Assembly: GCF_000153485.2 (NCBI RefSeq)
Contig: NC_018721.1
Location: 3,286,001 to 3,350,000 of the forward strand
Reading direction: 5' to 3'
DNA: 64,000 nucleotides
Source: Psychroflexus torquis ATCC 700755
GTDB lineage: Bacteria; Bacteroidota; Bacteroidia; Flavobacteriales; Flavobacteriaceae
Of this stretch, positions 1 through 64,000 are shown in pieces (the first letter of the stretch is position 1; each line of letters opens with the position of its first letter). A model generated the notes under the pieces. The model was given only the letters and a program-made list of their open reading frames with translations. It ran no database searches and was not told the DNA's origin. Both the position numbers and the translations under genes were made by a program.

Positions 1-369
1 TGATATCACTATATTCTTGGCTTGATAATCTGCTTTACTAGTAGATATTCTAAAAAAGCTTTTGTTCTTAGTTACTTTCTCAACTTTTTCAAATAGGTTA
101 ATGTGAATTTGCTTGTAGTCTACGATCCTTCTGTAATATTCCAACGCTTCCTGTTTTGTGGGTTTGTTGTTATTACTTACAAATGGGATTTCATCTAGTT
201 CTAATTTTTCAGACGTAGAGAAAAAAGTCATTTTGTCTGGATAATTATATAAGGAGTTGACTAAGGCTCCTTTTTCTATAATAATATAAGAAAGATTCTT
301 TTTTTTAGCTTCTATTGCGCTAGCTATCCCTATGGGTCCACCACCAACAATCAACACATCGTACGTCAT
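1..369 (-). CDS. ypdA: YpdA-like bacillithiol disulfide reductase, N-terminal part (runs off the window)
   Basis: The ATG is at 369 on the minus strand and the frame stays open for 123 codons to the window edge, so only the N-terminus is visible. It begins with the FAD-binding glycine motif VLIVGGGPIGIASA (about residues 5-18). It then has the YpdA-typical stretches IEKGALVNSLYNYP and TFFSTSEKLEL. From family knowledge, YpdA is a cytoplasmic NADPH-dependent flavoprotein linked to recycling oxidised bacillithiol, the low-molecular-weight thiol of many Bacteroidetes. It lies directly downstream of rpe on the same strand, with only three bases between the rpe stop and this start, so the two are probably co-transcribed. 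A generic FAD-dependent oxidoreductase is the alternative, but the YNYP and FFSTSEKLE signatures favour YpdA. Confidence 0.8.
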   Translation of the reverse strand, partial: MTYDVLIVGGGPIGIASAIEAKKKNLSYIIIEKGALVNSLYNYPDKMTFFSTSEKLELDEIPFVSNNNKPTKQEALEYYRRIVDYKQIHINLFEKVEKVTKNKSFFRISTSKADYQAKNIVIS

Positions 370-372
370 AGT

Positions 373-1035
373 CTATTTATTTATAGAATTTTTAAGGTTC
401 AAAATAGTTTCTTCTGGATCATCACTTTTAAAGACATAGCTTCCTGCTACCAAGACATCTGCTCCACAGGCAATAAGTTCTTCAGCATTCTTATCGGTGA
501 CTCCTCCGTCAATTTCGATCTTAGTATCAGCCCCTTCCTCAAGAATCAATGCCTTGAGTTGTTTTATTTTCTTGTAAGTACGTTCAATAAAGTGTTGTCC
601 ACCAAAACCAGGATTCACACTCATAAGGCATACCATATCTATGTCATTGATACAATCCCTCAATAACTCTACATTGGTATGAGGATTTAAAGCAACACCA
701 GCCTGCATTCCATGATTTTTAATAGATTGTAAGCTTCTGTGCAAATGTGAACAGGCTTCGTAATGAACCGTAAGCATATTCGATCCCAAATCTGCAAACT
801 CCTTTATATATCGATCTGGATCAACAATCATGAGGTGTACATCGATGAATTTTTTAGCATGTTTGGAAATAGCTTTTAAAACAGGCATCCCAAAAGAGAT
901 ATTAGGCACAAATACACCGTCCATAATATCGATATGGAACCAATCTGCTTGACTCGTATTTACCATTTCTACATCACGTTGTAAATTGGCGAAATCTGCG
1001 GCGAGTATAGATGGGGCTATAAGTTTATCACTCAT
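373..1035 (-). CDS. rpe: ribulose-phosphate 3-epimerase
   Basis: This enzyme interconverts ribulose 5-phosphate and xylulose 5-phosphate in the pentose phosphate pathway in the cytoplasm. At 220 residues it has the usual family length. The TIM-barrel metal and catalytic residues are visible: H34 and D36 with D39 in HIDIMDG, H67 in VHLMI, the VNPGFGGQ phosphate loop near residue 140, and EIDGGV with the catalytic Asp. The phosphate-gripping AGSYVF lies near the C-terminus. The ATG at 1035 gives the conserved start IAPSILAADF. It reads away from the DUF6122-like gene and is followed almost immediately by the ypdA-like gene on the same strand. Confidence 0.97.
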   Translation of the reverse strand: MSDKLIAPSILAADFANLQRDVEMVNTSQADWFHIDIMDGVFVPNISFGMPVLKAISKHAKKFIDVHLMIVDPDRYIKEFADLGSNMLTVHYEACSHLHRSLQSIKNHGMQAGVALNPHTNVELLRDCINDIDMVCLMSVNPGFGGQHFIERTYKKIKQLKALILEEGADTKIEIDGGVTDKNAEELIACGADVLVAGSYVFKSDDPEETILNLKNSINK

Positions 1036-1154
1036 GACTTAAATTTTTCTGTAAAAATAAGGTTTTAGTTGGGGAAGTTGTCCATATATTCACAAAACCC
1101 CCTTGTGTTTAAGAGCTGTTTAACTGTATTTTGCAACTTGATTAAACGATAACG

Positions 1155-1505
1155 ATGTTGCAAACTTTTGTTCATTACGCGAATCATTTTTTAGTGATCT
1201 TTTTTATTGCCAGGTTGTATACTCCTAAACACGTTTGGAAAAGCTATTTGGTCTTATTGACGACTATGCTTGTTGATATAGACCATTTATGGGCAATTCC
1301 TATTTTTGATCCCAGTCGGTGTAGCATAGGCTTTCATACGTTTCACTCCGAAATAGCGATTCTAGTTTACATCCTTATCTTCATATTTATAAAGAATAAA
1401 TGGGTGAGGCTTATAAGCATAGGTTTAATATTTCATATGATTACAGATGCCATTGATTGCATTTGGTCTAACTTTGACTGTCTTCAGGATTATTTCATAT
1501 CTTGA
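1155..1505 (+). CDS. DUF6122-like small integral membrane protein
   Basis: This is a 116-residue, very hydrophobic protein with about three to four membrane segments. It carries Asp/His motifs in loops: DIDHLWA near residue 41, GFHTFHSE near residue 59, and HMITDAIDC near residue 96. This D..H / H..D pattern resembles small membrane proteins of the DUF6122 and YdjM/DUF457 (membrane-bound metal-dependent hydrolase) type, which are common in flavobacteria. The function is not established. It lies 119 bp from the divergent rpe start. Its end is followed by a secreted protein whose better start is 17 bp downstream. The family assignment is from memory of similar proteins. Confidence 0.7.
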   Translation: MLQTFVHYANHFLVIFFIARLYTPKHVWKSYLVLLTTMLVDIDHLWAIPIFDPSRCSIGFHTFHSEIAILVYILIFIFIKNKWVRLISIGLIFHMITDAIDCIWSNFDCLQDYFIS

Positions 1506-1521
1506 TGAATCATCTGGTTTC

Positions 1522-2310
1522 ATGAAGCTGCCCTATCTTTTTTTTCTTCTGACTATTATAACTACTAGCTTAAGTGCTCAAGTACAAAACCTCAAGCTTA
1601 TAGATAGTTTAACCTTGCAGGCAGATCGCTTTTGGGGAGTGGATGTTTACGATAGATTTTACTTTTCTGAAAGAAATGTTTTTTATAAGACTGAAAACAA
1701 GCAAAAATTTCAATTTCAAGATTTACAACTCGGTGATCTCGAAAGTGTGGATTTATTAAATCCTCTAAAAATTCTTTTGTTTTATAAAGAAGCCAATACC
1801 ATTGTCATTTTAGATAATCGGTTGAATGAAATAAGCCGTATTAATTTCGGCGTTATTTCAGATTTTAAAACAGTTGATTTCGTGGGTGTTTCTAAAGATA
1901 ATTTACTGTGGATTTTTAATGCGGATATCCAGCAATTGGAATTGTTCGACTATCAAAACGAACTTACAAAAAACACCTCATTACCCATAAACCAAGAGAT
2001 TTTACATTTCAAAAGCAATTACAATTTTTGTTGGCTTCAGCATTCAAACTCATTTACAAAGTATAATATCACTGGAAGTGTCGTGGACAGATTTAGCTTG
2101 GAAGGAGCAATATCTTTTGCGACATTTAAAAGTCAAGTGATGGTACAAACTCAGTCGAGTTTGGAATTGTTTGAAAAGGACTCACGTCAAAAAACCTCTT
2201 TTAAAAAACCTAAAATTACGTTCAATCAATTTTATTTCAATGCCCAAAACCTTTATATTTGCAGCGATAAAGTACTTTACACGTACAGACTAACCGCCGT
2301 AAATAATTGA
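1522..2310 (+). CDS. hypothetical exported protein, possibly beta-propeller-like
   Basis: I place the start at the ATG at 1522 rather than the upstream ATG at 1447, because 1522 gives a clean signal peptide (MKLPYLFFLLTIITTSLSAQ, cleavage after SAQ). The upstream start would overlap the preceding gene by 59 bases. The mature part, about 240 residues, alternates short hydrophobic beta strands with polar turns and repeated patterns such as LWIFNAD and LYICSDKVLYTY. This suggests a propeller-like or WD40-like beta fold. No catalytic motif is visible. It is followed after 4 bp by the deoxynucleoside kinase gene on the same strand, so the two are probably in one operon. The function is unknown to me. 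Confidence 0.65.
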   Translation: MKLPYLFFLLTIITTSLSAQVQNLKLIDSLTLQADRFWGVDVYDRFYFSERNVFYKTENKQKFQFQDLQLGDLESVDLLNPLKILLFYKEANTIVILDNRLNEISRINFGVISDFKTVDFVGVSKDNLLWIFNADIQQLELFDYQNELTKNTSLPINQEILHFKSNYNFCWLQHSNSFTKYNITGSVVDRFSLEGAISFATFKSQVMVQTQSSLELFEKDSRQKTSFKKPKITFNQFYFNAQNLYICSDKVLYTYRLTAVNN

Positions 2311-2314
2311 TTAT

Positions 2315-2929
2315 ATGCACGTTGCAATCGCTGGGAATATTGGAGCAGGAAAGACAACTCTTACCAAACTTATAGCTAAACATTATAATTGGAGAGCAGA
2401 ATACGAAGATGTTATAGAAAATCCCTTTTTGGAAGATTTTTATGAAGACATGAAACGATGGTCTTTTAACCTTCAAATTTACTTTTTGAACAGTAGGTTT
2501 AGACAAATTCTCGAAATCCGTGAAAGCAATACAGACATTATTCAGGATAGGACTATTTATGAAGATGCTTTTATTTTTGCGCCCAATTTACATGCGATGG
2601 GTTTGATGTCTAATAGAGATTTCAAAAACTACTCTTCACTATTCGACCTTATGGAGTCTGTTACAGAGGCTCCAGATTTGCTGATCTATCTTAGAAGTAG
2701 TGTGCCTAATTTGGTAAAGCAAATTCAAAAACGCGGTCGTGACTATGAGAATTCTATTTCTATAGATTACCTTAATAAATTGAACGAGCGCTATGAAGCT
2801 TGGATTCAATGTTATGATAAAAGTAAACTCTTAGTCATCGATGTTGATGATCTTGACTTTGTTGATAAGCCAGAGGATTTGGGTTTGATATTTAATAAAA
2901 TCGACGGTGAAATTCACGGCCTATTTTAA
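2315..2929 (+). CDS. deoxynucleoside kinase (dNK family)
   Basis: This enzyme phosphorylates deoxynucleosides with ATP in the nucleotide salvage pathway. The protein has 204 residues with the Walker A loop GNIGAGKTT at residues 7-15. It also has the substrate-site element EYEDVIENPFLEDFY near residue 30, the IIQDRTIYEDAFIF motif (DR plus E) near residue 74, and the LID-like RGRDYENSI near residue 140. These are typical of the deoxyadenosine/deoxyguanosine kinase family. Substrate preference cannot be read from the sequence. The 3' end overlaps the convergent pyrophosphohydrolase gene by 4 bp. The upstream secreted-protein gene is 4 bp away. Confidence 0.93.
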   Translation: MHVAIAGNIGAGKTTLTKLIAKHYNWRAEYEDVIENPFLEDFYEDMKRWSFNLQIYFLNSRFRQILEIRESNTDIIQDRTIYEDAFIFAPNLHAMGLMSNRDFKNYSSLFDLMESVTEAPDLLIYLRSSVPNLVKQIQKRGRDYENSISIDYLNKLNERYEAWIQCYDKSKLLVIDVDDLDFVDKPEDLGLIFNKIDGEIHGLF

Positions 2930-3312
2930 TGGTCTAGGATATTTTTGAGTTTGGGCTTAAAATAATGGGGTCCTTTTAAAACTTTGCCATCTTCTCTGTA
3001 AATTGGTTTTCCGTTCTCATCTAGTTTGCTCATGTTGCTTTGATGTATTTCTTCAAAGACTTCCCCTATTTTATGTTGCATACCATGGGAAATGATGGTC
3101 CCGCACAAGACGTAAAGCATGTCTCCTAAGGCGTCTGCAACTTCTACAAGATTTCCTTGAGAAGCTGCTTCTAGATACTCTTCATTTTCTTCTTGCATCA
3201 ACTTGTAGCGAAGCATGTTTTTATCAAGTCCAAGATCTGCTTTTTGGACTTCTGAAACATCGAGTCCGAAAGCTTTATGAAATATTTTTACATGTTCTAA
3301 TGGCTTTTTCAT
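2926..3312 (-). CDS. all-alpha NTP pyrophosphohydrolase (MazG/PRA-PH-like)
   Basis: This small all-alpha nucleoside triphosphate pyrophosphohydrolase has 128 residues. The Mg-binding pattern is clear: EENEEYLEA near residue 41 followed by EVADALGDMLYVL near residue 57, the E..E...E..D arrangement of the MazG/HisE superfamily. Relatives hydrolyse non-canonical or excess NTPs to the monophosphate and pyrophosphate. The C-terminal part with SNMSKLDENGKPIYREDGKV is typical of the COG4696-like subgroup. It converges with the deoxynucleoside kinase gene. Whether they cooperate in nucleotide housekeeping is inference from adjacency. Confidence 0.85.
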   Translation of the reverse strand: MKKPLEHVKIFHKAFGLDVSEVQKADLGLDKNMLRYKLMQEENEEYLEAASQGNLVEVADALGDMLYVLCGTIISHGMQHKIGEVFEEIHQSNMSKLDENGKPIYREDGKVLKGPHYFKPKLKNILDH

Positions 3313-3324
3313 AAGATTTAAAAG

Positions 3325-3332
3325 TATTTTTG
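3325..3332 (+). promoter_or_regulatory. candidate Bacteroidetes -7 box (TATTTTTG) upstream of the 3349 gene
   Basis: TATTTTTG matches the Bacteroidetes -7 consensus TAnnTTTG and lies 16 bases before the ATG at 3349. I see no clear -33 TTTG at the right distance, so support is partial. Confidence 0.35.
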
Positions 3333-3348
3333 TGAAAAATATAAAATT

Positions 3349-3579
3349 ATGTTTACTCCAGGGCGTATTGCCTTTATCATTTTCTTTGTCGTTGTATTTG
3401 TCTCCATTATTATCTATTCATACATCAAAGATAGAGGACTTCATAATAAGTATTATAAAGGAAGTTTGTTTGTGCTTTTGGGTTTTTTTACATTTATTAT
3501 CTTACTCATTCTTTTAAGATTTTACTGGAGAGAAGAATCCATCTTAGACCTTATTAAAAATATAATGGGAAGTTCTTAG
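3349..3579 (+). CDS. small hypothetical membrane protein
   Basis: A 76-residue protein with two predicted membrane helices: roughly residues 6-24 (RIAFIIFFVVVFVSIIIYSY) and 41-60 (SLFVLLGFFTFIILLILLRF). A short basic linker, KDRGLHNKYYKG, lies between them. Such two-helix proteins are frequent in flavobacteria and have no assigned function. It stands alone between the minus-strand pyrophosphohydrolase and the sensor kinase gene, with a plausible -7 promoter box just upstream. An overlapping 61-codon frame starting at 3332 is less protein-like and was not used. Confidence 0.6.
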   Translation: MFTPGRIAFIIFFVVVFVSIIIYSYIKDRGLHNKYYKGSLFVLLGFFTFIILLILLRFYWREESILDLIKNIMGSS

Positions 3580-3629
3580 GTTTCTTAAATATTATTTTAA
3601 CTTTAAATTAAATTGGAGAAGGAATATAT

Positions 3630-5480
3630 ATGTTTTTTACCAAAACCCTAGTGGTTTCTCTTTTAAGTATAATAAGCTTTAGTTCTATAGCTCAAACAGC
3701 TGAAATCGATAGTCTTTTTGAACATAATAAGTTTGAAAGACTAGAAGATTTTTTGTTCCAGTCTAAGTCGTTAGACTCAATTAACCTTAAGCTAGCGAAG
3801 TCACGTTATTACAATACATTTAAACAATTGGAAGAATCATTTAAGATTCTTTACAGCATAGATACTACCACGCTAGATCCTAAGCAAAAGGCCTACTATT
3901 TCTATAATCTCGGCGAGTCTTTTGATATGAATAGCAATTTCGATTTTGCTGCGCTTAACTACATCAAGGCACAAATCTATTTTAAAGAGATAGGTGACTT
4001 AGTGAGATACAATCGCATTAATTTAGACCTTTTTTACACTGTAGCCAACGAGGATATTTACCAAAAACCAGTAGATTATCTTGATGAATTTCAGAAAATA
4101 GCAATCGAACTTAAAGATCCCATGCAAATGGTAGATCTAGAAATTGAGTTAGCTTATATGAGTTTGGAAAGCCCAGATTCTACTTCAGGCTTTCTCGATC
4201 ATATTTATAACGCCTACCGTTACTTGGAAAAAGATCCCAATATTTATAAGTTAGGAAACGTTCACACTTATCATGCTATGTATTATACGGATGTTGTCAT
4301 CCAAAAAGATTCAGCAGAATTTTATTATAATAAAGGTATTGATATTTATGAACAACTGGGTTTGCCTCATAAAGCAGCCCTTGGCTATTTTAGTTTGGGA
4401 GATCTAAATAGTTTTGTTGGAGATTATGATCGAGCGGTGTATTGGACCAAAAAGGCTAATGGTTATAGGAATTTTAATTATGATTTTGAGTTAACCGCTT
4501 ATATCAATCAAAAGCTTGCTAAAGATTATAAGGCCTTAAACCAACCCGACTCCGCCTATAAATATTTAAATGAATCTTTACTTTATCGAGACAGTATAGA
4601 CATTACACAACAAAATATTTCGCTAACCCGATTTGAAGCGGAAAAAAAAGAGAGAGAGAATTTAGTTTTAGAAAAGAAAAATGAAAGAAATCAGTCTATT
4701 ATATACTCTTCAATAGGAGCTTTTATCCTTCTTGTATTTCTATCTATTGCGATTTATCAAAATGCAAAAAAGAAACAACTCTTAATCCAGAAAAACAAGG
4801 CTCTCGAAATTAATAAAATTCAAAAAGAGTTAAAAGAACAAGAAATTAAGGCTATAGATGCACTGGTAGTCGGACAAGAGAAAGAGCGTGCAAGACTTGC
4901 AAGTGATTTACACGATAATATCGGGTCTAATTTTACAGCTATCAAGTCTTATTTTGATCATTTGTATACAGAGTTAAAAGCAATAGACTCCAAACCCATA
5001 GGTTTTGATAGAGCTTACAATCTACTAGAACAAACCTATCAAGACATCAGATCACTAGCTCACCTAAAACATAGCGGCCTTATGGCTGAAAATGACCTCA
5101 TTCCTGCCTTGAGTACTTTAAGTAAAAACATCAGTTCCTTTAGTAGGATTGAAGTGGATTTCTTTCATTTTATTCCTACCGAAGACCAACTGGATGATAA
5201 ATTAGAACTTAATGTGTTTAGAATTATCCAAGAGACCATGGCCAATGTGGTTAAACATTCTCAGGCCAGTAAAGCTTCTATCTCACTCACTAAATCTGAT
5301 GATCTCTTAAATATTATTGTAGAAGATAACGGTGTTGGTTTTAACAAAAATAAAATTGAAGAAAAAGAGTCTTTCGGCCTACAAAGTATAAAACAGCGAG
5401 TCACCTATTTAAAAGGAGAATTCACCATAGATTCTTCAGAAGGTAGTGGGACTACATTAATAATAGATATTCCACTATGA
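3630..5480 (+). CDS. TPR-containing sensor histidine kinase (HisKA_3/HATPase_c, NarX/LiaS type)
   Basis: This is a membrane sensor kinase of 616 residues. It has a signal peptide (residues 1-22, ending SSIAQ) and a large extracytoplasmic region of TPR-like helices to about residue 350. One membrane helix follows (near 355-376, IIYSSIGAFILLVFLSIAIY), then a coiled linker. The HisKA_3 dimerisation helix has the phospho-acceptor His in ERARLASDLHDNIGSNF near residue 428. The HATPase_c domain has its N box near 535 (IIQETMANVVKHS) and G boxes EDNGVGF and GSGTTLII. Its stop overlaps the start of the response regulator gene by 4 bp (ATGA), so the pair is translationally coupled. The signal sensed is unknown. 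Confidence 0.93.
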   Translation: MFFTKTLVVSLLSIISFSSIAQTAEIDSLFEHNKFERLEDFLFQSKSLDSINLKLAKSRYYNTFKQLEESFKILYSIDTTTLDPKQKAYYFYNLGESFDMNSNFDFAALNYIKAQIYFKEIGDLVRYNRINLDLFYTVANEDIYQKPVDYLDEFQKIAIELKDPMQMVDLEIELAYMSLESPDSTSGFLDHIYNAYRYLEKDPNIYKLGNVHTYHAMYYTDVVIQKDSAEFYYNKGIDIYEQLGLPHKAALGYFSLGDLNSFVGDYDRAVYWTKKANGYRNFNYDFELTAYINQKLAKDYKALNQPDSAYKYLNESLLYRDSIDITQQNISLTRFEAEKKERENLVLEKKNERNQSIIYSSIGAFILLVFLSIAIYQNAKKKQLLIQKNKALEINKIQKELKEQEIKAIDALVVGQEKERARLASDLHDNIGSNFTAIKSYFDHLYTELKAIDSKPIGFDRAYNLLEQTYQDIRSLAHLKHSGLMAENDLIPALSTLSKNISSFSRIEVDFFHFIPTEDQLDDKLELNVFRIIQETMANVVKHSQASKASISLTKSDDLLNIIVEDNGVGFNKNKIEEKESFGLQSIKQRVTYLKGEFTIDSSEGSGTTLIIDIPL

Positions 5481-6106
5481 TAAGAGTAGCAATTGCAGAT
5501 GATCACCAAACTCTTATTGACGGTATAAGTCTTCGGTTTGATGGAAATGAGTCCATAGATCTTGTATTTTCTGCCAATGACGGTAAGGATTTCTTAAAAC
5601 AGCTTAAAATTACTCCGGTAGATCTTGTAATTACAGACCTTAAAATGCCAAAAATGGACGGTGTTACGTTAGCTAGAGAGATTAAGCGAGATTTCAAAAA
5701 TGTAAAAGTAATAGTTCTCTCTATGTTCGATCAACCAGATGTAATAAATAAAATGGTAGACGTAGATGTGGATGGCTATATCTTGAAGACATCTTCGCTA
5801 GATGAGTTGGTAACTGCTATTGGAGAGGTAAATAAGGGAAAGAAATATTTCGATAAGCATCTTCACGGGATTACTAGCTTATTTGATGTTAATTCAACAT
5901 CTTCAAAAACAAGTCTATCGAATGCAGAAAAGGATATATTAAACCTCATTGCTGAGGGCAAAACATCACAAGAAATAGCTAATGAAAGAGCTTGTGCTGT
6001 TTCCACGATCCACACCCACAGAAGAAATATGGCCCATAAACTAGAACTATATGGCAAGGGGGAATTGTTGCGTTATGCTATGGATAAAAAGTATAATTTT
6101 GAATAA
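5477..6106 (+). CDS. NarL/LuxR-type response regulator
   Basis: A transcriptional regulator of 209 residues. The receiver domain (residues 1-120) has the acidic pair DDH at 8-10, the phospho-acceptor Asp in VITDLKMPKMDG near residue 54, the conserved S in VLSMFD and the K in YILKTSS. The LuxR-type helix-turn-helix (residues 145-205) has AEGKTSQEIANE, then STIHTHRRNMAHKL as recognition helix. It is partner of the overlapping upstream histidine kinase. Target genes are not evident. The GhrA-like gene 12 bp downstream may be in the same transcript. Confidence 0.95.
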   Translation: MIRVAIADDHQTLIDGISLRFDGNESIDLVFSANDGKDFLKQLKITPVDLVITDLKMPKMDGVTLAREIKRDFKNVKVIVLSMFDQPDVINKMVDVDVDGYILKTSSLDELVTAIGEVNKGKKYFDKHLHGITSLFDVNSTSSKTSLSNAEKDILNLIAEGKTSQEIANERACAVSTIHTHRRNMAHKLELYGKGELLRYAMDKKYNFE

Positions 6107-6117
6107 AGTCAATAAGC

Positions 6118-7044
6118 ATGTCCATATTAATTGTAAGTACAACTAGGAATCCCCAAAAATGGAGAGATACATTAATGTCTAAAAATGAATCTTTAGATAT
6201 CCAAATTTATCCAGATATTGACCGTCCAGAAGATGTTGAATTCGCCATTTCTTGGAAACATCCAGAAGGTCTTTATAACGATTTTCCAAATCTTAAAGTC
6301 ATCGCTTCTATGGGAGCAGGTGTGGATCATATTTTGAAAGATAAGAATTTGCCTGAGCAGGTAAGGGTAACAAGAATTGTCGATGAGCAGTTAACAGAAG
6401 ATATGAGCCAATTTGTCCTATTAAATTGTTTGACGGTCTCTAGAAATCTTTTCACACATATCCAAGATCAATCTGCTAAACTTTGGAATATCAAGCCTTA
6501 TCAAACTCCAAAACATACTTCAGTTGGTATTATGGGGTATGGTGTTCTTGGACAAGAAGCTGGTAAAGTTTTGAAAAAAAATGGGTTTGAGGTTATAGGG
6601 TATGCCAACTCTTCAAAAACAGTAGATGGCATCCGAGTTTATGGAGAAAAAGAACAGGATGAATTTCTAAATAAGACTCAGATTCTTGTTTGTTTATTGC
6701 CTCTCACCGAACTCACCACAGGAATTCTGAATCTTGATCTCTTTAGAAAACTAAAAGATAAAGCCTATTTAATTAATGTGGCTAGGGGAGAGCACCTTAA
6801 CGAAGATGAGTTACTGAAAGCGATAGATCAGGACATTATATGTGGAGCAAGCCTAGATGTTTTTCGAGAAGAACCTCTTCCGAGTTTTCACCCCTTTTGG
6901 GAACATCCTCAAATCCAAATCACACCACATATTGCGAGTATAACAGATCTAGAGTCAGTAGACAGTCAATTGCTTGAAAATTATGCGAGGATGAAAAATG
7001 GAAAAGCCTTACTGAATGAAGTGAATACTGCAAAAGGATATTAA
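6118..7044 (+). CDS. ghrA: glyoxylate/hydroxypyruvate reductase A-like D-2-hydroxyacid dehydrogenase
   Basis: This NAD(P)H-dependent reductase of 2-keto acids has 308 residues, close to GhrA length. The Rossmann motif GIMGYGVLGQEAGKVLK is near residue 139. The catalytic triad pattern of the family is present: Arg in INVARGEHLNEDEL near 222, Glu in FREEPLP near 251, and His in ITPHIASIT near 271. The N-terminal catalytic domain contains ASMGAGVDHIL near residue 64. Glyoxylate or hydroxypyruvate are the likely substrates by family, but the exact specificity cannot be read. It follows the two-component pair closely and converges on crcB. Confidence 0.85.
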   Translation: MSILIVSTTRNPQKWRDTLMSKNESLDIQIYPDIDRPEDVEFAISWKHPEGLYNDFPNLKVIASMGAGVDHILKDKNLPEQVRVTRIVDEQLTEDMSQFVLLNCLTVSRNLFTHIQDQSAKLWNIKPYQTPKHTSVGIMGYGVLGQEAGKVLKKNGFEVIGYANSSKTVDGIRVYGEKEQDEFLNKTQILVCLLPLTELTTGILNLDLFRKLKDKAYLINVARGEHLNEDELLKAIDQDIICGASLDVFREEPLPSFHPFWEHPQIQITPHIASITDLESVDSQLLENYARMKNGKALLNEVNTAKGY

Positions 7045-7047
7045 AGG

Positions 7048-7434
7048 CTAATGAGCAGCTAAGTTTTTAGTGATTATAAAACCTAAAAAAACAGCCAAGA
7101 TTCCCAATACAAGGCTTCCTAGAGCATAAAGTAAAAACTCTAAGTAAAGGTTGCTTTTTAATAAATTTAGATTTTCTGAAGAGAAAGTGGAGAACGTTGT
7201 AAATCCGCCGCAAAACCCCACCGCTAGTAAAAGCTGTAAATTCGAGTACTGACCTTCAGATTTCATCAACCAACCCAATAAAAGTCCAATTAAAAGACTT
7301 CCTAAAACATTCACAGTTAAGGTGCTAAAGAAGTTAAACTTCGAGTCAACTTGTGTTTTAAAAAATAAAGTTACTAGAAATCGGCAAACACTTCCTAATC
7401 CACCCCCTAAAAATACAAGCAAAACAGACTTCAT
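7048..7434 (-). CDS. crcB: fluoride-specific ion channel CrcB/FluC
   Basis: A small membrane protein of 128 residues with four hydrophobic helices, as in the dual-topology Fluc fluoride channels that export toxic fluoride. Diagnostic motifs are GGGLGSVCRFL at the N-terminus, TLTVNVLGSLLIGLL near residue 39 (Asn of the pore), and GFCGGFTTFSTFSSE near residue 73, which holds the fluoride-pore phenylalanines and the central sodium site. It is a single-copy homodimeric-type gene here. It lies 2 bp downstream of the SRPBCC-like gene on the same strand. I see no fluoride riboswitch in the immediate upstream DNA because that DNA is coding. Confidence 0.94.
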   Translation of the reverse strand: MKSVLLVFLGGGLGSVCRFLVTLFFKTQVDSKFNFFSTLTVNVLGSLLIGLLLGWLMKSEGQYSNLQLLLAVGFCGGFTTFSTFSSENLNLLKSNLYLEFLLYALGSLVLGILAVFLGFIITKNLAAH

Positions 7435-7436
7435 AT

Positions 7437-8471
7437 TTATTCAATTATGGGGATATAATAATTTGTAATCCACTTGGATGGATTAACAGTAGAGTTTGAA
7501 CTGATTTCAAATTCAAGAAAGGGTTTTAGCCGCGTATTGATTTTTAGGGACCTATTCGCAACTATAGTATTGCTATATTTTATAAGCTCCTCCATATTGA
7601 TATAGTCTCCCGTCAGCTTGGTTTTAAAATAAGCTCCTTGACTAACCGATTTAGACAAAATCTCATAAGTATCAGGGATGGCAATTTTTTCTTGGGAACC
7701 TATTCCAGGAGAAAATATCAGATTATCGGTATTTTCATATAAATTCTCAAATAAAATAAGTCTTCCTTTATAGATTTCAAACTTTTGCTCCTTCATAAAG
7801 TCTTCTATACTTTTGAAAATTGGCTCAGATTTTTCTAGGATTTTATTATAGTTAAGTTTAGCTGCAGAGGTAGCGTGAAGCAAGTAAAATCGACTGGTTT
7901 CAACTTTACCCACCATAGCTATATCATAGACTGAAATTTCTTTTTGGAGAGACCTTTCAAGACTGCTTAAGCTATTTTCAATAGATGTTTTAGCGATGTC
8001 TAAATGTGAAATTCCTGTAAATACAGTTTCAGCTTTTTGCCAAAAACTAGCATCAGATTCTAAGTGGAGTATAAGGCTTGAGTTATTTTCTGAAGTTTTA
8101 AATTTCCAGGTTATATCAATTTCAGAAAGACTCAACCATGTTTTTAAAGTGAGTTGCTGTACAAGTGAATCTGAAACTTTAGATTTGTTTTGAAGATTGA
8201 TACTTTCAAATTTAGAATTCTGCCAAGAAAGTATTGAGTTTTCAAAATCATTAGGATTGCTTAGTCTAGGGATTATAGACTCATCTTCATATAATGTAAA
8301 CCAGTTGGAATAGGTAGAAAAATCTTTAATCTTCGATTCGAAGAGCTTTGCGTTGATGGGGGTTTCAAAATTTATCGTTTCTTGATTATTCACATTTACC
8401 GTCGCAATATAGAGGGAGCCCACAACAAAAAGTAAGACAATAAGAAAGAAGATATACTTAAAAAATTTCAT
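7437..8471 (-). CDS. membrane-anchored SRPBCC + effector-binding (GyrI-like) domain protein
   Basis: The product has 344 residues and begins with a membrane anchor (residues 6-26, IFFLIVLLFVVGSLYIATV). The first half resembles an SRPBCC/polyketide-cyclase-like lipid-binding fold: it has FETPINAKLFESKIKDFSTYSNWF, then a WKFKTSENN and FWQKAETVFTG segment, as in flavobacterial SRPBCC proteins. The second half resembles GyrI/AraC effector-binding domains. I base this on overall pattern rather than on catalytic residues, and no function is established. It shares strand and tight spacing with crcB downstream, with pepT further upstream on the same strand. Confidence 0.55.
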   Translation of the reverse strand: MKFFKYIFFLIVLLFVVGSLYIATVNVNNQETINFETPINAKLFESKIKDFSTYSNWFTLYEDESIIPRLSNPNDFENSILSWQNSKFESINLQNKSKVSDSLVQQLTLKTWLSLSEIDITWKFKTSENNSSLILHLESDASFWQKAETVFTGISHLDIAKTSIENSLSSLERSLQKEISVYDIAMVGKVETSRFYLLHATSAAKLNYNKILEKSEPIFKSIEDFMKEQKFEIYKGRLILFENLYENTDNLIFSPGIGSQEKIAIPDTYEILSKSVSQGAYFKTKLTGDYINMEELIKYSNTIVANRSLKINTRLKPFLEFEISSNSTVNPSKWITNYYIPIIE

Positions 8472-8524
8472 ATGGTAGTTCTTATATAAACGAATATACT
8501 TAAAATCAAGCTATGTTTTAAGAT

Positions 8525-9760
8525 TTAGCGACGTGCTGTGAGTTCTGCAATTTTGACGATGACTTCACTAGCTTTCACCATACTTTCTAAAGGAACATAC
8601 TCGAATTTTCCATGAAAATTATGTCCTCCAGCAAATATGTTAGGACAGGGTAGGCCTTTATAACTAAGTTGAGCACCATCAGTGCCTCCTCTTATAGGTT
8701 TTAGGACGGGAGTGATATTAAGTTCTTTCATGGCTTGCTCGGCAATATCTACAATGTATTTGATAGGCTCTACTTTTTCTTTCATGTTGTAATATTGATC
8801 ATGAATTTCTAACTCAACAACCTCTTCTCCGTGGGTTTTATTCATTTTAGCAACAACGCCTTCAAAAAGTTCTTTTCTGGCTTCAAATTTTGTTTTGTCA
8901 TGATCTCTTATAATATAGTTTAATTCAGTAAGCTCAATAGTACCATTCATTTTGCAGAGGTGAAAAAACCCTTCGTAGCCTTCAGTTTGTTCTGGGACTT
9001 CCTCTTTTGGTAAGACATCAATAAATTTTTGAGCGAGGTACATCGAATTTACCATTTTTCCTTTTGCGTAGCCTGGATGAACACTTATTCCTTTAAATTT
9101 GAGGGTAGCAGACGCAGCATTAAAGTTTTCGTATTCCAATTCGCCAATTTGACTTCCGTCCATGGTGTAAGCGTATGCCGCACCAAATTTTTCGACATCA
9201 AAATGGTGGGCGCCTCTTCCTATTTCCTCATCTGGGGTAAAACCGACCCTTAGCTTTCCATGTCTTATTTCGGGGTGGTCTACAAGGTATTCCATCGCCA
9301 TAATAATTTCTGTAATTCCTGCTTTATCATCCGCGCTTAAGAGAGTAGTTCCATCTGTGGTAATGAGGGTCTGACCTTTGTAAAGTTTAAGATCCTCAAA
9401 ATAATCGGGAGACAAGATTATATTTTTTTCAGCATTGAGTATAATATCTCCTCCATCATAATTTTCATGAATTTGAGGCTTAATGCTAGAAGCATTGAAA
9501 TCTGGTGAGGTGTCAAAATGTGATACAAAACCTACCGTTGGAACCTCGTGGTCTACGTTTGAAGGTAAAGTTGCCATAATATAGGCCTTGTCATCTATAG
9601 AAACATCTTGTAAACCAATGCGTTCTAACTCCTCTTTTAAGAGATGAGCAATAGTCCACTGTTTTTCTGTACTAGGTGTGTTTTCATTATTTGGATTGCT
9701 TTGTGAATCAATTTTGATATAGGTAAGGAATCGATTTAAAAGCGTGTCAGAATTTATCAT
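8525..9760 (-). CDS. pepT: peptidase T (tripeptide aminopeptidase)
   Basis: A cytoplasmic M20-family zinc aminopeptidase that removes the N-terminal residue of tripeptides. At 411 residues it has the usual family length. The zinc ligands and catalytic residues are visible: GFVSHFDTSPDF near residue 76, LLSADDKAGI near 140 (bridging Asp), TPDEEIGRGAHHFD near 174 (catalytic Glu pair), DGSQIGELEYENF near 196, and the C-terminal GGHNFHGKFEYVP with the last zinc His. The start at 9760 gives the standard N-terminus LLNRFLTYIKIDSQS. A candidate -7 box lies 20 bases upstream. Confidence 0.96.
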   Translation of the reverse strand: MINSDTLLNRFLTYIKIDSQSNPNNENTPSTEKQWTIAHLLKEELERIGLQDVSIDDKAYIMATLPSNVDHEVPTVGFVSHFDTSPDFNASSIKPQIHENYDGGDIILNAEKNIILSPDYFEDLKLYKGQTLITTDGTTLLSADDKAGITEIIMAMEYLVDHPEIRHGKLRVGFTPDEEIGRGAHHFDVEKFGAAYAYTMDGSQIGELEYENFNAASATLKFKGISVHPGYAKGKMVNSMYLAQKFIDVLPKEEVPEQTEGYEGFFHLCKMNGTIELTELNYIIRDHDKTKFEARKELFEGVVAKMNKTHGEEVVELEIHDQYYNMKEKVEPIKYIVDIAEQAMKELNITPVLKPIRGGTDGAQLSYKGLPCPNIFAGGHNFHGKFEYVPLESMVKASEVIVKIAELTARR

Positions 9761-9779
9761 CTATTGTTCTTATTTTGCT

Positions 9780-9787
9780 CAAAAATA
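9780..9787 (-). promoter_or_regulatory. candidate -7 box for pepT
   Basis: On the minus strand this reads TATTTTTG, matching the TAnnTTTG -7 consensus, 20 bases before the pepT start. A matching -33 box is not obvious. Confidence 0.35.
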
Positions 9788-9868
9788 AGAATTTGTATTC
9801 ATTAATTTCCAATAAAAAGTTGCTCATCCTAAGATTTACTTTATTTTTACATTCAAATTAAAGTGAAG

Positions 9869-10894
9869 ATGTACAAACAAATTTTAAGGCCAATTTTATT
9901 CCAGTTTGATCCTGAAGCTGTACATCATTTTAGTTTCAACGCTTTGAAGTTTGCCTATAGAATCCCTGGTTTTTCTTCAATTTTAAAAAAGAATTTTGTT
10001 CTTGAGGATAAAAGATTGGAACGAGAGGTTTTTGGTCTTAAGTTCAAAAACCCCGTTGGCCTAGCGGCAGGGTTTGATAAAAATGCAGAACTCTATAAAG
10101 AATTATCTAGCCTTGGCTTTGGTTTTATTGAAATAGGAACAGTCACTCCTAAAGCTCAATCTGGGAATCCAAAAAAGAGGGCGTTTAGACTAAAGCAAGA
10201 CTCCGCGATTATAAATAGATTCGGGTTTAACAATGAAGGAGTAGAGGAAGCAGTAAAACGATTGAAACAAAATTCAGATATCCTCATAGGGGGAAATATC
10301 GGTAAAAATAAAGCGACACCTAATGAAGACGCTATCACTGATTATGATATCAGTTTTGAAGCCCTGTTTGATTATGTAGATTACTTTGTGGTGAATGTGA
10401 GTTCGCCGAATACTCCCAACTTAAGAGCTTTGCAAGATAAGGAGCCTCTACAAAAGCTTCTAAACCACTTACAAGCCAAGAATGGAAAAAAGCCAAAACC
10501 AAAACCTATTTTGCTAAAAATAGCGCCAGACCTCTCTGAAGAACAATTAATGGATATTATCGACATTGTTATATCGAGTAAAATAGCAGGTGTTATTGCG
10601 ACCAATACTACTATTTCTAGAGAAGGGCTGTCTTCAATTCATAAAGATGAAGCAGGAGGTCTAAGTGGGAAGCCACTTACCAAATCGTCTACAGAGGTGA
10701 TTCGCTTTTTATCGACCAAAAGCAGTAAAGCCTTCCCAATTATTGGGGTTGGTGGGATTATGACGCCACAAGATGCTTTGGAAAAACTAGATGCTGGTGC
10801 AAGTCTCGTTCAGCTGTATACCGGTTTTGTTTACGAAGGCCCAAGTCTTATCAAAGCCATCAATCAAGCTATTCTAGATCGTAATCCCAAGTAA
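9869..10894 (+). CDS. pyrD: dihydroorotate dehydrogenase (quinone), class 2
   Basis: This enzyme oxidises dihydroorotate to orotate in pyrimidine synthesis, passing electrons to menaquinone at the membrane. The class 2 N-terminal amphipathic helix is present ([20 protein letters not shown]). It is followed by the FMN-binding barrel with [14 protein letters not shown] near residue 64, [13 protein letters not shown] near 111, the catalytic Ser in [11 protein letters not shown] near 178, TNTTISREG near 247, and [11 protein letters not shown] near 296. I use the ATG at 9869; the GTG at 9863 would add two residues. The LysE-family gene follows 3 bp downstream. Confidence 0.96.
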
Positions 10895-10897
10895 TAC

Positions 10898-11518
10898 ATG
10901 CTTGAGCAAATTCTTCCATTTCTTATCGCTTCTATTTTTTTAACACTTTCACCAGGGCCTGACATTATTTATGTTCTTTCTCAAAGCTTGGTTGGAGGCT
11001 ATCGGCGAGGACTTATCATCGCCGCAGGATTGGTGACTGGTATAATTGTTCATACGTCTTTGGTTGCTTTTGGAGTGTCACTGGTTATTAAAAACTCTGA
11101 GACCTTGTTCTGGGGTATAAAAATCGCAGGAGCCTTATACTTATTTTATTTAGCTTACAAAGTATATATATCTTCCCGAGGTGAAGGATTTTCCTCAAGT
11201 GAGGAAACCAAAATCAGCAAATCTAGTTCCAGCTATTATAAAACAGGTTTGGTTATGAATATGCTCAATCCTAAAGTAACCATCTTTTTTTTAGCCTTCT
11301 TCCCAGGGTTTTTGTGGGATACCAACTCCAATTTAGTTCTTCAATTTTACATTTTAGGGGGCTTATTTATGCTTCAGGCCTTTCTTATTTTTAGTGTAGT
11401 TTCAGTTTTAGCAGGTAAGGTGTCGACAGTGTTGTTTCAGAAGTCAAGTCATTTTTCTTTTTTGAAATGGTTTCAAATACTAACTTTTATAGCCATAGCT
11501 ATTCTGATTTTACTTTAA
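10898..11518 (+). CDS. LysE/RhtB-family amino-acid exporter
   Basis: This integral membrane exporter has 206 residues and about six membrane helices. It starts with the family signature FLIASIFLTLSPGPDIIYVLSQSL (SPGPD motif near residue 18). It continues with GLIIAAGLVTGIIVH and the NMLNPKVTIFFLAFFPGF motif near residue 121, both typical of LysE/RhtB translocators. Substrate is likely an amino acid or analogue but cannot be specified. It begins 3 bp after pyrD, so co-transcription is likely; I see no functional link with pyrimidine synthesis. Confidence 0.9.
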   Translation: MLEQILPFLIASIFLTLSPGPDIIYVLSQSLVGGYRRGLIIAAGLVTGIIVHTSLVAFGVSLVIKNSETLFWGIKIAGALYLFYLAYKVYISSRGEGFSSSEETKISKSSSSYYKTGLVMNMLNPKVTIFFLAFFPGFLWDTNSNLVLQFYILGGLFMLQAFLIFSVVSVLAGKVSTVLFQKSSHFSFLKWFQILTFIAIAILILL

Positions 11519-11551
11519 GCTAATTTCATTTTTCTAAAAACCTTAAAACTG

Positions 11552-11559
11552 TATATTTG
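11552..11559 (+). promoter_or_regulatory. candidate -7 box (TATATTTG) for HMG-CoA lyase
   Basis: TATATTTG is a perfect TAnnTTTG match ending 4 bases before the ATG at 11564. If it works, transcription would start at or next to the start codon, giving a leaderless message. Confidence 0.45.
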
Positions 11560-11563
11560 GCCT

Positions 11564-12427
11564 ATGAAATCCGTTAAGTTAATTGAGTGTCCTAGAGATG
11601 CGATGCAAGGCATAAAGTCTTTTATTCCAACTGAAGAAAAAGTAAAATACATCCAATCCCTTTTAAGGTGTGGGTTCGATACTATAGATTTTGGAAGTTT
11701 TGTATCGCCTAAAGCGATTCCACAAATGCAAGACACTTCTAAAGTCTTATCCATGCTGGATTTATCTGCTACTCAAAGTAAACTTTTAGCTATTGTAGCA
11801 AATCAAAGAGGAGCTCAAGAGGCTTCCCAGTTTCCAGAAATCGATTATTTGGGATATCCTTTTTCAATTTCCGAAAATTTCCAAATGCGAAATACGCATA
11901 AGACCATTGCAGAATCTGTTGAGGTTTTAAAATCTATACTTGAGATAGCTCATAAGTCCAATAAATCTGTTGTTGCGTATTTATCTATGGGATTTGGAAA
12001 TCCTTATGGAGATCCGTGGAACACGGATATCGTAGGGAAGTGGACTGAAACCCTGGCAGATCTCGGGGTAAAAATTCTATCCTTATCGGATACTGTAGGG
12101 AGTTCCACTCCAGAGGTGATCGAAGATTTATTTTCTACGCTTATTCCTAAATACCCTACTATGGAATTTGGTGCTCATCTACACACTACTTCAGACGCCT
12201 GGTTCGAAAAAGTAGATGCGGCTACTAATGGAGGATGTAGGAGGTTTGACGGAGCTGTACAGGGATTTGGCGGTTGCCCTATGGCTAAAGATGATCTGAC
12301 CGGAAATATGCAAACTGAAAAAATGCTCTCTTATTTTAATTCTAAGAAGATGGAGAATTCCATAAAAATGACAAGTTTTGAAGCAGCTTACAATAAAGCA
12401 TCAGACTTATTTTCTAAATACCATTAG
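11564..12427 (+). CDS. hydroxymethylglutaryl-CoA lyase
   Basis: This TIM-barrel lyase cleaves HMG-CoA to acetyl-CoA and acetoacetate in leucine degradation. It has 287 residues. Key motifs are the N-terminal ECPRDAMQGIKSFIPTEEKV (R and D metal/catalytic residues), DFGSFVSPKAIPQM near residue 42, LSDTVGSSTPE near 175, and GAHLHTTSDAW near 205 with the metal-binding His pair. The catalytic Cys motif near 237 reads GFGGCPMAKDDLTGNM. The sequence resembles the Bacteroidetes HMG-CoA lyase subgroup; other HMGL-like enzymes (isopropylmalate/citramalate synthases) are longer. Confidence 0.92.
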   Translation: MKSVKLIECPRDAMQGIKSFIPTEEKVKYIQSLLRCGFDTIDFGSFVSPKAIPQMQDTSKVLSMLDLSATQSKLLAIVANQRGAQEASQFPEIDYLGYPFSISENFQMRNTHKTIAESVEVLKSILEIAHKSNKSVVAYLSMGFGNPYGDPWNTDIVGKWTETLADLGVKILSLSDTVGSSTPEVIEDLFSTLIPKYPTMEFGAHLHTTSDAWFEKVDAATNGGCRRFDGAVQGFGGCPMAKDDLTGNMQTEKMLSYFNSKKMENSIKMTSFEAAYNKASDLFSKYH

Positions 12428-12460
12428 TATACTTTTTGGAGGATTCCTTTCTTTTTTACT

Positions 12461-12468
12461 TAGTTTTG
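12461..12468 (+). promoter_or_regulatory. candidate -7 box (TAGTTTTG) for rlmN
   Basis: TAGTTTTG matches TAnnTTTG and ends 4 bases before the GTG start at 12473. A TTTG at 12435-12438 could serve as the -33 box with slightly long spacing (22 bases). Confidence 0.4.
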
Positions 12469-12472
12469 CAGT

Positions 12473-13519
12473 GTGGAAAATTTAAAGAAAGATATACGGG
12501 CGTTAAGCAAACAAGAGTTGAATGAATTTTTTGTTTCTCAAGGGGATAAATCATTTAGGGGATCTCAAGTCTACAATTGGCTCTGGAACAAAGCAACTTA
12601 CAATTTTGAGGACATGACCAACTTGTCCAAAGAGACTCGACAAATGCTTGAGGATAATTTCGTAATAAATCATATTGAGGTAGACGAGATGCAACGAAGT
12701 AAAGATGGTACTATCAAAAATGCCGTTAAACTTCACGATGGTTTTACTGTTGAATCTGTATTGATTCCAACCTTATCCAGGACCACTGCTTGTGTGTCTT
12801 CTCAGGTGGGATGTAGTTTGGATTGTAAATTTTGCGCCACTGCGAAATTGAAACGAATGCGAAACCTCAATGCCGATGAAATTTTTGACCAAGTGGTCGC
12901 TATCGACAAAGAGAGTAGACTTTATAATGGCATTCCATTGTCCAATATTGTATTCATGGGAATGGGAGAACCCTTGATGAATTATAAAAACGTGCTTAAG
13001 TCTGTAGAAAAAATTACCTCTCCTGATGGATTGGGCATGTCGCCAAAGCGAATTACTCTATCCACTTCTGGAGTTCCAAAAATGATAAAAAAACTGGCAG
13101 ATGATGATGTTAAATTTCATTTAGCGGTATCTCTTCACTCCGCGATTGATGAAATAAGAACTCAAATTATGCCATTCAATGCAAAATTTCCTTTGGCAGA
13201 TCTTAAGGACTCCTTGTTATACTGGTACGAGAAAACAGGTAAATCTGTGACTTATGAATATATTGTTTGGAAAGGTATTAACGATACTCAAGAGGACATA
13301 AGCGCTTTAGTAAAGTTTTGTCAATTGATTCCTTGTAAGGTGAATATCATAGAGTATAACCCAATAGATGACGGGCAGTTTCAACAAGGAAGTGACGATG
13401 CTGTTGCCAAACACGTCAATGCCCTAGAGGCTAATCATATTACGGTGACCCTAAGACATTCTAGAGGGAAGGATATAGATGCCGCTTGTGGACAGCTGGC
13501 TAATAAGATTAACGCTTAA
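12473..13519 (+). CDS. rlmN: 23S rRNA (adenine2503-C2)-methyltransferase RlmN (also tRNA A37)
   Basis: A radical-SAM methylase of 348 residues. The [4Fe-4S] cluster motif GCSLDCKFCATAKLKRMRN (CxxxCxxC) is near residue 113. It is preceded by the conserved TACVSSQVG, which contains one functional Cys. NIVFMGMGEPLMNYKNV is near 162, followed by LSTSG and AVSLHS. The C-terminal LRHSRGKDIDAACGQL holds the second catalytic Cys used for the methyl-cysteine intermediate. The start is a GTG at 12473 giving MENLKKDIRALSKQEL. The gene ends with a strong bidirectional terminator shared with the convergent T9SS protein gene. Confidence 0.97.
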   Translation: MENLKKDIRALSKQELNEFFVSQGDKSFRGSQVYNWLWNKATYNFEDMTNLSKETRQMLEDNFVINHIEVDEMQRSKDGTIKNAVKLHDGFTVESVLIPTLSRTTACVSSQVGCSLDCKFCATAKLKRMRNLNADEIFDQVVAIDKESRLYNGIPLSNIVFMGMGEPLMNYKNVLKSVEKITSPDGLGMSPKRITLSTSGVPKMIKKLADDDVKFHLAVSLHSAIDEIRTQIMPFNAKFPLADLKDSLLYWYEKTGKSVTYEYIVWKGINDTQEDISALVKFCQLIPCKVNIIEYNPIDDGQFQQGSDDAVAKHVNALEANHITVTLRHSRGKDIDAACGQLANKINA

Positions 13520-13544
13520 TTTAAATAAAAAGTATCTAAAATAT

Positions 13545-13573
13545 AAAAGCTCCGATCATTGATCGGAGCTTTT
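13545..13573. terminator. bidirectional intrinsic terminator between rlmN and the T9SS protein gene
   Basis: A perfect hairpin with stem AGCTCCGATC / GATCGGAGCT (13548-13557 and 13561-13570) and a 3-base loop. It is flanked by A-runs on the left and T-runs on the right, so it can terminate both converging transcripts. Confidence 0.9.
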
Positions 13574-13598
13574 ATTTAAACCTAAGAACTTATAATTC

Positions 13599-14489
13599 TT
13601 ATTGTTTTACAAATTTGAATGTATTCACTTGATTTCCTGAAGCAACTTTAGCAATATAAAGTCCAGTGCTTAAGCTAGACACATTAACTGAAGCCTTGTC
13701 AGAATTTAAGTCTTGAGTTAAAACTTCTTGACCTAAAACATTATAAAGAGAAACATTGTCTAAGTTAAAACTAGACTGAATAGTTAACTGGCCTGCATTA
13801 TAGAAATAATCTAAGTTTGAAGTATTAAACTCTGTGTTAGAAAGAGTTGATGTAGTTACTTTAAAATCATCTAGAATTAAAGAATATGCATCACTACCAA
13901 TATAATGAATAGCAACATAAATATTTTCTCCTGCAAATCCATCTAAATTAAAAACGAATTCTGTCCATTCTTCAGGTGCAGGTGATTGATTTGGTAGAAT
14001 CACAAAAAAGTCACCAGCTTCAGTACCAGTCGTAGAGATTTCAAGATTAAAAGTTTCAGGACCGAATTCATCAGTTGGTGCTTTTGCCCAAAAGCTAAGA
14101 GTATTCCCAGAGCTACCTAAAGTAATTCGTGGAGTAATTAATCTATCATCATTTGCAGTAGCACCGCCATCTTGACTTGGTACAGCTGCAAAAGCATTGA
14201 TTGTTTTGTCGCCAGTTCTAGCGGACCATGCGTCTTCACTATCAAGAGGTGTAGCTACAGCTGAGGGGTTAAATACAATAAACGACCCAACATATCCACC
14301 ATTTTCAAAATCTGCTCCTTCACCGATTATATACGTCTGTAAACCATCACCATCTATAAGGGTCCAGTCGCCAATATCTTCAATTATAAAATCATCATAG
14401 TCTTCAAAGCTGTCTTCAAAGAGTGTTATTTGAGATTTGCCTACAAAGGAAATCATTGCTAAAATAAATAAAAAAGTAATTTTTTTCAT
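13599..14489 (-). CDS. T9SS-sorted protein with choice-of-anchor J (cleaved-adhesin-like) domain
   Basis: A secreted protein of 296 residues. It has a signal peptide (MKKITFLFILAMISFVGKSQ). A jelly-roll domain typical of choice-of-anchor J / cleaved adhesin follows at about residues 24-210, with FEDSFEDYDDF, WTLIDGDGLQTY, RLITPRI, FWAKAP and IAIHYIG-like strands ending LDDFKV. The type A T9SS sorting tail is at about 230-296 (YNVLGQEVLTQDL, then VSSLSTGLYIAKV and the final FKFVKQ). It would be exported by the type IX system and attached to or released from the cell surface. The adhesion role is inference from the fold family. Confidence 0.88.
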   Translation of the reverse strand: MKKITFLFILAMISFVGKSQITLFEDSFEDYDDFIIEDIGDWTLIDGDGLQTYIIGEGADFENGGYVGSFIVFNPSAVATPLDSEDAWSARTGDKTINAFAAVPSQDGGATANDDRLITPRITLGSSGNTLSFWAKAPTDEFGPETFNLEISTTGTEAGDFFVILPNQSPAPEEWTEFVFNLDGFAGENIYVAIHYIGSDAYSLILDDFKVTTSTLSNTEFNTSNLDYFYNAGQLTIQSSFNLDNVSLYNVLGQEVLTQDLNSDKASVNVSSLSTGLYIAKVASGNQVNTFKFVKQ

Positions 14490-14621
14490 AGTGTTAAAAT
14501 TTTAAAATTAATTCATAAATATAATAAAAAATATTTGTTCAACTGCGTTTGCTTTGGTTTTTTTAAAAAATTAGCATTTGTTTTCTTTAACTTAGGAATG
14601 TTTGTTTCTGGTCATGGTATT

Positions 14622-14932
14622 ATACCAATTTAGTATTCAAATGTTGGATAAAATCTGTTTATTTTCCACTTATTAATCGTCATAAAATAGAACCGTAACT
14701 ATTGCTATGCTTATATTTTTTTCCTCAACTAAGTAAAAAACATGTGCTGAGCTACGTCGTAGTATAATTCAAATTTTTAATCTCTATTGGGTTTAATTTC
14801 CCGAGGCTTGCCTCGTGTTTTAAGGAAAGTTTGAAAACGGATGGTTTTCATCAATCAAAAACGACCATCTAAATGCCTCGTGGGCTTGCCCCGAGGATTC
14901 TTCACTACAATTTTTAAAAACTAAATTGGTAT
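14622..14932. repeat. MITE-like element A with 13-bp terminal inverted repeats
   Basis: This 311 bp non-coding segment is bounded by perfect inverted 13-mers: ATACCAATTTAGT at 14622-14634 and ACTAAATTGGTAT at 14920-14932. Inside it, 14743-14772 is a 30-mer that is identical at 49460-49489 and 60078-60107, with related flanks. It also holds two nested palindromes (see next entry). A 19-base end sequence at 14614-14632 recurs inverted at 56143-56161. The interval 14490-14621 before it is AT-rich upstream DNA with nothing recognisable. Confidence 0.7.
14800..14896. repeat. pair of REP-like palindromes inside element A
   Basis: Two hairpins face each other: CGAGG-CTTG-CCTCG near 14802-14815, and CCTCG with CGAGG arms near 14876-14896 (CCTCGTGGGCTTGCCCCGAGG). 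They are separated by ~60 bp. The GC-rich stems stand out from the AT-rich surroundings, as in paired REP (BIME-like) units. They differ in sequence from the RAYT-element ends in the island. Confidence 0.55.
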
Positions 14933-14935
14933 TAA

Positions 14936-15085
14936 TGCCTTTTTAAGACATAAAATTCAAGCTTGTTATCTATTGAAAACGGTCTCACAAATAAAAGAGC
15001 CCGTAGCTCATGAGATGAAACTTTTTGAAAAAAAGTTTCATCTTCTCGTGGAGTGCTTCTCAATAAAATCGATGGCTTTTTGTGT
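14936..15085 (+). pseudogene. decayed duplicate of the 5' end of the polyprenyl synthetase gene (left island border)
   Basis: This stretch aligns with 26590-26742, the leader and first ~37 codons of ispB. The segment encoding KTVSQIKEPVAHEM is identical at protein level, starting from the equivalent TTG at 14973. A ~10 bp deletion after the FEKKFHL codons shifts the frame, which ends at a TAA at 15087. The promoter box TACATTTG of the intact copy is degraded to CAAGCTTG here. The fragment marks the left border of the inserted island and indicates insertion or recombination at this locus. Confidence 0.85.
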
Positions 15086-15105
15086 TTAAAAAGAAAGACA
15101 GGAGT

Positions 15106-15279
15106 CTAATTGAACTTGAGGCTTAGTGCTTTAAAATAAAAGACCTTTTCATCCAAAATGTCTTTTTTTTTAATGAGCATAGAATTAATAATCTTTATAA
15201 GTCCTTTTTCCTTGTCTTTATCTAGTTGGTTTACAATATTAATTATCTGTGAAAAGGATATTTTTTCTAAGAGCTTCAT
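15106..15279 (-). pseudogene. short ORF, probable C-terminal remnant of an XRE-type regulator (copy 1)
   Basis: A 57-codon frame beginning MKLLEKISFSQIINIVNQLD. Its first ~35 codons are nearly identical to the minus-strand ORF at 21622-21774, then the two diverge through frame-altering changes. The charged helical pattern (QLDKDKEKGLIKIINSML) resembles the C-terminal helices of Bacteroidetes XRE regulators, but there is no helix-turn-helix left. The identification is weak; the duplication itself is certain. Confidence 0.35.
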
Positions 15280-15372
15280 AAATCCTGCAATCCAGAAGGC
15301 TATCTAGAGACTAGTAGTTCAGAAATAGTTAAGTATATTTAGTAGTATAAAGACCACTTAGGAAACATTAGA

Positions 15373-16404
15373 TTGAGTTATAAAGATGGAGCAAACGGTG
15401 TGGAAATCGTAGAAGAAAACAATTACTATCCCTTTGGTCTAAAACACAAGGGTTACAATAATGTTGTGAGTTCTAATGGGAACAGTGCAGCGCAGAAGTT
15501 TGGATTTCGCGGTAAAGAATTAAATGAAGAACTTGGATTAGAATGGCACGATTTTGATGCGAGGAATTATGATGTGAGTTTAGGTCGGTGGATGAATCTT
15601 GACCCACTTGCAGAATTAATGAGAAGACACTCGCCATATAACTACGCCTTTGACAATCCCATCTACTTTACAGACCCTGATGGGATGTATCCAATGTCAC
15701 CAGCTGCTATGAAATCTACAGCTACAGAAGTGTATGATTATAGTTCTGGGAATGGAAGTGGGTCATTGAAGAGTGGTGGAGGTAGTGATGATATAGTTTT
15801 TAATTCTATAGATAAAAAAGGGAATAAAACAGAGTTAGGGAGAATTGTAACTGATGAGTTTGACCAAGAAATAAATATTGACCAAAATTTAATCCCTTTT
15901 GATATACCTGAAAACTACGACCCTGTAAATGTAGATTTGAATGCAAGTGAAATAGCAAGTACTGCGCTTGAAAATACAGGAATACAAGCATTTTCTTTAG
16001 ATCTTTCTGGTGAAGCTGCATTTAAAGTTGGTGTTCAACTTGAAATTAGTTTAATTGTTATAGTTGCAGGAAAGAATAAAGGTGATTGGGGAGTTGCTCT
16101 ACAAGGAAATGGGTTATTAGGACTTGAAGGAAGTTTTACAGGTAGTGCTTCGGCTTATTGGCCAATATCTAATGGAGACCTATCTTTATATAAATTAAGA
16201 GGCCCTGAGTATGGTGTTCAGGGAAGCGGTTTTGGTGTAGCAGGCTCTTACTTTGAGGGGTTTGAATTTACAACTTCTTATCCTTTTGCAAATAGAGTTT
16301 ATAGAGGAGCTTCATTAGGCGGTTCAAAGGGTATTCCTGAATTGGGCGGAAGTGGTTCTGCGTATATTGGAGTTAGTGAATTCTTATACAGGTCAAAAAA
16401 ATAA
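15373..16404 (+). CDS. orphan Rhs core fragment with variable C-terminal tip 1
   Basis: The frame holds the end of an RHS-repeat-associated core. NNYYPFGLKHKGYNN is near residue 16, RGKELNEELGLEWHDFDARNYD near 50, GRWMNLDPLAE near 75 and HSPYNYAFDNPIYFTDPDGMYP near 88. A unique glycine-rich tip follows from about residue 140 (SFTGSASAYWPISNGDL, GVAGSYFEGFEF). The TTG at 15373 is only the first possible start. Homology continues upstream to about 15289, broken by two in-frame TAG codons at 15340-15345 where cassette 21868 has TAC CAG. It is therefore probably a silent tip. Full-length Rhs proteins deliver such tips as contact-dependent toxins; the activity of this tip is unknown. Confidence 0.7.
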   Translation: MSYKDGANGVEIVEENNYYPFGLKHKGYNNVVSSNGNSAAQKFGFRGKELNEELGLEWHDFDARNYDVSLGRWMNLDPLAELMRRHSPYNYAFDNPIYFTDPDGMYPMSPAAMKSTATEVYDYSSGNGSGSLKSGGGSDDIVFNSIDKKGNKTELGRIVTDEFDQEINIDQNLIPFDIPENYDPVNVDLNASEIASTALENTGIQAFSLDLSGEAAFKVGVQLEISLIVIVAGKNKGDWGVALQGNGLLGLEGSFTGSASAYWPISNGDLSLYKLRGPEYGVQGSGFGVAGSYFEGFEFTTSYPFANRVYRGASLGGSKGIPELGGSGSAYIGVSEFLYRSKK

Positions 16405-16412
16405 ATAATGAT

Positions 16413-16877
16413 ATGAATAAATATTTTATTTTTCTAATGGTGCTTTTCTGTTCTTGCACAAAATATAAAGGAAATCAAGACAGTCTTAAATATGATATTA
16501 TAAAAATTGAATTTGATGGATATTCAAAGGACTATGAAACAAAAGAAAAGATTGCCATCTCTATTACAGATTCTACTGAAGTTAGGAATCTGAATAATTT
16601 AAAAAACACCTCACAACGAAAATGGTTTGCTAATGTTAAAGGCACAGAATTTATAATTCGATTAGTCTATACAGATTCTAGAACAGGAGAACAGTTATTG
16701 GTTTGTATCTTAAAAAGTATAGATTCTACGCCAACTATAGAATATGGTTCAGGAACTCTATTTGATGGAAGCTATAAAAACGACAAATTCTTTAATTATG
16801 TTGCTTCTATAATCAATTTAGAAGATATAAAGCAATACAATGGTAATTTAAGCCAAGAGGAGTACGAGAAACTTTAA
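16413..16877 (+). CDS. putative immunity lipoprotein for Rhs tip 1
   Basis: A 154-residue protein with a lipoprotein signal: hydrophobic MNKYFIFLMVLFCSC with a lipobox ending at the Cys near residue 15. A polar domain without recognisable motif follows. It starts 8 bp after the rhs tip stop, the position in which polymorphic-toxin immunity genes are found. A lipid-anchored periplasmic immunity protein would suit a toxin acting in the periplasm or membrane. Function is inferred from position only. Confidence 0.6.
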   Translation: MNKYFIFLMVLFCSCTKYKGNQDSLKYDIIKIEFDGYSKDYETKEKIAISITDSTEVRNLNNLKNTSQRKWFANVKGTEFIIRLVYTDSRTGEQLLVCILKSIDSTPTIEYGSGTLFDGSYKNDKFFNYVASIINLEDIKQYNGNLSQEEYEKL

Positions 16878-16919
16878 TTAACCCAGGCTATAAAAGTTAT
16901 CTAACTTGAATGGCATTTT

Positions 16920-17133
16920 TTACATAATATTCTGGAGCTTTGTCTGCTTCAAGAATGCATCAAGGAGAGCGAAAACGTGTTGTTATTCGTTCTCTTTTAG
17001 TTTTTGGATATCAAGAACACGATTAACAATACTTGTTTCTAAAAGTGTATCTGTAGAGCCTACAATATAATCCAAAGAAACTTCCAGAGCTTCGGCTAAC
17101 TGTGTAGCCATCTCAATAGATGGTTTTACTTCC
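16920..17133 (-). pseudogene. XRE-family regulator remnant, cut by RAYT copy 1
   Basis: Reading the minus strand from 17133, the frame gives EVKPSIEMATQLAEALEVSL, followed by a TDTLL / VLDIQKLKENE segment. This is typical of the end of the helix-turn-helix and the linker of a Bacteroidetes XRE regulator. A TAA at 16983 interrupts it, and the same frame then continues with QHVFALLDAFLKQTKLQNIM to a TAA at 16920. The 5' half is missing because RAYT element 1 starts exactly here. The apparent N-terminus of the longer ORF reaching 17180 is REP sequence, not protein. Confidence 0.7.
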
Positions 17134-17827
17134 CCCCTGCTGGTGCGAGCGTAATTAGTCGGAACGGCTAGCGCGAGCATCTTGCTCGTGCCCTCAAAGA
17201 AAAGTAAACTGATTTTTATCTATTTTTACTAAAAAGAGTTGATGAGCAGAAAGTATAAATTTGCAGATAAATCTGGTGCGTACTTTATAAGCTTTGCTAC
17301 TGTGAACTGGATAGATGTATTTACTAGAGACGCTTACTTTTGGTGTATTATAGAATCGTTAGATTTTTGCAGAAAAAATAAAGGCATGGAGCTTTATGGT
17401 TATTGTATCATGCCAAGCCACGTTCATTTAATTTTTCGGTCAGCATTAAACGATCCTTCAGGATTAATAAGAGATTTTAAAGGGTTTACTTCAAAGAAAA
17501 TAGTTAAAATCATTGATGATAATCCACATGAAAGCCGAAAAGAATGGATGCTCTGGATGTTTGAACGTGCTGGCAAAAAAAAAATAGCAATGTTGCCAAT
17601 AAACAGTTTTGGCAGCAGAATAATAAACCAATAGAGATTTGGTCATTAAACGTATTTGAGCAGAAACTAAAATACATACACAACAATCCTGTTGTATCAG
17701 GCTTTGTGACCAACCCAATAGATTGGAAATTTAGCAGTGCAAGAAATTATGGTAATGATGACCATACCATTTTGGAAATTGATATAAATTAGATAGTGTG
17801 TACGAGCGAGACGCTCGCATCAGCTGG
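17134..17827 (+). mobile_element. RAYT element copy 1 (IS200-like, REP-bounded)
   Basis: The unit begins CCCCTGCTGGTGCGAGCGT and ends with the inverted counterpart (ACGCTCGCATCAGCTGG). Hairpins are present at both ends, for example GCGAGCA-TCT-TGCTCGT at the left and GAGCG-AGA-CGCTC at the right. The same unit occurs at 20387, 24010 and 25490 with the same boundaries. It splits an XRE remnant on its left from an Rhs core on its right. Confidence 0.85.
17242..17792 (+). pseudogene. REP-associated tyrosine transposase, frameshifted copy 1
   Basis: A Y1-type HUH transposase of the TnpA_REP/RAYT group that would nick and rejoin single-stranded REP hairpins. The HUH motif MPSHVHLIF is intact. A run of ten A residues at 17575-17584, against eight in the intact copies, shifts the frame and removes the C-terminal KYIHDNPV segment with the catalytic tyrosine. 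This copy is therefore inactive unless slippage restores it. I use the ATG at 17242; the preceding TTG would add one residue. Confidence 0.88.
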
Positions 17828-18907
17828 AGGCTATATAAACCTTTCAACCCAGAAGGCTATTTAGAGCCCAGTAGTTCAGAAATATTTAAGTATATTTATA
17901 AATATAACTTAGGAAACATTAGATTGAGTTATAAAGATGGAGCAAACGGTGTGGAAATCGTAGAAGAAAACAATTACTATCCTTTTGGGCTCAAGCATGA
18001 AGGGTACAATGGTTCTATAAATGGGACTGACCATAAATATGGTTTTGGTGGTAAAGAAGAACAGGATGAACTTGGGTTGGACTGGATAGATATTACAGCT
18101 AGGAATTATGATGCGAGTTTGGGGCGATGGATGAATATTGACCCACTTGCCGAAATCATGAGAAGGCACTCGCCATATAACTACGCATTTGACAATCCTA
18201 TCTTCTTTACAGATCCTGATGGGATGTATCCAATGTCACCAGTTGCTATGCAATCTACAGCTACAGAAGTGTATGATTATACTTTTGGGGATGATAGAGG
18301 GGCATCAAAGAGTGGTGGAGGTAGTGATAGCAAAACTACAGACTATCAGGCTAAGTTTACACAAATAGGCGAGGATCTTGCCAATATGGATACTAGCCTT
18401 GATGGAGGAGATGGAAATTGTTGTCCAATTAGCATTCCAATCGACGCCAACGCAACTAGTTTTAGTGAGGATGTGGGACTAAGTGATATGGGGCAAAGCG
18501 GGGGGATGTGGGATTTAAATTCCGATGGATTATTTCAGAAAAATGAAGCTGATAATTGGTGGTTAACTGCTAAGGGTGTTGATGTGTCTGTGAATAATTC
18601 TAATATTGATTGGTCAGGATTAACAGTGCCCAAAGGAAAAGGGAGAGGTGATATATTTGCTATAAGTACTACAGATGCGTTTATAAATCTGCCTTATGAA
18701 ACAGCTTCAACTTACGGAGGGACATCATTTTCTGTACTTAGTTCTTCTAAAGTGACGGTGTTAGACCAAAAGTATCACTACAAATATAGGAGTAATAATT
18801 CCATGGAAAATATAATGAGAAACGTAGCAACTTGGCTAGGCAAACCTTCTGGACAGGGTACAGATTTTATGATTAGGTATAAATACCCAATAATTAATAT
18901 CAAATGA
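17798..18907 (+). CDS. orphan Rhs core fragment with variable C-terminal tip 2
   Basis: The Rhs part starts near 17846 with NPEGYLEPSSSEIFKYIYKY. It continues through NNYYPFGLKHEGYNG, GGKEEQDELGLDWIDI, GRWMNIDPLAEIM and SPYNYAFDNPIFFTDPDGM. A linker shared with the 21868 cassette ends in GDGNCCP, after which the tip is unique. It includes GMWDLNSDGLFQKNEADNWW near 228, IFAISTTDAFINLP, and a C-terminal HYKYRSNNSMENIMRN and GKPSGQGTDFMIRY. The GTG at 17798 lies in the RAYT right end, so the start is accidental or borrowed from the element. Tip activity is not recognised. The stop overlaps the next gene by 4 bp. Confidence 0.7.
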   Translation: MYERDARISWRLYKPFNPEGYLEPSSSEIFKYIYKYNLGNIRLSYKDGANGVEIVEENNYYPFGLKHEGYNGSINGTDHKYGFGGKEEQDELGLDWIDITARNYDASLGRWMNIDPLAEIMRRHSPYNYAFDNPIFFTDPDGMYPMSPVAMQSTATEVYDYTFGDDRGASKSGGGSDSKTTDYQAKFTQIGEDLANMDTSLDGGDGNCCPISIPIDANATSFSEDVGLSDMGQSGGMWDLNSDGLFQKNEADNWWLTAKGVDVSVNNSNIDWSGLTVPKGKGRGDIFAISTTDAFINLPYETASTYGGTSFSVLSSSKVTVLDQKYHYKYRSNNSMENIMRNVATWLGKPSGQGTDFMIRYKYPIINIK

Positions 18908-19338
18908 AAAAGTGGATAATCTTATTAGTTGTGTTGCTTTTAGGAATGATAGCACTATTTTCTCTACAGAAAGATGAGCAGGATTTGGGTGATAACTACT
19001 ATTATCTGCCATTATATGAAGCAATAGATGTAGGTCTTCCAGATGGGGCAATTGTTTACAAATCAACACAGAAATATTCATTTGATGAAGTGAAAATTAA
19101 GGGCGATGTTGTTAGTATTGATTGCAATGAAAAATTTATCATAGTAATTAGAAAGCCTAAAGAAGTCAAGTATGAGGAAATATATACCAAAAGTAGTTTA
19201 GGGACAGATTCCTTAGAATACTTTATTGTAGTGAAAAAGTCAGATTTGGTAAAAGGTCCTTTTTCAAAACAGAAGTATCTTGGAAAAAGGAAAGAATTAG
19301 GAGTGTCGAAGGATTTAAAATTAGATTTTGAGGAATAA
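18904..19338 (+). CDS. putative membrane-anchored immunity protein for Rhs tip 2
   Basis: A 144-residue protein with an N-terminal membrane helix (KKWIILLVVLLLGMIALFSL) and a soluble domain rich in beta-type segments. It overlaps the toxin-tip gene by ATGA, which implies tight translational coupling, as expected for a toxin and its immunity protein. No family recognised. An inner-membrane anchor with a periplasmic domain would protect against a periplasmic or membrane-acting toxin; that is inference. Confidence 0.65.
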   Translation: MKKWIILLVVLLLGMIALFSLQKDEQDLGDNYYYLPLYEAIDVGLPDGAIVYKSTQKYSFDEVKIKGDVVSIDCNEKFIIVIRKPKEVKYEEIYTKSSLGTDSLEYFIVVKKSDLVKGPFSKQKYLGKRKELGVSKDLKLDFEE

Positions 19339-19358
19339 AATTAGTAGCCTTGGAATAA

Positions 19359-19802
19359 GGCGTTCTTTTTTGTTTTGAAGAAGACCAAAGCGGGGGTGGT
19401 CTTCCTGGTTGGACAGGAGATGCTAATCAAGCAGCGAGTGCTTTCGGGATTGGTAATGGAGTTAAAGATGCTCTTATTGACGGTGTCGTTAAATTAGAAA
19501 GAGGTACGACCAAAATTAATAATGTTAGTAGACTTCGAGTGTTAGGGAAAACTGCAGGATACTCAAAATATGTAAAAGGTCTTGGTGTTGTTGGAGCTGG
19601 CATATCAACAACGTATTCGGTTGCTAATGCAGGTAATTACTATTACAATGGAGGGACAGATTGGCAAGTTGGAACGAAAGCTTCCCTTGATATTATAATG
19701 ACTGGAGTAGGGTTTTTAGGTCCAATTGGTTTAGGTGTAAGCGCAACTTACTTTATAATTGATGCCTCAGGAGGCTTTAGAGATTTTGGAAAAATAGAAT
19801 AG
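19359..19802 (+). pseudogene. Rhs toxin tip 3 without its Rhs core
   Basis: The frame is open from a TAA at 19356 to a TAG at 19800. It reads DQSGGGLPGWTGDANQAASA, later GVVGAGISTTYSVANAGNYY and MTGVGFLGPIGLGVSATYF. The glycine-rich hydrophobic end looks like the membrane-active C-terminal domains seen behind Bacteroidetes Rhs cores. There is no Rhs core and no convincing start; the GTG at 19539 would remove 60 residues. The coding start point near 19383 follows immediately on junk sequence, so this is a detached tip. Confidence 0.6.
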
Positions 19803-20189
19803 ATGAATTTATTAAAGACATTGTATTGTAAGTACTACAATTTTCAGGTTAAGTTTGGTAATAAAGATATAGCACCTTTTAGTTCAATGCTAATTATAGC
19901 ATTTACGATAATGTTATATTATTTCAGTGCTTTTTTTCTAACCATATTATTTATTCCAAAAGGAATTATTAACACCAAAATATTTGTTTACGCTTCTATC
20001 AGTCTGTTACTCGCATTAGTGTTGGTGTTGTACTTTGTGTTAGTTCACAAAGCAAAATACAAAGTTGTTTTGAAGGAGTATGAGAATAAAAAAGGTGTGT
20101 TTTTAGCAGCTATATTTCCTCTATTAGCATTTCTACTTTTTAATGCAAGTTGGATATTAAAAATGCTTCAAAATCAAGGAAAATTCTAA
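19803..20189 (+). CDS. putative integral-membrane immunity protein for Rhs tip 3
   Basis: A 128-residue protein with three membrane helices: near residues 29-52 (MLIIAFTIMLYYFSAFFLTI), 60-82 and 103-118. It starts directly at the base after the tip 3 stop. A polytopic immunity partner agrees with the hydrophobic, glycine-rich character of tip 3, as for pore-forming toxins and their membrane immunity proteins. No database family recognised; the role is positional inference. Confidence 0.6.
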   Translation: MNLLKTLYCKYYNFQVKFGNKDIAPFSSMLIIAFTIMLYYFSAFFLTILFIPKGIINTKIFVYASISLLLALVLVLYFVLVHKAKYKVVLKEYENKKGVFLAAIFPLLAFLLFNASWILKMLQNQGKF

Positions 20190-20218
20190 TATGAAAGCCA
20201 GAGGCTAATTTGTTGTTT

Positions 20219-20374
20219 AGGGGGTATACAGGATATGAGCACATGCCAGAATTTGGTTTAATAAATATGAATGGTCGTTTGTACGACCCAAAGGTAGGGC
20301 ATATGCTAAGTGCTGATAATTTTGTGCAAGCAAAAACCAGAAGAAAACGGTTCAGTAGAAAGATTTAATTAAAG
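20219..20374 (+). pseudogene. Rhs/YD-repeat core fragment of a second subtype
   Basis: The frame reads RGYTGYEHMPEFGLINMNGR, then LYDPKVGHMLSADNFVQ. This is the other common Bacteroidetes Rhs core signature (GHE..NMNGRLYDP..G), different from the NNYYPFG-type core in the neighbouring cassettes. After NFVQ the sequence diverges to TREENGSVERFN and stops at 20372, 12 bp before RAYT copy 2. It is a detached fragment of a different rhs gene. Confidence 0.75.
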
Positions 20375-20386
20375 AGTAAAAAACCC

Positions 20387-21078
20387 CCTGCTGGTGCGAG
20401 TGTAATTAGCCGGAACGGCTAGCGCGAGCATCATGCTCGTGCCCTCAAAGAAAAGTAAACTGATTTTTATCTATTTTTACTAAAAAGAGTTGATGAGCAG
20501 GAAGTATAAATTTGCAGATAAATCTGGTGCGTACTTTATAAGCTTTGCTACTGTGAACTGGATAGATGTATTTACTAGAGACGCTTATTTTTGGTGTATT
20601 ATAGAATCGTTAGATTTTTGCAGAAAAAATAAAGGCATGGAGCTTTATGGTTATTGTATCATGCCAAGCCACGTTCATTTAATTTTTCGGTCAGCATTAA
20701 ACGATCCTTCAGGATTAATAAGAGATTTTAAAGGGTTTACTTCAAAGAAAATGGTTAAAATCATTGATGATAATCCACAAGAAAGCCGAAAAGAATGGAT
20801 GCTCTGGATGTTTGAACATGCTGGCAAAAAAAATAGCAATGTTGCCAATAAACAGTTTTGGCAGCAGAATAATAAACCAATAGAGATTTGGTCATTAAAC
20901 GTATTTGAGCAGAAACTAAAATACATACACGACAATCCTGTTGTATCAGGCTTTGTGACCAACCCAATAGATTGGAAATTTAGCAGTGCAAGAAATTATG
21001 GTAATGATGACCATACCATTTTGGAAATTGATATAAATTAGATAGTGTGTACGAGCGAGACGCTCGCACCAGCTGGGG
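20387..21078 (+). mobile_element. RAYT element copy 2
   Basis: The same ~693 bp unit as at 17134, with left end CCCCTGCTGGTGCGAGTGT and right end ...CGCTCGCACCAGCTGGGG. It separates an Rhs core fragment on the left from the last codons of a toxin tip on the right, so it probably landed in, or mediated deletion within, a former rhs gene. Confidence 0.87.
20493..21041 (+). CDS. REP-associated tyrosine transposase (RAYT), intact copy 2
   Basis: A 182-residue Y1/HUH endonuclease of the TnpA_REP type. It has DVFTRDAYFWCIIESL near residue 25, the HUH motif MPSHVHLIF near 57, GFTSKKMVKIIDDNP near 79, KQFWQQNNKP near 120, KYIHDNPV with the catalytic Tyr near 144, and the WKFSSARNY ending typical of RAYTs. 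From family knowledge these enzymes cleave and move REP hairpins, and REP-like hairpins bound this element. It has eight A residues at the homopolymer where copy 1 has ten, keeping the frame open. Confidence 0.93.
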   Translation: MSRKYKFADKSGAYFISFATVNWIDVFTRDAYFWCIIESLDFCRKNKGMELYGYCIMPSHVHLIFRSALNDPSGLIRDFKGFTSKKMVKIIDDNPQESRKEWMLWMFEHAGKKNSNVANKQFWQQNNKPIEIWSLNVFEQKLKYIHDNPVVSGFVTNPIDWKFSSARNYGNDDHTILEIDIN

Positions 21079-21139
21079 GGTAGTAGAACGAACTAATGCT
21101 TATCAATTTTATAAAGTAAAACGAATTCCTAAAAATTAA
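21079..21139 (+). pseudogene. last codons of a Rhs toxin tip (tip 4), truncated by RAYT copy 2
   Basis: Immediately after the RAYT right end the frame reads VVERTNAYQFYKVKRIPKN and stops at 21137, seven bases before the next gene's ATG. Its position in front of a small lipoprotein gene fits the end of a toxin tip. It is too short to identify by itself. Confidence 0.4.
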
Positions 21140-21145
21140 TTGGAC

Positions 21146-21580
21146 ATGAAAAAGCATAAACTTATTATAATAATCGTAATCTTTATTAATTTGTATTCTT
21201 GTAAAAAAGAAACATATGTTTTTGATGAAAATTTACTAATCGGTAATTGGTCAAAAACTGACACTAATGATTATCAAGAATATTATTTTGATAAGGAAAA
21301 CATGTATGCATATAGCCTTAAATCAGGAAGTACTTTACATTACATTTTTAAAATGAAAGAAGATAGTCTTTATCTTTCGTTAGTATATCAAGAAGTTAAG
21401 GAGGACTTTAAATTTTATGATAAAATAATAAAAATTGATTCAATAAAAATGAAATTAGAAAATAGAATTTTTCTTAAGGTTACAAAAAATAATACTTTAA
21501 GAATGTTTATCAATAAAGAAATATCATCTAACGATTATTTTAAGGCTTGTGTGCAAAGGAGTGACGTATTGAGTAAGTAA
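21146..21580 (+). CDS. putative immunity lipoprotein for Rhs tip 4
   Basis: The ATG at 21146 gives a lipoprotein signal (KLIIIIVIFINLYSC, lipobox Cys near residue 21) followed by a 120-residue domain. The domain begins FDENLLIGNWSKTD and resembles lipocalin-like small Bacteroidetes lipoproteins (LIGNW motif). It follows a truncated tip in the usual immunity position, so it is probably an orphan immunity gene kept after its toxin was lost. Alternatively it is an ordinary lipocalin-like lipoprotein. Confidence 0.6.
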   Translation: MKKHKLIIIIVIFINLYSCKKETYVFDENLLIGNWSKTDTNDYQEYYFDKENMYAYSLKSGSTLHYIFKMKEDSLYLSLVYQEVKEDFKFYDKIIKIDSIKMKLENRIFLKVTKNNTLRMFINKEISSNDYFKACVQRSDVLSK

Positions 21581-21621
21581 ACAAAATAAGCCACCTTTAA
21601 CGATGTGGTTTTTTTATGCTT

Positions 21622-21774
21622 TTAGAATTTAGCCTTTCCATCCAACAAATCCTTTATGCATTTTTTAGTTAGCATAGAATTAATAATCTTTATAAGTCCT
21701 TTTTCCTTGTCTTCATCTAGTTGGTTTACAATATTAATTATCTGCGAAAAGGATATTTTTTCTAAGAGCTTCAT
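21622..21774 (-). pseudogene. short ORF, probable XRE-type C-terminal remnant (copy 2)
   Basis: Fifty codons, MKLLEKISFSQIINIVNQLD at the start, duplicated at 15106-15279. In both places it lies on the strand opposite to, and just before, an Rhs core cassette, so the repeat is ~200 bp of shared upstream DNA (about 21670-21870 against 15180-15390). Similar to the C-terminal helices of XRE regulators but without DNA-binding domain. Weak identification. Confidence 0.35.
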
Positions 21775-21867
21775 AAATCCTGCAATCCAGAAGGCTATCT
21801 AGAGCCCAGTAGTTCAGAAATATTTAAGTATATTTACCAGTATAAAGACCACTTAGGAAACATTAGA

Positions 21868-23055
21868 TTGAGTTATAAAGATGGGGCAAACGGTGTGGAA
21901 ATCGTAGAAGAAAACAATTACTATCCCTTTGGCCTCAAGCATGAAGGGTACAATGGTTCTATAAATGGGACTGACCATAAATATGGCTTTGGTGGCAAAG
22001 AAGAAAACAAAGAACTTGACTTAGAATGGCTCGATTTTGGGGCTCGTAATTACGACCCTTCTATAGGACGTTGGATGAATCTTGACCCATTGGCGGAGTT
22101 AATGAGAAGATACTCGCCATATAATTACGCCTTTGACAATTCTATCTACTTTACAGATCCTGATGGGATGTATCCAATGTCACCAGTTGCTATGAAATCT
22201 ACAGCTACAGAAGTGTATGATTATACTTCTGGGAATGAAAGAGGGGCATCAAAGAGTGGTGGAGGTAATGATAGCAAAACTACAGACTATCAGGCTAAGT
22301 TTACACAAATAGGCGAGGATCTTGCCAATATGGATACTAGCCTTGATGGAGGAGATGGAAATTGTTGTCCACAAGACGTGGTCAACCCTGATAATCCAAT
22401 TGAACTTGATACGGTGGTAATAAACGTATCGAAGAACAATTCCTACGGGGCAGACTCAGATTATAGTGGTGGTCTTGAAAGTTACAAATCACGTTACGGT
22501 TTCGATGGGGACTATGACAATGTATTTTCACAGTATTTTACTAAATGGGGCAGCTCTTATATTCCAATCGCTTACAGGAATGATCTAAACTCGATAGATG
22601 CTACTGGTTTCGCCGAAAACTTTTCTGCTGGATGGAATAACTGGGATCCTGATGGAATGGGTAATTTCTTGATGAAAGCAGTATCATATTCTATAGGAGG
22701 CACCATTTTAGGCGTGGCAGGAACCGGAATTATTGGAGGTTATTCAACAGGCGGGATATTGGCCTCATCATCAAGTCAAAGTGTAGGCTCTTTCACTCAA
22801 GGAATTATGATTCGAGGCGGAGTTAGACGAATGGTTTTTAGAAATTCGCTTGGGCAGTTTGCTCGAGGAACTGGTATTCGTGAGACTTCAAGAATGTATT
22901 CTCAACGTATGGGTCTTAACGCTTTAGGTCAAGCGACAAGAACTACTGCAACCATAATACCACCAAATTGGGGAGCAGCAGCAAGATGGATAGTTGGAGG
23001 AGGCTTATCAGGAGCTACAGGCTACTATTTATATAAAGAAAGTTTAAAAAAGTGA
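21868..23055 (+). CDS. orphan Rhs core fragment with variable C-terminal tip 5
   Basis: Rhs homology starts at 21784 (NPEGYLEPSSSEIFKYIYQY, then KDHLGNIRLSYKDG), but no ATG or GTG precedes the TTG at 21868, so the cassette lacks a real start. It has the core motifs NNYYPFGLKHEGYNG, RNYDPSIGRWMNLDPLAE and YNYAFDNSIYFTDPDGM, then the same linker as tip 2 up to GDGNCCP. The unique tip has a hydrophobic glycine-rich region (KAVSYSIGGTILGVAGTGII) and a basic stretch with RRMVFRNSLGQFARGTG. Activity is not recognised; a membrane-acting toxin is possible. Confidence 0.7.
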   Translation: MSYKDGANGVEIVEENNYYPFGLKHEGYNGSINGTDHKYGFGGKEENKELDLEWLDFGARNYDPSIGRWMNLDPLAELMRRYSPYNYAFDNSIYFTDPDGMYPMSPVAMKSTATEVYDYTSGNERGASKSGGGNDSKTTDYQAKFTQIGEDLANMDTSLDGGDGNCCPQDVVNPDNPIELDTVVINVSKNNSYGADSDYSGGLESYKSRYGFDGDYDNVFSQYFTKWGSSYIPIAYRNDLNSIDATGFAENFSAGWNNWDPDGMGNFLMKAVSYSIGGTILGVAGTGIIGGYSTGGILASSSSQSVGSFTQGIMIRGGVRRMVFRNSLGQFARGTGIRETSRMYSQRMGLNALGQATRTTATIIPPNWGAAARWIVGGGLSGATGYYLYKESLKK

Positions 23056-23057
23056 TT

Positions 23058-23546
23058 ATGGGTATATTGAGAAGTTTAATGAACGTTTTTTCAGCTGGAG
23101 AACCAAGAAATCCAAACGGGTTTGTAAAAAAATTCATAAAAGATTCAAAGGAAGAAAGAGCACAGCTTGAAATGATATATAAAAGAGATGTCATTTTGCA
23201 AGTGGATTCTTTGAGATTTGTACCATCTTGGTTTAAGATTACAGATAAGACACAAGAAAGTTATAAGAACGGCTATGTAATATTTTTCACTAAGGATGTT
23301 GAAGATTTCCGAAAAAACTTCGCAAAAAAGTATGCGCAATTTTCCGAAAAACACGATTTAGTCAAGATAGAAGAAACACACAATGACCAGGCAGTAGTCA
23401 CTATCGGTAAATTTTTAGTAAGTGCCGACAGTCATTTGACTTTGGCTAATGAAATGAAGAATTTTATTGATAAATTCTATTCATTCAAGGAAATTAATCC
23501 TTCTATATTATTCAACATAAGATACTTGTCTGGTGTTCCAGGATAA
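23058..23546 (+). CDS. putative cytoplasmic immunity protein for Rhs tip 5
   Basis: A soluble protein of 162 residues with no signal peptide or membrane helix. Motifs include KRDVILQVDSLRFVPSWFKI and NGYVIFFTKDVEDFRKNF. I use the ATG at 23058; a GTG at 23052 would overlap the toxin-tip stop. It lies directly behind the toxin tip, and a cytoplasmic immunity protein would fit a toxin that acts inside the cell. No family recognised. Confidence 0.6.
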   Translation: MGILRSLMNVFSAGEPRNPNGFVKKFIKDSKEERAQLEMIYKRDVILQVDSLRFVPSWFKITDKTQESYKNGYVIFFTKDVEDFRKNFAKKYAQFSEKHDLVKIEETHNDQAVVTIGKFLVSADSHLTLANEMKNFIDKFYSFKEINPSILFNIRYLSGVPG

Positions 23547-24009
23547 ATTTATACTGCTACCTCGCCAAACTCAGCAACTTCTACTGTTTGTGCTTTTCTG
23601 TAACAAGTGTGTTCACTTATTTTAAAATCGCTACTTGGGTGGTTTTTTTGCGTAAGCCTTTTAAGCTTTGTAGTCTCGAAGCAGGGCATCAACCACATAC
23701 AAGTTTTCCCAAAAACAGAATTGTTTAAAATAATAATTTTCTTAATTAAATTAGACAGTATTATGATACGAAGTAAATTTTCACTACGGCAAGTAATGAA
23801 AAGTTCATTTTCGTCGAATTCTATAAAAATTAAGGTTTTATAAATTTAACATTGAGTATCTCCTTCGTATAAATAAATGTCAGTATTTTTATAAGAAACT
23901 ATGTAATGAAATTTTTTTTCAAAAAAATCCCTGGTTATAACCTTTAGGAAACACTTATCGTATAGCGATTATTGGTATTTTACTTCTTATTGCTTTACCC
24001 AACTTAATG
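23547..24009. other. 463 bp without a clear gene in the island
   Basis: No convincing gene. A 78-codon frame at 23607 has unlikely composition. At about 23949-24009 a frame reads GNTYRIAIIGILLLIALPNL before running into RAYT copy 3, which looks like the broken end of a membrane protein, perhaps another immunity remnant. Confidence 0.4.
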
Positions 24010-24703
24010 CCCCTGCTGGTACGAGCGTAATTAGCCGGAGCGGCTAGCGCGAGCATCTTGCTCGTGCCCTCAAAGAAAAGTAAACTGATTTTTATCTATT
24101 TTTACTAAAAAGAGTTGATGAGCAGAAAGTATAAATTTGCAGATAAATCAGGTGCGTACTTTATAAGCTTTGCTACTGTGAACTGGATAGACGTATTTAC
24201 TAGAGACGCTTATTTTTGGTGTATTATAGAATCGTTAGATTTTTGCAGAAAAAATAAAGGCATGGAGCTTTATGGTTATTGTATCATGCCAAGCCACGTT
24301 CATTTAATTTTTCGGTCAGCATTAAACGATCCTTCAGGATTAATAAGAGATTTTAAAGGGTTTACTTCAAAGAAAATGGTTAAAATCATTGATGATAATC
24401 CACATGAAAGCCGAAAAGAATGGATGCTCTGGATGTTTGAACGTGCTGGCAAAAAAAATAGCAATGTTGCCAATAAACAGTTTTGGCAGCAGAATAATAA
24501 ACCAAAAGAGATTTGGTCATTAAACATATTTGAGCAGAAACTAAAATACATACACGACAATCCTGTTGTATCAGGCTTTGTGACCAACCCAATAGATTGG
24601 AAATTTAGCAGTGCAAGAAATTATGGTAATGATGACCATACCATTTTGGAAATTGATATAAATTAGGTAGTGTGTACGAGCGAGACGCTCGCACCAGCTG
24701 GGG
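24010..24703 (+). mobile_element. RAYT element copy 3
   Basis: The same unit as at 17134, 20387 and 25490. The left end is CCCCTGCTGGTACGAGCGT (one change) and the right end ...CGCTCGCACCAGCTGGGG. It joins a broken membrane-protein frame on the left to toxin tip 6 on the right. Confidence 0.87.
24118..24666 (+). CDS. REP-associated tyrosine transposase (RAYT), intact copy 3
   Basis: 182 residues, differing from copy 2 at only a handful of positions (for example H/Q in DDNPHESRK and K/I in NNKPKEIWS). HUH motif MPSHVHLIF and the KYIHDNPV tyrosine segment are both intact, and the homopolymer has eight A residues. With copy 2 it could supply transposase for all four elements. The high identity among copies implies recent amplification in this island. 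Confidence 0.93.
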   Translation: MSRKYKFADKSGAYFISFATVNWIDVFTRDAYFWCIIESLDFCRKNKGMELYGYCIMPSHVHLIFRSALNDPSGLIRDFKGFTSKKMVKIIDDNPHESRKEWMLWMFERAGKKNSNVANKQFWQQNNKPKEIWSLNIFEQKLKYIHDNPVVSGFVTNPIDWKFSSARNYGNDDHTILEIDIN

Positions 24704-24708
24704 ATTTT

Positions 24709-24924
24709 ATGTTTAATTTAGCTAAAAAGAGTGTAATGAAAAATTATTCCACTCCATTATTAAGAAAATATATTGGCTTTACAGGTCAAAGGAAAATTTT
24801 AAATAGTGAAATAGGAAAATCCCTAAGAAGTATTTATAAATATGATCATCAAGTGATAAATACAAAAAACGTTTATAAAACATCAGACTTCATTTTGAAA
24901 TATGGATCCAAACTTTCTAAATAG
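24709..24924 (+). CDS. detached Rhs toxin tip 6
   Basis: The frame emerges from the RAYT right end; the first ATG inside unique sequence is at 24709, giving 71 residues. It has KNYSTPLLRKYIGFTGQRKI and ends KTSDFILKYGSKLSK. It is basic, without Rhs core, and overlaps the following gene by 23 bases. Position and size suit a toxin domain cut off from its carrier by RAYT copy 3. No catalytic motif recognised. Confidence 0.45.
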   Translation: MFNLAKKSVMKNYSTPLLRKYIGFTGQRKILNSEIGKSLRSIYKYDHQVINTKNVYKTSDFILKYGSKLSK

Positions 24925-25393
24925 AAATAATATAGATGAAAACTTTAAAAGTACTGTAGATCCATTAATTTCTGAGCTGAAAACAGAATATTCTAAACAT
25001 GAGTTAAAAAGATTAGAATTTAATAAAATTACTCAGCTGATTAATGATCTCGAAAATTTTAAACCTAAAAGTCAGGTTAGGGAGTCTAAAATAGATTTAA
25101 TAAAATATATTGCTTATTTTATTAAAACCCCTATCAATGATTTTGATGATATACAAATATCAAAACTTCAAGCAAAATATATATTACCAACCATAAACAA
25201 TCATTTGCATAAGCGTGGCTACACAGCTAAATGGATATGGCTTTGGGGGTTATTGTTTTTGCTTCCAATTGATATTATATTATGGCTTTTTATTGGTGAA
25301 TACTATTTTTATATACCTATAGTTTCAATACCTTATATATTCAAACAAGTTCGAGAAGAAATAAAAGCAAAAAAGAAAAATAAGTTATGGTAA
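24902..25393 (+). CDS. putative membrane immunity protein for tip 6
   Basis: 163 residues: a helical, charged N-terminal domain (about 1-115), then two membrane helices near residues 118-150 (IWLWGLLFLLPIDIILWLFI and YYFYIPIVSIPYIF), and a basic tail KAKKKNKLW. It overlaps the tip 6 frame, consistent with a coupled toxin-immunity pair. Family unknown. The 96 bp that follow up to RAYT copy 4 hold nothing recognisable. Confidence 0.55.
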   Translation: MDPNFLNRNNIDENFKSTVDPLISELKTEYSKHELKRLEFNKITQLINDLENFKPKSQVRESKIDLIKYIAYFIKTPINDFDDIQISKLQAKYILPTINNHLHKRGYTAKWIWLWGLLFLLPIDIILWLFIGEYYFYIPIVSIPYIFKQVREEIKAKKKNKLW

Positions 25394-25489
25394 AATACAG
25401 TAATTAAAGGCAAAATCTATATAGTTTAAAGGATAGACTGTATTTTACGTTTAGCGATAAAAGCATCGATAACGGAGAAAATATGTTCC

Positions 25490-26182
25490 CCCCTGCTGGT
25501 GCGAGCGTGATTAACCGTAACGGCTAGCGCGAGCATCTTGCTCGTGCCCTCAAAGAAAAGTAAACTGATTTTTATCTATTTTTACTAAAAAGAGTTGATG
25601 AGTAGAAAGTATAAATTTGCAGATAAATCTGGTGCGTACTTTATAAGCTTTGCTACTGTAAACTGGATAGATGTATTTGCTAGAGACGCTTATTTTGGTG
25701 TATTATAGAATCGTTAGATTTTTTCAGAAAAAATAAAGGCATGGAGCTTTATGGTTATTGTATCATGCCAAGCCATGTTCATTTAATTTTTCGGTCAGCA
25801 TTAAACGATCCTTCAGGATTAATAAGAGATTTTAAAGGGTTTACTTCAAAGAAAATAGTTAAAATCATTGATGATAATCCACATGAAAGCAGAAAAGAAT
25901 GGATGCTCTGGATGTTTGAACGTGCTGGCAAAAAAAATAGCAATGTTGCCAATAAACAGTTTTGGCAGCAGAATAATAAACCAATAGAGATTTGGTCATT
26001 AAACATATTTGAGCAGAAACTAAAATACATACACGACAAACCTGTTGTATCAGGCTTTGTGACCAACCCAATAGATTGGAAATTTAGCAGTGCAAGAAAT
26101 TATGGTAATGATGACCATACCATTTTGGAAATTGATATAAATTAGATAGTGTGTACGAGCGAGACGCTCGCACCAGCTGGGG
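25490..26182 (+). mobile_element. RAYT element copy 4
   Basis: A fourth unit with the same ends; the left REP has several differences (GTGATTAACCGTAACGGC). It joins unassigned DNA to a primase-gene fragment. Its transposase gene is broken. Confidence 0.86.
25598..26145 (+). pseudogene. REP-associated tyrosine transposase, frameshifted copy 4
   Basis: One T is missing from the run at about 25691-25697 (TATTTTGG where the other copies have TATTTTTGG). This shifts the frame near codon 32, so the N-terminal part is separated from the HUH and tyrosine motifs that remain intact downstream from the internal ATG at 25741. A nearby missense change (TTTTTCAG for TTTTGCAG) adds to the decay. Probably inactive. 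Confidence 0.88.
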
Positions 26183-26565
26183 ACAATCAAATAGAGAAAT
26201 TAGTTAGAAAGGTTGCAGAACGTATAGAAATAGGAACATCAATAGTTAGAAGAATATTACAATAATTAACCAACGAATTAGAAACTTATCGCCTATCACA
26301 GCTTGACCAAGAAGATGCAAACGAATTTACCATAAGAGAATTAATAAGCAAAGAACTGCAAGCCACAGAGGTATTTTTAAAGAAAGATAATTTATTACAG
26401 CTAACCAATGACCCAATTGGAAATAGCGGAGTAATTGGAGAAGAATACAACAGACAAATCATGGTCTTAATATTTACTTCACGTAAAGCAAAGGATCCTT
26501 TGTATCAGCTTGAGAAGTTACCATTCTTCGAAGTTTGCAACTTCGAACTATACCAGCTAAAGTAA
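26182..26565 (+). pseudogene. fragment of a mobile-element DNA primase-like gene
   Basis: The frame reads KLVRKVAERIEIGTSIVRR, is interrupted by a TAA at 26263, and continues with LTNELETYRLSQLDQ and FTIRELISKELQATEVF. It then gives NSGVIGEEYNRQIMVLIFTS. This matches my memory of the central region (ELETYR...GIVGEE.NR) of CHC2/toprim primase-like proteins of Bacteroidetes mobile elements. Both ends are missing. A small perfect hairpin (TTCGAAGTT-TGC-AACTTCGAA) lies at 26529-26549. The source was probably an integrative element at this site. Confidence 0.5.
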
Positions 26566-26589
26566 AGCTGTTTTCCTATCATAGTTTTC

Positions 26590-26742
26590 ATGTCTTTTTA
26601 AGACATAAAACTCTACATTTGTAACGTCTTGAAAACTGTCTCACAAATAAAAGAGCCCGTAGCTCATGAGATGGAACTTTTTGAAAAAAAGTTCCATCTT
26701 TTCATGTCTTCTCGTGTAGCCCTTCTCAATAAAATCACTCAC
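26590..26742 (+). repeat. right copy of the island-flanking direct repeat (ispB leader and 5' end)
   Basis: This is the leader and first ~38 codons of the intact polyprenyl synthetase gene, which align with the decayed copy at 14936-15085. Both begin ATG(T/C)CTTTTTAAGACATAAAA and share the KTVSQIKEPVAHEM coding region. The two differ at roughly one base in seven to ten plus a 10 bp deletion, so the duplication is old or the copies came from different strains. Confidence 0.85.
26614..26621 (+). promoter_or_regulatory. candidate -7 box (TACATTTG) for ispB
   Basis: Perfect TAnnTTTG match ending 7 bases before the TTG start at 26629. In the decayed left copy the same position is mutated. Confidence 0.45.
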
Positions 26743-27606
26743 TTTATCGTTAACAGAAAAGGCAAGCAGATGCGACCTATGTTCGTATTTCTCGTCGCCA
26801 AAATGGTGTCTAAAGGAGAGGTAAACGATAGAACTTATCGCGGGGCTTCTGTCATAGAGCTTATCCACACGGCTACCTTGGTTCATGATGATATTGTGGA
26901 CGATAGTAACCAACGTCGTGGTTTCTTTTCCATCAATGCTTTATGGAAAAATAAAATAGCGGTTTTGGTCGGTGACTTCCTCCTGTCTAAGGGGCTTTTG
27001 CTATCTATAGATAACGATGACTTCGATTTATTAAAGATTATTTCAGTGGCCGTACGTGAAATGAGTGAGGGTGAATTACTTCAAATTGAGAAAGCACGCC
27101 GACTGGATATTACTGAAGATATTTATTATGAGATTATTCGGCAGAAAACCGCTACTCTCATCGCCGCTTGTTGCAGTCTTGGTGCAGCTGCTGTAAGACC
27201 AGGTTCTAAAGACGTGGAGGACATGCGTAAATTTGGGGAACTTATAGGAATGGCTTTTCAGATTAAAGATGACCTCTTTGACTATGGTGACCAAAAAATA
27301 GGTAAACCTACTGGTATAGATATTAAAGAACAGAAAATGACTTTACCCCTCATTTATGCAATCAATCAAGCGTCAAAAAAGGATAAAAACTGGATCATCA
27401 ATTCTGTTAAAAATCACAATAGAGACAAAAAGCGCGTGAATGAAGTGATAGACTATGTAAAATCTGTAGGAGGGCTTAGTTATGCTCAAATCAAAATGAA
27501 AGAATTTCAAAGCGAGGCCTCAGAAATTCTTCAACGTTATCCAGATTCTACTTACAAAGCGTCTCTTCAATTGATGATAGATTATGTAATTGATCGAGAA
27601 AAATAA
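26629..27606 (+). CDS. ispB: polyprenyl (octaprenyl-type) diphosphate synthase
   Basis: A trans-prenyltransferase that builds the isoprenoid chain of menaquinone. It has 325 residues with both aspartate-rich motifs: the first in LVHDDIVDDSNQRRG near residue 88 and the second in FQIKDDLFDYGDQKIGKPTG near 212. GKQMRPMFVFL is near 44 (substrate-binding K/R). The start is a TTG, supported by the identical TTG in the duplicated fragment at 14973. In related genomes it lies near rlmN and dnaG, which agrees with the island having inserted just in front of it. Confidence 0.93.
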   Translation: MKTVSQIKEPVAHEMELFEKKFHLFMSSRVALLNKITHFIVNRKGKQMRPMFVFLVAKMVSKGEVNDRTYRGASVIELIHTATLVHDDIVDDSNQRRGFFSINALWKNKIAVLVGDFLLSKGLLLSIDNDDFDLLKIISVAVREMSEGELLQIEKARRLDITEDIYYEIIRQKTATLIAACCSLGAAAVRPGSKDVEDMRKFGELIGMAFQIKDDLFDYGDQKIGKPTGIDIKEQKMTLPLIYAINQASKKDKNWIINSVKNHNRDKKRVNEVIDYVKSVGGLSYAQIKMKEFQSEASEILQRYPDSTYKASLQLMIDYVIDREK

Positions 27607-27640
27607 TTTTATCCTTACATTTATTTCAAATTAAATTCCA

Positions 27641-29602
27641 TTGATAAGTAAATCTACTATTGACAAAGTCTTTGATATTTCTCGAGTAGAGGAAGTAATT
27701 GGTGATTATGTTCAGTTGAAAAAATCTGGTAGCAATTTTAAGGGACTAAGTCCTTTTACAGAAGAGCGATCTCCTAGTTTTATGGTCTCTCCAGTGAAGC
27801 AAATATGGAAAGATTTCAGTTCTGGTAAAGGAGGAAATGTGGTTGCTTTCTTAATGGAACATGAGCATTATACGTATCCTGAAGCCATAAAGCATTTAGC
27901 AAAACGTTACAATATTGAAGTTGAAGAAACGGAGCAATCTTCAGAAGAAAAAGAAAAGGCTAGTGAGAGAGAAAGTATGTACTTGGTCAATGAGTTTGCC
28001 AAATCTTTTTTCATCAAGCAAATGCTTCATACCGATGAAGGGAAGTCAGTTGGTCTCAGTTATTTTAAGAAGAGGGGATTTACGTCAGAAACGATGGAGA
28101 AGTTCGATCTTGGCTATTCTCCAGATGAGTGGCAAGCGTTCACAGATTCAGCTTTAGAAAAGGGATACCGTTTGGAGTTCTTGGAAAAAACCGGGCTTAG
28201 TATCGTAAAGGGAGAAAAGCGCTTCGACAGGTTTAAAGGTCGGGTGATGTTTCCTATACACTCTATGTCTGGAAGAATTTTAGGCTTTGGAGGTAGAATT
28301 CTTACAACTGATAAGAAGCAGGCAAAATACCTCAATTCACCTGAAAGTGATGTCTATCATAAAAGCAAAGTTTTATACGGGCTTTATCAAGCCAAGCAGT
28401 CTATTGCTAAGGCAGACAACTGTTATCTAGTGGAAGGGTATACGGATGTGATTCAGTTTAACCAAACAGGAATTGAAAATGTAGTCGCTTCTTCTGGTAC
28501 AGCTTTAACGCCAGAGCAAATTAGACTTATCAATAGACTCACCAACAATATTACAGTTTTATTTGATGGGGATGCTGCGGGATTAAGGGCGTCTGTGCGT
28601 GGGATCGATTTGATTTTGGAACAAGGCATGAACGTGAAAGTCTGCTTATTTCCAGATGGTGAAGATCCAGATAGTTTTGCAAAATCCAATTCCAAAGAAG
28701 AGTTAGAAACTTATCTCAATAGCAATGCTCAGGATTTTATAAGATTCAAAGCTTCCTTATTACTTGAAGATGCGGAAAATGATCCTGTAAAAAAAGCTGA
28801 AGTGGTCAGGGATATTGTAAATTCTATTTCTAAAATACCAGATCAAATAACTCAGGAAATTTACATCCAAAGCTGCTCCAATCTTTTAGAGGTCTCCGAA
28901 GATGTTCTTTTTAGTACACTTGCACAAATTTTAGCTAAGGACAGAAAAGAAAGTCAACGCCGGCCAAGGCAAGGATCTTTAGAAATTGTAAAGGAGAAAA
29001 AAACTGAGCCAGTTGTCTCTAAAGTCAATCAGCAGTATGTGCTAGAGAGAAATATTATACAGTTGCTTCTAAAATATGGGGGTGATACCGCTGTATTTGT
29101 AGATGTAGACTTCGATTTTGATGAATTTGATAAGGACAAGCATACTGAGGTAAAACGTGAATATGTTGTGTTTGAAAAAATATTTATAGAACTCCAAGAG
29201 GATGAAGTTGAATTTTCTAATCCTTTGTTTAAGGAATTATATGCCTTAATTATTGAGATTTATACAAAAGAAAGAGCCTTGAAGATCGATACGTTTATCA
29301 ACCATCTAAAGCCAGATTTGTCTCAAGAGGTGACGTCTATTATTATGGAAAATGAAAAAAATCAATTACACGATTGGAAGCGTCAGGAGATTTTTGTAAT
29401 TGATAAAAGCGAGGTAGATCCCAGAGAAGTCATGGAAACTATTTTAAATTTACGTCGATTCCTAATCAGAAAAAAAGTCCAAGATTTAAGTGAAATCATA
29501 AGAGAACAAAAAGAGGAAGTGGATCGCGAATTGATGATAGAAACCATGGAATATAATGGATTGGAAGTTTTGATTTCCAATAAATTAAATCGGGTCTTAT
29601 AA
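27641..29602 (+). CDS. dnaG: DNA primase DnaG with a cysteine-less zinc domain
   Basis: Synthesises RNA primers for DNA replication. It has 653 residues: an N-terminal CHC2-type domain (1-95), catalytic core and toprim (about 110-370, with LVEGYTDVI and LFDGDAAG), and a C-terminal helicase-binding region (about 480-653). The four zinc ligands of the canonical domain are absent. Where E. coli has CPFH and CFGC, this protein has S37-P-F-T40 and D58-F-S-S61. The rest of the fold (PSFMVSPVKQIWKDF, SGKGGN) is kept, and I recall the same in other flavobacterial DnaG sequences. The start is a TTG at 27641. Confidence 0.95.
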   Translation: MISKSTIDKVFDISRVEEVIGDYVQLKKSGSNFKGLSPFTEERSPSFMVSPVKQIWKDFSSGKGGNVVAFLMEHEHYTYPEAIKHLAKRYNIEVEETEQSSEEKEKASERESMYLVNEFAKSFFIKQMLHTDEGKSVGLSYFKKRGFTSETMEKFDLGYSPDEWQAFTDSALEKGYRLEFLEKTGLSIVKGEKRFDRFKGRVMFPIHSMSGRILGFGGRILTTDKKQAKYLNSPESDVYHKSKVLYGLYQAKQSIAKADNCYLVEGYTDVIQFNQTGIENVVASSGTALTPEQIRLINRLTNNITVLFDGDAAGLRASVRGIDLILEQGMNVKVCLFPDGEDPDSFAKSNSKEELETYLNSNAQDFIRFKASLLLEDAENDPVKKAEVVRDIVNSISKIPDQITQEIYIQSCSNLLEVSEDVLFSTLAQILAKDRKESQRRPRQGSLEIVKEKKTEPVVSKVNQQYVLERNIIQLLLKYGGDTAVFVDVDFDFDEFDKDKHTEVKREYVVFEKIFIELQEDEVEFSNPLFKELYALIIEIYTKERALKIDTFINHLKPDLSQEVTSIIMENEKNQLHDWKRQEIFVIDKSEVDPREVMETILNLRRFLIRKKVQDLSEIIREQKEEVDRELMIETMEYNGLEVLISNKLNRVL

Positions 29603-29607
29603 GCGAA

Positions 29608-30387
29608 TTATCTTAATTCCTCAGGAATTTCACAAACAGGAATCGGTTGCATCTTGTGTTGGTTAGATTTGTTCATAGAATTATAAATTTTTAAAACATC
29701 TTTTTCTCTGTCAGAAATCTCAGAAGTTTCATCTTTAAAATTCATTGCCCATTCCAATTCGTTGTAGCTGGCACCAATTTGATCTTCATCTGTTCTGCTA
29801 TCACCAAACAAACCATCTGTAGGCTTTGCATTTTGTATATCGTCTATTATATCAAGATCCTTCGCCAGTTCGAAGACCTCACTTTTCATTAAATCGGCAA
29901 TAGGGCTAAGATCAACGCCTCCATCTCCATATTTGGTGTAAAATCCAACACCAAAATCCTCAACTTTATTTCCAGTACCAGCAACCAAATAGCCGTGAAT
30001 ACCAGCAAAATAATAAAGCGTTGTCATTCTTAATCTAGCCCGTGAGTTGGCTAGCGAAAAGTCTCTTAGATCTATATCTTCAATTTCTGGTAAACTATTT
30101 TTGAAAGTTTCGAAGGTGTTGGAAAGATCAATTTTTACCGAGCTTACATTTTCAAATCGTCTTTCCAAATGATCTATATGTTTTCTTGCCCTCGATACTT
30201 GGTCTTCGTGTTGGTGTATAGGCAATTCTAGACATAAGGTGGGTTTGCCAGTTTGTGCACAAAGTGTAGAGGTTACCGCAGAATCTATTCCTCCAGAAAC
30301 ACCTATCAAAAAGCCTTTTTGCCCGCTGTTTTCAAGATATTCTATCATCCAATTGGCTATATAATCGATCGTTTTTTGAGACTTCAT
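29608..30387 (-). CDS. nadE: NAD synthetase, ammonia-dependent
   Basis: Last step of NAD synthesis: amidates deamido-NAD using ATP. It has 259 residues with the ATP-pyrophosphatase P-loop LIGVSGGIDSAVTS near residue 27. ARARLRM-like segments (NSRARLRMTTLYYFA) are near 118, GTGNKVEDFGVGFYTKYGDGG near 140, and DLSPIADLMKSEV near 165. The lack of an N-terminal glutaminase domain makes it the ammonia-dependent short form. Convergent with dnaG, 5 bp apart, and divergent from gldB. Confidence 0.95.
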   Translation of the reverse strand: MKSQKTIDYIANWMIEYLENSGQKGFLIGVSGGIDSAVTSTLCAQTGKPTLCLELPIHQHEDQVSRARKHIDHLERRFENVSSVKIDLSNTFETFKNSLPEIEDIDLRDFSLANSRARLRMTTLYYFAGIHGYLVAGTGNKVEDFGVGFYTKYGDGGVDLSPIADLMKSEVFELAKDLDIIDDIQNAKPTDGLFGDSRTDEDQIGASYNELEWAMNFKDETSEISDREKDVLKIYNSMNKSNQHKMQPIPVCEIPEELR

Positions 30388-30412
30388 AAGCTATGATTTA
30401 CCTTTTAAATAC

Positions 30413-30420
30413 TACATTTG
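30413..30420 (+). promoter_or_regulatory. candidate -7 box (TACATTTG) for gldB
   Basis: Perfect TAnnTTTG match 37 bases before the gldB ATG at 30458, in the short divergent interval with nadE. Confidence 0.4.
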
Positions 30421-30423
30421 CAT

Positions 30424-30431
30424 CAAATATA
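30424..30431 (-). promoter_or_regulatory. candidate -7 box (TATATTTG on the minus strand) for nadE
   Basis: Perfect TAnnTTTG match reading leftward, 36 bases before the nadE start at 30387. It lies back to back with the gldB box, so the two promoters share one short control region. Confidence 0.4.
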
Positions 30432-30457
30432 AGTATTCTATTCCGGTACAAAACCAA

Positions 30458-31426
30458 ATGTCTTCAAATATGAGATTTCGTTTAATTTTGTTGAGTCTTT
30501 GCTGTTTTATGGCGAGTTGTGATCAAAACTCTAAAATGAATCCAGAGGCTGAAGATCTTACTATTGACTTAGAAGTGGTTCGGTTTGATCAAGAATTTGG
30601 TCAAGCTTCAGCAATGGATTTGCCAAGGCTAAAAAATAACTTTCCACGTTTATTTCCAGAACAAGTGCCAGATAGTTTGTGGATTTCAAAAATGCAAAGC
30701 GACTTGCAAAAGCAAATTCATACGGAGGTTAATCAAGCTTTTCCGAATTTCGACAAAGAAGAAGAAGATTTAGAGCGTTTTTTTAAATACGCCACATATT
30801 ATTTCCCCTCGTATAAACTCCCGAAAGTGTATACGTTGGCCGAAGAGGTGAATTATAGAAATAAATTGGTGTTAACGGAAGATTTACTTCTTATCTCCTT
30901 AGATAATTATCTAGGAAAAGACCATAAGTTTTATGGAGGTTTTGCAGATTATATCGCCTTTCAGCAAGATAGAAAGTTCCTGCTTTCCGAAGTTGTAGAG
31001 GCCTTTGCTAAGCAACATATCGATGAAAAGAGGTCTAGGAAATTCATATCGGAGATGATTTATTATGGCAAGATCCTTTATTTAAAAGACATCCTTATTC
31101 CTTTTAAATCTAATGCTGCAAAAATTTATTATTCTGAAGATCAATTTAAGTGGGCCAAAGAGAATGAAACTGAAATCTGGTCCTTTTTTGTAGAGCGAAA
31201 GTTAATTTACTCCACAGACACTACTTTGGAAGATCGCTTTATCAACCTAGCCCCTTATTCTAAATTTTATTTGGAATTGGACAATGAGTCTTCTCCAAGA
31301 ATAGGACAGTATATAGGTTGGCAAATAGTAAAAGCCTTCATGAATAAAAATCTTAATACTAGTATAAAAGACCTCCTGAATATGAAGTCTGATGCTATTT
31401 TTGAAAAATCAAATTATAAACCTTAA
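30458..31426 (+). CDS. gldB: gliding motility lipoprotein GldB
   Basis: A lipoprotein needed for gliding and linked to type IX secretion in flavobacteria. It has 322 residues with a lipoprotein signal (RLILLSLCCFMASC, lipobox ASC near residue 21). Family patterns follow: DLEVVRFDQEFGQ near 37, YFPSYKLPKVYTL near 114, and LLISLDNYLGKDHKFYGGFADYI near 143. The start may be 30458 or the ATG at 30470. It is followed 3 bp later by gldC, the usual order. It agrees with the three T9SS substrates elsewhere in the window. Confidence 0.92.
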   Translation: MSSNMRFRLILLSLCCFMASCDQNSKMNPEAEDLTIDLEVVRFDQEFGQASAMDLPRLKNNFPRLFPEQVPDSLWISKMQSDLQKQIHTEVNQAFPNFDKEEEDLERFFKYATYYFPSYKLPKVYTLAEEVNYRNKLVLTEDLLLISLDNYLGKDHKFYGGFADYIAFQQDRKFLLSEVVEAFAKQHIDEKRSRKFISEMIYYGKILYLKDILIPFKSNAAKIYYSEDQFKWAKENETEIWSFFVERKLIYSTDTTLEDRFINLAPYSKFYLELDNESSPRIGQYIGWQIVKAFMNKNLNTSIKDLLNMKSDAIFEKSNYKP

Positions 31427-31429
31427 GCA

Positions 31430-31780
31430 ATGATTGAAAAAAAGTCTGAAATTAAAATAAACGTAGAAACCGACGAAAATAGAATTCCAGAAAAACTCAC
31501 TTGGTCCGCTCAAGATGGAGGGATCGATAATGAAGAAACCAAAGCAGCTTTTTTGAGTATTTGGGATGATAAAACTCAGGAGACGTTACGTATAGATTTA
31601 TGGACCAAGGAAATGCCGATAGATGAAATGAAAAAGTTCTTTCATCAAATTTTAGTGGGCATGAGCGATACCTTTTACAGAGCTACAGACGACAAGGAAA
31701 TGACAGAAACTATGAAAGATTTTTGTTCTTATTTTGCAGAAAAAATGGATATTGAAGAGGCTAAATCCAATGATGACTAA
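31430..31780 (+). CDS. gldC: gliding motility protein GldC
   Basis: A small cytoplasmic protein of 116 residues. It has characteristic sequence VETDENRIPEKLTWSAQDGG near residue 9 and the acidic helical end. In gliding flavobacteria gldB and gldC form an operon; loss of GldC weakens but does not abolish gliding. It starts 3 bp after gldB and overlaps the next gene by 11 bp, so the three are probably translated from one message. Confidence 0.93.
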   Translation: MIEKKSEIKINVETDENRIPEKLTWSAQDGGIDNEETKAAFLSIWDDKTQETLRIDLWTKEMPIDEMKKFFHQILVGMSDTFYRATDDKEMTETMKDFCSYFAEKMDIEEAKSNDD

Positions 31781-32144
31781 AAATAATAAAGCTGTAATTT
31801 TTGTTTATAATGCAAATTCCGGTACATCGAACGGCATATTGGATAGTGCTCACAAACTTTTTAGCCCTAAAACTTACAACTGTAATCTTTGTGATTTAAC
31901 CTATGGGTTGCTTTCAGAGAATAGGAAATGGAAAGCGTTTAGAAAGGAAACTGATATGGAGTTTGTTTTTTTACATAAGGATGAATACCAGAAGAATTTC
32001 AAATCTAAATTTGAAAGCCTCTACGAACTCCCTGTGATTTTATTTCAGGATAACTATGAGTTAAGCCTTTTAATGTCGAGTAAAGAACTCAATGAGATTG
32101 AAGAGGTAGAGGTGTTGATAGAAAAAGTGAAATCTAGGTTTTGA
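31770..32144 (+). CDS. conserved small protein with CxxC motif
   Basis: I use the ATG at 31770, overlapping gldC by 11 bases; the upstream start at 31734 would overlap by 47. The 124-residue product begins NNKAVIFVYNANSGTSNGIL. It has a CNLC pair in the segment TYNCNLCDLTYGLL near residue 38, then EFVFLHKDEY and LPVILFQDNYEL. I recall such proteins being conserved in Bacteroidetes and sometimes labelled GTPase, but no P-loop is present. The CxxC after a beta strand could bind metal or be redox active. Function unknown. Confidence 0.7.
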   Translation: MMTKNNKAVIFVYNANSGTSNGILDSAHKLFSPKTYNCNLCDLTYGLLSENRKWKAFRKETDMEFVFLHKDEYQKNFKSKFESLYELPVILFQDNYELSLLMSSKELNEIEEVEVLIEKVKSRF

Positions 32145-32148
32145 TGTA

Positions 32149-32748
32149 TTATACCAGGCTTTGATTGATCTCATGGATATAATTCAGAATATCATCTCTT
32201 CCAGTTTTATGGGCAGAAGAGGTCGTGAAATAAGGAGGGAGCTCCTCCCAGGTTTCCATTAATTTGGTTTTGTAATCGATGATATTATTTTCTAAAACTT
32301 TAGGTTTTAATTTATCTGTTTTTGTAAATACAATTGATAATGGAATGGCATTCTTTCCTAGCCATTCTAAAAATTCAAGGTCTAAAGGCTGTGGAGCATG
32401 TCGGGAATCTATAAGGACAAAAGTATTTACCAATTGCTGTCTCTTTTCGAAGTAAGCAGTAATGTATTTTTGGAAGGTCTTTTTTTCTTTTTTACTCACT
32501 TTGGCGTAGCCATAGCCAGGTAAATCCACTAGATGCCAAGAATCGTTAATCAAAAAATGATTAATAAGTCTAGTTTTTCCTGGTTTACCAGAAACTTTTG
32601 CTAGGCTATTGCGTTCTGTGAGCATATTTATCAATGAAGATTTACCCACATTACTCCTGCCAATAAAAGCGTATTCTGGTAATTGAGAATTGGGACATTT
32701 AGTCACATCCGAATTACTCATTACAAATTCTGAAGTCTTAATTTTCAT
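32149..32748 (-). CDS. engB: ribosome biogenesis GTPase YsxC/EngB
   Basis: A GTPase needed for large-subunit ribosome assembly. It has 199 residues with G1 GRSNVGKSSLIN near residue 31, G2/switch region GKPGKTRLINHFLI near 58, G3 VDLPGYGYAKVSK near 74, and G4 TKTDKLK near 142. The G5-like TSSAHKTGRDDI is near 175. The N-terminal EYAFIGRSNVGKSS is standard for the family. It lies 6 bp downstream of the alpha/beta hydrolase gene on the same strand and converges on the CxxC protein gene. Confidence 0.96.
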   Translation of the reverse strand: MKIKTSEFVMSNSDVTKCPNSQLPEYAFIGRSNVGKSSLINMLTERNSLAKVSGKPGKTRLINHFLINDSWHLVDLPGYGYAKVSKKEKKTFQKYITAYFEKRQQLVNTFVLIDSRHAPQPLDLEFLEWLGKNAIPLSIVFTKTDKLKPKVLENNIIDYKTKLMETWEELPPYFTTSSAHKTGRDDILNYIHEINQSLV

Positions 32749-32754
32749 AATAGA

Positions 32755-33546
32755 CTAAAAGTTTCTTTTTTGAAGCCAAGCGTATAAAATTTTATTGAAT
32801 TCATCTGGACGTTCCATCATAGCGGCATGGCCACACTTGTCTATCCAAAACAACTCGGAGTCTGGTAAAAGCTTGTTAAAATCTACAGCGACTTCCGGAG
32901 GAGTGACTTCATCTTGTTCTCCCCAAATGATACAGGTTGGCGTATGCATGTCTGGCAAATCTTTGGACATATTGTGGCGTATAGCACTCTTCGCTATAGA
33001 AAGGGTTCTTATCAATTTATTTCTATCATTCACCACACTGTATACATCATCGATGATTTCTGGTGTTGCGATTTCAGGATCATAAAAAACATCTTGAACT
33101 TTCTTTTTCATGTATTCATAATCGCCTCGCTTTGGATAACTTTCCCCCATCGCGCTTTCATAAAGACCAGAACTTCCTGTGATCACAAGAGCCTTGACAC
33201 TCTCTGGAAAGTATTTGGTGGTCAATAAACCAACATGTCCACCTAGAGAATTTCCAACTAGTATGACCTTGCCATAATTCTTAAAGTCTATAAATTCTTT
33301 AATGTAATTGGCAAGGTTTTTAGTATTGGTTTTTAATAAAGGCATGTCATAAAGTGGAAGTTCAGGAACCACTACTTTATACCCTTTTGTAGGGAAATAA
33401 TTCATAACTCCGTCGAAGTTACTTAACCCTCCCATCAATCCATGTAAAACCACTATTGGAGTCCCTTCACCCTTTTCAAAGTATTTAAATTTCCCTTCCT
33501 GCTTAATATGTTCCTCCATAAGGTTTTTTAAAATTTCAAAATTCAA
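32755..33546 (-). CDS. alpha/beta hydrolase
   Basis: 263 residues with the alpha/beta hydrolase fold. The oxyanion region VVLHGLMGGLSNFDG is near residue 32, the nucleophile elbow GNSLGGHVG (Ser) near 98, the acid in IWGEQDEVTP near 207, and the catalytic His in CGHAAMMERPDEF near 237. No signal peptide, so cytoplasmic. Relatives include esterases and meta-cleavage-product hydrolases; the substrate is unknown. Co-directional with engB; divergent from mraZ. Confidence 0.88.
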   Translation of the reverse strand: MNFEILKNLMEEHIKQEGKFKYFEKGEGTPIVVLHGLMGGLSNFDGVMNYFPTKGYKVVVPELPLYDMPLLKTNTKNLANYIKEFIDFKNYGKVILVGNSLGGHVGLLTTKYFPESVKALVITGSSGLYESAMGESYPKRGDYEYMKKKVQDVFYDPEIATPEIIDDVYSVVNDRNKLIRTLSIAKSAIRHNMSKDLPDMHTPTCIIWGEQDEVTPPEVAVDFNKLLPDSELFWIDKCGHAAMMERPDEFNKILYAWLQKRNF

Positions 33547-33790
33547 ATATAAAGATATTTGAATAAGAAAGGGGTACTGATTTTAGGACTTGTACTAGTT
33601 TAATCTAATTCTATGAAAATAAGCTCTTTAAAGACGTTTTATCGAAGTTGAATATGCCGTCTTAAGCCCAAATCAATCGATTCTCTAAAATTATTCGCTT
33701 TATTTACAGCAATTTAGACAAATCATGAATGTCTGAAACCACTAGTGAATAGGTATATCAACAACTCTTAAAGCCTTCTTTAGGAAAAAG
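33547..33790. other. intergenic region upstream of the dcw cluster
   Basis: About 245 bp of AT-rich DNA between the divergent hydrolase gene and the mraZ control region. I see no gene and no strong palindrome. The control elements lie in the following 55 bp. Confidence 0.5.
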
Positions 33791-33799
33791 TTATCCACA
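33791..33799 (+). promoter_or_regulatory. perfect DnaA box (TTATCCACA) next to the MraZ operator
   Basis: TTATCCACA matches the DnaA box consensus exactly and ends 4 bases before the first MraZ repeat. One chance copy in 64 kb is expected (another lies inside ispB), so only the location makes it notable. Confidence 0.3.
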
Positions 33800-33802
33800 A
33801 TG

Positions 33803-33845
33803 TGGTAGAAAGTGGTAAAATATGGTAAAAATTTCAATACATTTG
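33803..33845 (+). promoter_or_regulatory. MraZ-type operator (three TGGTA repeats, period 10) and -7 box of the dcw operon
   Basis: TGGTA occurs at 33803, 33813 and 33823, exactly ten bases apart. This is the geometry of the E. coli MraZ site (three TGGGN repeats with 5-base spacers). A perfect -7 box TACATTTG follows at 33838-33845, so repeats 2 and 3 cover the expected -33 region. The layout predicts that MraZ represses its own operon. The mraZ ATG is at 33866. Confidence 0.8.
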
Positions 33846-33865
33846 GAATTGAAACCTAATGTGTT

Positions 33866-34321
33866 ATGAACAGCCTCATAGGGACATACGAGTGTAAAGT
33901 TGACACAAAAGGTCGACTTATGCTACCGTCTTCGCTGAAAAAGCAGATGCTCCCTACTCTCGAAGAGGGCTTTGTTTTGAAACGATCTGTGTTTCAGCCT
34001 TGTCTGGAGTTGTATCCAATGAGTCAATGGAATTTGCTCATGGACAAAATGAACGGATTAAATAGATTCATCAAAAAGAACAACGATTTTATAAGAAAAT
34101 TTTCAGCGGGTGTGAGGGTGATAGAGGTGGATACCAATGGAAGATTGTTGATTCCAAAAGACCTCATTGGCTTTGCTGGAATTGAGAAAGAGATCGTGGT
34201 TTCTTCTGCTATAAATATCGTGGAAATTTGGAATAAGGATAAATATGAATCAGTCATAAGCGATTCTGAAGGATTTTCAGAATTAGCTGAAGATGTAATG
34301 GGAAATGATAATGACCAATAG
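33866..34321 (+). CDS. mraZ: transcriptional regulator MraZ
   Basis: First gene of the dcw cluster; in bacteria studied, a DNA-binding protein that represses the operon. It has 151 residues and two SpoVT/AbrB-like repeats: the first begins GTYECKVDTKGRLMLPSSLK (residue 5) and the second VIEVDTNGRLLIPKDLI (near residue 85). Both carry the DxxGRlxlP signature. Three TGGTA repeats in its promoter are its likely binding site. The stop overlaps the rsmH start by 17 bases. Confidence 0.96.
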   Translation: MNSLIGTYECKVDTKGRLMLPSSLKKQMLPTLEEGFVLKRSVFQPCLELYPMSQWNLLMDKMNGLNRFIKKNNDFIRKFSAGVRVIEVDTNGRLLIPKDLIGFAGIEKEIVVSSAINIVEIWNKDKYESVISDSEGFSELAEDVMGNDNDQ

Positions 34322-35216
34322 AGCGTACCACTTACCTGTTTTGCTTAAAGAAAGCGTTGATGGCATGTCTATACAGCCCGAGGGGACTTATGTAGATGTG
34401 ACCTTTGGAGGTGGTGGTCATTCAGCTGAGATTTTATCTCGACTTGGAGAAAAAGGGCGACTTTTTGCTTTTGATCAAGACCAAGATGCCCAAGAAAATA
34501 GTATAGAGGATCCGAGGTTTACCTTAATCCCGGCTAATTTCAGATTTATAAAGCGCTTTTTAAGGCTAGAAGGAGTGAATGAAGTTGACGGAATTTTAGG
34601 GGATTTTGGGGTCTCTTCACATCAATTTGATAAAGGTGAGCGTGGATTTTCCATTCGGTTTGAAGCTGAATTAGATATGAGAATGGATCAAAACACGGGC
34701 TTGGGTGCTTCAGAATTGGTAAACACTTATTCCCAAGAGCAATTGGCTCAACTTATCTGGCAGTATGGCGAAATCAAAATGTCACGGAAACTGGCTAAAG
34801 CCATCGTTGAGCGGAGAATAATTGAGCCTATTAAATCTACAAAAGATTTAAATGATTTATTAACGCCTTTTTTTCCACCGACTAAGGTGAACAAATTTTT
34901 AGCACAGGTTTACCAAGCTATCCGTATTGAAGTGAATCAGGAAATGGAGGCTTTAAAAGAATTTTTACTTCAAACTTCAGAATTGATAACCAAAGGAGGG
35001 AGGTTAAGTCTTATTTCGTATCACTCTTTAGAAGACCGGTTGGTAAAGCGATTTATAAGGGATGGGAAGTTTTCTGGTGCTCCTGAAAAAGACTTTTATG
35101 GAAATATGCTGGTGCCTTTTAAAAAAGTGGGGAAAATGATAACTCCAGGCGCTGCAGAATTACAGAAAAACAAGAGGTCTAGAAGTGCGAAATTAAGAAT
35201 TGGAGAAAAATTATAA
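34305..35216 (+). CDS. rsmH: 16S rRNA (cytosine1402-N4)-methyltransferase
   Basis: Methylates C1402 of 16S rRNA near the decoding centre. It has 303 residues. The SAM motif VDVTFGGGGHSAEILSRL is near residue 29, FAFDQDQDAQENS near 53, ILGDFGVSSHQFD near 100 with RGFSIRFEAELDMRMDQ near 115, and the C-terminal SYHSLEDRLVKRFI near 235. The start at 34305 overlaps mraZ; a second in-frame ATG lies at 34311. Standard second gene of the dcw operon. Confidence 0.97.
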   Translation: MIMTNRAYHLPVLLKESVDGMSIQPEGTYVDVTFGGGGHSAEILSRLGEKGRLFAFDQDQDAQENSIEDPRFTLIPANFRFIKRFLRLEGVNEVDGILGDFGVSSHQFDKGERGFSIRFEAELDMRMDQNTGLGASELVNTYSQEQLAQLIWQYGEIKMSRKLAKAIVERRIIEPIKSTKDLNDLLTPFFPPTKVNKFLAQVYQAIRIEVNQEMEALKEFLLQTSELITKGGRLSLISYHSLEDRLVKRFIRDGKFSGAPEKDFYGNMLVPFKKVGKMITPGAAELQKNKRSRSAKLRIGEKL

Positions 35217-35218
35217 AG

Positions 35219-35527
35219 ATGAAAACGGGTTTAGCAGATATTCTAAAAGGGAAGTTTTTGGTAAGCGATGGTGCTTTTAACCATTGGGTTTTCATTGTGT
35301 TTTGTGCTTTGCTGGCTATCATTATGATTGCGAGTTCACACAGTGCAGAACGAAAAGTGTATCAAGTTGCAGAACTCAATCAGCAACTTAAAGAGTTAAG
35401 AAGCGAATTTGTAGACACACGTAAAACGGTGATGCAAAAGAAAATGGAATCCAACGTAGCTAAAAAAATGGAGAAGCGTTCCATAGGATTGTCCGATAAG
35501 CGTCCATATAAAATCACCATAAAATGA
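35219..35527 (+). CDS. ftsL: FtsL-like cell division protein
   Basis: A 102-residue bitopic membrane protein. It has a short cytoplasmic N-terminus, a membrane helix near residues 25-43 (VFIVFCALLAIIMIASSHSA), then a periplasmic coiled coil (QVAELNQQLKELRSEFVDTR). Size, topology and position between rsmH and the division transpeptidase match FtsL, which scaffolds the divisome with FtsB and FtsQ. FtsL sequences diverge strongly, so position is the main evidence. Its stop overlaps the next start by 4 bases. Confidence 0.85.
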   Translation: MKTGLADILKGKFLVSDGAFNHWVFIVFCALLAIIMIASSHSAERKVYQVAELNQQLKELRSEFVDTRKTVMQKKMESNVAKKMEKRSIGLSDKRPYKITIK

Positions 35528-37488
35528 CAACAGATAAAAGCATTTTAAGGCGGTTTTATATTATTGCGGCTTTACTCGCCCTTGTGTTTATGGGGATGGG
35601 ATACAAATTATTTGATATTCAAATCGTTGAAGGACAAAAGTATAAGGATATCGCTCAGCAAACCGTGTTTAGAAATTTCAACATTGAACCCAACCGAGGG
35701 AATCTCTATGATACCAATATGAACTTGCTGGCTACATCGGTTCCCAAATACGATATTAGATTTGACGCTATTACTGTTTCTGAAGCCAATTTCCAAAAGT
35801 ATGCTTCAGCATTAGCTACAGAATTATCGAAAATGCTAAAAGGTTCTAAGGATTATTATCTCCGAAAATTTAAAAGAGCGCGTGTCATAAAAAACAGATA
35901 TGTCTTAATTGCCAAGCAACTCGATTATTCAGATTATATTAAGATAAGAGAATTTCCTTTATTTAATCTAGGCCCTTACAAGGGTGGATTTATCGCTGAA
36001 CAATCTACAGTTCGTGAAAATCCTTTAGGTAAAATTGGTGAACGAACCGTAGGTTTTGGAAACGTTGGTCTTGAAGGCGCTTTTGATGAATACTTAAAGG
36101 GGAAACAAGGTCACCGCTTAAAACAGAAAATTGCTAAAGGACAATGGAAACCCATAAGTGATGTCAACGAGGTTGAGCCAGAAGACGGGTATGATGTTGT
36201 TTCTACGATAGATGTAAATATTCAGGATGTTGCGCATCATGCCTTACTAGCACAGTTGGAAAAGTTTGAAGCTGATCATGGAAGTGTCGTGGTGATGGAG
36301 ACCAAAACAGGAGAGATTAAGGCGATTTCAAATTTAGGTCGAATTAAAAACTCAACTAAGTATTACGAGAAACTCAATTATGCTGTATATGAGCCTCATG
36401 AGCCAGGTTCTATTTTTAAATTGATGAGTATGGCGGCAGCGCTAGAGGATAGAGTGATCGACACCAGTACTGTCTTTGATACTGAAAAAGGGGTAGTTCA
36501 GTTTTTTGATCGAAAAGTTTACGATTCAAAACGCGGTGGTTACGGAAAGATCTCAGCTGCAAAAGCTTTTGAGGTTTCTTCCAATACGGCTTTTGCTAAA
36601 ATGATTTACACTAATTATAAAGATAACCCAGAGCGATTTGTAAATCGCCTCTACAATATGGGCCTTAATGAAAAGATAGGTTTAAAAATTAAAGGTGAAG
36701 GTCAGCCCACAATTCCACATCCTGAAGATTCTAATTGGTATGGAACCACCTTGCCTTGGATGTCTTTTGGTTATGGAGTTTCTTTAACGTCTTTGCAAAT
36801 CCTCACATTTTATAACGCTATCGCCAATGATGGTGTAAAGATAAAACCGAAATTTATAAAAGAAGTCAGAGATAAAAATACCCTAGTTGAATCCTATGTA
36901 GAGCCTATTTTAGAGGAGAGCATTTGCTCTAAGGAAACTGCAAAAAAACTTCAAGCCATGATGAAAAAAGTCGTGGAAAAGGGAACGGGAAGCACTATTT
37001 ACAACCCCAACTTTTCCATGGCAGGAAAAACAGGAACCTGTCAAACAGAATATTGGATTGAGTCTGGGCGTTATGTTTCATCCTTTGTGGGTTATTTTCC
37101 TGCAGATGCTCCTACCTATTCTTGTGTAGTGGTTATTCATAAACCAAATCCTAAAATCGGCTATTATGGAAGTACTGTAGCGGCACCTGTTTTTGAAAAG
37201 ATTGCTCAAAAGATTTTTATTGATACTCCTCTTGAAGATGAGATGCTTAGGGAAGCTATCCCTTCCAATTATGCATCTTCTACTTATGAAAATTACTTTG
37301 AAACTTCTCAAAAATATAAAACTATAATGCCAGATTTAACTGGTTACCCAGCTATGGATGCGGTTTCTATCTTGGAGAATTTAGGGTTGCAAGTCAATTT
37401 AATAGGACAAGGAAAAGTCATAAAGCAATCGATAAAAAAAGGAACTAAAATTTCTAATAACCAACGTATAAATCTGATTTCAAGTTGA
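35524..37488 (+). CDS. ftsI: division-specific transpeptidase (penicillin-binding protein, FtsI/PBP3-like)
   Basis: Cross-links septal peptidoglycan. It has 654 residues: N-terminal membrane helix (IIAALLALVFMGMGYKLF), dimerisation domain, and transpeptidase domain with the SxxK nucleophile in HEPGSIFKLM near residue 300. The SxN motif is in VSSNTAFAK near 356, and the KTG motif in AGKTGTCQTEY near 501. A C-terminal PASTA domain follows (MPDLTGYPAMDAVSILENLG, about 598-654). A PASTA tail on this protein is typical of Bacteroidetes. Overlaps ftsL and murE by 4 bases each. Confidence 0.95.
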   Translation: MTTDKSILRRFYIIAALLALVFMGMGYKLFDIQIVEGQKYKDIAQQTVFRNFNIEPNRGNLYDTNMNLLATSVPKYDIRFDAITVSEANFQKYASALATELSKMLKGSKDYYLRKFKRARVIKNRYVLIAKQLDYSDYIKIREFPLFNLGPYKGGFIAEQSTVRENPLGKIGERTVGFGNVGLEGAFDEYLKGKQGHRLKQKIAKGQWKPISDVNEVEPEDGYDVVSTIDVNIQDVAHHALLAQLEKFEADHGSVVVMETKTGEIKAISNLGRIKNSTKYYEKLNYAVYEPHEPGSIFKLMSMAAALEDRVIDTSTVFDTEKGVVQFFDRKVYDSKRGGYGKISAAKAFEVSSNTAFAKMIYTNYKDNPERFVNRLYNMGLNEKIGLKIKGEGQPTIPHPEDSNWYGTTLPWMSFGYGVSLTSLQILTFYNAIANDGVKIKPKFIKEVRDKNTLVESYVEPILEESICSKETAKKLQAMMKKVVEKGTGSTIYNPNFSMAGKTGTCQTEYWIESGRYVSSFVGYFPADAPTYSCVVVIHKPNPKIGYYGSTVAAPVFEKIAQKIFIDTPLEDEMLREAIPSNYASSTYENYFETSQKYKTIMPDLTGYPAMDAVSILENLGLQVNLIGQGKVIKQSIKKGTKISNNQRINLISS

Positions 37489-38948
37489 TAGTTTTAAAAG
37501 ACATATTATACAAGGTGGCGATAGAATCTGTAAAGGGTTCTACAGCTGTAGATATCAAAAAAATCCATTTTGACAGCCGATTAATTTCAGCTCAAGATGT
37601 ATTTGTAGCTATAAAAGGCGAAACTGCAGATGGTCATGCTTTTATAGAAGCGGCAGTCGCTAATGGTGCTAATGTAGTTGTTTGTGAAGAATTACCTTCT
37701 GAAGTTATCCCAGAAGTGTCTTATATACAAGTCAAAGATTGCCGAGAGGCGTTGGCCGTAATGGCTTCCAATTATTATGATAATCCTTCTGCTAATTTGA
37801 AGCTTATTGGGGTGACTGGAACAAATGGTAAAACGACAGTGACTTCTTTGTTATATCAGATGTTTAAAACTTTAGGCTATAAAGTAGGATTAATTTCAAC
37901 GGTAGTTATCAAAGTAGATGACAAAGATTATCCAACAAAGCTTACAACTCCAGACTCCTTAACTATCAATTCTTATTTAAAAGAAATGAACGAAGTTGGG
38001 GTAGAATTTTGCTTTATGGAAGTGAGTTCTCATGGGATTGCTCAACACAGGACTTTAGGCCTTAATTTTGAAGGAGGGGTTTTTACTAACTTATCTCAAG
38101 ATCACTTAGATTATCACAAGACGTTTGCAAAATACAGAGATGTTAAGAAGAGATTTTTTGATCAGTTGTCCAAAAAAGGATTTGCTTTAACCAATGTGGA
38201 TGATAAAAATGGGAATTACATGCTCCAAAATACAAAAGCAAAAACCTTTGGTTATGGAGTTAAAAACTTAACAGATTACAAAGTAAAGATTTTAGAAAAA
38301 AGCTTTTCTGGGTTAAAGTTGAATATCAACGGCACAGAAGTTTGGTCAAGGTTTATTGGAGATTTTAATGCTTATAATTTGCTGGCTGTTTATGCAGTCG
38401 CAGACTTACTTGAAGTTAAAGATATCGAGAATCTTCAGAACTTGAGTCAGTTGAAACCCGTGGAGGGGAGATACCAACATCATATGTCTTCAACGGGCAT
38501 ACATGTAATTGTGGATTACGCTCACACGCCCGATGCTTTGCAAAATGTACTTCAGACTACCAATGATATACGATCACGAAGTGAGGAGCTTATTACTGTT
38601 GTGGGTTGTGGTGGCGATCGCGATACCACTAAGCGTCCCCTTATGGGCAAAATTGCAGGGAATTTGAGTACAAAAGTGATTTTGACTAGCGACAATCCAC
38701 GTACAGAAGATCCAGACTCTATCATAAAAGATATTGAGAAAGGAGTAGAGCCTCAAGATGTTTCCAAGACGTTGAGTATAACATCTAGACAACAGGCCAT
38801 AAAGACAGCTTGTATCCTAGCGCAACAAAGGGACATTATATTAATCGCAGGAAAAGGTCACGAAACCTATCAAGAAATTAATGGGATACGATCAGATTTT
38901 GATGATTTAAAAATTGTAAAAGAGCTATTAGATCAACTTAACAAATAA
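37485..38948 (+). CDS. murE: UDP-MurNAc-tripeptide synthetase (meso-diaminopimelate-adding)
   Basis: Adds meso-diaminopimelate to UDP-MurNAc-dipeptide in the cytoplasm. It has 487 residues with the ATP loop VTGTNGKTTVTSLL near residue 108, MEVSSHGIAQHRT near 180, and DYAHTPDAL near 345. The motif TSDNPRTEDP near 404 contains DNPR, which marks the meso-DAP-specific enzymes, as expected for Bacteroidetes peptidoglycan. The start is a TTG at 37485 that overlaps the ftsI stop (TTGA). Confidence 0.96.
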   Translation: MIVLKDILYKVAIESVKGSTAVDIKKIHFDSRLISAQDVFVAIKGETADGHAFIEAAVANGANVVVCEELPSEVIPEVSYIQVKDCREALAVMASNYYDNPSANLKLIGVTGTNGKTTVTSLLYQMFKTLGYKVGLISTVVIKVDDKDYPTKLTTPDSLTINSYLKEMNEVGVEFCFMEVSSHGIAQHRTLGLNFEGGVFTNLSQDHLDYHKTFAKYRDVKKRFFDQLSKKGFALTNVDDKNGNYMLQNTKAKTFGYGVKNLTDYKVKILEKSFSGLKLNINGTEVWSRFIGDFNAYNLLAVYAVADLLEVKDIENLQNLSQLKPVEGRYQHHMSSTGIHVIVDYAHTPDALQNVLQTTNDIRSRSEELITVVGCGGDRDTTKRPLMGKIAGNLSTKVILTSDNPRTEDPDSIIKDIEKGVEPQDVSKTLSITSRQQAIKTACILAQQRDIILIAGKGHETYQEINGIRSDFDDLKIVKELLDQLNK

Positions 38949-38951
38949 GAT

Positions 38952-40172
38952 ATGCTTTATTATTTATTTGAATTCTTAGAAAATAATTATGATTTGCCTG
39001 GCGCCCGCTTGTTTCAATATATCTCCTTTAGAGCTGCATTTGCGATCATTCTGTCACTTTTAATTTCTATGATTTTCGGTAAGCGTATCATCCTTTTTCT
39101 CCAGAGAAAGCAAATAGGAGAGAGCGTTAGGGAGCTGGGTCTGAAGGGTCAAAAGGAAAAAGCTGGTACACCCACAATGGGTGGACTTATCATAATTATG
39201 TCTACTCTTATCCCCGTATTATTATTGGCTCAGTTGAATAATATTTATGTCATCCTCCTTATTGTTACCACCATTTGGATGGGAGTTATTGGGTTTTTGG
39301 ATGATTATATTAAAATCTCCAAAAAAAATAAAGAAGGTTTAGAAGGAAAATTTAAAATTGTTGGGCAGATCGGTTTAGGGATATTCGTTGGGGCAGTGAT
39401 GTATTTTCATCCTGATGTTACAGTTCGATCGGATAATAAAGTAACGACGACAAATAATGTTCAAATGATTTCTGAGACTTCGCCAGAAGAGAAATCTACA
39501 ACAACGACTATTCCTTTTTTTAAGAATAACGAGTTGGATTATACTAGAGCAATCTCTTGGATAAGTGAAGGCGCCAAAAGCTATGCATGGCTCATCTTTA
39601 TTCCTGTTGTCATTTTTATTGTGACTGCCGTTTCCAACGGTGCTAATTTGACGGATGGAATTGATGGACTTGCAGCAGGGACATCTGCGATCATAGTCCT
39701 TACCTTAGGTATTTTTGCTTGGGTATCTGGAAATGTTTTTTTCTCTGATTATTTGAATGTCATGAACATTCCTAGATCAGGAGAAATGACTGTTTTTATT
39801 GCCGCTTTTGCTGGAGCTTTAGTAGGTTTTCTATGGTACAATACTTATCCCGCTCAAGTATTTATGGGAGACACAGGCAGTTTAACCATTGGAGGGATTA
39901 TAGCTGTAATAGCTATTGCAACCCGTAAAGAATTACTCATTCCCATCCTGTGTGGAATTTTCTTTATTGAAAATTTATCTGTTATTCTTCAAGTAGGTTG
40001 GTTCAAATACACCAAGAAAAGAACTGGACAAGGCCGACGCATATTTTTAATGTCGCCTTTGCACCATCATTACCAAAAGCTAGGATTCCACGAGTCAAAA
40101 ATTGCTGTTAGATTTTGGATTATTGGAATTTTACTCGCAGTAATGACTATTGTAACCCTAAAAATTCGATAA
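38952..40172 (+). CDS. mraY: phospho-MurNAc-pentapeptide transferase
   Basis: Makes lipid I by moving phospho-MurNAc-pentapeptide to undecaprenyl phosphate. It has 406 residues and ten membrane helices. Motifs are [13 protein letters not shown] near residue 72, [17 protein letters not shown] near 113 (catalytic Asp pair), [14 protein letters not shown] near 232, VFMGDTGSL near 305 and [10 protein letters not shown] near 370. A ~45-residue hydrophilic insertion ([12 protein letters not shown] ... TRAISWISE) makes it longer than the ~360 of other phyla, as usual in Bacteroidetes. Confidence 0.97.
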
Positions 40173-41516
40173 ATGGAAAAGCTGATTGTTATGGGGGGAG
40201 GAGAAAGTGGAGTAGGCGCAGCCATTCTGGGAAAAGATAAATCCTATGATGTGTTTTTGTCTGATTTTTCAAAGCTAAAGCCAAAATTCAAAGCCAAACT
40301 CCAAAAAGAGGAGATCGATTTTGAAGAAGGGGGACATACTGTTTCTAGATTACAAGAGGCAGATCTTATTGTAAAAAGCCCCGGTATTTCAGATGATCTT
40401 GAGGTGATCAAAAATCTTCGTGAAAGCGGCATAAAGATAGTCTCAGAAATTGAATTTGCGTCTTGGTTCACAGGGGCTAATATTATTGGGATTACAGGCT
40501 CCAATGGAAAAACCACAGTAACCAATATGGTGTATCATATATTAAAGAATGCAGGTTTATCTGTCTCCATGGCTGGGAATGTGGGGTTTAGTTTTGCTGA
40601 ACAGGTAGCTAGGCAAAGTTTTCATAATTATGTTTTGGAGTTGAGTAGTTTTCAGTTGGACGGCGTAGAAGATTTTAGACCTCACATCGCTATTTTAACC
40701 AGTATTACACCAGATCATTTAGATCGTTATCATGACAATTTCCAAGAATATATTCAGGCGAAATTCAAAATCACAAAAAATCAAACTAAAGATGATTTCC
40801 TTATTTACAATAAAGATGATAAGGTGATTGTGAATTGGCTAGAAAAAAATACAGTAAAAGCACAGTTAATACCTTTTACCAATACAACGATAATGACTGA
40901 CCTGTCTGCTTTTATAGAGAACAATAAAATAAATATAAAACTTAACCATAACTTATTTACTATGTCTGTTAATGATTTATCTGTAAAAGGGGACCACAAT
41001 ACTAGAAATGCAATGGCGGCATCAACGGCAGCAAGATTATTAAAAATAAGAAAGCAGACTATCCGAGAAAGTATGGAAAGCTTTCAGGGTGTCGAACACA
41101 GGCTAGAGCAATTAGGAAAAATAAATAAGGTGGCTTTTATTAATGATTCTAAAGCGACCAATATTAATGCTACGTTTTATGCTTTGGATAGTATGACAGC
41201 ACCTACAGTCTGGATTGTTGGAGGAGTAGATAAGGGTAATGTCTATGAAGACTTATTACCTCTAGTCAATGAAAAAGTAAAAGCTATTGTATGCTTAGGA
41301 ATAGACAATCAGAAAATATACAATTCCTTTAGCAATTGTGTAGATACAATCATCGAATCTTCAAACATGACTGATGCTGTCGCAAAAGCTTATGGATTGA
41401 CAGAGGATAATGATGCAGTGCTTTTATCTCCTGCCTGTGCTAGTTTTGATCTATTTGAAAATTACGAAGACAGAGGAAGACAATTTAAAGAAGCGATTCA
41501 ATACCTAAAAAAATAA
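40173..41516 (+). CDS. murD: UDP-MurNAc-L-alanine:D-glutamate ligase
   Basis: Adds D-glutamate to UDP-MurNAc-L-alanine. It has 447 residues. The UDP-binding N-terminal domain starts VMGGGESGVGAAIL. The ATP loop ITGSNGKTTVTNM is near residue 109, LELSSFQLDGVEDF near 152, and TSITPDHLDRYHDN near 171. NDSKATNINATFYAL is near 324, LLSPACASFDLFENYEDRG near 412. Starts directly after the mraY stop. Confidence 0.97.
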   Translation: MEKLIVMGGGESGVGAAILGKDKSYDVFLSDFSKLKPKFKAKLQKEEIDFEEGGHTVSRLQEADLIVKSPGISDDLEVIKNLRESGIKIVSEIEFASWFTGANIIGITGSNGKTTVTNMVYHILKNAGLSVSMAGNVGFSFAEQVARQSFHNYVLELSSFQLDGVEDFRPHIAILTSITPDHLDRYHDNFQEYIQAKFKITKNQTKDDFLIYNKDDKVIVNWLEKNTVKAQLIPFTNTTIMTDLSAFIENNKINIKLNHNLFTMSVNDLSVKGDHNTRNAMAASTAARLLKIRKQTIRESMESFQGVEHRLEQLGKINKVAFINDSKATNINATFYALDSMTAPTVWIVGGVDKGNVYEDLLPLVNEKVKAIVCLGIDNQKIYNSFSNCVDTIIESSNMTDAVAKAYGLTEDNDAVLLSPACASFDLFENYEDRGRQFKEAIQYLKK

Positions 41517-41521
41517 ACAAA

Positions 41522-42763
41522 ATGTCGACAAGCAAAGGACTGACAGATTTTTTGAAAAGTATTAAAGGCGATAGGATGTTATGGTCCGTGGCTGCGCTTT
41601 TAGCTATTTTCTCCTTCATTCCTGTGTACAGTGCTTCTAGTAACTTAGCTTATCTCAACGGTGCGAGTGGAAGTACCTTTGCTTATTTGGTAAAACATTT
41701 TATCCATTTGGTATTAGGATTTTCAATCCTGTATGCCACCCATAAAATACCTTATCACTATTTCAGAGGCTTGTCTATTATTCTTTTACCTATTGTTATT
41801 GTATTATTAATTGTGACCCTTCTACAAGGAACAACGATGCAGGGAGCTAATGCAAGTCGCTGGATACAAGTCCCTATTGTTAACTTTTCCTTCCAGACTT
41901 CAACTTTAGCTTCAGTGGTTTTGCTGATTTATGTCGCGAGGTATTTGTCAAAAATTAAAGATACCGAATACACCTTTAAAGAAACGATCCTCCCGCTGTG
42001 GGTTCCCGTATTTTTAGTGGTAGGACTTATTTTACCTGCAAATTTATCAACAGCTGCTATTATTTTTTTTATAGTTCTAATCCTCACTTTTGTAGGAGGT
42101 TATACCATGAAATATACAGGGGCTATTGTTGGTATTGGGATGCTTAGTCTGGTTTTATTTGGACTTACTGCCAAAGCTTTTCCAGATTTATTTCCAAATA
42201 GAGTAGATACATGGATAAGTCGAATTGAAACATTCACCCAAGACGAACAAACCAAAGAACAATATCAAGTCGAGAAGGCCAAAATAGCCATTGCGACGGG
42301 AGGGATTACTGGAAATGGTATTGGTAAAAGTGTGCAGCGTAATTTTTTACCACAATCCTCTTCAGATTTTATTTATGCCATTATAGTAGAAGAAATGGGA
42401 ATGGTAGGTGGAATAGGAGTCATCTTAGCTTACTTATTTATGCTATATAGAATAGCTATTATCGTTACAAAATCAGAAACAGCCTACGGCAGGTTATTGG
42501 TGATTGCTGCGGGTATTCCTATTATTTTTCAGGCTTTTGTAAACATAGCCGTAGCGGTTGAGTTTTTACCAGTGACAGGTCAAACCCTACCACTGGTGGG
42601 GAGTGGAGGAACATCCATTTGGATGACGTGCTTATCTCTAGGGATTGTCATTAGCGTAAGTGCAAATAACGAAGTTAGATCAATAGCTGAAGCCAAAGAG
42701 AAGGAGAGAGAAGATAATCAAGCGATAGAAAACCCATTAGAAGTCTTAAGCGAAACGATATGA
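41522..42763 (+). CDS. ftsW: FtsW-type lipid II polymerase (SEDS family)
   Basis: Membrane glycosyltransferase of septal peptidoglycan synthesis, working with the FtsI-type transpeptidase in the same operon. It has 413 residues and about ten membrane helices. Signature sequences are [20 protein letters not shown] near residue 114, a large loop with [20 protein letters not shown] near 254, then [14 protein letters not shown] (the SEDS signature) near 280. [17 protein letters not shown] is near 348. Overlaps murG by 4 bases. Confidence 0.96.
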
Positions 42764-43857
42764 GTGCGAAGAGATATATGATTTCAGGAGGAGGAACGGG
42801 TGGACATATCTATCCGGCTATCGCTATTGCAGAAGAATTAAAATTTAGATTTCCAGATGCCGAGTTTTTATTTGTTGGAGCTAAAGAAAAAATGGAAATG
42901 ACTAAAGTTCCTGAAGCAGGTTTCAAAATTGAGGGACTTTGGATATCGGGGATTCAGCGGAAACTGAGTCTTGGTAACCTTTTGTTTCCTTTAAAGTTGA
43001 TTAATTCTATGTTGAAATCTAGAGCTTTGATAAAAGCATTTAAGCCAAATGTCGTGATAGGAACTGGAGGATTTGCTAGTGGGCCACTACTAAAAACGGC
43101 TTCACTATTAAAAATTCCAACCCTTATTCAAGAGCAAAATGCGTATGCTGGAGTAACCAATAAATGGTTAGCTAGTCAAGCTGATTCTATTTGTGTAGCT
43201 TACGAAAGCATGGATCGTTTTTTCCCTAAACAAAAACTTATTTTTTCAGGAAATCCAGTTCGAAAGGATTTGCTGGATATCACAAACAAGAAGGACTTGG
43301 GACTACAGCACTTTCAACTTGATCCCTCAAAAAAGACACTTCTAGTGATAGGAGGGAGTTTAGGTTCTCAAAGAATCAATGAGTTGATATCGAATCGATT
43401 GGAGCTATTTAAAGCGGAAGATCTTCAAGTGATCTGGCAATGTGGTAAGATCTATTTTGATCGATACACCTCTCTAAATTCCAACACTGTAAAAGTTGAA
43501 AAATTTATCTCTAAAATGGACTTGGCCTATGCTTCTGCAGATATCATTATTTCAAGAGCTGGTGCAGGTGCCGTGAGTGAATTGAGTCTAGCAGGAAAGC
43601 CAGTGATCTTTATTCCTTCGCCAAATGTAGCTGAAGACCATCAAACTAAAAATGCGAAATCTATAGAAGATAAAGAGGCGGCGATAATGCTAAAAGAAAG
43701 TGATTTGGAAAAGCATTTTGAATCTGTATTTAAAGATTTAATCTCTAGTGAACAGCTTCAAGATAAGCTATCTCAAAATATTTTGAAATTAGCAAAACCC
43801 AATGCGACAAAGACTATTGTAGACCAAATTGAACGCATAGAAAATAAAAGTAAATGA
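42760..43857 (+). CDS. murG: UDP-GlcNAc transferase MurG
   Basis: Adds GlcNAc to lipid I to form lipid II at the inner face of the membrane. It has 365 residues with the N-terminal glycine loop [20 protein letters not shown] (residues 8-27), [16 protein letters not shown] near 100 and [13 protein letters not shown] near 128. GNPVRKDL is near 165, [13 protein letters not shown] near 196, and the nucleotide-binding [20 protein letters not shown] near 265. Overlaps its neighbours by 4 bases at each end. Confidence 0.97.
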
Positions 43858-45200
43858 AGTCAATACAACACTATACACACATTTTTTTTATCGGTATCGG
43901 AGGTATCGGGATGAGTGCATTGGCTAGATATTTCAACCAAAAGGAATTGCAGGTATTAGGTTACGATAAGACCAAAACTGAACTCACTCAAACTCTTAAA
44001 GAAGAAGGTATTGAAGTATATTATCAGCAAGATATCGAAGAGAACGTATTGAAAACACTTCCTCAGGAGTCGACTTTAGTGGTGTTTACACCTGCCATTT
44101 CTTCAAATTCCGTTCTGTTTAATTATTTCAAAGCCAATGGTTTTGACATGTATAAGCGAGCTTTTATTCTAGGTGAAATCACCAAAAATTTACCAACTCT
44201 CGCCGTTGCTGGAACTCATGGTAAAACAACAACTTCAGCTATATTAGCTCATATTTTAAAAGCTAACCAGATCAAGTTAACCGCATTTTGCGGAGGCATT
44301 CTCAAAAATTATAAGACCAATTATATAGGAGATGGAGAAGAGGTAGTCGTTATAGAAGCAGATGAATTTGACAGGTCTTTCCTTCAATTACATCCTTCTG
44401 CAGCTGTGATCACTTCTATGGATGCAGATCATTTAGATATTTATGGAACAAGTGAAAGTTTGACTTTAGCATTTCAAGAATTTTCAAATTTGGTCCCTAA
44501 AGGTCATCTCTATGCAAACTCGACTCTAGATCTCCAGGCTCAATCTATAGCTGTAAATCATTCTGCCGACTATAGCATCCAACATATCAACATTGAAAAC
44601 GGTAGTTATAGGTTTGATTTTAAGTCTAAGGATATCACCCTTAAGGATATTCAGTTTTCACTTCCAGGTCATCATAACCTCTTCAATGCAGCAGCAGCTT
44701 TGTGTTTAGCTATCGATTTCAAACCTAGCTATGCAGATCGGTTTGCCAAAGCCTTGGCTAGTTTTGAAGGCGTACAAAGACGTTTTAATTATGTATACAA
44801 ATCAGATTTTCTAATAGTGATCGATGATTATGCTCATCATCCTAAAGAAATTGATGCTGTGCATCAAGCTATTTCAGAAATGCATCCTGAAAAGAAATCT
44901 GTGGTCATTTTTCAGCCTCACCTTTTTTCTAGAACTAAAGATTTTGCAGATGAGTTTGCGAAAAGCCTAGCTCAATTTGATGAGGTAAATCTTTTAGATA
45001 TTTATCCAGCAAGAGAAGAACCTATTGAAGGTATTACTTCTAAATATTTATTGGAGTTGATCGATCATCCTAAAAAACAACTTATTTTAAAAAATGATAT
45101 ACAGAATAGAATTAAAAATGCCAGCGAAGAAGTTATAGTTTTGCTAGGGGCAGGAGACATAGGGGTAGAAGCATCAAAAATTTCAAAACTATTAAAATGA
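43854..45200 (+). CDS. murC: UDP-MurNAc-L-alanine ligase
   Basis: Adds L-alanine to UDP-MurNAc, the first peptide step. It has 448 residues: N-terminal [16 protein letters not shown] near residue 11, ATP loop [15 protein letters not shown] near 117, [14 protein letters not shown] near 172, [12 protein letters not shown] near 190, [10 protein letters not shown] near 323, and [15 protein letters not shown] near 352. Partner genes are ordered as in other Bacteroidetes; murF is not in this cluster. Overlaps ftsQ by 4 bases. Confidence 0.97.
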
Positions 45201-45916
45201 AAATAGTCAACTTACATACTATGAGATTGATTTTGATAGTAGGGGTCCTCTTCTTTTTGGTTGGTTTTGCCAATCATCGTCAAAAATCAAAACCGGTAAA
45301 ATCACTACAGGTAGAATTTATGGATGCCTCCAAACTGTTTATTACTGAAGTAGAAATAGAGCAGATCTTAAAGGATATGATAACTGCCAATGGAGATTCG
45401 TTGATGGATGAAAAAAGGCTTGCGATTTTTGAAAGCGCCTTGGATGCTAATGAAATGATTAAATCATCTGAAGCTTACTACAGTTTGGATGGAAAACTTT
45501 GTGCGAAGATCTTTCAGAGAGAACCTATTGCGAGGATTAAAGACAAAGATTTTTATTATTTGGACTCAGAAGGACACGCTATGCCTTTGTCTAAAAACTA
45601 TTCCTCTAGAGTCCCTATGGTCTATGGTATTCAGCCAAAAGATTTAAAAGAAGTTTATCCACTTTTAATGAAAATTCAGGGTGATGATTTTTTTAAAAAA
45701 CATATTATTGCAATCCAAAAAAAATCTAAAAATCACTACGTATTAAACGTTAGAGATAGAGAATTTCTTGTCAATTTTGGTCAGATTTCTTACCTTGATA
45801 AAAAGTTGACAAACTATAAAGTTTTTTATTTAAAAGCTTTGGAGTACAATAAATTAGACGACTATAAACGCATAGATTTGCAATTTGGTAACCAAGTGGT
45901 ATGTACAATAAAGTAA
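45197..45916 (+). CDS. ftsQ: FtsQ-like cell division protein
   Basis: A 239-residue bitopic membrane protein. It has a short N-terminus, a membrane helix near residues 9-24 (MRLILIVGVLFFLVGFANH), then a periplasmic part. The start of that part (VEFMDASKLFITEVEIEQIL) is a POTRA-like segment, followed by the beta-strand domain with REPIARIKDKDFYYLDSEGH near 110. It links FtsL/FtsB and the septal synthase to the divisome. Assignment rests on topology, the FtsQ pattern and position between murC and ftsA. Confidence 0.92.
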   Translation: MKIVNLHTMRLILIVGVLFFLVGFANHRQKSKPVKSLQVEFMDASKLFITEVEIEQILKDMITANGDSLMDEKRLAIFESALDANEMIKSSEAYYSLDGKLCAKIFQREPIARIKDKDFYYLDSEGHAMPLSKNYSSRVPMVYGIQPKDLKEVYPLLMKIQGDDFFKKHIIAIQKKSKNHYVLNVRDREFLVNFGQISYLDKKLTNYKVFYLKALEYNKLDDYKRIDLQFGNQVVCTIK

Positions 45917-45928
45917 TAATCTACACAG

Positions 45929-47311
45929 ATGGAAGAAGATAACATTGCAGTAGGCTTAGACATTGGAACTACAAAGATTGTAGCAATGATTGGTCGCAAA
46001 AACGAATATGGTAAAGTAGAGATTCTAGGCATTGGGAGAACTAAAAGTTTGGGGGTGCATCGCGGAGTTGTCAATAATATTACTCAAACTATACAGTCCG
46101 TCCAGCAGGCGATTCAACAAGCTGAAGCCAATTCTGGAATTGAAGTCCAAGGGGTCACTGTGGGTATTGCCGGGCAGCATATTAGAAGTTTACAGCATAG
46201 CGATTACATCACTAGAAATGATGTAGAAGAAGTGATAGAAGATGAAGATATCGACAATTTGTGTAGTCAAGTCCACAAACTTGTGATGCTTCCTGGAGAA
46301 GAGATTATTCATGTGCTACCCCAAGAATATAAAGTTGATGGGCAGTCTGAAATTATGGAGCCCCGCGGAATGTCCGGAGGTCGTCTAGAAGCGAACTTTC
46401 ACGTGGTAGTTGGTCAAATTTCATCAATAAGGAATATTGGTCGTTGTGTAAAAAATTCAGGTTTGGAGCTCAACGGTATGACTTTGGAGCCTTTGGCATC
46501 AGCCAATTCAGTCTTAAGTCAAGAAGAAAAAGAAGCTGGAGTAGCTCTTATAGATATAGGTGGTGGAACAACAGATCTGGCCATTTTTAAAGATGGGATC
46601 ATAAGGCATACTGCTGTTATTCCTCTTGGAGGTAATGCCATTACAGAAGATATAAAAGAAGGCTGTTCTATTATTGAAAAACAAGCTGAACTGCTAAAAG
46701 TGAAATTTGGATCTGCTTGGCCTGGAGAAAATAAAGAAAATGAAATTGTTTCGATTCCTGGCTTGAGAGGAAGAGATCCTAAAGAAATTTCGTTGAAGAA
46801 TTTGTCTAAAGTAATTCACTACAGAGCTGTAGAAATTATCGACCAAGTTTATCTTGAAATAAAGAATTACGGTCACGAGGAACAAAAGAAAAAGTTAATC
46901 GCAGGTATAGTAATCACAGGTGGAGGCGCTCAATTGAAACACCTAAAGCAGTTAGTAGAATATGTTACAGGGATGGATACCAGGGTAGGTTTTCCTAATG
47001 AATACCTGGCTGGTGAAACGGATAAAGAAATTGCGAGTCCACTTTATGCTACAGCAGTAGGTCTAGTCATGGATGGGCTAGAACGTAAGGTGTTTGAAAA
47101 AGAAGAGCGAGAATTAGCGGAAGAAGAACACCTAGGAGTCAATGCAGAACAACCTGAAGAGACTGCTGCGGACCATAACTCAGAGGGTAAAGAGAATTCT
47201 CATGAAGAGCCATCCATTCCAGAACAACCTAAACAACCAGCACGACCAAGTAGAAATGTAGTTGAGAAATGGTTTGATAAATTAAAAGAATTTTTAGACA
47301 ACGCAGAGTAG
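45929..47311 (+). CDS. ftsA: cell division protein FtsA
   Basis: An actin-like ATPase that tethers FtsZ to the membrane. It has 460 residues with the phosphate 1 motif VGLDIGTTKIVAMIGRKN near residue 8, the 1C subdomain, phosphate 2 ALIDIGGGTTDLAIFKDG near 206, and the adenosine motif VITGGGAQLKHL near 328. An acidic, Pro-rich linker of ~60 residues leads to a C-terminal amphipathic helix (VVEKWFDKLKEFLD) that would bind the membrane. Lies directly before ftsZ. Confidence 0.97.
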   Translation: MEEDNIAVGLDIGTTKIVAMIGRKNEYGKVEILGIGRTKSLGVHRGVVNNITQTIQSVQQAIQQAEANSGIEVQGVTVGIAGQHIRSLQHSDYITRNDVEEVIEDEDIDNLCSQVHKLVMLPGEEIIHVLPQEYKVDGQSEIMEPRGMSGGRLEANFHVVVGQISSIRNIGRCVKNSGLELNGMTLEPLASANSVLSQEEKEAGVALIDIGGGTTDLAIFKDGIIRHTAVIPLGGNAITEDIKEGCSIIEKQAELLKVKFGSAWPGENKENEIVSIPGLRGRDPKEISLKNLSKVIHYRAVEIIDQVYLEIKNYGHEEQKKKLIAGIVITGGGAQLKHLKQLVEYVTGMDTRVGFPNEYLAGETDKEIASPLYATAVGLVMDGLERKVFEKEERELAEEEHLGVNAEQPEETAADHNSEGKENSHEEPSIPEQPKQPARPSRNVVEKWFDKLKEFLDNAE

Positions 47312-47335
47312 TATACCAACCAAAATAAATTAATT

Positions 47336-49222
47336 ATGAGTAAACCAGAATTCGAAAATATTTCATTCGATCTCCCCAAGAACCAGTCCAATGTGATCAA
47401 AGTGATTGGAGTAGGTGGTGGTGGCTCAAATGCCATCAACCATATGTTTAGTCAAGGTATTAAAGGCGTCGATTTTGTCGTTTGTAATACAGATTCTCAG
47501 GCCTTAGATAATAGCCCCGTTCCAACAAAAATACAGTTGGGTGTTAACTTAACCGAGGGACTTGGGGCAGGAGCAAACCCAGATATTGGTAAACAGGCTG
47601 CTGAAGAAAGCAGGGAAGATCTAAAAGGCTTATTGAGCTCAAATACCAAAATGGTATTTATCACGGCAGGAATGGGTGGTGGAACAGGCACTGGTGCTGC
47701 TCCAGTTATTGCTAGACTTGCAAAAGAAATGGATATTCTTACGGTTGGTATCGTTACTATTCCTTTTCAGTTTGAAGGTCGCACTCGAAATGAGCAGGCT
47801 CAACTTGGCGTTGAAGAATTAAGGAGCAATGTAGACTCTTTAATTGTTATCAATAATAATAAACTAAGAGAAGTCTACGGAAATTTAGGCTTTAAATCTG
47901 GGTTTTCAAAAGCAGACGAAGTTTTAGCCACAGCATCTCGAGGAATAGCGGAAGTTATTACTCATCACTATACGCAGAATATTGACTTGCGTGATGCTAA
48001 AACAGTTCTTAGTAACAGTGGAACAGCCATTATGGGATCTGCTGAAGCTTCTGGAGCAAATAGATCACAAATTGCCATAGAGAAAGCACTAGACTCCCCT
48101 TTATTAAACGATAATAAAATAAAAGGAGCGAAGAATGTCTTATTACTTATCGTTTCTGGAACAGATGAAATTACCTTGGATGAGATTGGAGAAATCAACG
48201 ATCATATACAAGCTGAGGCTGGGAATAGTGCCAACATCATCATGGGAGTAGGTGACGATCCAAGTTTAGAAGACGCCATCTCAGTCACTGTCATTGCCAC
48301 TGGGTTCGACACTGAGCAACAAGATGAAATTGTCAATACAGAAACCAAAAAAATCATTCATACGCTAGAAGACGATCAGCGAATAGAGCAAAATTTATCT
48401 ACTGGGAGGTTTAAAAAGAAACCACTAAACGCACCCCAATCTAGACCAACAGCAAATAGAAGCGAATCGAACATCAAAAAGTCCAAAGTAGCTCATGAAT
48501 TGAATTCTGAAGATAATAAAGAGGAGGTCGATGATAACAAAAACAAAGTAGATGTCAACAACTTAGACGTAGACTTTGAAATTGTTAATGCGAACGAAGA
48601 AGATTTGGAAATTTTGGAAGAGCCTAATTCTGAAGACGACAATACTTCAGAAGGAATGCTAAATTTTGACTTTTCTAATGATGAAGACGAAAGTCCTTCA
48701 GGCAGATCAGCTAAATCATCACGAGATATTGAAGTGAACGAAGCTGAAGAAGTTAAGTCCTATCACGAAAAAACAAATCGCGATATTAAGAAGTATGATC
48801 TTAGTGAATTCATGAAAGAGGAGGAGACTTATAAACCGTCTTCAAAACCTCAGAAAAGGAATGACGTTAAAAATGCAAACGAGTCTGATGAGATTAATTT
48901 TTCGAAGCGAACTGTAAGCCCATCAAGATCGTTTGAACCCAAGGGCGATAGCGATGAGGTGGATCCAATGAATACGTCTTTGTCTGAACTCGCTTCAAGA
49001 GCGGCAGAACGCAAAGCTAAAATGAAGCAGTTTAATTATAAATTTAGGAACACCAACAATATCGATGAGATAGAAAAGCAGCCAGCCTACAAACGTGCAG
49101 GTATCGAACTGGATAATAACCAATCTCAAGGAAAAGGTTTGTCAAGAACAAGTGTTGAAGGTAATAAAGACAATTTGAACTTTAGATCCAACAACTCTTT
49201 TCTTCACGATAATGTAGATTAA
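47336..49222 (+). CDS. ftsZ: cell division protein FtsZ with long acidic C-terminal extension
   Basis: The tubulin-like GTPase that forms the division ring. It has 628 residues. The GTPase core is in the first ~330: VIGVGGGGSNAINHM near 23, CNTDSQAL near 51, the tubulin signature GMGGGTGTGAAPVIA near 112, NEQAQLGVEEL near 150, and the T7 loop residues in NSGTAIMGSAEASG near 225. The remaining ~300 residues are a low-complexity acidic/polar tail, much longer than in E. coli but usual in flavobacteria. It ends the operon, with a strong terminator just downstream. Confidence 0.97.
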   Translation: MSKPEFENISFDLPKNQSNVIKVIGVGGGGSNAINHMFSQGIKGVDFVVCNTDSQALDNSPVPTKIQLGVNLTEGLGAGANPDIGKQAAEESREDLKGLLSSNTKMVFITAGMGGGTGTGAAPVIARLAKEMDILTVGIVTIPFQFEGRTRNEQAQLGVEELRSNVDSLIVINNNKLREVYGNLGFKSGFSKADEVLATASRGIAEVITHHYTQNIDLRDAKTVLSNSGTAIMGSAEASGANRSQIAIEKALDSPLLNDNKIKGAKNVLLLIVSGTDEITLDEIGEINDHIQAEAGNSANIIMGVGDDPSLEDAISVTVIATGFDTEQQDEIVNTETKKIIHTLEDDQRIEQNLSTGRFKKKPLNAPQSRPTANRSESNIKKSKVAHELNSEDNKEEVDDNKNKVDVNNLDVDFEIVNANEEDLEILEEPNSEDDNTSEGMLNFDFSNDEDESPSGRSAKSSRDIEVNEAEEVKSYHEKTNRDIKKYDLSEFMKEEETYKPSSKPQKRNDVKNANESDEINFSKRTVSPSRSFEPKGDSDEVDPMNTSLSELASRAAERKAKMKQFNYKFRNTNNIDEIEKQPAYKRAGIELDNNQSQGKGLSRTSVEGNKDNLNFRSNNSFLHDNVD

Positions 49223-49243
49223 AAGTAAAAATCTTACACTATT

Positions 49244-49280
49244 AAAAAGGCTAACATTTATGTTAGCCTTTTTTTTGCTT
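49244..49280 (+). terminator. intrinsic terminator after ftsZ
   Basis: Stem AAAAAGGCTAACA (49244-49256) pairs with TGTTAGCCTTTTT (49261-49273) and is followed by more T residues. It closes the dcw operon 22 bp after the ftsZ stop. Confidence 0.92.
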
Positions 49281-49338
49281 AAAAATTAACGTTTTTGCTT
49301 AAGTTAATATAGTGTTATTTTGCTAATTTGCGATTCTC

Positions 49339-49525
49339 ATATCAAATTAAACCTATAATGTCGCAATAAATTGTTTCTTTTTCGACTGCTTTTTATCAAA
49401 AATAATTACCGTAACTAAGGCTATGCTAATTATTTTTAATTTCAATCAATCAAAAAACCTGTGCTGAGCTACGTCGTAGTATAATTCAATTTATTTACAC
49501 GACATTATAAATTTAATTTGGTATT
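49339..49525. repeat. MITE-like element B with ~35-bp terminal inverted repeats
   Basis: The left end at 49339-49373 (ATATCAAATTAAACCTATAA...) is the imperfect reverse complement of the right end at 49487-49525 (...TATAAATTTAATTTGGTATT). The 187 bp between and including them have no ORF. They contain the 30-mer shared with 14743 and 60078. The element fills most of the 327 bp between ftsZ and the protease gene. Confidence 0.75.
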
Positions 49526-49549
49526 AATTAATTATTTAACAAAAAAAAC

Positions 49550-52500
49550 ATGAAATCAAATTACTTCAAGCTTTTGATGTTTAGTCTTACTATCTCTATA
49601 AGCTTAACGTCTTTTTCTCAAACGGAAGATCAGAAACAAAGAATTACTTCCAAATACAATACCTCTTTGCTCAATCAACTTTCAAGCGATTTTGGTGATG
49701 TGTTTACGTCTCAAAAACAATCGGTTTTAGACCAAGCTAAACGAAGAAATTTAGAGACTTCTCTTACGCTAAAAGATGGAAGCTATGCAGAACTCCAAAG
49801 ATTTGATGAAAAAGGAACTCCTATTTATTATCAGACTTATAATGTAGATGCTTCTCGTTCAACGAGAACAGATCATCTAAATATTGGCGGCTCAACTGGC
49901 TTTAACTTAGATGGTCAAGATATGACGGCTCATGTTTGGGACGGTGGTCATGCTAGAGTCACTCACCAAGAATACCAAACCTCTGGGAACACTAGAGTTA
50001 CGATAATGGATGTAGCTTCGGAAGGTTTAGATTTAAATTTTCATGCGGCCCATGTCACTGGGACTATCATGGCTTCTGGCGTGGTTCCAAATGCAAAAGG
50101 AATGGCTCCAAAGGGCAATGTTGAAGGGTATAAATGGAATAATGACCTAGCTGAAGCTACAGCCGCTGCTGCTCAGGGCATGTTGGTTTCAAACCATTCC
50201 TATGGATTTAGACCAAATACATTGCCAGACTATTATTTTGGGGGGTACATTGGGGAATCTAGAAATTGGGATGTAATTCATTATAATGCACCTTTTTATT
50301 TGATGGTTGTTGCTGCTGGAAACGATGGTACTAACTCATGGAATGGATCTCCATTGGATCCCAGTAATCCTAGCTACGATAAATTAACTGGACATTCTAC
50401 AGCGAAAAACAATTTGGTTGTTGCAAGTGCAAGAGACGCTAATGTCACTAATGATGGAGAATTGATTTCAGTATTTATAAGTTCTTTTAGTAGTCAAGGT
50501 CCTACAGATGACCTTAGAATAAAACCAGATATCACTGGTAATGGTCAAGGTGTTTTTTCGACTTATGAAACTGGAGATACAGCTTACGGTGAAATTTCAG
50601 GGACTTCTATGGCTTCTCCAAATGTTACGGGGAGTGCATTATTGCTTCAGCAACACTCAAATAATTTATATGGAAATTATTTGAGATCAGCTTCGCTTAA
50701 AGGACTTATACTTCACACAGCAGATGATGCTGGTTTGGATGGCCCTGATGCGGTATTTGGCTGGGGGCTAATGAATTCTAAAAGAGCTGCTGAAAGTTTG
50801 AGTCAAAAAGATAACGGTGTTATCATTAATGACTTGTCTTTATTACCTGGTCAAACGTATACCTTAGAAGTGGAAAGTAATGATGTTGATGCACTTTTGG
50901 CTTCCATATCATGGACAGATCCTGCTGGGGCAGCAACAACACAAGTTAATTCTGATGAAGCACGATTGGTGAATGATCTTGATATATCCTTAGAACAAAC
51001 AGGAACCGATTATCTTCCTTGGAGATTAACTGGTGTTAATACTAATGAAAAGGGGAATAATTCCAGAGATCCATTTGAAAGAGTAGACATCGAAAATGCC
51101 TCAGGTACTTATACGATTTCCGTAACTCATAAGGGGAGTCTTACCAATGGACAGCAGAATTTTACTTTAATTGTAACGGGTCTTTATGCAGAGCCAGTTG
51201 TTTGTGAAGCTGTTCCTCCATCTGGAATTACCGTAGTTGGAATAGATTCAGAATCTGCCTCTTTATTATGGGATAATGCTCCAGGCGGCGAGTTTGATTT
51301 CAGATATAGAGAAGAAGGAACCACAGATTGGATCGAAAGTAGTTTACAAACCAATGCCATTAATTTGGAGGGTCTTGCAGAATTAACTACGTATGAAGTT
51401 CAAATCCGTACTCAATGTTTAACTGAAAATACCACATCGGACTATTCCGAACCCATAACATTCACAACTGAAGAATTTGTTTTAGAGTATTGTAATTCTG
51501 CCGGCGAGAGAACGACCGACGAGCACATCGCCAGAGTAAGATTACATACTTTAGATAACGAATCTGGTGCTGGATTAGGGTATACAGATTTTACAAATCT
51601 TTCCACAGAACTAATTGTAGCAGAATCGTATACAATTACAGTTAATCCCAATTGGTCGGGAATAATCTATGACGAAGGAATTAATGTTTGGATAGATTTT
51701 AATCTGAATGGAGATTTTACTGATGATGGAGAATTAGTTTTATCAAGTGCGCCTTCAAAAAGTCCAGAGGTGAGTTCAACGTTCACAGTTCCTGAAGGTT
51801 CTGTAGAAGGAGAAAACTTAAGAATGCGAGTTTCTATGAAATATGATGGTTTACCATCACCTTGTGAATCTTTTGAATGGGGAGAGGTTGAAGATTACTC
51901 AGTAATTCTGTTATCTGATGAAACGTGTAATTTACTTGCACCTGAGGGTGAAGCAGAGCAAGATTTCTGCTCTGTTCCGTTATTAGACGGCTTAGAAGTG
52001 GATGCAGTAACTGTTGTCTGGTATACACAAGAAAGTAATGGAACTGCTCTAGCAGCAGACTACATAATTTCTAATGGAGAAACACTTTATGCTGCTAGCT
52101 TAGAAGGTGAATGTGAAAGCCAAGACCGTCTTTCCGTGACCGTTACCTTTAGTGATGAAGCGCCCGTTCCAACTCAAGCAGTTTTAGAAGATGTTGTTGC
52201 TCAATGTGAAGTAGTGGAGCTTTTCGCGCCAACTTCACAAGACAATTGCGATGCAGTTGAAATTGAAGGGACAACGACTGTAGAATTTCCTATTTTAGAA
52301 AGCACAACGGTGACATGGGAATTTGAAGATAGTTCTGGAAACATAAGTAATCAAACTCAAGATATCATTATTGATGATAATAAAAATCCAGAAATATTGT
52401 TGAATGAGAATATTGTTTTAGAATTGGATGAGGATGGTAATGCAACACTTAGCCTAGACGATGTAGATGGAGGTTCAATAGATAATTGTGGTATTGCAAC

Positions 52501-52912
52501 TCAGGAGTTAAGTCAAGTTGATTTCAACTGTGATGATTATGATCCTGAAAATGAAGTGGTAGAGGTTATATATACACTGATTGACACTAGTGGCAACGAA
52601 GTACAAGAAACGGTAAGTATTACATTGTTAGATCCTACCTCAGCTTGTACATTAAGTTCAAATGTATTTGAGACTCTTAAAGTAGCACTATACCCAAATC
52701 CTGCTCAACAGACATTGTTTCTTGAGCTTGGAAATACGCCATTAACCATTGATAAAGTGACTGTTTTTGATATTCAAGGAAAACTTCTTATATCTTTAAT
52801 ACCTAATGGTTTAAATACGGCGATAGATGTATCGTCCTTATCCTCAGGAAATTATTTCCTAAGGATGTCTTCAGGAAAAGACACGATGACCAAAAGATTT
52901 ATTAAGGAATAA
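49550..52912 (+). CDS. secreted S8 (subtilisin-like) peptidase with GEVED and T9SS sorting domains
   Basis: 1120 residues. Signal peptide (about 1-23, ending SLTSFS). The S8 catalytic triad is Asp131 in AHVWDGGHARVTH, His168 in FHAAHVTGTIMASG, and Ser in ISGTSMASPNVTGSAL near 352. A jelly-roll domain follows near 420-545. A fibronectin type III-like domain has ASLLWDNAPGGEFDFRYR near 565. A GEVED domain at about 645-785 ends in WGEVEDYSVIL. Ig/HYR-like segments follow to ~1030, then the type A T9SS tail (LYPNPAQQTL, VSSLSSGNYFLRM, TKRFIKE). It would be secreted and may sit on the cell surface as a protein-degrading enzyme; regulation is not evident. Confidence 0.93.
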   Translation: MKSNYFKLLMFSLTISISLTSFSQTEDQKQRITSKYNTSLLNQLSSDFGDVFTSQKQSVLDQAKRRNLETSLTLKDGSYAELQRFDEKGTPIYYQTYNVDASRSTRTDHLNIGGSTGFNLDGQDMTAHVWDGGHARVTHQEYQTSGNTRVTIMDVASEGLDLNFHAAHVTGTIMASGVVPNAKGMAPKGNVEGYKWNNDLAEATAAAAQGMLVSNHSYGFRPNTLPDYYFGGYIGESRNWDVIHYNAPFYLMVVAAGNDGTNSWNGSPLDPSNPSYDKLTGHSTAKNNLVVASARDANVTNDGELISVFISSFSSQGPTDDLRIKPDITGNGQGVFSTYETGDTAYGEISGTSMASPNVTGSALLLQQHSNNLYGNYLRSASLKGLILHTADDAGLDGPDAVFGWGLMNSKRAAESLSQKDNGVIINDLSLLPGQTYTLEVESNDVDALLASISWTDPAGAATTQVNSDEARLVNDLDISLEQTGTDYLPWRLTGVNTNEKGNNSRDPFERVDIENASGTYTISVTHKGSLTNGQQNFTLIVTGLYAEPVVCEAVPPSGITVVGIDSESASLLWDNAPGGEFDFRYREEGTTDWIESSLQTNAINLEGLAELTTYEVQIRTQCLTENTTSDYSEPITFTTEEFVLEYCNSAGERTTDEHIARVRLHTLDNESGAGLGYTDFTNLSTELIVAESYTITVNPNWSGIIYDEGINVWIDFNLNGDFTDDGELVLSSAPSKSPEVSSTFTVPEGSVEGENLRMRVSMKYDGLPSPCESFEWGEVEDYSVILLSDETCNLLAPEGEAEQDFCSVPLLDGLEVDAVTVVWYTQESNGTALAADYIISNGETLYAASLEGECESQDRLSVTVTFSDEAPVPTQAVLEDVVAQCEVVELFAPTSQDNCDAVEIEGTTTVEFPILESTTVTWEFEDSSGNISNQTQDIIIDDNKNPEILLNENIVLELDEDGNATLSLDDVDGGSIDNCGIATQELSQVDFNCDDYDPENEVVEVIYTLIDTSGNEVQETVSITLLDPTSACTLSSNVFETLKVALYPNPAQQTLFLELGNTPLTIDKVTVFDIQGKLLISLIPNGLNTAIDVSSLSSGNYFLRMSSGKDTMTKRFIKE

Positions 52913-52934
52913 AACTATATAATCTAATTAGTGA

Positions 52935-52970
52935 TAACCCCTGCATCTAATGATGTGGGGGTTTTTGTTT
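52935..52970 (+). terminator. intrinsic terminator after the S8 peptidase gene
   Basis: AACCCC-TGCAT-CTA-ATGATG-TGGGGGTT forms a GC-topped hairpin followed by TTTGTTTT, 22 bases after the stop. Confidence 0.8.
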
Positions 52971-53057
52971 TGTAGGAAATAAATCCAACTTCAATGGTTT
53001 AAACAAATTTGTTTTCAAAATATCGCAAATACTCAGTTTTTTTTAATCATGGGAATA

Positions 53058-53105
53058 AAATAATTCAATTTATTTATAAGACATTATAAATTTAGTTTGG
53101 TATTA
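53058..53105. repeat. half copy of the MITE-like repeat (element D)
   Basis: Bases 53061-53105 match the right end of element B (ATAATTCAATTTATTTA...GACATTATAAATTTAG.TTGGTATTA). The left end and the central 30-mer are missing, so this is a remnant between the protease and thioesterase genes. Confidence 0.6.
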
Positions 53106-53150
53106 AACTAAGTTTGTAAAAAACTTACCTTAGCATCATAACTCAAATAT

Positions 53151-53534
53151 ATGACCATTCAAGAGCGAATTGAAAATTCAAAGACTGTCATTTTTAAAGC
53201 TGTTTTTCCAAACACTACAAATCATTACGATACACTATTTGGAGGAACTGCCATGCAATCCATGGACGAGACCGCTTTTATAACAGCAACTAGGTTTAGT
53301 AGACAACGTATGGTGACTGTAAGTAGCGATAAAATTGATTTTAAAAAACCAATACCAGCTGGAACAATAATAGAATTAGTTGGACTTGTAACTTATGTTG
53401 GCAATACAAGCCTGAAAGTTAGGGTAGATATTTTTGTAGAAGAGATGTATACAGAATTTAGAGAAAAAGCTGTGACTGGAGAATTCACCTTCGTGGCTAT
53501 AGATGAAGACAAAAATCCTGTCAAAGTCATTTAG
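53151..53534 (+). CDS. acyl-CoA thioesterase, hotdog fold (YciA-like)
   Basis: 127 residues; hydrolyses acyl-CoA thioesters. It has the family motif FPNTTNHYDTLFGGTAMQSMDETAFITATR (given here as positions 19-48; key residues N, H, G-G and the catalytic Asp/Glu in MDE). It then has DFKKPIPAGTIIELVG near 63 and SLKVRVDIFVEE near 83. Single domain, forms hexamers in relatives. It stands alone between a terminator upstream and the TPP riboswitch downstream. Confidence 0.9.
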   Translation: MTIQERIENSKTVIFKAVFPNTTNHYDTLFGGTAMQSMDETAFITATRFSRQRMVTVSSDKIDFKKPIPAGTIIELVGLVTYVGNTSLKVRVDIFVEEMYTEFREKAVTGEFTFVAIDEDKNPVKVI

Positions 53535-53677
53535 AAGGTTTTTTTTGATTTTATTTTCGTTAAAAATTAACGCTTCCCACTACTCAGCTCAGGCTTTATC
53601 TTAAAATTAATGTAAAATCTAGAGATTTAGAATAGCTGAAGGGGATAAGTTAACTTACATTATTTACTTTTATATGA

Positions 53678-53749
53678 TCGTTAGGAGTGCCGAAAGGCTG
53701 AGAGTATATCCTAGAACCTGAACTGAGTAATATCAGCGTAGGAAAACGA
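53678..53749 (+). ncRNA. TPP (THI element) riboswitch
   Basis: Conserved THI-box sequences are present: GGAGTGCC...GGCTGAGAGTA (53684-53706), CCTAGAACCTGAACTGAGTAA (53710-53730, given by position), and ATCAGCGTAGGAAAACG (53732-53748). P1 pairs TCGTT at 53678-53682 with AACGA at 53745-53749. The element lies ~75 bp before thiE, followed by a terminator hairpin, so thiamin pyrophosphate would switch off the thi operon by early termination. Confidence 0.93.
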
Positions 53750-53772
53750 AACAAAAATTGAAAAAAAATCAA

Positions 53773-53808
53773 TAAACCGTTTCGTGTATACACATGAAGC
53801 GGTTTTTT
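53773..53808 (+). terminator. riboswitch-controlled terminator before thiE
   Basis: AAACCGTTTCGTGT-ATAC-ACATGAAGCGGTTT forms a stable hairpin followed by seven T residues, 15 bp before the thiE start. Its position after the THI element supports transcriptional attenuation. I see no obvious alternative antiterminator by eye. Confidence 0.8.
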
Positions 53809-53823
53809 TAATTTTATACAAAA

Positions 53824-54453
53824 ATGAAATCATTACAAGGCATTTATGCCGTTACAGACGAAGTATTAACTCCAAAATCTACCATTGTAAAACAGGTAGA
53901 AGAAGCCTTGGAGGCAGGAGCCAAAGTCATACAACTTAGAGATAAGTCATCTACAGATGACGAGCTAGAGCCTATTGCTAAATCTCTACAAGATTTGTGT
54001 GATCAAAAAAAAGCGACTTTTTTTATAAATGACAGAGTGCAATTAGCCAAAAAAATAGGTGCTGATGGCGTTCATGTCGGTTTTAGAGACCAAACCGTAA
54101 AAGAAACTCGAGAAGAAGTTGGAGAAAAAATGCTTATTGGAGTGTCCTGCTATGGAGATATTGAACGCGCAAAGCAAGCGGTAAATGATGGAGCCGATTA
54201 TGTGGCATTTGGGGCTATTTATCCTTCCAAAACGAAGCCTAAAGCCGATGTGGTGAGCAAAGAAATTATTTCCAAAGCTAAAGCAGAACTAGATGTCCCA
54301 ATTTGTGTCATAGGGGGGATCAATCGTAAAAACATCAATGAAATTGTTGATTTTCAACCGGATTTATATGCTTTGGTAAGTGATATTTTTGAATCTGAAA
54401 GTATAAAAAAGACGGTTACAGAATTAAACAAACTCATTTCAAAATCAGAATAA
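53824..54453 (+). CDS. thiE: thiamine phosphate synthase
   Basis: Joins HMP-pyrophosphate and thiazole phosphate to thiamine phosphate. It has 209 residues, TIM barrel. Motifs are VIQLRDKSSTDDE near residue 36, FFINDRVQLAKKIGADGVHVG near 61 (given by position), GVSCYGDIERAKQAVNDGAD near 99, FGAIYPSKTKPKAD near 121, and VIGGINRKNINEI near 160. First gene of the riboswitch operon; the next gene starts 1 bp after its stop. Confidence 0.96.
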   Translation: MKSLQGIYAVTDEVLTPKSTIVKQVEEALEAGAKVIQLRDKSSTDDELEPIAKSLQDLCDQKKATFFINDRVQLAKKIGADGVHVGFRDQTVKETREEVGEKMLIGVSCYGDIERAKQAVNDGADYVAFGAIYPSKTKPKADVVSKEIISKAKAELDVPICVIGGINRKNINEIVDFQPDLYALVSDIFESESIKKTVTELNKLISKSE

Positions 54454-54454
54454 A

Positions 54455-55330
54455 ATGAAACTAGCTATCGAATGGTTTTTAAACCCAGACCACCTGCCAA
54501 TAATCGTTGCCGAAGCAAAGGGTTTTTTGAAAAAAAATGGAATCAGCGATTTTGAATTGATAGTACCAACAGACCACTATGACGGTCTTCAAGATCTCAT
54601 TGAAGGAAACATAGAATTTGCGACCAACGAACCTTTGCACCTCATTGAGCAGTACCATACAGAATTCCTTTCTCTTGGAACTTATTTTGAAACTAAAGGT
54701 GGCGTTATTATGAAAACAACTTCTTTTGAGGCCCTAAAGAAAGGTGAGAAAATCCAAGTTGCCACTCCAGTTTCAAATGAGAAAACCAATGGCATTGGCC
54801 TTGAAATTATAAAGCGTTATGGGGCTAAACAAGGCGTAAACATCAAGCCTTCACAGATTGAATTTATTGCTAAGGATTTTTACCTTATCAAACACATGAA
54901 AGAAGGAGCAGATGCAGGATGGCTGTATTTTTATAATTTTGAAGGTATTGAAGCTAAACATGAAAATATGGATGTGATCCATATGGACTCAGATTCGGCT
55001 GGGTTTGCAAACTTTTGTGCTTTAGACCTTTTTACCTCAAAATCATATTATCAAAAAAATAAAGAAAAAGTAAATGCATTCGTAGAAGCTATCCAAGAGG
55101 CTATTGAATTTATTGAGACAAACCCAGAGGAAGCTTATACTATTTACTATGCGTATACAAAAGAAGAATCAACTCCACTGATGGACGATATTTTGAAAGC
55201 GACAACCAAATGTTTTAGTAAAGACTTTGAATCTTTATCGGAAAAAGAGCTACCTATTTTAAAGTTCTTTAATGAGATCGGCATCACAGATCTAAGTGAA
55301 GATAAATTCAAAAAAGCATTTTTAAATTAA
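54455..55330 (+). CDS. THI5/NMT1-like pyrimidine-precursor protein without signal peptide
   Basis: 291 residues, start MKLAIEWFLNPDHLPIIVAE; belongs to the ThiY/THI5/NMT1 periplasmic-binding-protein-like fold. Unlike ThiY binding proteins it has no signal peptide or lipobox, and no permease or ATPase genes are nearby. In THI5 the active-site His sits in KAMIH; the aligned segment here is NEPLH near residue 60, keeping the His but not the Lys. The yeast-type CCCFC cluster is absent (one Cys in NFCALDLF). It may be a cytoplasmic HMP-phosphate source, a binding or chaperone protein, or a binding protein exported by another route. The operon context firmly ties it to thiamin. Confidence 0.75.
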   Translation: MKLAIEWFLNPDHLPIIVAEAKGFLKKNGISDFELIVPTDHYDGLQDLIEGNIEFATNEPLHLIEQYHTEFLSLGTYFETKGGVIMKTTSFEALKKGEKIQVATPVSNEKTNGIGLEIIKRYGAKQGVNIKPSQIEFIAKDFYLIKHMKEGADAGWLYFYNFEGIEAKHENMDVIHMDSDSAGFANFCALDLFTSKSYYQKNKEKVNAFVEAIQEAIEFIETNPEEAYTIYYAYTKEESTPLMDDILKATTKCFSKDFESLSEKELPILKFFNEIGITDLSEDKFKKAFLN

Positions 55331-55335
55331 AATTT

Positions 55336-56145
55336 ATGTTAGAAAAACAAATTTACAGTCAATTATCCAATTTAAGATCCAAAACTCCACTTGTAGAGGC
55401 CATTACCAATTACGTGACTATAAACGATTGTGCAAATATTCTGTTGAGCATTGGTGCATCGCCAGCCATGTGCGAATCTGCAGATGAAGCTTATGATTTT
55501 ACAAAGCTTGCCAACGCTGTTTACCTAAATATAGGAACCTTAACCAAAGAGCAAGAGCTAGCTATGCTACAAGCTGTTAAAGCAGCAGATGAGCTCAACA
55601 TACCTTTGGTTTTAGATCCAGTAGGTTGTGCAGCTATCCCAAGACGAATTGGTTTTATAGATAAGTTAAGATCTTTTGGTAAGGTAGATATCATTAAAGG
55701 CAATCTCGGCGAGATCAAATCTTTGGCAGGAGTAGAAACTAAAGTGCGTGGAGTGGATTCCTTAGATAAGGGTGAGGATGGCGTAGAAGTTTGTCAACAA
55801 CTAGCTAAAGATTGGAAATGCATTGTTGCAGCTTCAGGCAAAATTGATATTATAACCGATGGAGAAACAACGGCACTTGTTCATAATGGCGATGACATGT
55901 TAACCAAAGTCACAGGAGCTGGGTGTATGCTTGGGGCCCTTACTGCTGGATTTTGCGGTGCCAATAAGGAAAATTTGTTAGCCTCTTGTATAGCGAGTTT
56001 CTTGAGCATGGGAATAGCTGGTGAACATGCTGCCCAGCACAATAGAGGGTGTTATCCTGGGAGTTTTAGAGTATTTCTTATCGATGAAATATATAAACTT
56101 AATGACACCATTTTGAGAGATAAATCCAAGATTGAATTTGTTTAA
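55336..56145 (+). CDS. thiM: hydroxyethylthiazole kinase
   Basis: Phosphorylates the thiazole moiety of thiamin for salvage. It has 269 residues with VEAITNYVTINDCANILLSIGASPAM (residues 20-45, given by position), LNIGTLTKEQELAM near 69, VLDPVGCAAIPRR near 96, DIIKGNLGEIKSLAG near 119, and the catalytic region KVTGAGCMLGAL near 196 (Cys/anion hole). Its presence with thiD and tenA, and absence of thiC/thiG/thiH here, marks a salvage operon. Confidence 0.96.
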   Translation: MLEKQIYSQLSNLRSKTPLVEAITNYVTINDCANILLSIGASPAMCESADEAYDFTKLANAVYLNIGTLTKEQELAMLQAVKAADELNIPLVLDPVGCAAIPRRIGFIDKLRSFGKVDIIKGNLGEIKSLAGVETKVRGVDSLDKGEDGVEVCQQLAKDWKCIVAASGKIDIITDGETTALVHNGDDMLTKVTGAGCMLGALTAGFCGANKENLLASCIASFLSMGIAGEHAAQHNRGCYPGSFRVFLIDEIYKLNDTILRDKSKIEFV

Positions 56146-56161
56146 ATTGGTATAATACCAT
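56143..56161. repeat. 19-bp inverted match to the end of MITE-like element A
   Basis: TAAATTGGTATAATACCAT is the exact reverse complement of 14614-14632. It overlaps the thiM stop and contains its own GGTATAATACC palindrome. It may be a solo element end. Confidence 0.5.
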
Positions 56162-56192
56162 GCGATTAGTCCACTATTAAAATAAATGAATT

Positions 56193-56852
56193 ATGAATTA
56201 TAAATGGTTTTTGAAAACAGTTGATTTAGTACATCCATTAATGAACCAAATTAAAAATCATGCGTTCATTAAAGAGTTAAGTGAAGGAACTTTAAGTGCT
56301 GAACAATTTCATTTTTATATGTACCAAGATTCTTTTTATCTATCTATTTATGGGAAGGTATTAGGTAATATTGCTACCCAATTAAAAGATCCTTATCATT
56401 CGTTGGACTATATGAGTTTTGCGAATGGAACTATTGAAGTTGAAAAAGATTTGCACAAAGAATTTATAACTCAATTGAAAGGATTTAAGGCACCAGAGAA
56501 ATCTCCAACTTGTAGCTTGTATACTGGTTTTCTTACTGAAGTTTATCAGTACGATTCTATAGAAGTGAGCTTATCTGCTGTTTTGCCTTGTTTCTGGATT
56601 TATAAAGAAGTCGGGGATTATTTGCTGTCAATTGCCAACACAAATAATAATCCTTACCAAAAGTGGATAGATACCTATGGAGGTGAGGATTTTTCAAAGT
56701 CTGTTGATCGCGCTATTGAAATTACAGAGTATTATGCTCAAAATACCACGCCCAAAGTAAGAGAAGAAATGACACAAGCTTTTCTAAAGACTGCACAACT
56801 GGAATGGATGTTTTGGGATAGTGCTTATCGCAAGGAAAAATGGCCAGTCTGA
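56193..56852 (+). CDS. tenA: TenA aminopyrimidine aminohydrolase (thiaminase II family)
   Basis: Hydrolyses aminomethylpyrimidine from degraded thiamin to HMP, feeding salvage. It has 219 residues, all-helical. FHFYMYQDSFYLSIYGKVL is near residue 37 with active-site Asp/Tyr residues, SLYTGFLTEVYQYD near 109, and the active-site Cys in SAVLPCFWIYKEVGDYLL near 128. IDTYGGEDFSKSV is near 158 and the C-terminal AFLKTAQLEWMFWDSAY (catalytic Glu) near 196. Fits with thiD and thiM in a base-salvage operon. Confidence 0.95.
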   Translation: MNYKWFLKTVDLVHPLMNQIKNHAFIKELSEGTLSAEQFHFYMYQDSFYLSIYGKVLGNIATQLKDPYHSLDYMSFANGTIEVEKDLHKEFITQLKGFKAPEKSPTCSLYTGFLTEVYQYDSIEVSLSAVLPCFWIYKEVGDYLLSIANTNNNPYQKWIDTYGGEDFSKSVDRAIEITEYYAQNTTPKVREEMTQAFLKTAQLEWMFWDSAYRKEKWPV

Positions 56853-56884
56853 GTTAAAAAACCATCAATAATAAATGACTAAAA

Positions 56885-57694
56885 ATGAAAACGTACCCAA
56901 AGCTTTTAATCATAGCAGGAAGTGACTCTGGTGGTGGAGCAGGCATACAAGCTGATATTAAGTCGGCTGGAGCTTGCGGAGCTTATTCTGCAACCATAAT
57001 TACTGCTATTACAGCCCAGAACACCCTTGGTGTAAACGCTATTGAAGGTGTTTCTCCTCAGATGATAGCCAACCAATTGACAGCGGTGATGGATGATATT
57101 GGAGCAGACGCCTTAAAAATAGGGATGCTTCATTCTAAAGAGGTTATCGAAGAAGTTGCAAAACATCTTCAACATTATAAAGCAAAACATATCGTTTTAG
57201 ATCCTGTTATGGTAGCTACTTCTGGTGATCCTTTGCTTCAGGAAGATGCCATACAGGCCTTGATGCATCAAATAATACCCCAGGCAGAAGTAATCACACC
57301 TAATGTGCCCGAAATGGAGCTTCTCCTAGGTGAAACTATTAAAAATACTACGGAGTTTTCGGACTATGCAAGAGCTTTGGCCGAAAAGTTTAAGGTCTCT
57401 GTTTTACTTAAAGCTGGACACCTAAAAGGTGATAAATCTGTCGATATTTTATTCAATGTAAAAACAAAACAGATAACAAAATTGAGTTCACCAAGAATCA
57501 CAACCAAAAATACACATGGTACAGGATGTAGTTTATCTTCTGCATTAGCAAGTTATTTGGCTCAAGGTTTTAGTTTAGAAGACGCTTCTCAAAAAGCAAA
57601 AACATTTATTTACCAAGCGATCAAAGCGGGTGGTGATTATAAATTAGGCAAAGGCTCAGGTCCAATTCATCATTTTTATAAGTTGGGAGACTAA
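56885..57694 (+). CDS. thiD: hydroxymethylpyrimidine/phosphomethylpyrimidine kinase
   Basis: Phosphorylates HMP twice to HMP-pyrophosphate, the ThiE substrate. It has 269 residues, ribokinase fold: IAGSDSGGGAGIQADIKS near residue 9, TAITAQNTLGV near 40, LKIGMLHSKEVIEEV near 79, VLDPVMVATSGDPLL near 104, TPNVPEMELLLG near 139, and the catalytic anion hole THGTGCSLSSALA near 209. Last gene of the riboswitch operon; the next gene is on the opposite strand. Confidence 0.96.
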   Translation: MKTYPKLLIIAGSDSGGGAGIQADIKSAGACGAYSATIITAITAQNTLGVNAIEGVSPQMIANQLTAVMDDIGADALKIGMLHSKEVIEEVAKHLQHYKAKHIVLDPVMVATSGDPLLQEDAIQALMHQIIPQAEVITPNVPEMELLLGETIKNTTEFSDYARALAEKFKVSVLLKAGHLKGDKSVDILFNVKTKQITKLSSPRITTKNTHGTGCSLSSALASYLAQGFSLEDASQKAKTFIYQAIKAGGDYKLGKGSGPIHHFYKLGD

Positions 57695-57710
57695 TTTTTT
57701 AATTTTGAGT

Positions 57711-59418
57711 TTACTTTTTATTTTTATCAATATATGTGGTAACGCGTTGTTCTAAAATAGGAAGGGTGACGACTCCTTGCTCAAGAATAACTTCATGAAA
57801 CTCACGGATATCAAAGCCACTACCTAGTATTTTTTCAGCTTTCGCTCTTAATTCACGAATTTTGATCTCACCAATCTTGTAAGAAACGGCTTGTCCTGGC
57901 CATGAAATATAGCGATCTACTTCGGTATTTATATTGTGTAACGAAAGGGCTGTCTCTTTGGTGAAATAGTCTACAGCTTCCTCTCGAGTCCATCCCATGG
58001 CATGAATGCCCGTCTATAACTAAACGACAAGCACGCCATTGCTCGTAAGTCAGTTTCCCAAATCGCTCATAGGCGGTGGTATAAATCCCCATTTCTTCAG
58101 CAAGGAACTCAGAGTACAATCCCCAGCCTTCTCCATAGGCGGATAAGTACATGTTTTTTCTAAAATCAGGGATGCTATCGCCAAGCTCTGCATTAAGAGC
58201 GTTTTGTAAATGATGTCCAGGGACTGCTTCGTGAGCAGTTAAGGACGGTAAGACATATAAAGGTCGGTTGGTTAAGTTGTAGGTGTTGACCCAATAATAC
58301 CCCGGCTGAGTGTCATTAGAAGCGCCAATATAGCGGCCTGTTGTATATTTAGGAGCAATGGCATCGGGGACTTTAGCGACACCATAGGGTTTTCTAGGTA
58401 AAGTCTTGAAATAGGCCGGGAGCTTGGCATCGATACGTTTGGCTATATCACGGGCTTCTTTTAAAAGGTCTTCTCCAGTTTTAGCATAAAACTGCTCATC
58501 GGTTCTAAGGAATTGGATGAACTCTTCAAAGCTCCCCTCAAAACCAAGGTTAGTTATGATGGCTTTCATTTCTGTATGGATTCTCGCCACTTCATCCAAA
58601 CCAATTTGATGAATGTCTTCAGCAGTTAGATCCAAGGTTGTATAGTAATTTAACCGATTTTGATAGTAGGCTTCGCCTTGTGGTCCTTCTGAGACCCCTA
58701 AAGTGGTTTTAGTAGTGGGCAAATAGTCCACTTCAAAAAAGCTCTTAACACGTCTAAATTGTGGAATGACATTGGCCTTTATGGCTGTTCTTGCTGCTTG
58801 AATCACAGAGTCTTTTTGAGATTCTGATAGAGTAGAAGGGAGGTTCTGAAAGGGTTCGTAAAAGTAACTGTCTTCAGGTTGGTCAACGATTTGAGAATCG
58901 TAAGTCGATTCATAGCCTTCAAAAATCACTCGGGGTTGGGTGATGCCTTTTTTTAAGCCTTGTCTCAGAAGTTTAAAATGTTGGTCGACATATGTAGGAA
59001 TAGCGTTGAGTTTGTTGAGATAAACTTTCACTTGCTCATAAGTGTTGAGGTCTCTCACTTCATAAGATAGACTAAGATGGAAACCAGAATCGGACAGTAG
59101 TGGATTTAAGTAGGCTTCAAACTCATAGAAGTCCACTGTTTCCTTAAGCTTAAACTTTAGCATTTCTAATGAAATCTGTTCAGTTTCTGAAAGTTGACTG
59201 TTATCTATTTCAGCTAAATCGGTAAGGAGTTGACTCGCAAAATCAGCTTCTTGTTGGTAATAAGTTTTTGTGTATAGACCCAAGGGATAGGTTTTTAGAT
59301 CATACCCTTTATGGTCTTGATAGGTCTGAACGATGGAATCTAATTGCCGACTAGGGGTCTGACTCTTACCTAAATTTACTACTAAAAGGCAGACTATAGA
59401 ACATATAATGTATTTCAT
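57711..59418 (-). pseudogene. DUF885-family metallopeptidase, frameshifted
   Basis: Intact relatives have about 570-600 residues. Here the first frame (57868-59418) carries the signal peptide (IICSIVCLLVVNLGKSQ), the metal motif LTAHEAVPGHHLQNAL near residue 398 and YGEGWGLYSEFLAEEMG near 430. It goes out of frame after RACRLVIDG. The rest (GMDSRGSC...) is wrong-frame. The true C-terminus continues in the frame 57711-57998 (HAMGWTREEAVDYFTKE at its start). Two bases appear to be missing at about 58011-58012, where GACGGGC replaces an expected GACACGGGC-like sequence. It is either a recent mutation or a sequencing error, since both halves are otherwise well conserved. Confidence 0.85.
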
Positions 59419-59566
59419 GGATGTTTATTTTAAAGTTTAAAGATAGATTATATGCAGGAAATAGGGTCGTCTAACAACTTCCAACTAAGGAGATATCTTA
59501 TAATATTGATTTTGAGATTAAGGGGTTAAAAAATATATAAGACCTATTCATATTAGACTAAAGGTA

Positions 59567-60018
59567 TTTTTTCAAACAAAAATTCATTGAAACCACTCGA
59601 ACTGACATTTCTAATATGCTATTATCATCAAGTTTTTAAAGTTATAAAAAAGCTGATATTAAGTTGTTTTGTCTTCTCGAGTATTCCGACGTTTTCGTAG
59701 GGATACTCGAGATGTGTCTTGTTATCTGAAGCGTTTTCGACTAGTTTCAATGATTTTTTCAAGCAAAAATTCATTGAAACTAGTCGAACCGACATTTCTA
59801 GTATGCTATTATCATCAAGTTTTAAATCTATAAAAAAACTGATATTAAGTTGTTTTGTCTCATCGAGTATTCCGACGTTTTCGTCGGGATGTATCGAGAT
59901 GTGTCTTGTTATCTGAAGCGTTCTCGATACAATTTCAATGATTTTTTCAAACAAAAATTCGTTAAAACCACTCGAACTGACATTTCTAGTATGCTATTAT
60001 CATCAAGTTTTAAATCTA
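59567..60018. repeat. tandem repeat of ~187 bp (about 2.4 units) with REP-like hairpins
   Basis: AATTC(A/G)TT(G/A)A recurs at 59581, 59768 and 59956, giving periods of 187 and 188. Each unit carries two long hairpins. One has perfect 17-base arms at 59737-59753 and 59771-59787; the other runs from 59675 to 59712 (CTCGAGTAT...ATACTCGAG) and recurs at 59862-59900. Short ORFs here contain only repeat sequence. The 59419-59566 DNA before it holds nothing recognisable. Confidence 0.85.
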
Positions 60019-60143
60019 TGTTTTCGAAATAAACCGTTTTTTTTCGCCTGCTTTTTATCAAAAATAATCAATAAATCTGTGCTGAGCTACGTCGTAGTAT
60101 AATTCAATTTATTTATATGACATTATAGGTTTAATTTGGCATT
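60019..60143. repeat. MITE-like element C
   Basis: Aligned with element B from the CTGCTTTTTATCAAAAATAA segment onward. It contains the shared 30-mer at 60078-60107 and the right end ...GACATTATAGGTTTAATTTG. The left end is poorly kept and abuts the third unit of the 187 bp tandem repeat. Confidence 0.65.
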
Positions 60144-60777
60144 AAAGAAATATGTAAATTAAGAATTATGAAAATTGATATATGTTCACTTCTCTGGATC
60201 TAAAAATATAACTCCTCTATCTTAGGTGATTAAATTCTTTCTCACTGAATTTTTCCATTTGATTTAAAGCGGTGTTCTAAGATTAATGTGTCCAATGTTT
60301 ATCTAAAATTATATAGATATGAGACCTTCAGCGTAAAGGGATGCCTTCAATTGTGTAGCCACAAAATACTTACAGTATTATTTGAATTGGTCTTTATTAA
60401 AATCAAGAACTCAACCCGTAAAATATCAACACTCACAGGCAATGCCTTTGCTTCAAATAGCGCATGCTAAGTGTGAACAACAACTATTGAATACGCTGAT
60501 TAGGACTCAGCTTAATCTGATAATCAAAATAGTGAATTTCGTTAAAAATAAATCAGAAGGAAATTGAAAGTAATTAAATACTGACTTCTACACTTTTTAT
60601 TTCCTCTTAGTTGAGCAAAGTATCGCGTAGATATGAAGTGTTTATAGTGTGGGTGGACGTCCGCAAAACACTTCAATGCCCAAACATCCAAAGTCTTTAG
60701 TGCCAAAGCAGCAGTGAGCGTATTTCTTTTTTAATCTTTTCTGTTTCTATAAACTCAACATATAAATACTAGCTGGT
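60144..60777. other. 634 bp intergenic region, no gene recognised
   Basis: Short frames of 60-61 codons at 60288 and 60382 overlap and show no motif, no convincing ribosome-binding site and no conservation that I can recognise. The stretch may be decayed coding DNA. Confidence 0.4.
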
Positions 60778-61590
60778 TTAAACTAGAGCCTTCTTCTTCA
60801 ATAGCCATCTATCTTGAGGTAGATAGTCTTTACCTTTAGGTGAAATCACAATTTTATCAAGTATGTTGACCTCTTTAAATAATAATTCTAAAAATAGGTC
60901 TGGATGAAATGCAGAATATGTTCTATGCCCTTCCTTTACGTTTCCTTTTATAATTAGTTCTCCTTGGTCGAATTTTTTCCTTTCTTCCTCTATCAGCTTT
61001 GGCCTGAAATTTTCTCCCTGAGTTGTTATAAGCATTACCCCGCCTGGTTTTAAGACTCTTTTTAATTCATTAAACCAGTTAAAGTGCATTTCTTTTGAAA
61101 GGTGGGTAAAAATTGAGATTCCATAAATGGCATCAAATGTGTTATCTTCATAAGGAAGTTTTGCTTCCAAATTATTGTGATTAAAGTTCACCTTCTGAAT
61201 ATTCTTTTTGCACCATTGTATAGATTCTTTATTATAATCTGTTCCATAAAAACTAGATTGGTCATTAGAAATATAAGGCATATGCCTAATTATTCTTCCA
61301 GGACCACACCCCCAATCTAAAATTTTTCCTCCAGACAAGTTTATGTGTTTTCCTAATAGTTTAAAAATCCATTCAGCAGTTGTTTTACCCCCAAAATAAT
61401 ATTTTGAGTAATCAATTTGAAAAGATTCATACATTAAGTAATCAGGCGGCAGTAAAATTTCCGGATTATCTTTTTTAAATTTTTTATTCAGTTTTTTATT
61501 TTTATTTCTCTCTAATACGTACCTCAATTTATCAAGAGGATAGAGAAGTCTATACTGTCGAAGAGTATTTGATATTTGTCCTTTGTTCAT
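60778..61590 (-). CDS. class I SAM-dependent methyltransferase
   Basis: 270 residues with the SAM motif I GGKILDWGCGPGRIIRHMPY near residue 94. Motif II-like YGTDYNKESIQWCKKNI is near 119, motif IV TFDAIYGISIFTHL near 153, and LKRVLKPGGVMLITTQGENF near 178 (motif post-II). The N-terminal ~70 residues are basic and helical. The substrate is not evident; relatives occur in polysaccharide and natural-product loci. The upstream T9SS protein gene ends 10 bp before its start on the same strand, so the pair may be co-transcribed. Confidence 0.88.
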   Translation of the reverse strand: MNKGQISNTLRQYRLLYPLDKLRYVLERNKNKKLNKKFKKDNPEILLPPDYLMYESFQIDYSKYYFGGKTTAEWIFKLLGKHINLSGGKILDWGCGPGRIIRHMPYISNDQSSFYGTDYNKESIQWCKKNIQKVNFNHNNLEAKLPYEDNTFDAIYGISIFTHLSKEMHFNWFNELKRVLKPGGVMLITTQGENFRPKLIEEERKKFDQGELIIKGNVKEGHRTYSAFHPDLFLELLFKEVNILDKIVISPKGKDYLPQDRWLLKKKALV

Positions 61591-61599
61591 TCCTTTTTG

Positions 61600-63354
61600 C
61601 TATTCGATGATTAACTTTATACTGCCTGTTCCTGAAAGAGTCATAACTTTTGCAATATAGACACCACTAGATAAATCGGAGACATCAATATTCATATTTA
61701 GGCTGTTTGGATAAAGAGCTTTAATCTGATGACCAAGAATATCAAACAGATATAGGGTTTCGATGATTTTATTTTCTGAGCGTATGGTCAATTGGTCTTT
61801 CGCTGGGTTTGGATAACTGCTCAATTCTCCCTTAATATTGGATAATTGATCAAAGCCATCGCTGAGTGTATTGGATACTTGCTCAATATCATCAAATAAG
61901 AATGTCGCATTAGCAGAGGCATCGTTTGGTCCATTATAGCCTAGCATCAATGTCAGAACATTATAAATTGGGTTATCCCCGTTTGAAAGGTCCCAAGTAT
62001 AGGTTGCCCATTCGCCCGATACGGTAGTGAAGACGTCTTGTTCTTTTCCGAAATCCTCTACATTACTTTCTAACTTAAATTTCAACAAAGTGCCTACAGG
62101 GGCATCGGTATATACTTTCATAGAGATAGTTCCAAAAGTAGACATGTTTTCAATAAAGTCTGTTAAGGCCAACTTACTCCGCATAAATCCATCACCGCCA
62201 CTTCGAATAAATTGCCCAACGTTAAGACTAGGGTTGTTTGCGTTTATCTGTGGATTCGGAATGACAGATGCTATTGCACCAAAAAAATTGGTAAAGTCTG
62301 AAGTGACGACACTGTTCTCAAAATCAATGGGTAGACTGGTTGGCTCAGGCTCTAGTATAGAAGGACCTATTTCTTGTTGTACATCGTCAAACAAAAATGT
62401 AGAGGTGGCTGAACCATTTCCAACATTGCCAAAGTCGAACATAAATTGTATTCTATCGTATTCGTTAGACTGACCGTGAAAATTCCAGCTAGCAATCTCC
62501 CATTCTCCAGAAACTGTAGTTAGATAATCTAAATTGGTAGTGCCAGAAGGCCCTTGAAGCTCTAATTTTATTCTTGTGCCTACTGGAGCTGTTGTATTCA
62601 CCTTCATAGAAATTTGCCATAATGTAGAAAGGTCTAGATTATTAGCAAAAAACACTTTACTTCCAGCCCAAAAATCGCCTCCATCTCGAACAACTTGACC
62701 TACTTTACTAGAAGTGTTGATGCCATTCATTTCAGGGTTCGTAATCACGCTTAATGTTGCTCCTGAATAGCTCAGAAAATCGGTATCAACGATTCCTGTT
62801 TCAAAATCTATCGGTAAAGAAGCTGGAACTGGCGCTAATGGTCCCTCGACTTGTTCGATATCGTCAAAGTAAAAGGTTGAGTTTGATGTACCGTCACCTA
62901 TATTTCCAAAATCGAACATAAAAACAAGTTCATTGAGGTTGTTAGCGGTGCCAACAAAGATCCATTCTAGAGTTTCCCATGCACTAGAAACAGTTGTGGT
63001 AGCATTTACATCTGCCGATGGTCCTGATCCTTCTAACTTAAACTTAACCGTAGTTCCTACAGGCGCATCAGTGTATACTTTCATCGAAATTTTCGTTAGT
63101 ACAGAAAAATCAAGATTGTCGACTAATAAAATTTTACTTCCCGCAAAAGCGGCACCTCCATCCCTTACTATTCGAGCTACAGAGTTGCTGGTATTGATTC
63201 CTGAAGCCATTGGATTGATAGTTACAGTAGCGGTTCCTCCATCAAAATCGACAAAGTTTTCAGTAGTTATATCTTCTTCAAAATTAATTGGCAAGCTTTG
63301 AGAAAATCCCAGATAGAGACAGGAAAGGCATAAAAGGAGTGCGATTTTTTTCAT
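61600..63354 (-). CDS. T9SS-sorted protein with three tandem CBM-like beta-sandwich repeats
   Basis: 584 residues: signal peptide (KKIALLLCLSCLYLGFSQS), then three repeats of ~155-165 residues beginning at about 21, 181 and 342. Each repeat starts LPI(D/N)FE, has RDGG or RSGGD, then IISMKVYTDAPVGT-like and FLFDDI(E/Q)Q segments. The repeats look like carbohydrate-binding jelly rolls of laminarinase-type surface proteins. The T9SS type A tail follows (SYPNPAKDQLTIRSENKI, VSDLSSGVYIAKVM). No catalytic domain is seen, so a surface glycan-binding protein is plausible; this is inference. The methyltransferase gene follows. Confidence 0.85.
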   Translation of the reverse strand: MKKIALLLCLSCLYLGFSQSLPINFEEDITTENFVDFDGGTATVTINPMASGINTSNSVARIVRDGGAAFAGSKILLVDNLDFSVLTKISMKVYTDAPVGTTVKFKLEGSGPSADVNATTTVSSAWETLEWIFVGTANNLNELVFMFDFGNIGDGTSNSTFYFDDIEQVEGPLAPVPASLPIDFETGIVDTDFLSYSGATLSVITNPEMNGINTSSKVGQVVRDGGDFWAGSKVFFANNLDLSTLWQISMKVNTTAPVGTRIKLELQGPSGTTNLDYLTTVSGEWEIASWNFHGQSNEYDRIQFMFDFGNVGNGSATSTFLFDDVQQEIGPSILEPEPTSLPIDFENSVVTSDFTNFFGAIASVIPNPQINANNPSLNVGQFIRSGGDGFMRSKLALTDFIENMSTFGTISMKVYTDAPVGTLLKFKLESNVEDFGKEQDVFTTVSGEWATYTWDLSNGDNPIYNVLTLMLGYNGPNDASANATFLFDDIEQVSNTLSDGFDQLSNIKGELSSYPNPAKDQLTIRSENKIIETLYLFDILGHQIKALYPNSLNMNIDVSDLSSGVYIAKVMTLSGTGSIKLIIE

Positions 63355-63688
63355 TTTTTTTTAAATTTAAGACTAAGTCAGTTTTAAGGTTTACAGTATT
63401 TCCTCAAAACGTAATAGAGATTGTATTATTTATAATTTGGCAGTAAAAATAAACAAGTATTTTCATTTTTCACAAAATACTTTTATAGAGGCCGCTATTT
63501 AAGCACATATTAATTTGGAATGATATATTTTTGTGTATAAATCATTCTAGAAATAAGGTTGTGAAAGATGGTTTTCTTAGTTCTAGACCTGCTCAATCGG
63601 TAATAGAATTCATCAAAATATCCATTAATATGAAAAGAACTTTCATATAAAAATGTAGTTTTGATTTACGATTTGGTATGACGTATCA
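63355..63688. other. 334 bp AT-rich intergenic region
   Basis: Upstream region of the three-repeat T9SS protein gene. I see no gene, RNA or clear palindrome in it. Confidence 0.4.
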
Positions 63689-64000
63689 TAGTATGTAAGA
63701 TTTTGAAGTTTTTCCAGAATCACTAGGTATTGGTTTAATGTTGTATTTAGTGGCTATGGGTCTATGTCGTCGCCATAAATTTGTATTTATATTTTTAGTT
63801 TTTGAGATGTGTTTATCAAATAGTGGACGTAGTTCTTTAGTAGAAAAGTCATTTATTTGATTCCCTTACATTTTTTACTTATCCATCATCTGTCAACTCA
63901 TGGGCTACCCCAGATTTTTTTATCTTGGTATCACAGCTTCTCCTAACCTTGCTATTTTCTTTTTCCCCTACTACAGACTCATCTATCTCAACTCTATTCA
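63689..64000 (-). pseudogene. IS1595/ISXO2-like transposase remnant (runs off the window)
   Basis: Reading the minus strand from the edge, one frame gives NRVEIDESVVGEKENSKVRR up to a TAA near 63879. This is the VEIDE..VGG catalytic start of ISXO2-like DDE domains. A second frame further on gives FSTKELRPLFDKHISKTKNI, then NTNLWRRHRPIATKYNIKP and a TGA near 63689, matching the region around the second catalytic Asp and the following Y/H positions. The two pieces are out of frame and several key residues are changed, so it is a decayed insertion sequence. The N-terminal part lies beyond the window. Confidence 0.6.

Follow-up and report, generated by a model that had tools for sequence, protein, structure and literature searches.

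A relict array of Rhs toxin tips in Psychroflexus torquis, probably left by an integrative element

The window, a stretch of 64,000 nucleotides of the Psychroflexus torquis chromosome, contains a string of Rhs toxin tips and small putative immunity genes. This string is probably a relict array, formed when an integrative element repeatedly displaced the C-terminus of an Rhs toxin. Arrays made by C-terminal displacement are a known kind of locus; what is new is a clue to their formation. A gene remnant at the right edge, called orf510 here, is proposed on the basis of sequence comparison to be a trace of the tip-swapping element.

Organization of the array

All six C-terminal tips of the preliminary description lie at the positions given there, but two of them are mere stubs. 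Tip 4 has 19 residues and tip 6 at most 72, so that the array consists of four substantial tips and two stubs. A small open reading frame (ORF) is found directly 3' of every tip (6/6), as had been described, and its role in immunity is assigned by position only. The three tips at 15373, 17798 and 21868 indeed retain the end of the Rhs core, which matches TIGR03696 (Rhs_assc_core) with 58, 55 and 53 bits, respectively. The features are as follows, in window positions.

14929..15070, + strand: left edge, where the 5' end of the polyprenyl synthetase gene and the DNA upstream of it recur in a decayed copy (83-91% repeats of 26584-26700)
15106..15279, - strand: antisense ORF fragment, repeat partner 21622-21774 (294-bp repeat, 94%; P. 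gondwanensis match, 78%)
15286..15783, + strand: Rhs core end 1, its upstream part with two TAG stops (TIGR03696 and congener Rhs match)
15784..16404, + strand: tip 1 (ORF)
16413..16877, + strand: imm 1, lipoprotein-like (intact ORF; lipobox judged by eye)
16983..17131, - strand: antisense HTH_3 fragment, interrupted by Y1 copy 1 (20.7 bits, below the cut-off of 23)
17131..17833, + strand: Y1 transposase element copy 1, frameshifted (ORF list, repeat comparison)
17840..18421, + strand: Rhs core end 2 (TIGR03696 and congener Rhs match)
18422..18907, + strand: tip 2 (relatives sit on three long Rhs frames)
18904..19338, + strand: imm 2, bitopic (DUF3997 at 7.7e-4, below cut-off)
19359..19802, + strand: tip 3, without core (weak Bfe1 match, E=0.76)
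19803..20189, + strand: imm 3, polytopic, Bfi1-like (NF053699, E=1.4e-6, below cut-off)
20210..20368, + strand: incomplete core end, belonging to a second type of Rhs (TIGR03696 26 bits, below cut-off; 44-56% to other Rhs ends)
20384..21082, + strand: Y1 transposase element copy 2, 183-aa ORF intact (PF01797)
21080..21139, + strand: tip 4 stub (sequence)
21140..21580, + strand: imm 4, lipoprotein-like (ORF)
21622..21774, - strand: antisense ORF fragment (no Pfam match)
21781..22365, + strand: Rhs core end 3 (TIGR03696 and congener Rhs match)
22366..23055, + strand: tip 5 (ORF)
23052..23546, + strand: imm 5, soluble (ORF)
24010..24707, + strand: Y1 transposase element copy 3, ORF intact (repeat comparison)
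24706..24924, + strand: tip 6 fragment (ORF)
24902..25393, + strand: imm 6, with membrane segments (28% to the gene adjoining a congener core end, locus L019)
25490..26186, + strand: Y1 transposase element copy 4, broken ORF (ORF list, repeat comparison)
26179..26511, + strand: orf510 remnant at the right edge, with one TAA inside (53% over residues 57-168, E=2.9e-28)

The earlier reading had overlooked the core end of the second type, the four Y1 copies, the three antisense fragments, the duplicated left edge and the orf510 remnant. A target-site duplication was considered as a simple left border and rejected, the left edge being a decayed copy (83-91%) of the start of a gene. The DNA flanking the antisense HTH_3 fragment is 82% identical to Rhs loci in a congener (genome G010).

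The immunity ORFs are intact in 6/6 cases. Decay is visible in the other parts: two of the six tips are stubs, only two of the four Y1 elements keep an unbroken ORF, and a stop interrupts the orf510 remnant. This pattern would be expected of an orphan-immunity island, kept for protection against the Rhs toxins of neighbors in the manner of the AID/rAID islands of gut Bacteroidales, in which, according to the part of the source consulted, orphan immunity genes protect the bacteria (PMC12247911). Such a role is possible, though on the doubtful side. Short, recent ORFs may remain open by chance, and the closest relative, genome G022, has none of the queried genes in its assembled part. As a present-day function, orphan immunity is compatible with a displacement array. 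The tips are taken to be silent, and if the locus still has a function, it is most likely protection by the putative immunity genes.

Core ends and repeats

DNA identity among the three core ends is 82-100% over about 480 bp, a resemblance that exceeds chance, yet they lead into three different tips. All three begin at the motif NPEGY (residue 1143-1144 of a 1493-aa congener Rhs). This start matches none of the 37 element/core junctions picked by hand in relatives, and duplication could explain it. Copies 1 and 3 have the 294-bp repeat in common, and thus they may simply be duplicates of one truncated core. The only match to the DNA preceding the core ends is in P. gondwanensis. The core-end HMM was based on 21 sequences, those that a script filter retained from 26 loci and the window.

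The repeats offer another route to the array, namely homologous recombination through the core and the Y1 copies alone, with orf510 elements as unrelated passengers. Besides the repeated core ends, homology is available in four near-identical copies (97-99%) of the ~700-bp Y1 (IS200-like) transposase element, and truncated, unrelated genes abut the Y1 borders on both sides. Among the Y1 loci of the named genomes, 7 of 77 have a core end within 10 kb, always upstream and on the same strand. Homologous recombination is also the published model, as far as the consulted part of Jackson et al. 2009 (PMC2935791) goes. Recombination as the sole cause nevertheless seems rather unlikely, because it leaves two properties of the orf510 relatives unexplained: the proximity of orf510-recombinase units to core ends on the same strand (24/28 genomes) and the sharp borders at the same codons across different genera.

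Tip and immunity proteins

The preliminary description recognized no family among the tips and their partners, and profile searches leave them so. In Pfam and NCBIfam no scanned tip or immunity protein reaches the cut-off, which is attained by the Rhs core domain alone; the tip 6 ORF was compared with Pfam only and the tip 4 stub was left out. The best family hint for an immunity protein is the resemblance of imm 3 to the Bfi1 immunity family NF053699 (28 bits, cut-off 100). PADLOC returned nothing for the locus. Searches of solved structures with tip 2, tip 5 and imm 3 gave nothing useful, and single-protein structure predictions were poor (mean pLDDT of 30.6 for tip 2 and 40.7 for imm 5).

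At E<=1e-5, neither tip 1 nor tip 5 has a relative in the 394 other Flavobacteriales genomes. Tip 2 has five matches outside its own genome in the same set, three of which end open frames of 2202, 2276 and 2338 codons. Since its relatives terminate long open frames in other genomes, tip 2 is a real exchangeable tip. Relatives of imm 2 adjoin those of tip 2 in 2/5 loci. A tblastn search of 184 loci with 11 tip and immunity proteins (tip 4 omitted) gave two weak matches, both in locus L019.

Absence of an rhs body and the chromosomal site

The P. torquis genome is a single contig of 4.32 Mb and is 99.98% complete. When an rhs body was sought in the whole genome with the 1493-aa congener Rhs, the only matches were three core ends of ~140 residues, all in this locus, corresponding to residues 1143-1285 of the query three times over. 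The genome scan with TIGR03696 adds only a partial core end in a 177-codon frame (G000:353355-353507) and a sub-threshold piece at window position 20219. PF05593 is a weak test because even the full-length Rhs proteins of congeners give hardly any match to it, and the search relied on TIGR03696 and the 1493-aa protein instead. An rhs gene elsewhere in the genome is rejected on this evidence. The absence of a full-length rhs gene, reported earlier for the window, thus extends to the single-contig genome.

The array had been interpreted as a donor store, from which a full-length rhs gene at another place in the genome could draw new tips. This interpretation had been tied to the presence of such a gene in the genome or in relatives. 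Congeners do carry one (a 1493-aa ORF with 74% core identity in G020 and one of 1524 aa in G005) and combine full-length rhs genes with orphan tips, but in P. torquis itself the recipient is missing, which makes a donor store very improbable.

The site between rlmN and the polyprenyl synthetase gene is bare in six congeners, out of 10 congener loci that have both flanking genes. In the closest relative, G022, an island occupies this position as well, with Y1 copies of 97-98%; none of the 11 window tip and immunity proteins used as queries turned up in the part of it that is assembled. The absent rhs body, the bare site in congeners and the turnover of cargo in G022 point to a relict of C-terminal displacement, broken up by the four Y1 copies, rather than a donor store.

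The proposed orf510 element in relatives

Genes related to orf510 occur in at least 29 of 395 genomes sampled from a larger group. Neighborhoods were counted for 45 of at least 48 copies, three of which lay outside the regions examined. These 45 copies belong to 28 genomes, and tyrosine recombinases are located downstream in 26 of them. Rhs core ends lie within 8 kb of orf510 on the same strand for 38/45 copies (24/28 genomes) and never on the opposite strand; the four genomes without a nearby core end are G172, G407, G150 and G252. At 13 orf510 loci the nearest upstream core end is part of an open frame of 588-2196 codons. The order tip, immunity gene, Y1, orf510, as in the window, is found in one of the 28 genomes (G338).

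The borders of the element coincide with conserved codons. Of eight tandem element repeats tested, six start on core codons, at NYYPFG (G020, G338, G107), KYNGKE (G155, G426) or ETGMYDYG (G347), and two do not. Core ends that differ from one another are joined to the same element end at an identical codon in each of G020, G338, G107, G042, G351, G155, G367 and G010.

In the first recombinase, R-H-R is conserved in 40/40 rows and H and Y in 38/40. XerD/XerC models fit the G020 recombinase better than integron integrase models, all being below cut-off. Orf510 matches no Pfam family and has only sub-threshold NCBIfam matches; its longer plasmid relatives match the CHC2 zinc finger and Toprim. The plasmid sample consists of 7 of 27 records, picked by hand away from clinical isolates, one of them without annotation. 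The element order is the same in 6/6 annotated records, and one element is bordered at VENN of a haemagglutinin-type gene. An antisense HTH gene follows the immunity gene in G020 and in all six annotated plasmid records, and the window has its sub-threshold HTH_3 fragment at the corresponding place, after imm 1.

PICI-type phage satellites carry an integrase, a divergent CI-like repressor and a primase-type gene. The proposed element resembles them in these three components.

Comparison with known systems

The comparisons below refer to the consulted parts of the cited papers. Jackson et al. 2009 (PMC2935791) describe strings of orphan cassettes, each consisting of core end, tip and immunity gene, behind an intact rhs gene, and know of no integrase for the displacement. 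The window shares the orphan cassettes, which have neither a start nor a core body, with different tips on the same core end and a small ORF for each tip. The intact upstream rhs gene, however, is absent from the P. torquis locus and genome, and the orf510 relatives do carry recombinases. The Rhs loci of the bee-gut bacteria Snodgrassella and Gilliamella (Steele et al. 2017, PMC5727410) are likewise arrays of orphan tips. Rhs-associated integrases are noted there and their role is left open, and the parts consulted describe neither codon-level borders nor tandem element units, unlike the relatives considered here.

In the sequential effector displacement of the Vibrio cholerae T6SS (Kirchberger et al. 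2017, PMC5361080), a new effector-immunity module is likewise inserted and the old immunity genes are retained as an array. These arrays hold immunity genes only, unlike the window, and the authors state that there is no evidence for integrase action. The rAID systems (PMC12247911) resemble the window in their co-oriented immunity-type genes; they have their own tyrosine recombinase and no tips, whereas the window has tips and no recombinase relative was found in it. Another large array within Bacteroidota, with 26 orphan tips, is that of Ornithobacterium hominis (PMC13183296), which retains a large RHS gene, unlike P. torquis; the displacement mechanism is only cited there.

Proposed origin of the array

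The architecture and borders of the relatives suggest that the element integrates and that it made this array. The ancestral element would have encoded an antisense CI-like HTH protein, the helicase- or primase-type orf510 protein and one or two tyrosine recombinases, and its cargo would have been an Rhs core end with a tip and an immunity gene. By inserting in frame at conserved core codons, it would give a long rhs gene a new tip and shift the former core end, tip and immunity gene downstream. Repeated insertions would produce an array. The rhs body and the recombinases would have been lost afterwards, and the Y1 copies may then have spread or recombined through the array, leaving stubs, tips and intact immunity ORFs.

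The window itself has orf510 only as a remnant, and tblastn with both G020 recombinases found no tyrosine recombinase in the P. torquis loci searched. This, together with the NPEGY starts and the rarity of the window's gene order, counts against an origin from the element, as do the four genomes with no core end near orf510 and the two tandem repeats that start off the core codons. Neither excised circles nor sister strains with an empty target gene were observed.

On balance we lean towards regarding the window as the fossil of a class of integrative elements that specialize in polymorphic toxins, a class that is widespread and apparently undescribed. Each member would combine one or two Xer-like recombinases with a CI-like repressor and a CHC2/toprim primase- or helicase-type protein. 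Integration would take place at the conserved codons marking the variable end (NYYPFG, KYNGKE, ETGMYDYG or VDPLA in Rhs; VENN in a haemagglutinin-type gene), re-arming the toxin in frame with another tip and immunity gene and shelving the old pair downstream.

Implications

The exchange of Rhs tips and the line-ups of orphan tips have hitherto been ascribed to homologous recombination and a hypothetical circular intermediate. Among the relatives of the island, in several genera as well as on plasmids, the borders of recombinase units coincide with conserved codons of the toxin. If the proposal is true, the element would supply the integrase and the circular intermediate that C-terminal displacement has lacked. 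It would also suggest a reason for the position of conserved motifs, NYYPFG and VENN among them, at the edge of the variable end. The mechanism of tip exchange thereby becomes a question that can be addressed experimentally.

Anatomy of the island

An island of 11.6 kb, situated between rlmN and a polyprenyl synthetase gene, contains the ends of Rhs cores, tips (the variable C-terminal ends of Rhs toxins) and small ORFs. Its components and flanking genes, in window positions, are:

12473-13519: rlmN, left flanking gene
13599-14489: Por_Secre_tail gene between rlmN and the island, unrelated to the island
15373, 17798 and 21868: three Rhs core ends with tips
19359: tip lacking a core
20210-20368: partial core end of a second Rhs type
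about 21080: tip stub of 19 residues
24706: tip fragment
26179-26511: remnant of orf510, a putative helicase- or primase-type gene
26629-27606: polyprenyl synthetase gene, right flanking gene

The preliminary description had counted at least six tips, each with a small gene, three of them retaining the end of the Rhs core. The three core ends are borne out and six small ORFs (candidate immunity genes imm1-imm6) follow the tips, but two of the six tips are the stub and the fragment. At its left border (14929-15070) the island has a degenerate second copy of the beginning of the polyprenyl synthetase gene (26584-26737).

Ten Psychroflexus loci containing both flanking genes were compared. The gap between the genes is about 30 bases or less in six (G004, G025, G013, G001, G008, G016), and 0.8-2.9 kb of other DNA is present in four (G020, G005, G021, G003). 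In the closest relative, P. gondwanensis, this site is likewise occupied by an island, with Y1 transposase copies at 97-98%. A contig break interrupts that island, and none of 11 window tip and immunity proteins queried was found in its assembled part.

Of 394 other Flavobacteriales genomes, five contain a relative of tip 2; three of these relatives form the ends of frames of 2202-2338 codons and two are in short frames, and imm2 relatives adjoin them at two of the five loci. Tips 1 and 5 have no relatives at E ≤ 1e-5 in the 394 genomes. The likeness of imm3 to Bfi1 immunity proteins is below the cut-off.

Absence of an rhs body

The island had been interpreted as a donor store for an rhs gene elsewhere in the P. 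torquis genome, which was searched as one contig of 4,321,832 bases (99.98% complete). Rhs core DNA and protein searches each found the same three places, all in the island. The Rhs_assc_core profile TIGR03696 detected the three island core ends, a below-cut-off match to the piece of the second Rhs type (window 20219) and a partial core end at genome positions 353355-353507, in a 177-codon frame. A full-length Rhs protein (1493 aa) from the congener G020 matched only with residues 1144-1282, 1143-1283 and 1144-1285, at the three known places; this search is judged to have worked because the query recovered full-length or long relatives in congeners. Since no search of this genome revealed a recipient rhs gene, the donor-store reading is refuted for it.

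A second orphan core end with a tip, of another Rhs type, lies outside the window near transposase-like ORFs (G000:C1:353113-353643; L188 8113-8643, minus strand).

The orf510 unit

The intact counterpart of the orf510 remnant is in the G020 Rhs locus, within a 6.3-kb unit present in two tandem copies (99.2% identity). The unit consists of a core end from NYYPFG, a tip, an immunity ORF, an antisense HTH gene, orf510 and two Phage_integrase proteins. A fixed end sequence adjoins AACTACTATCCCTTTGG (NYYPFG codons) of the following core end. The final core end, a different one, sits with its tip downstream of the tandem units, which may have pushed the pair there.

At E ≤ 1e-20, orf510 is found in at least 29 of 395 Flavobacteriales genomes, P. 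torquis included. Among 45 copies in the 28 other genomes, recombinases are behind orf510 in 26 genomes. A same-strand core end is within 8 kb of 38 copies (24 genomes), and none is on the opposite strand within that distance; four genomes (G172, G407, G150, G252) have no core end near orf510. The core end closest upstream is part of a long open frame (588-2196 codons) at 13 loci. Catalytic residues of the first recombinase are conserved in 38-40 of 40 rows, and the second recombinase is degenerate. The congener G010 (L190-L195) carries some 35 Rhs core ends; most fall into two clusters, and orf510-recombinase units are interspersed. No Rhs core ends accompany the tandem units of orf510 and recombinase at locus L249 (G172); these units repeat a short secreted-type gene instead, and another toxin family may be the target there.

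In 37 hand-picked junctions the borders cluster at NYYPFG, KYNGKE, ETG-YDYG, VDPLA and FG. Several genomes have a single element end that adjoins different core ends. Tandem repeats start on core codons in six of eight tested cases. The exceptions are L249 and L243, although the L243 junction itself is SYYPFG.

Relatives of orf510 are also present on 27 plasmid records, seven of which were read for gene order. All six annotated ones have a toxin-type gene, a small gene, an antisense HTH gene, a CHC2/toprim protein and a tyrosine recombinase, in this order. The toxin is Rhs in the Aureispira and Aureibacter plasmids, where units repeat with identical protein accessions, and a haemagglutinin-repeat protein in Enterobacter sp. 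JBIWA003, where the repeat starts at the VENN codons, the mark of the CdiA variable end. The Paraburkholderia sp. PREW-6R plasmid (L281) has the same order adjoining a filamentous-haemagglutinin gene; next come an orphan with the annotation ADP-ribosyltransferase family protein and then another unit, 81% alike.

The Y1 transposase element

Cassettes of the island are separated by an element of ~700 bp that encodes a Y1 (IS200-like) transposase, presumably RAYT-like. It is present in four nearly identical copies, two of them with an intact transposase ORF. Within the genome, copies at 97-100% are confined to the island, with a further match of 71% at 230 kb. The element is also associated with Rhs in its own right. 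A core end is within 10 kb of Y1, always upstream on the same strand, in 7 of 77 loci from named genomes (kept out of 129), and in Flavobacterium restrictum (L148) a truncated core end also directly follows the element. Several genera have a Y1 transposase behind a tip-immunity pair of Rhs type and in the same orientation (L131, L144, L148, L165, L172, L173, L181). At the same chromosomal site in P. gondwanensis (L088 12100-15297) Y1 elements are nested and fused, some with internal deletions.

Relation of the island to the proposed orf510 element

Orphan-tip arrays are already known (PMC5727410, PMC2935791, PMC13183296). Kirchberger 2017 (PMC5361080) states that there is no evidence of an integrase, and Steele 2017 (PMC5727410) mentions integrases associated with Rhs without assigning them a role. 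Searches of the open-licence literature turned up no account of an element that swaps tips at set codons.

Of the element, the window retains the orf510 remnant. A fragment with a sub-threshold HTH match lies antisense behind imm1, and the core ends, presumably displaced, have one border in common, which duplication of a single truncated core could also explain. Against the link, no recombinase was found in the window by a search of the P. torquis loci, the common border NPEGY is absent from the 37 junctions of relatives, and G338 is the one genome of 28 that repeats the window's order immunity-Y1-orf510. The sequence preceding NPEGY matches P. gondwanensis only. On this balance, the link of the island to the orf510-recombinase element, while not proven, is likely.
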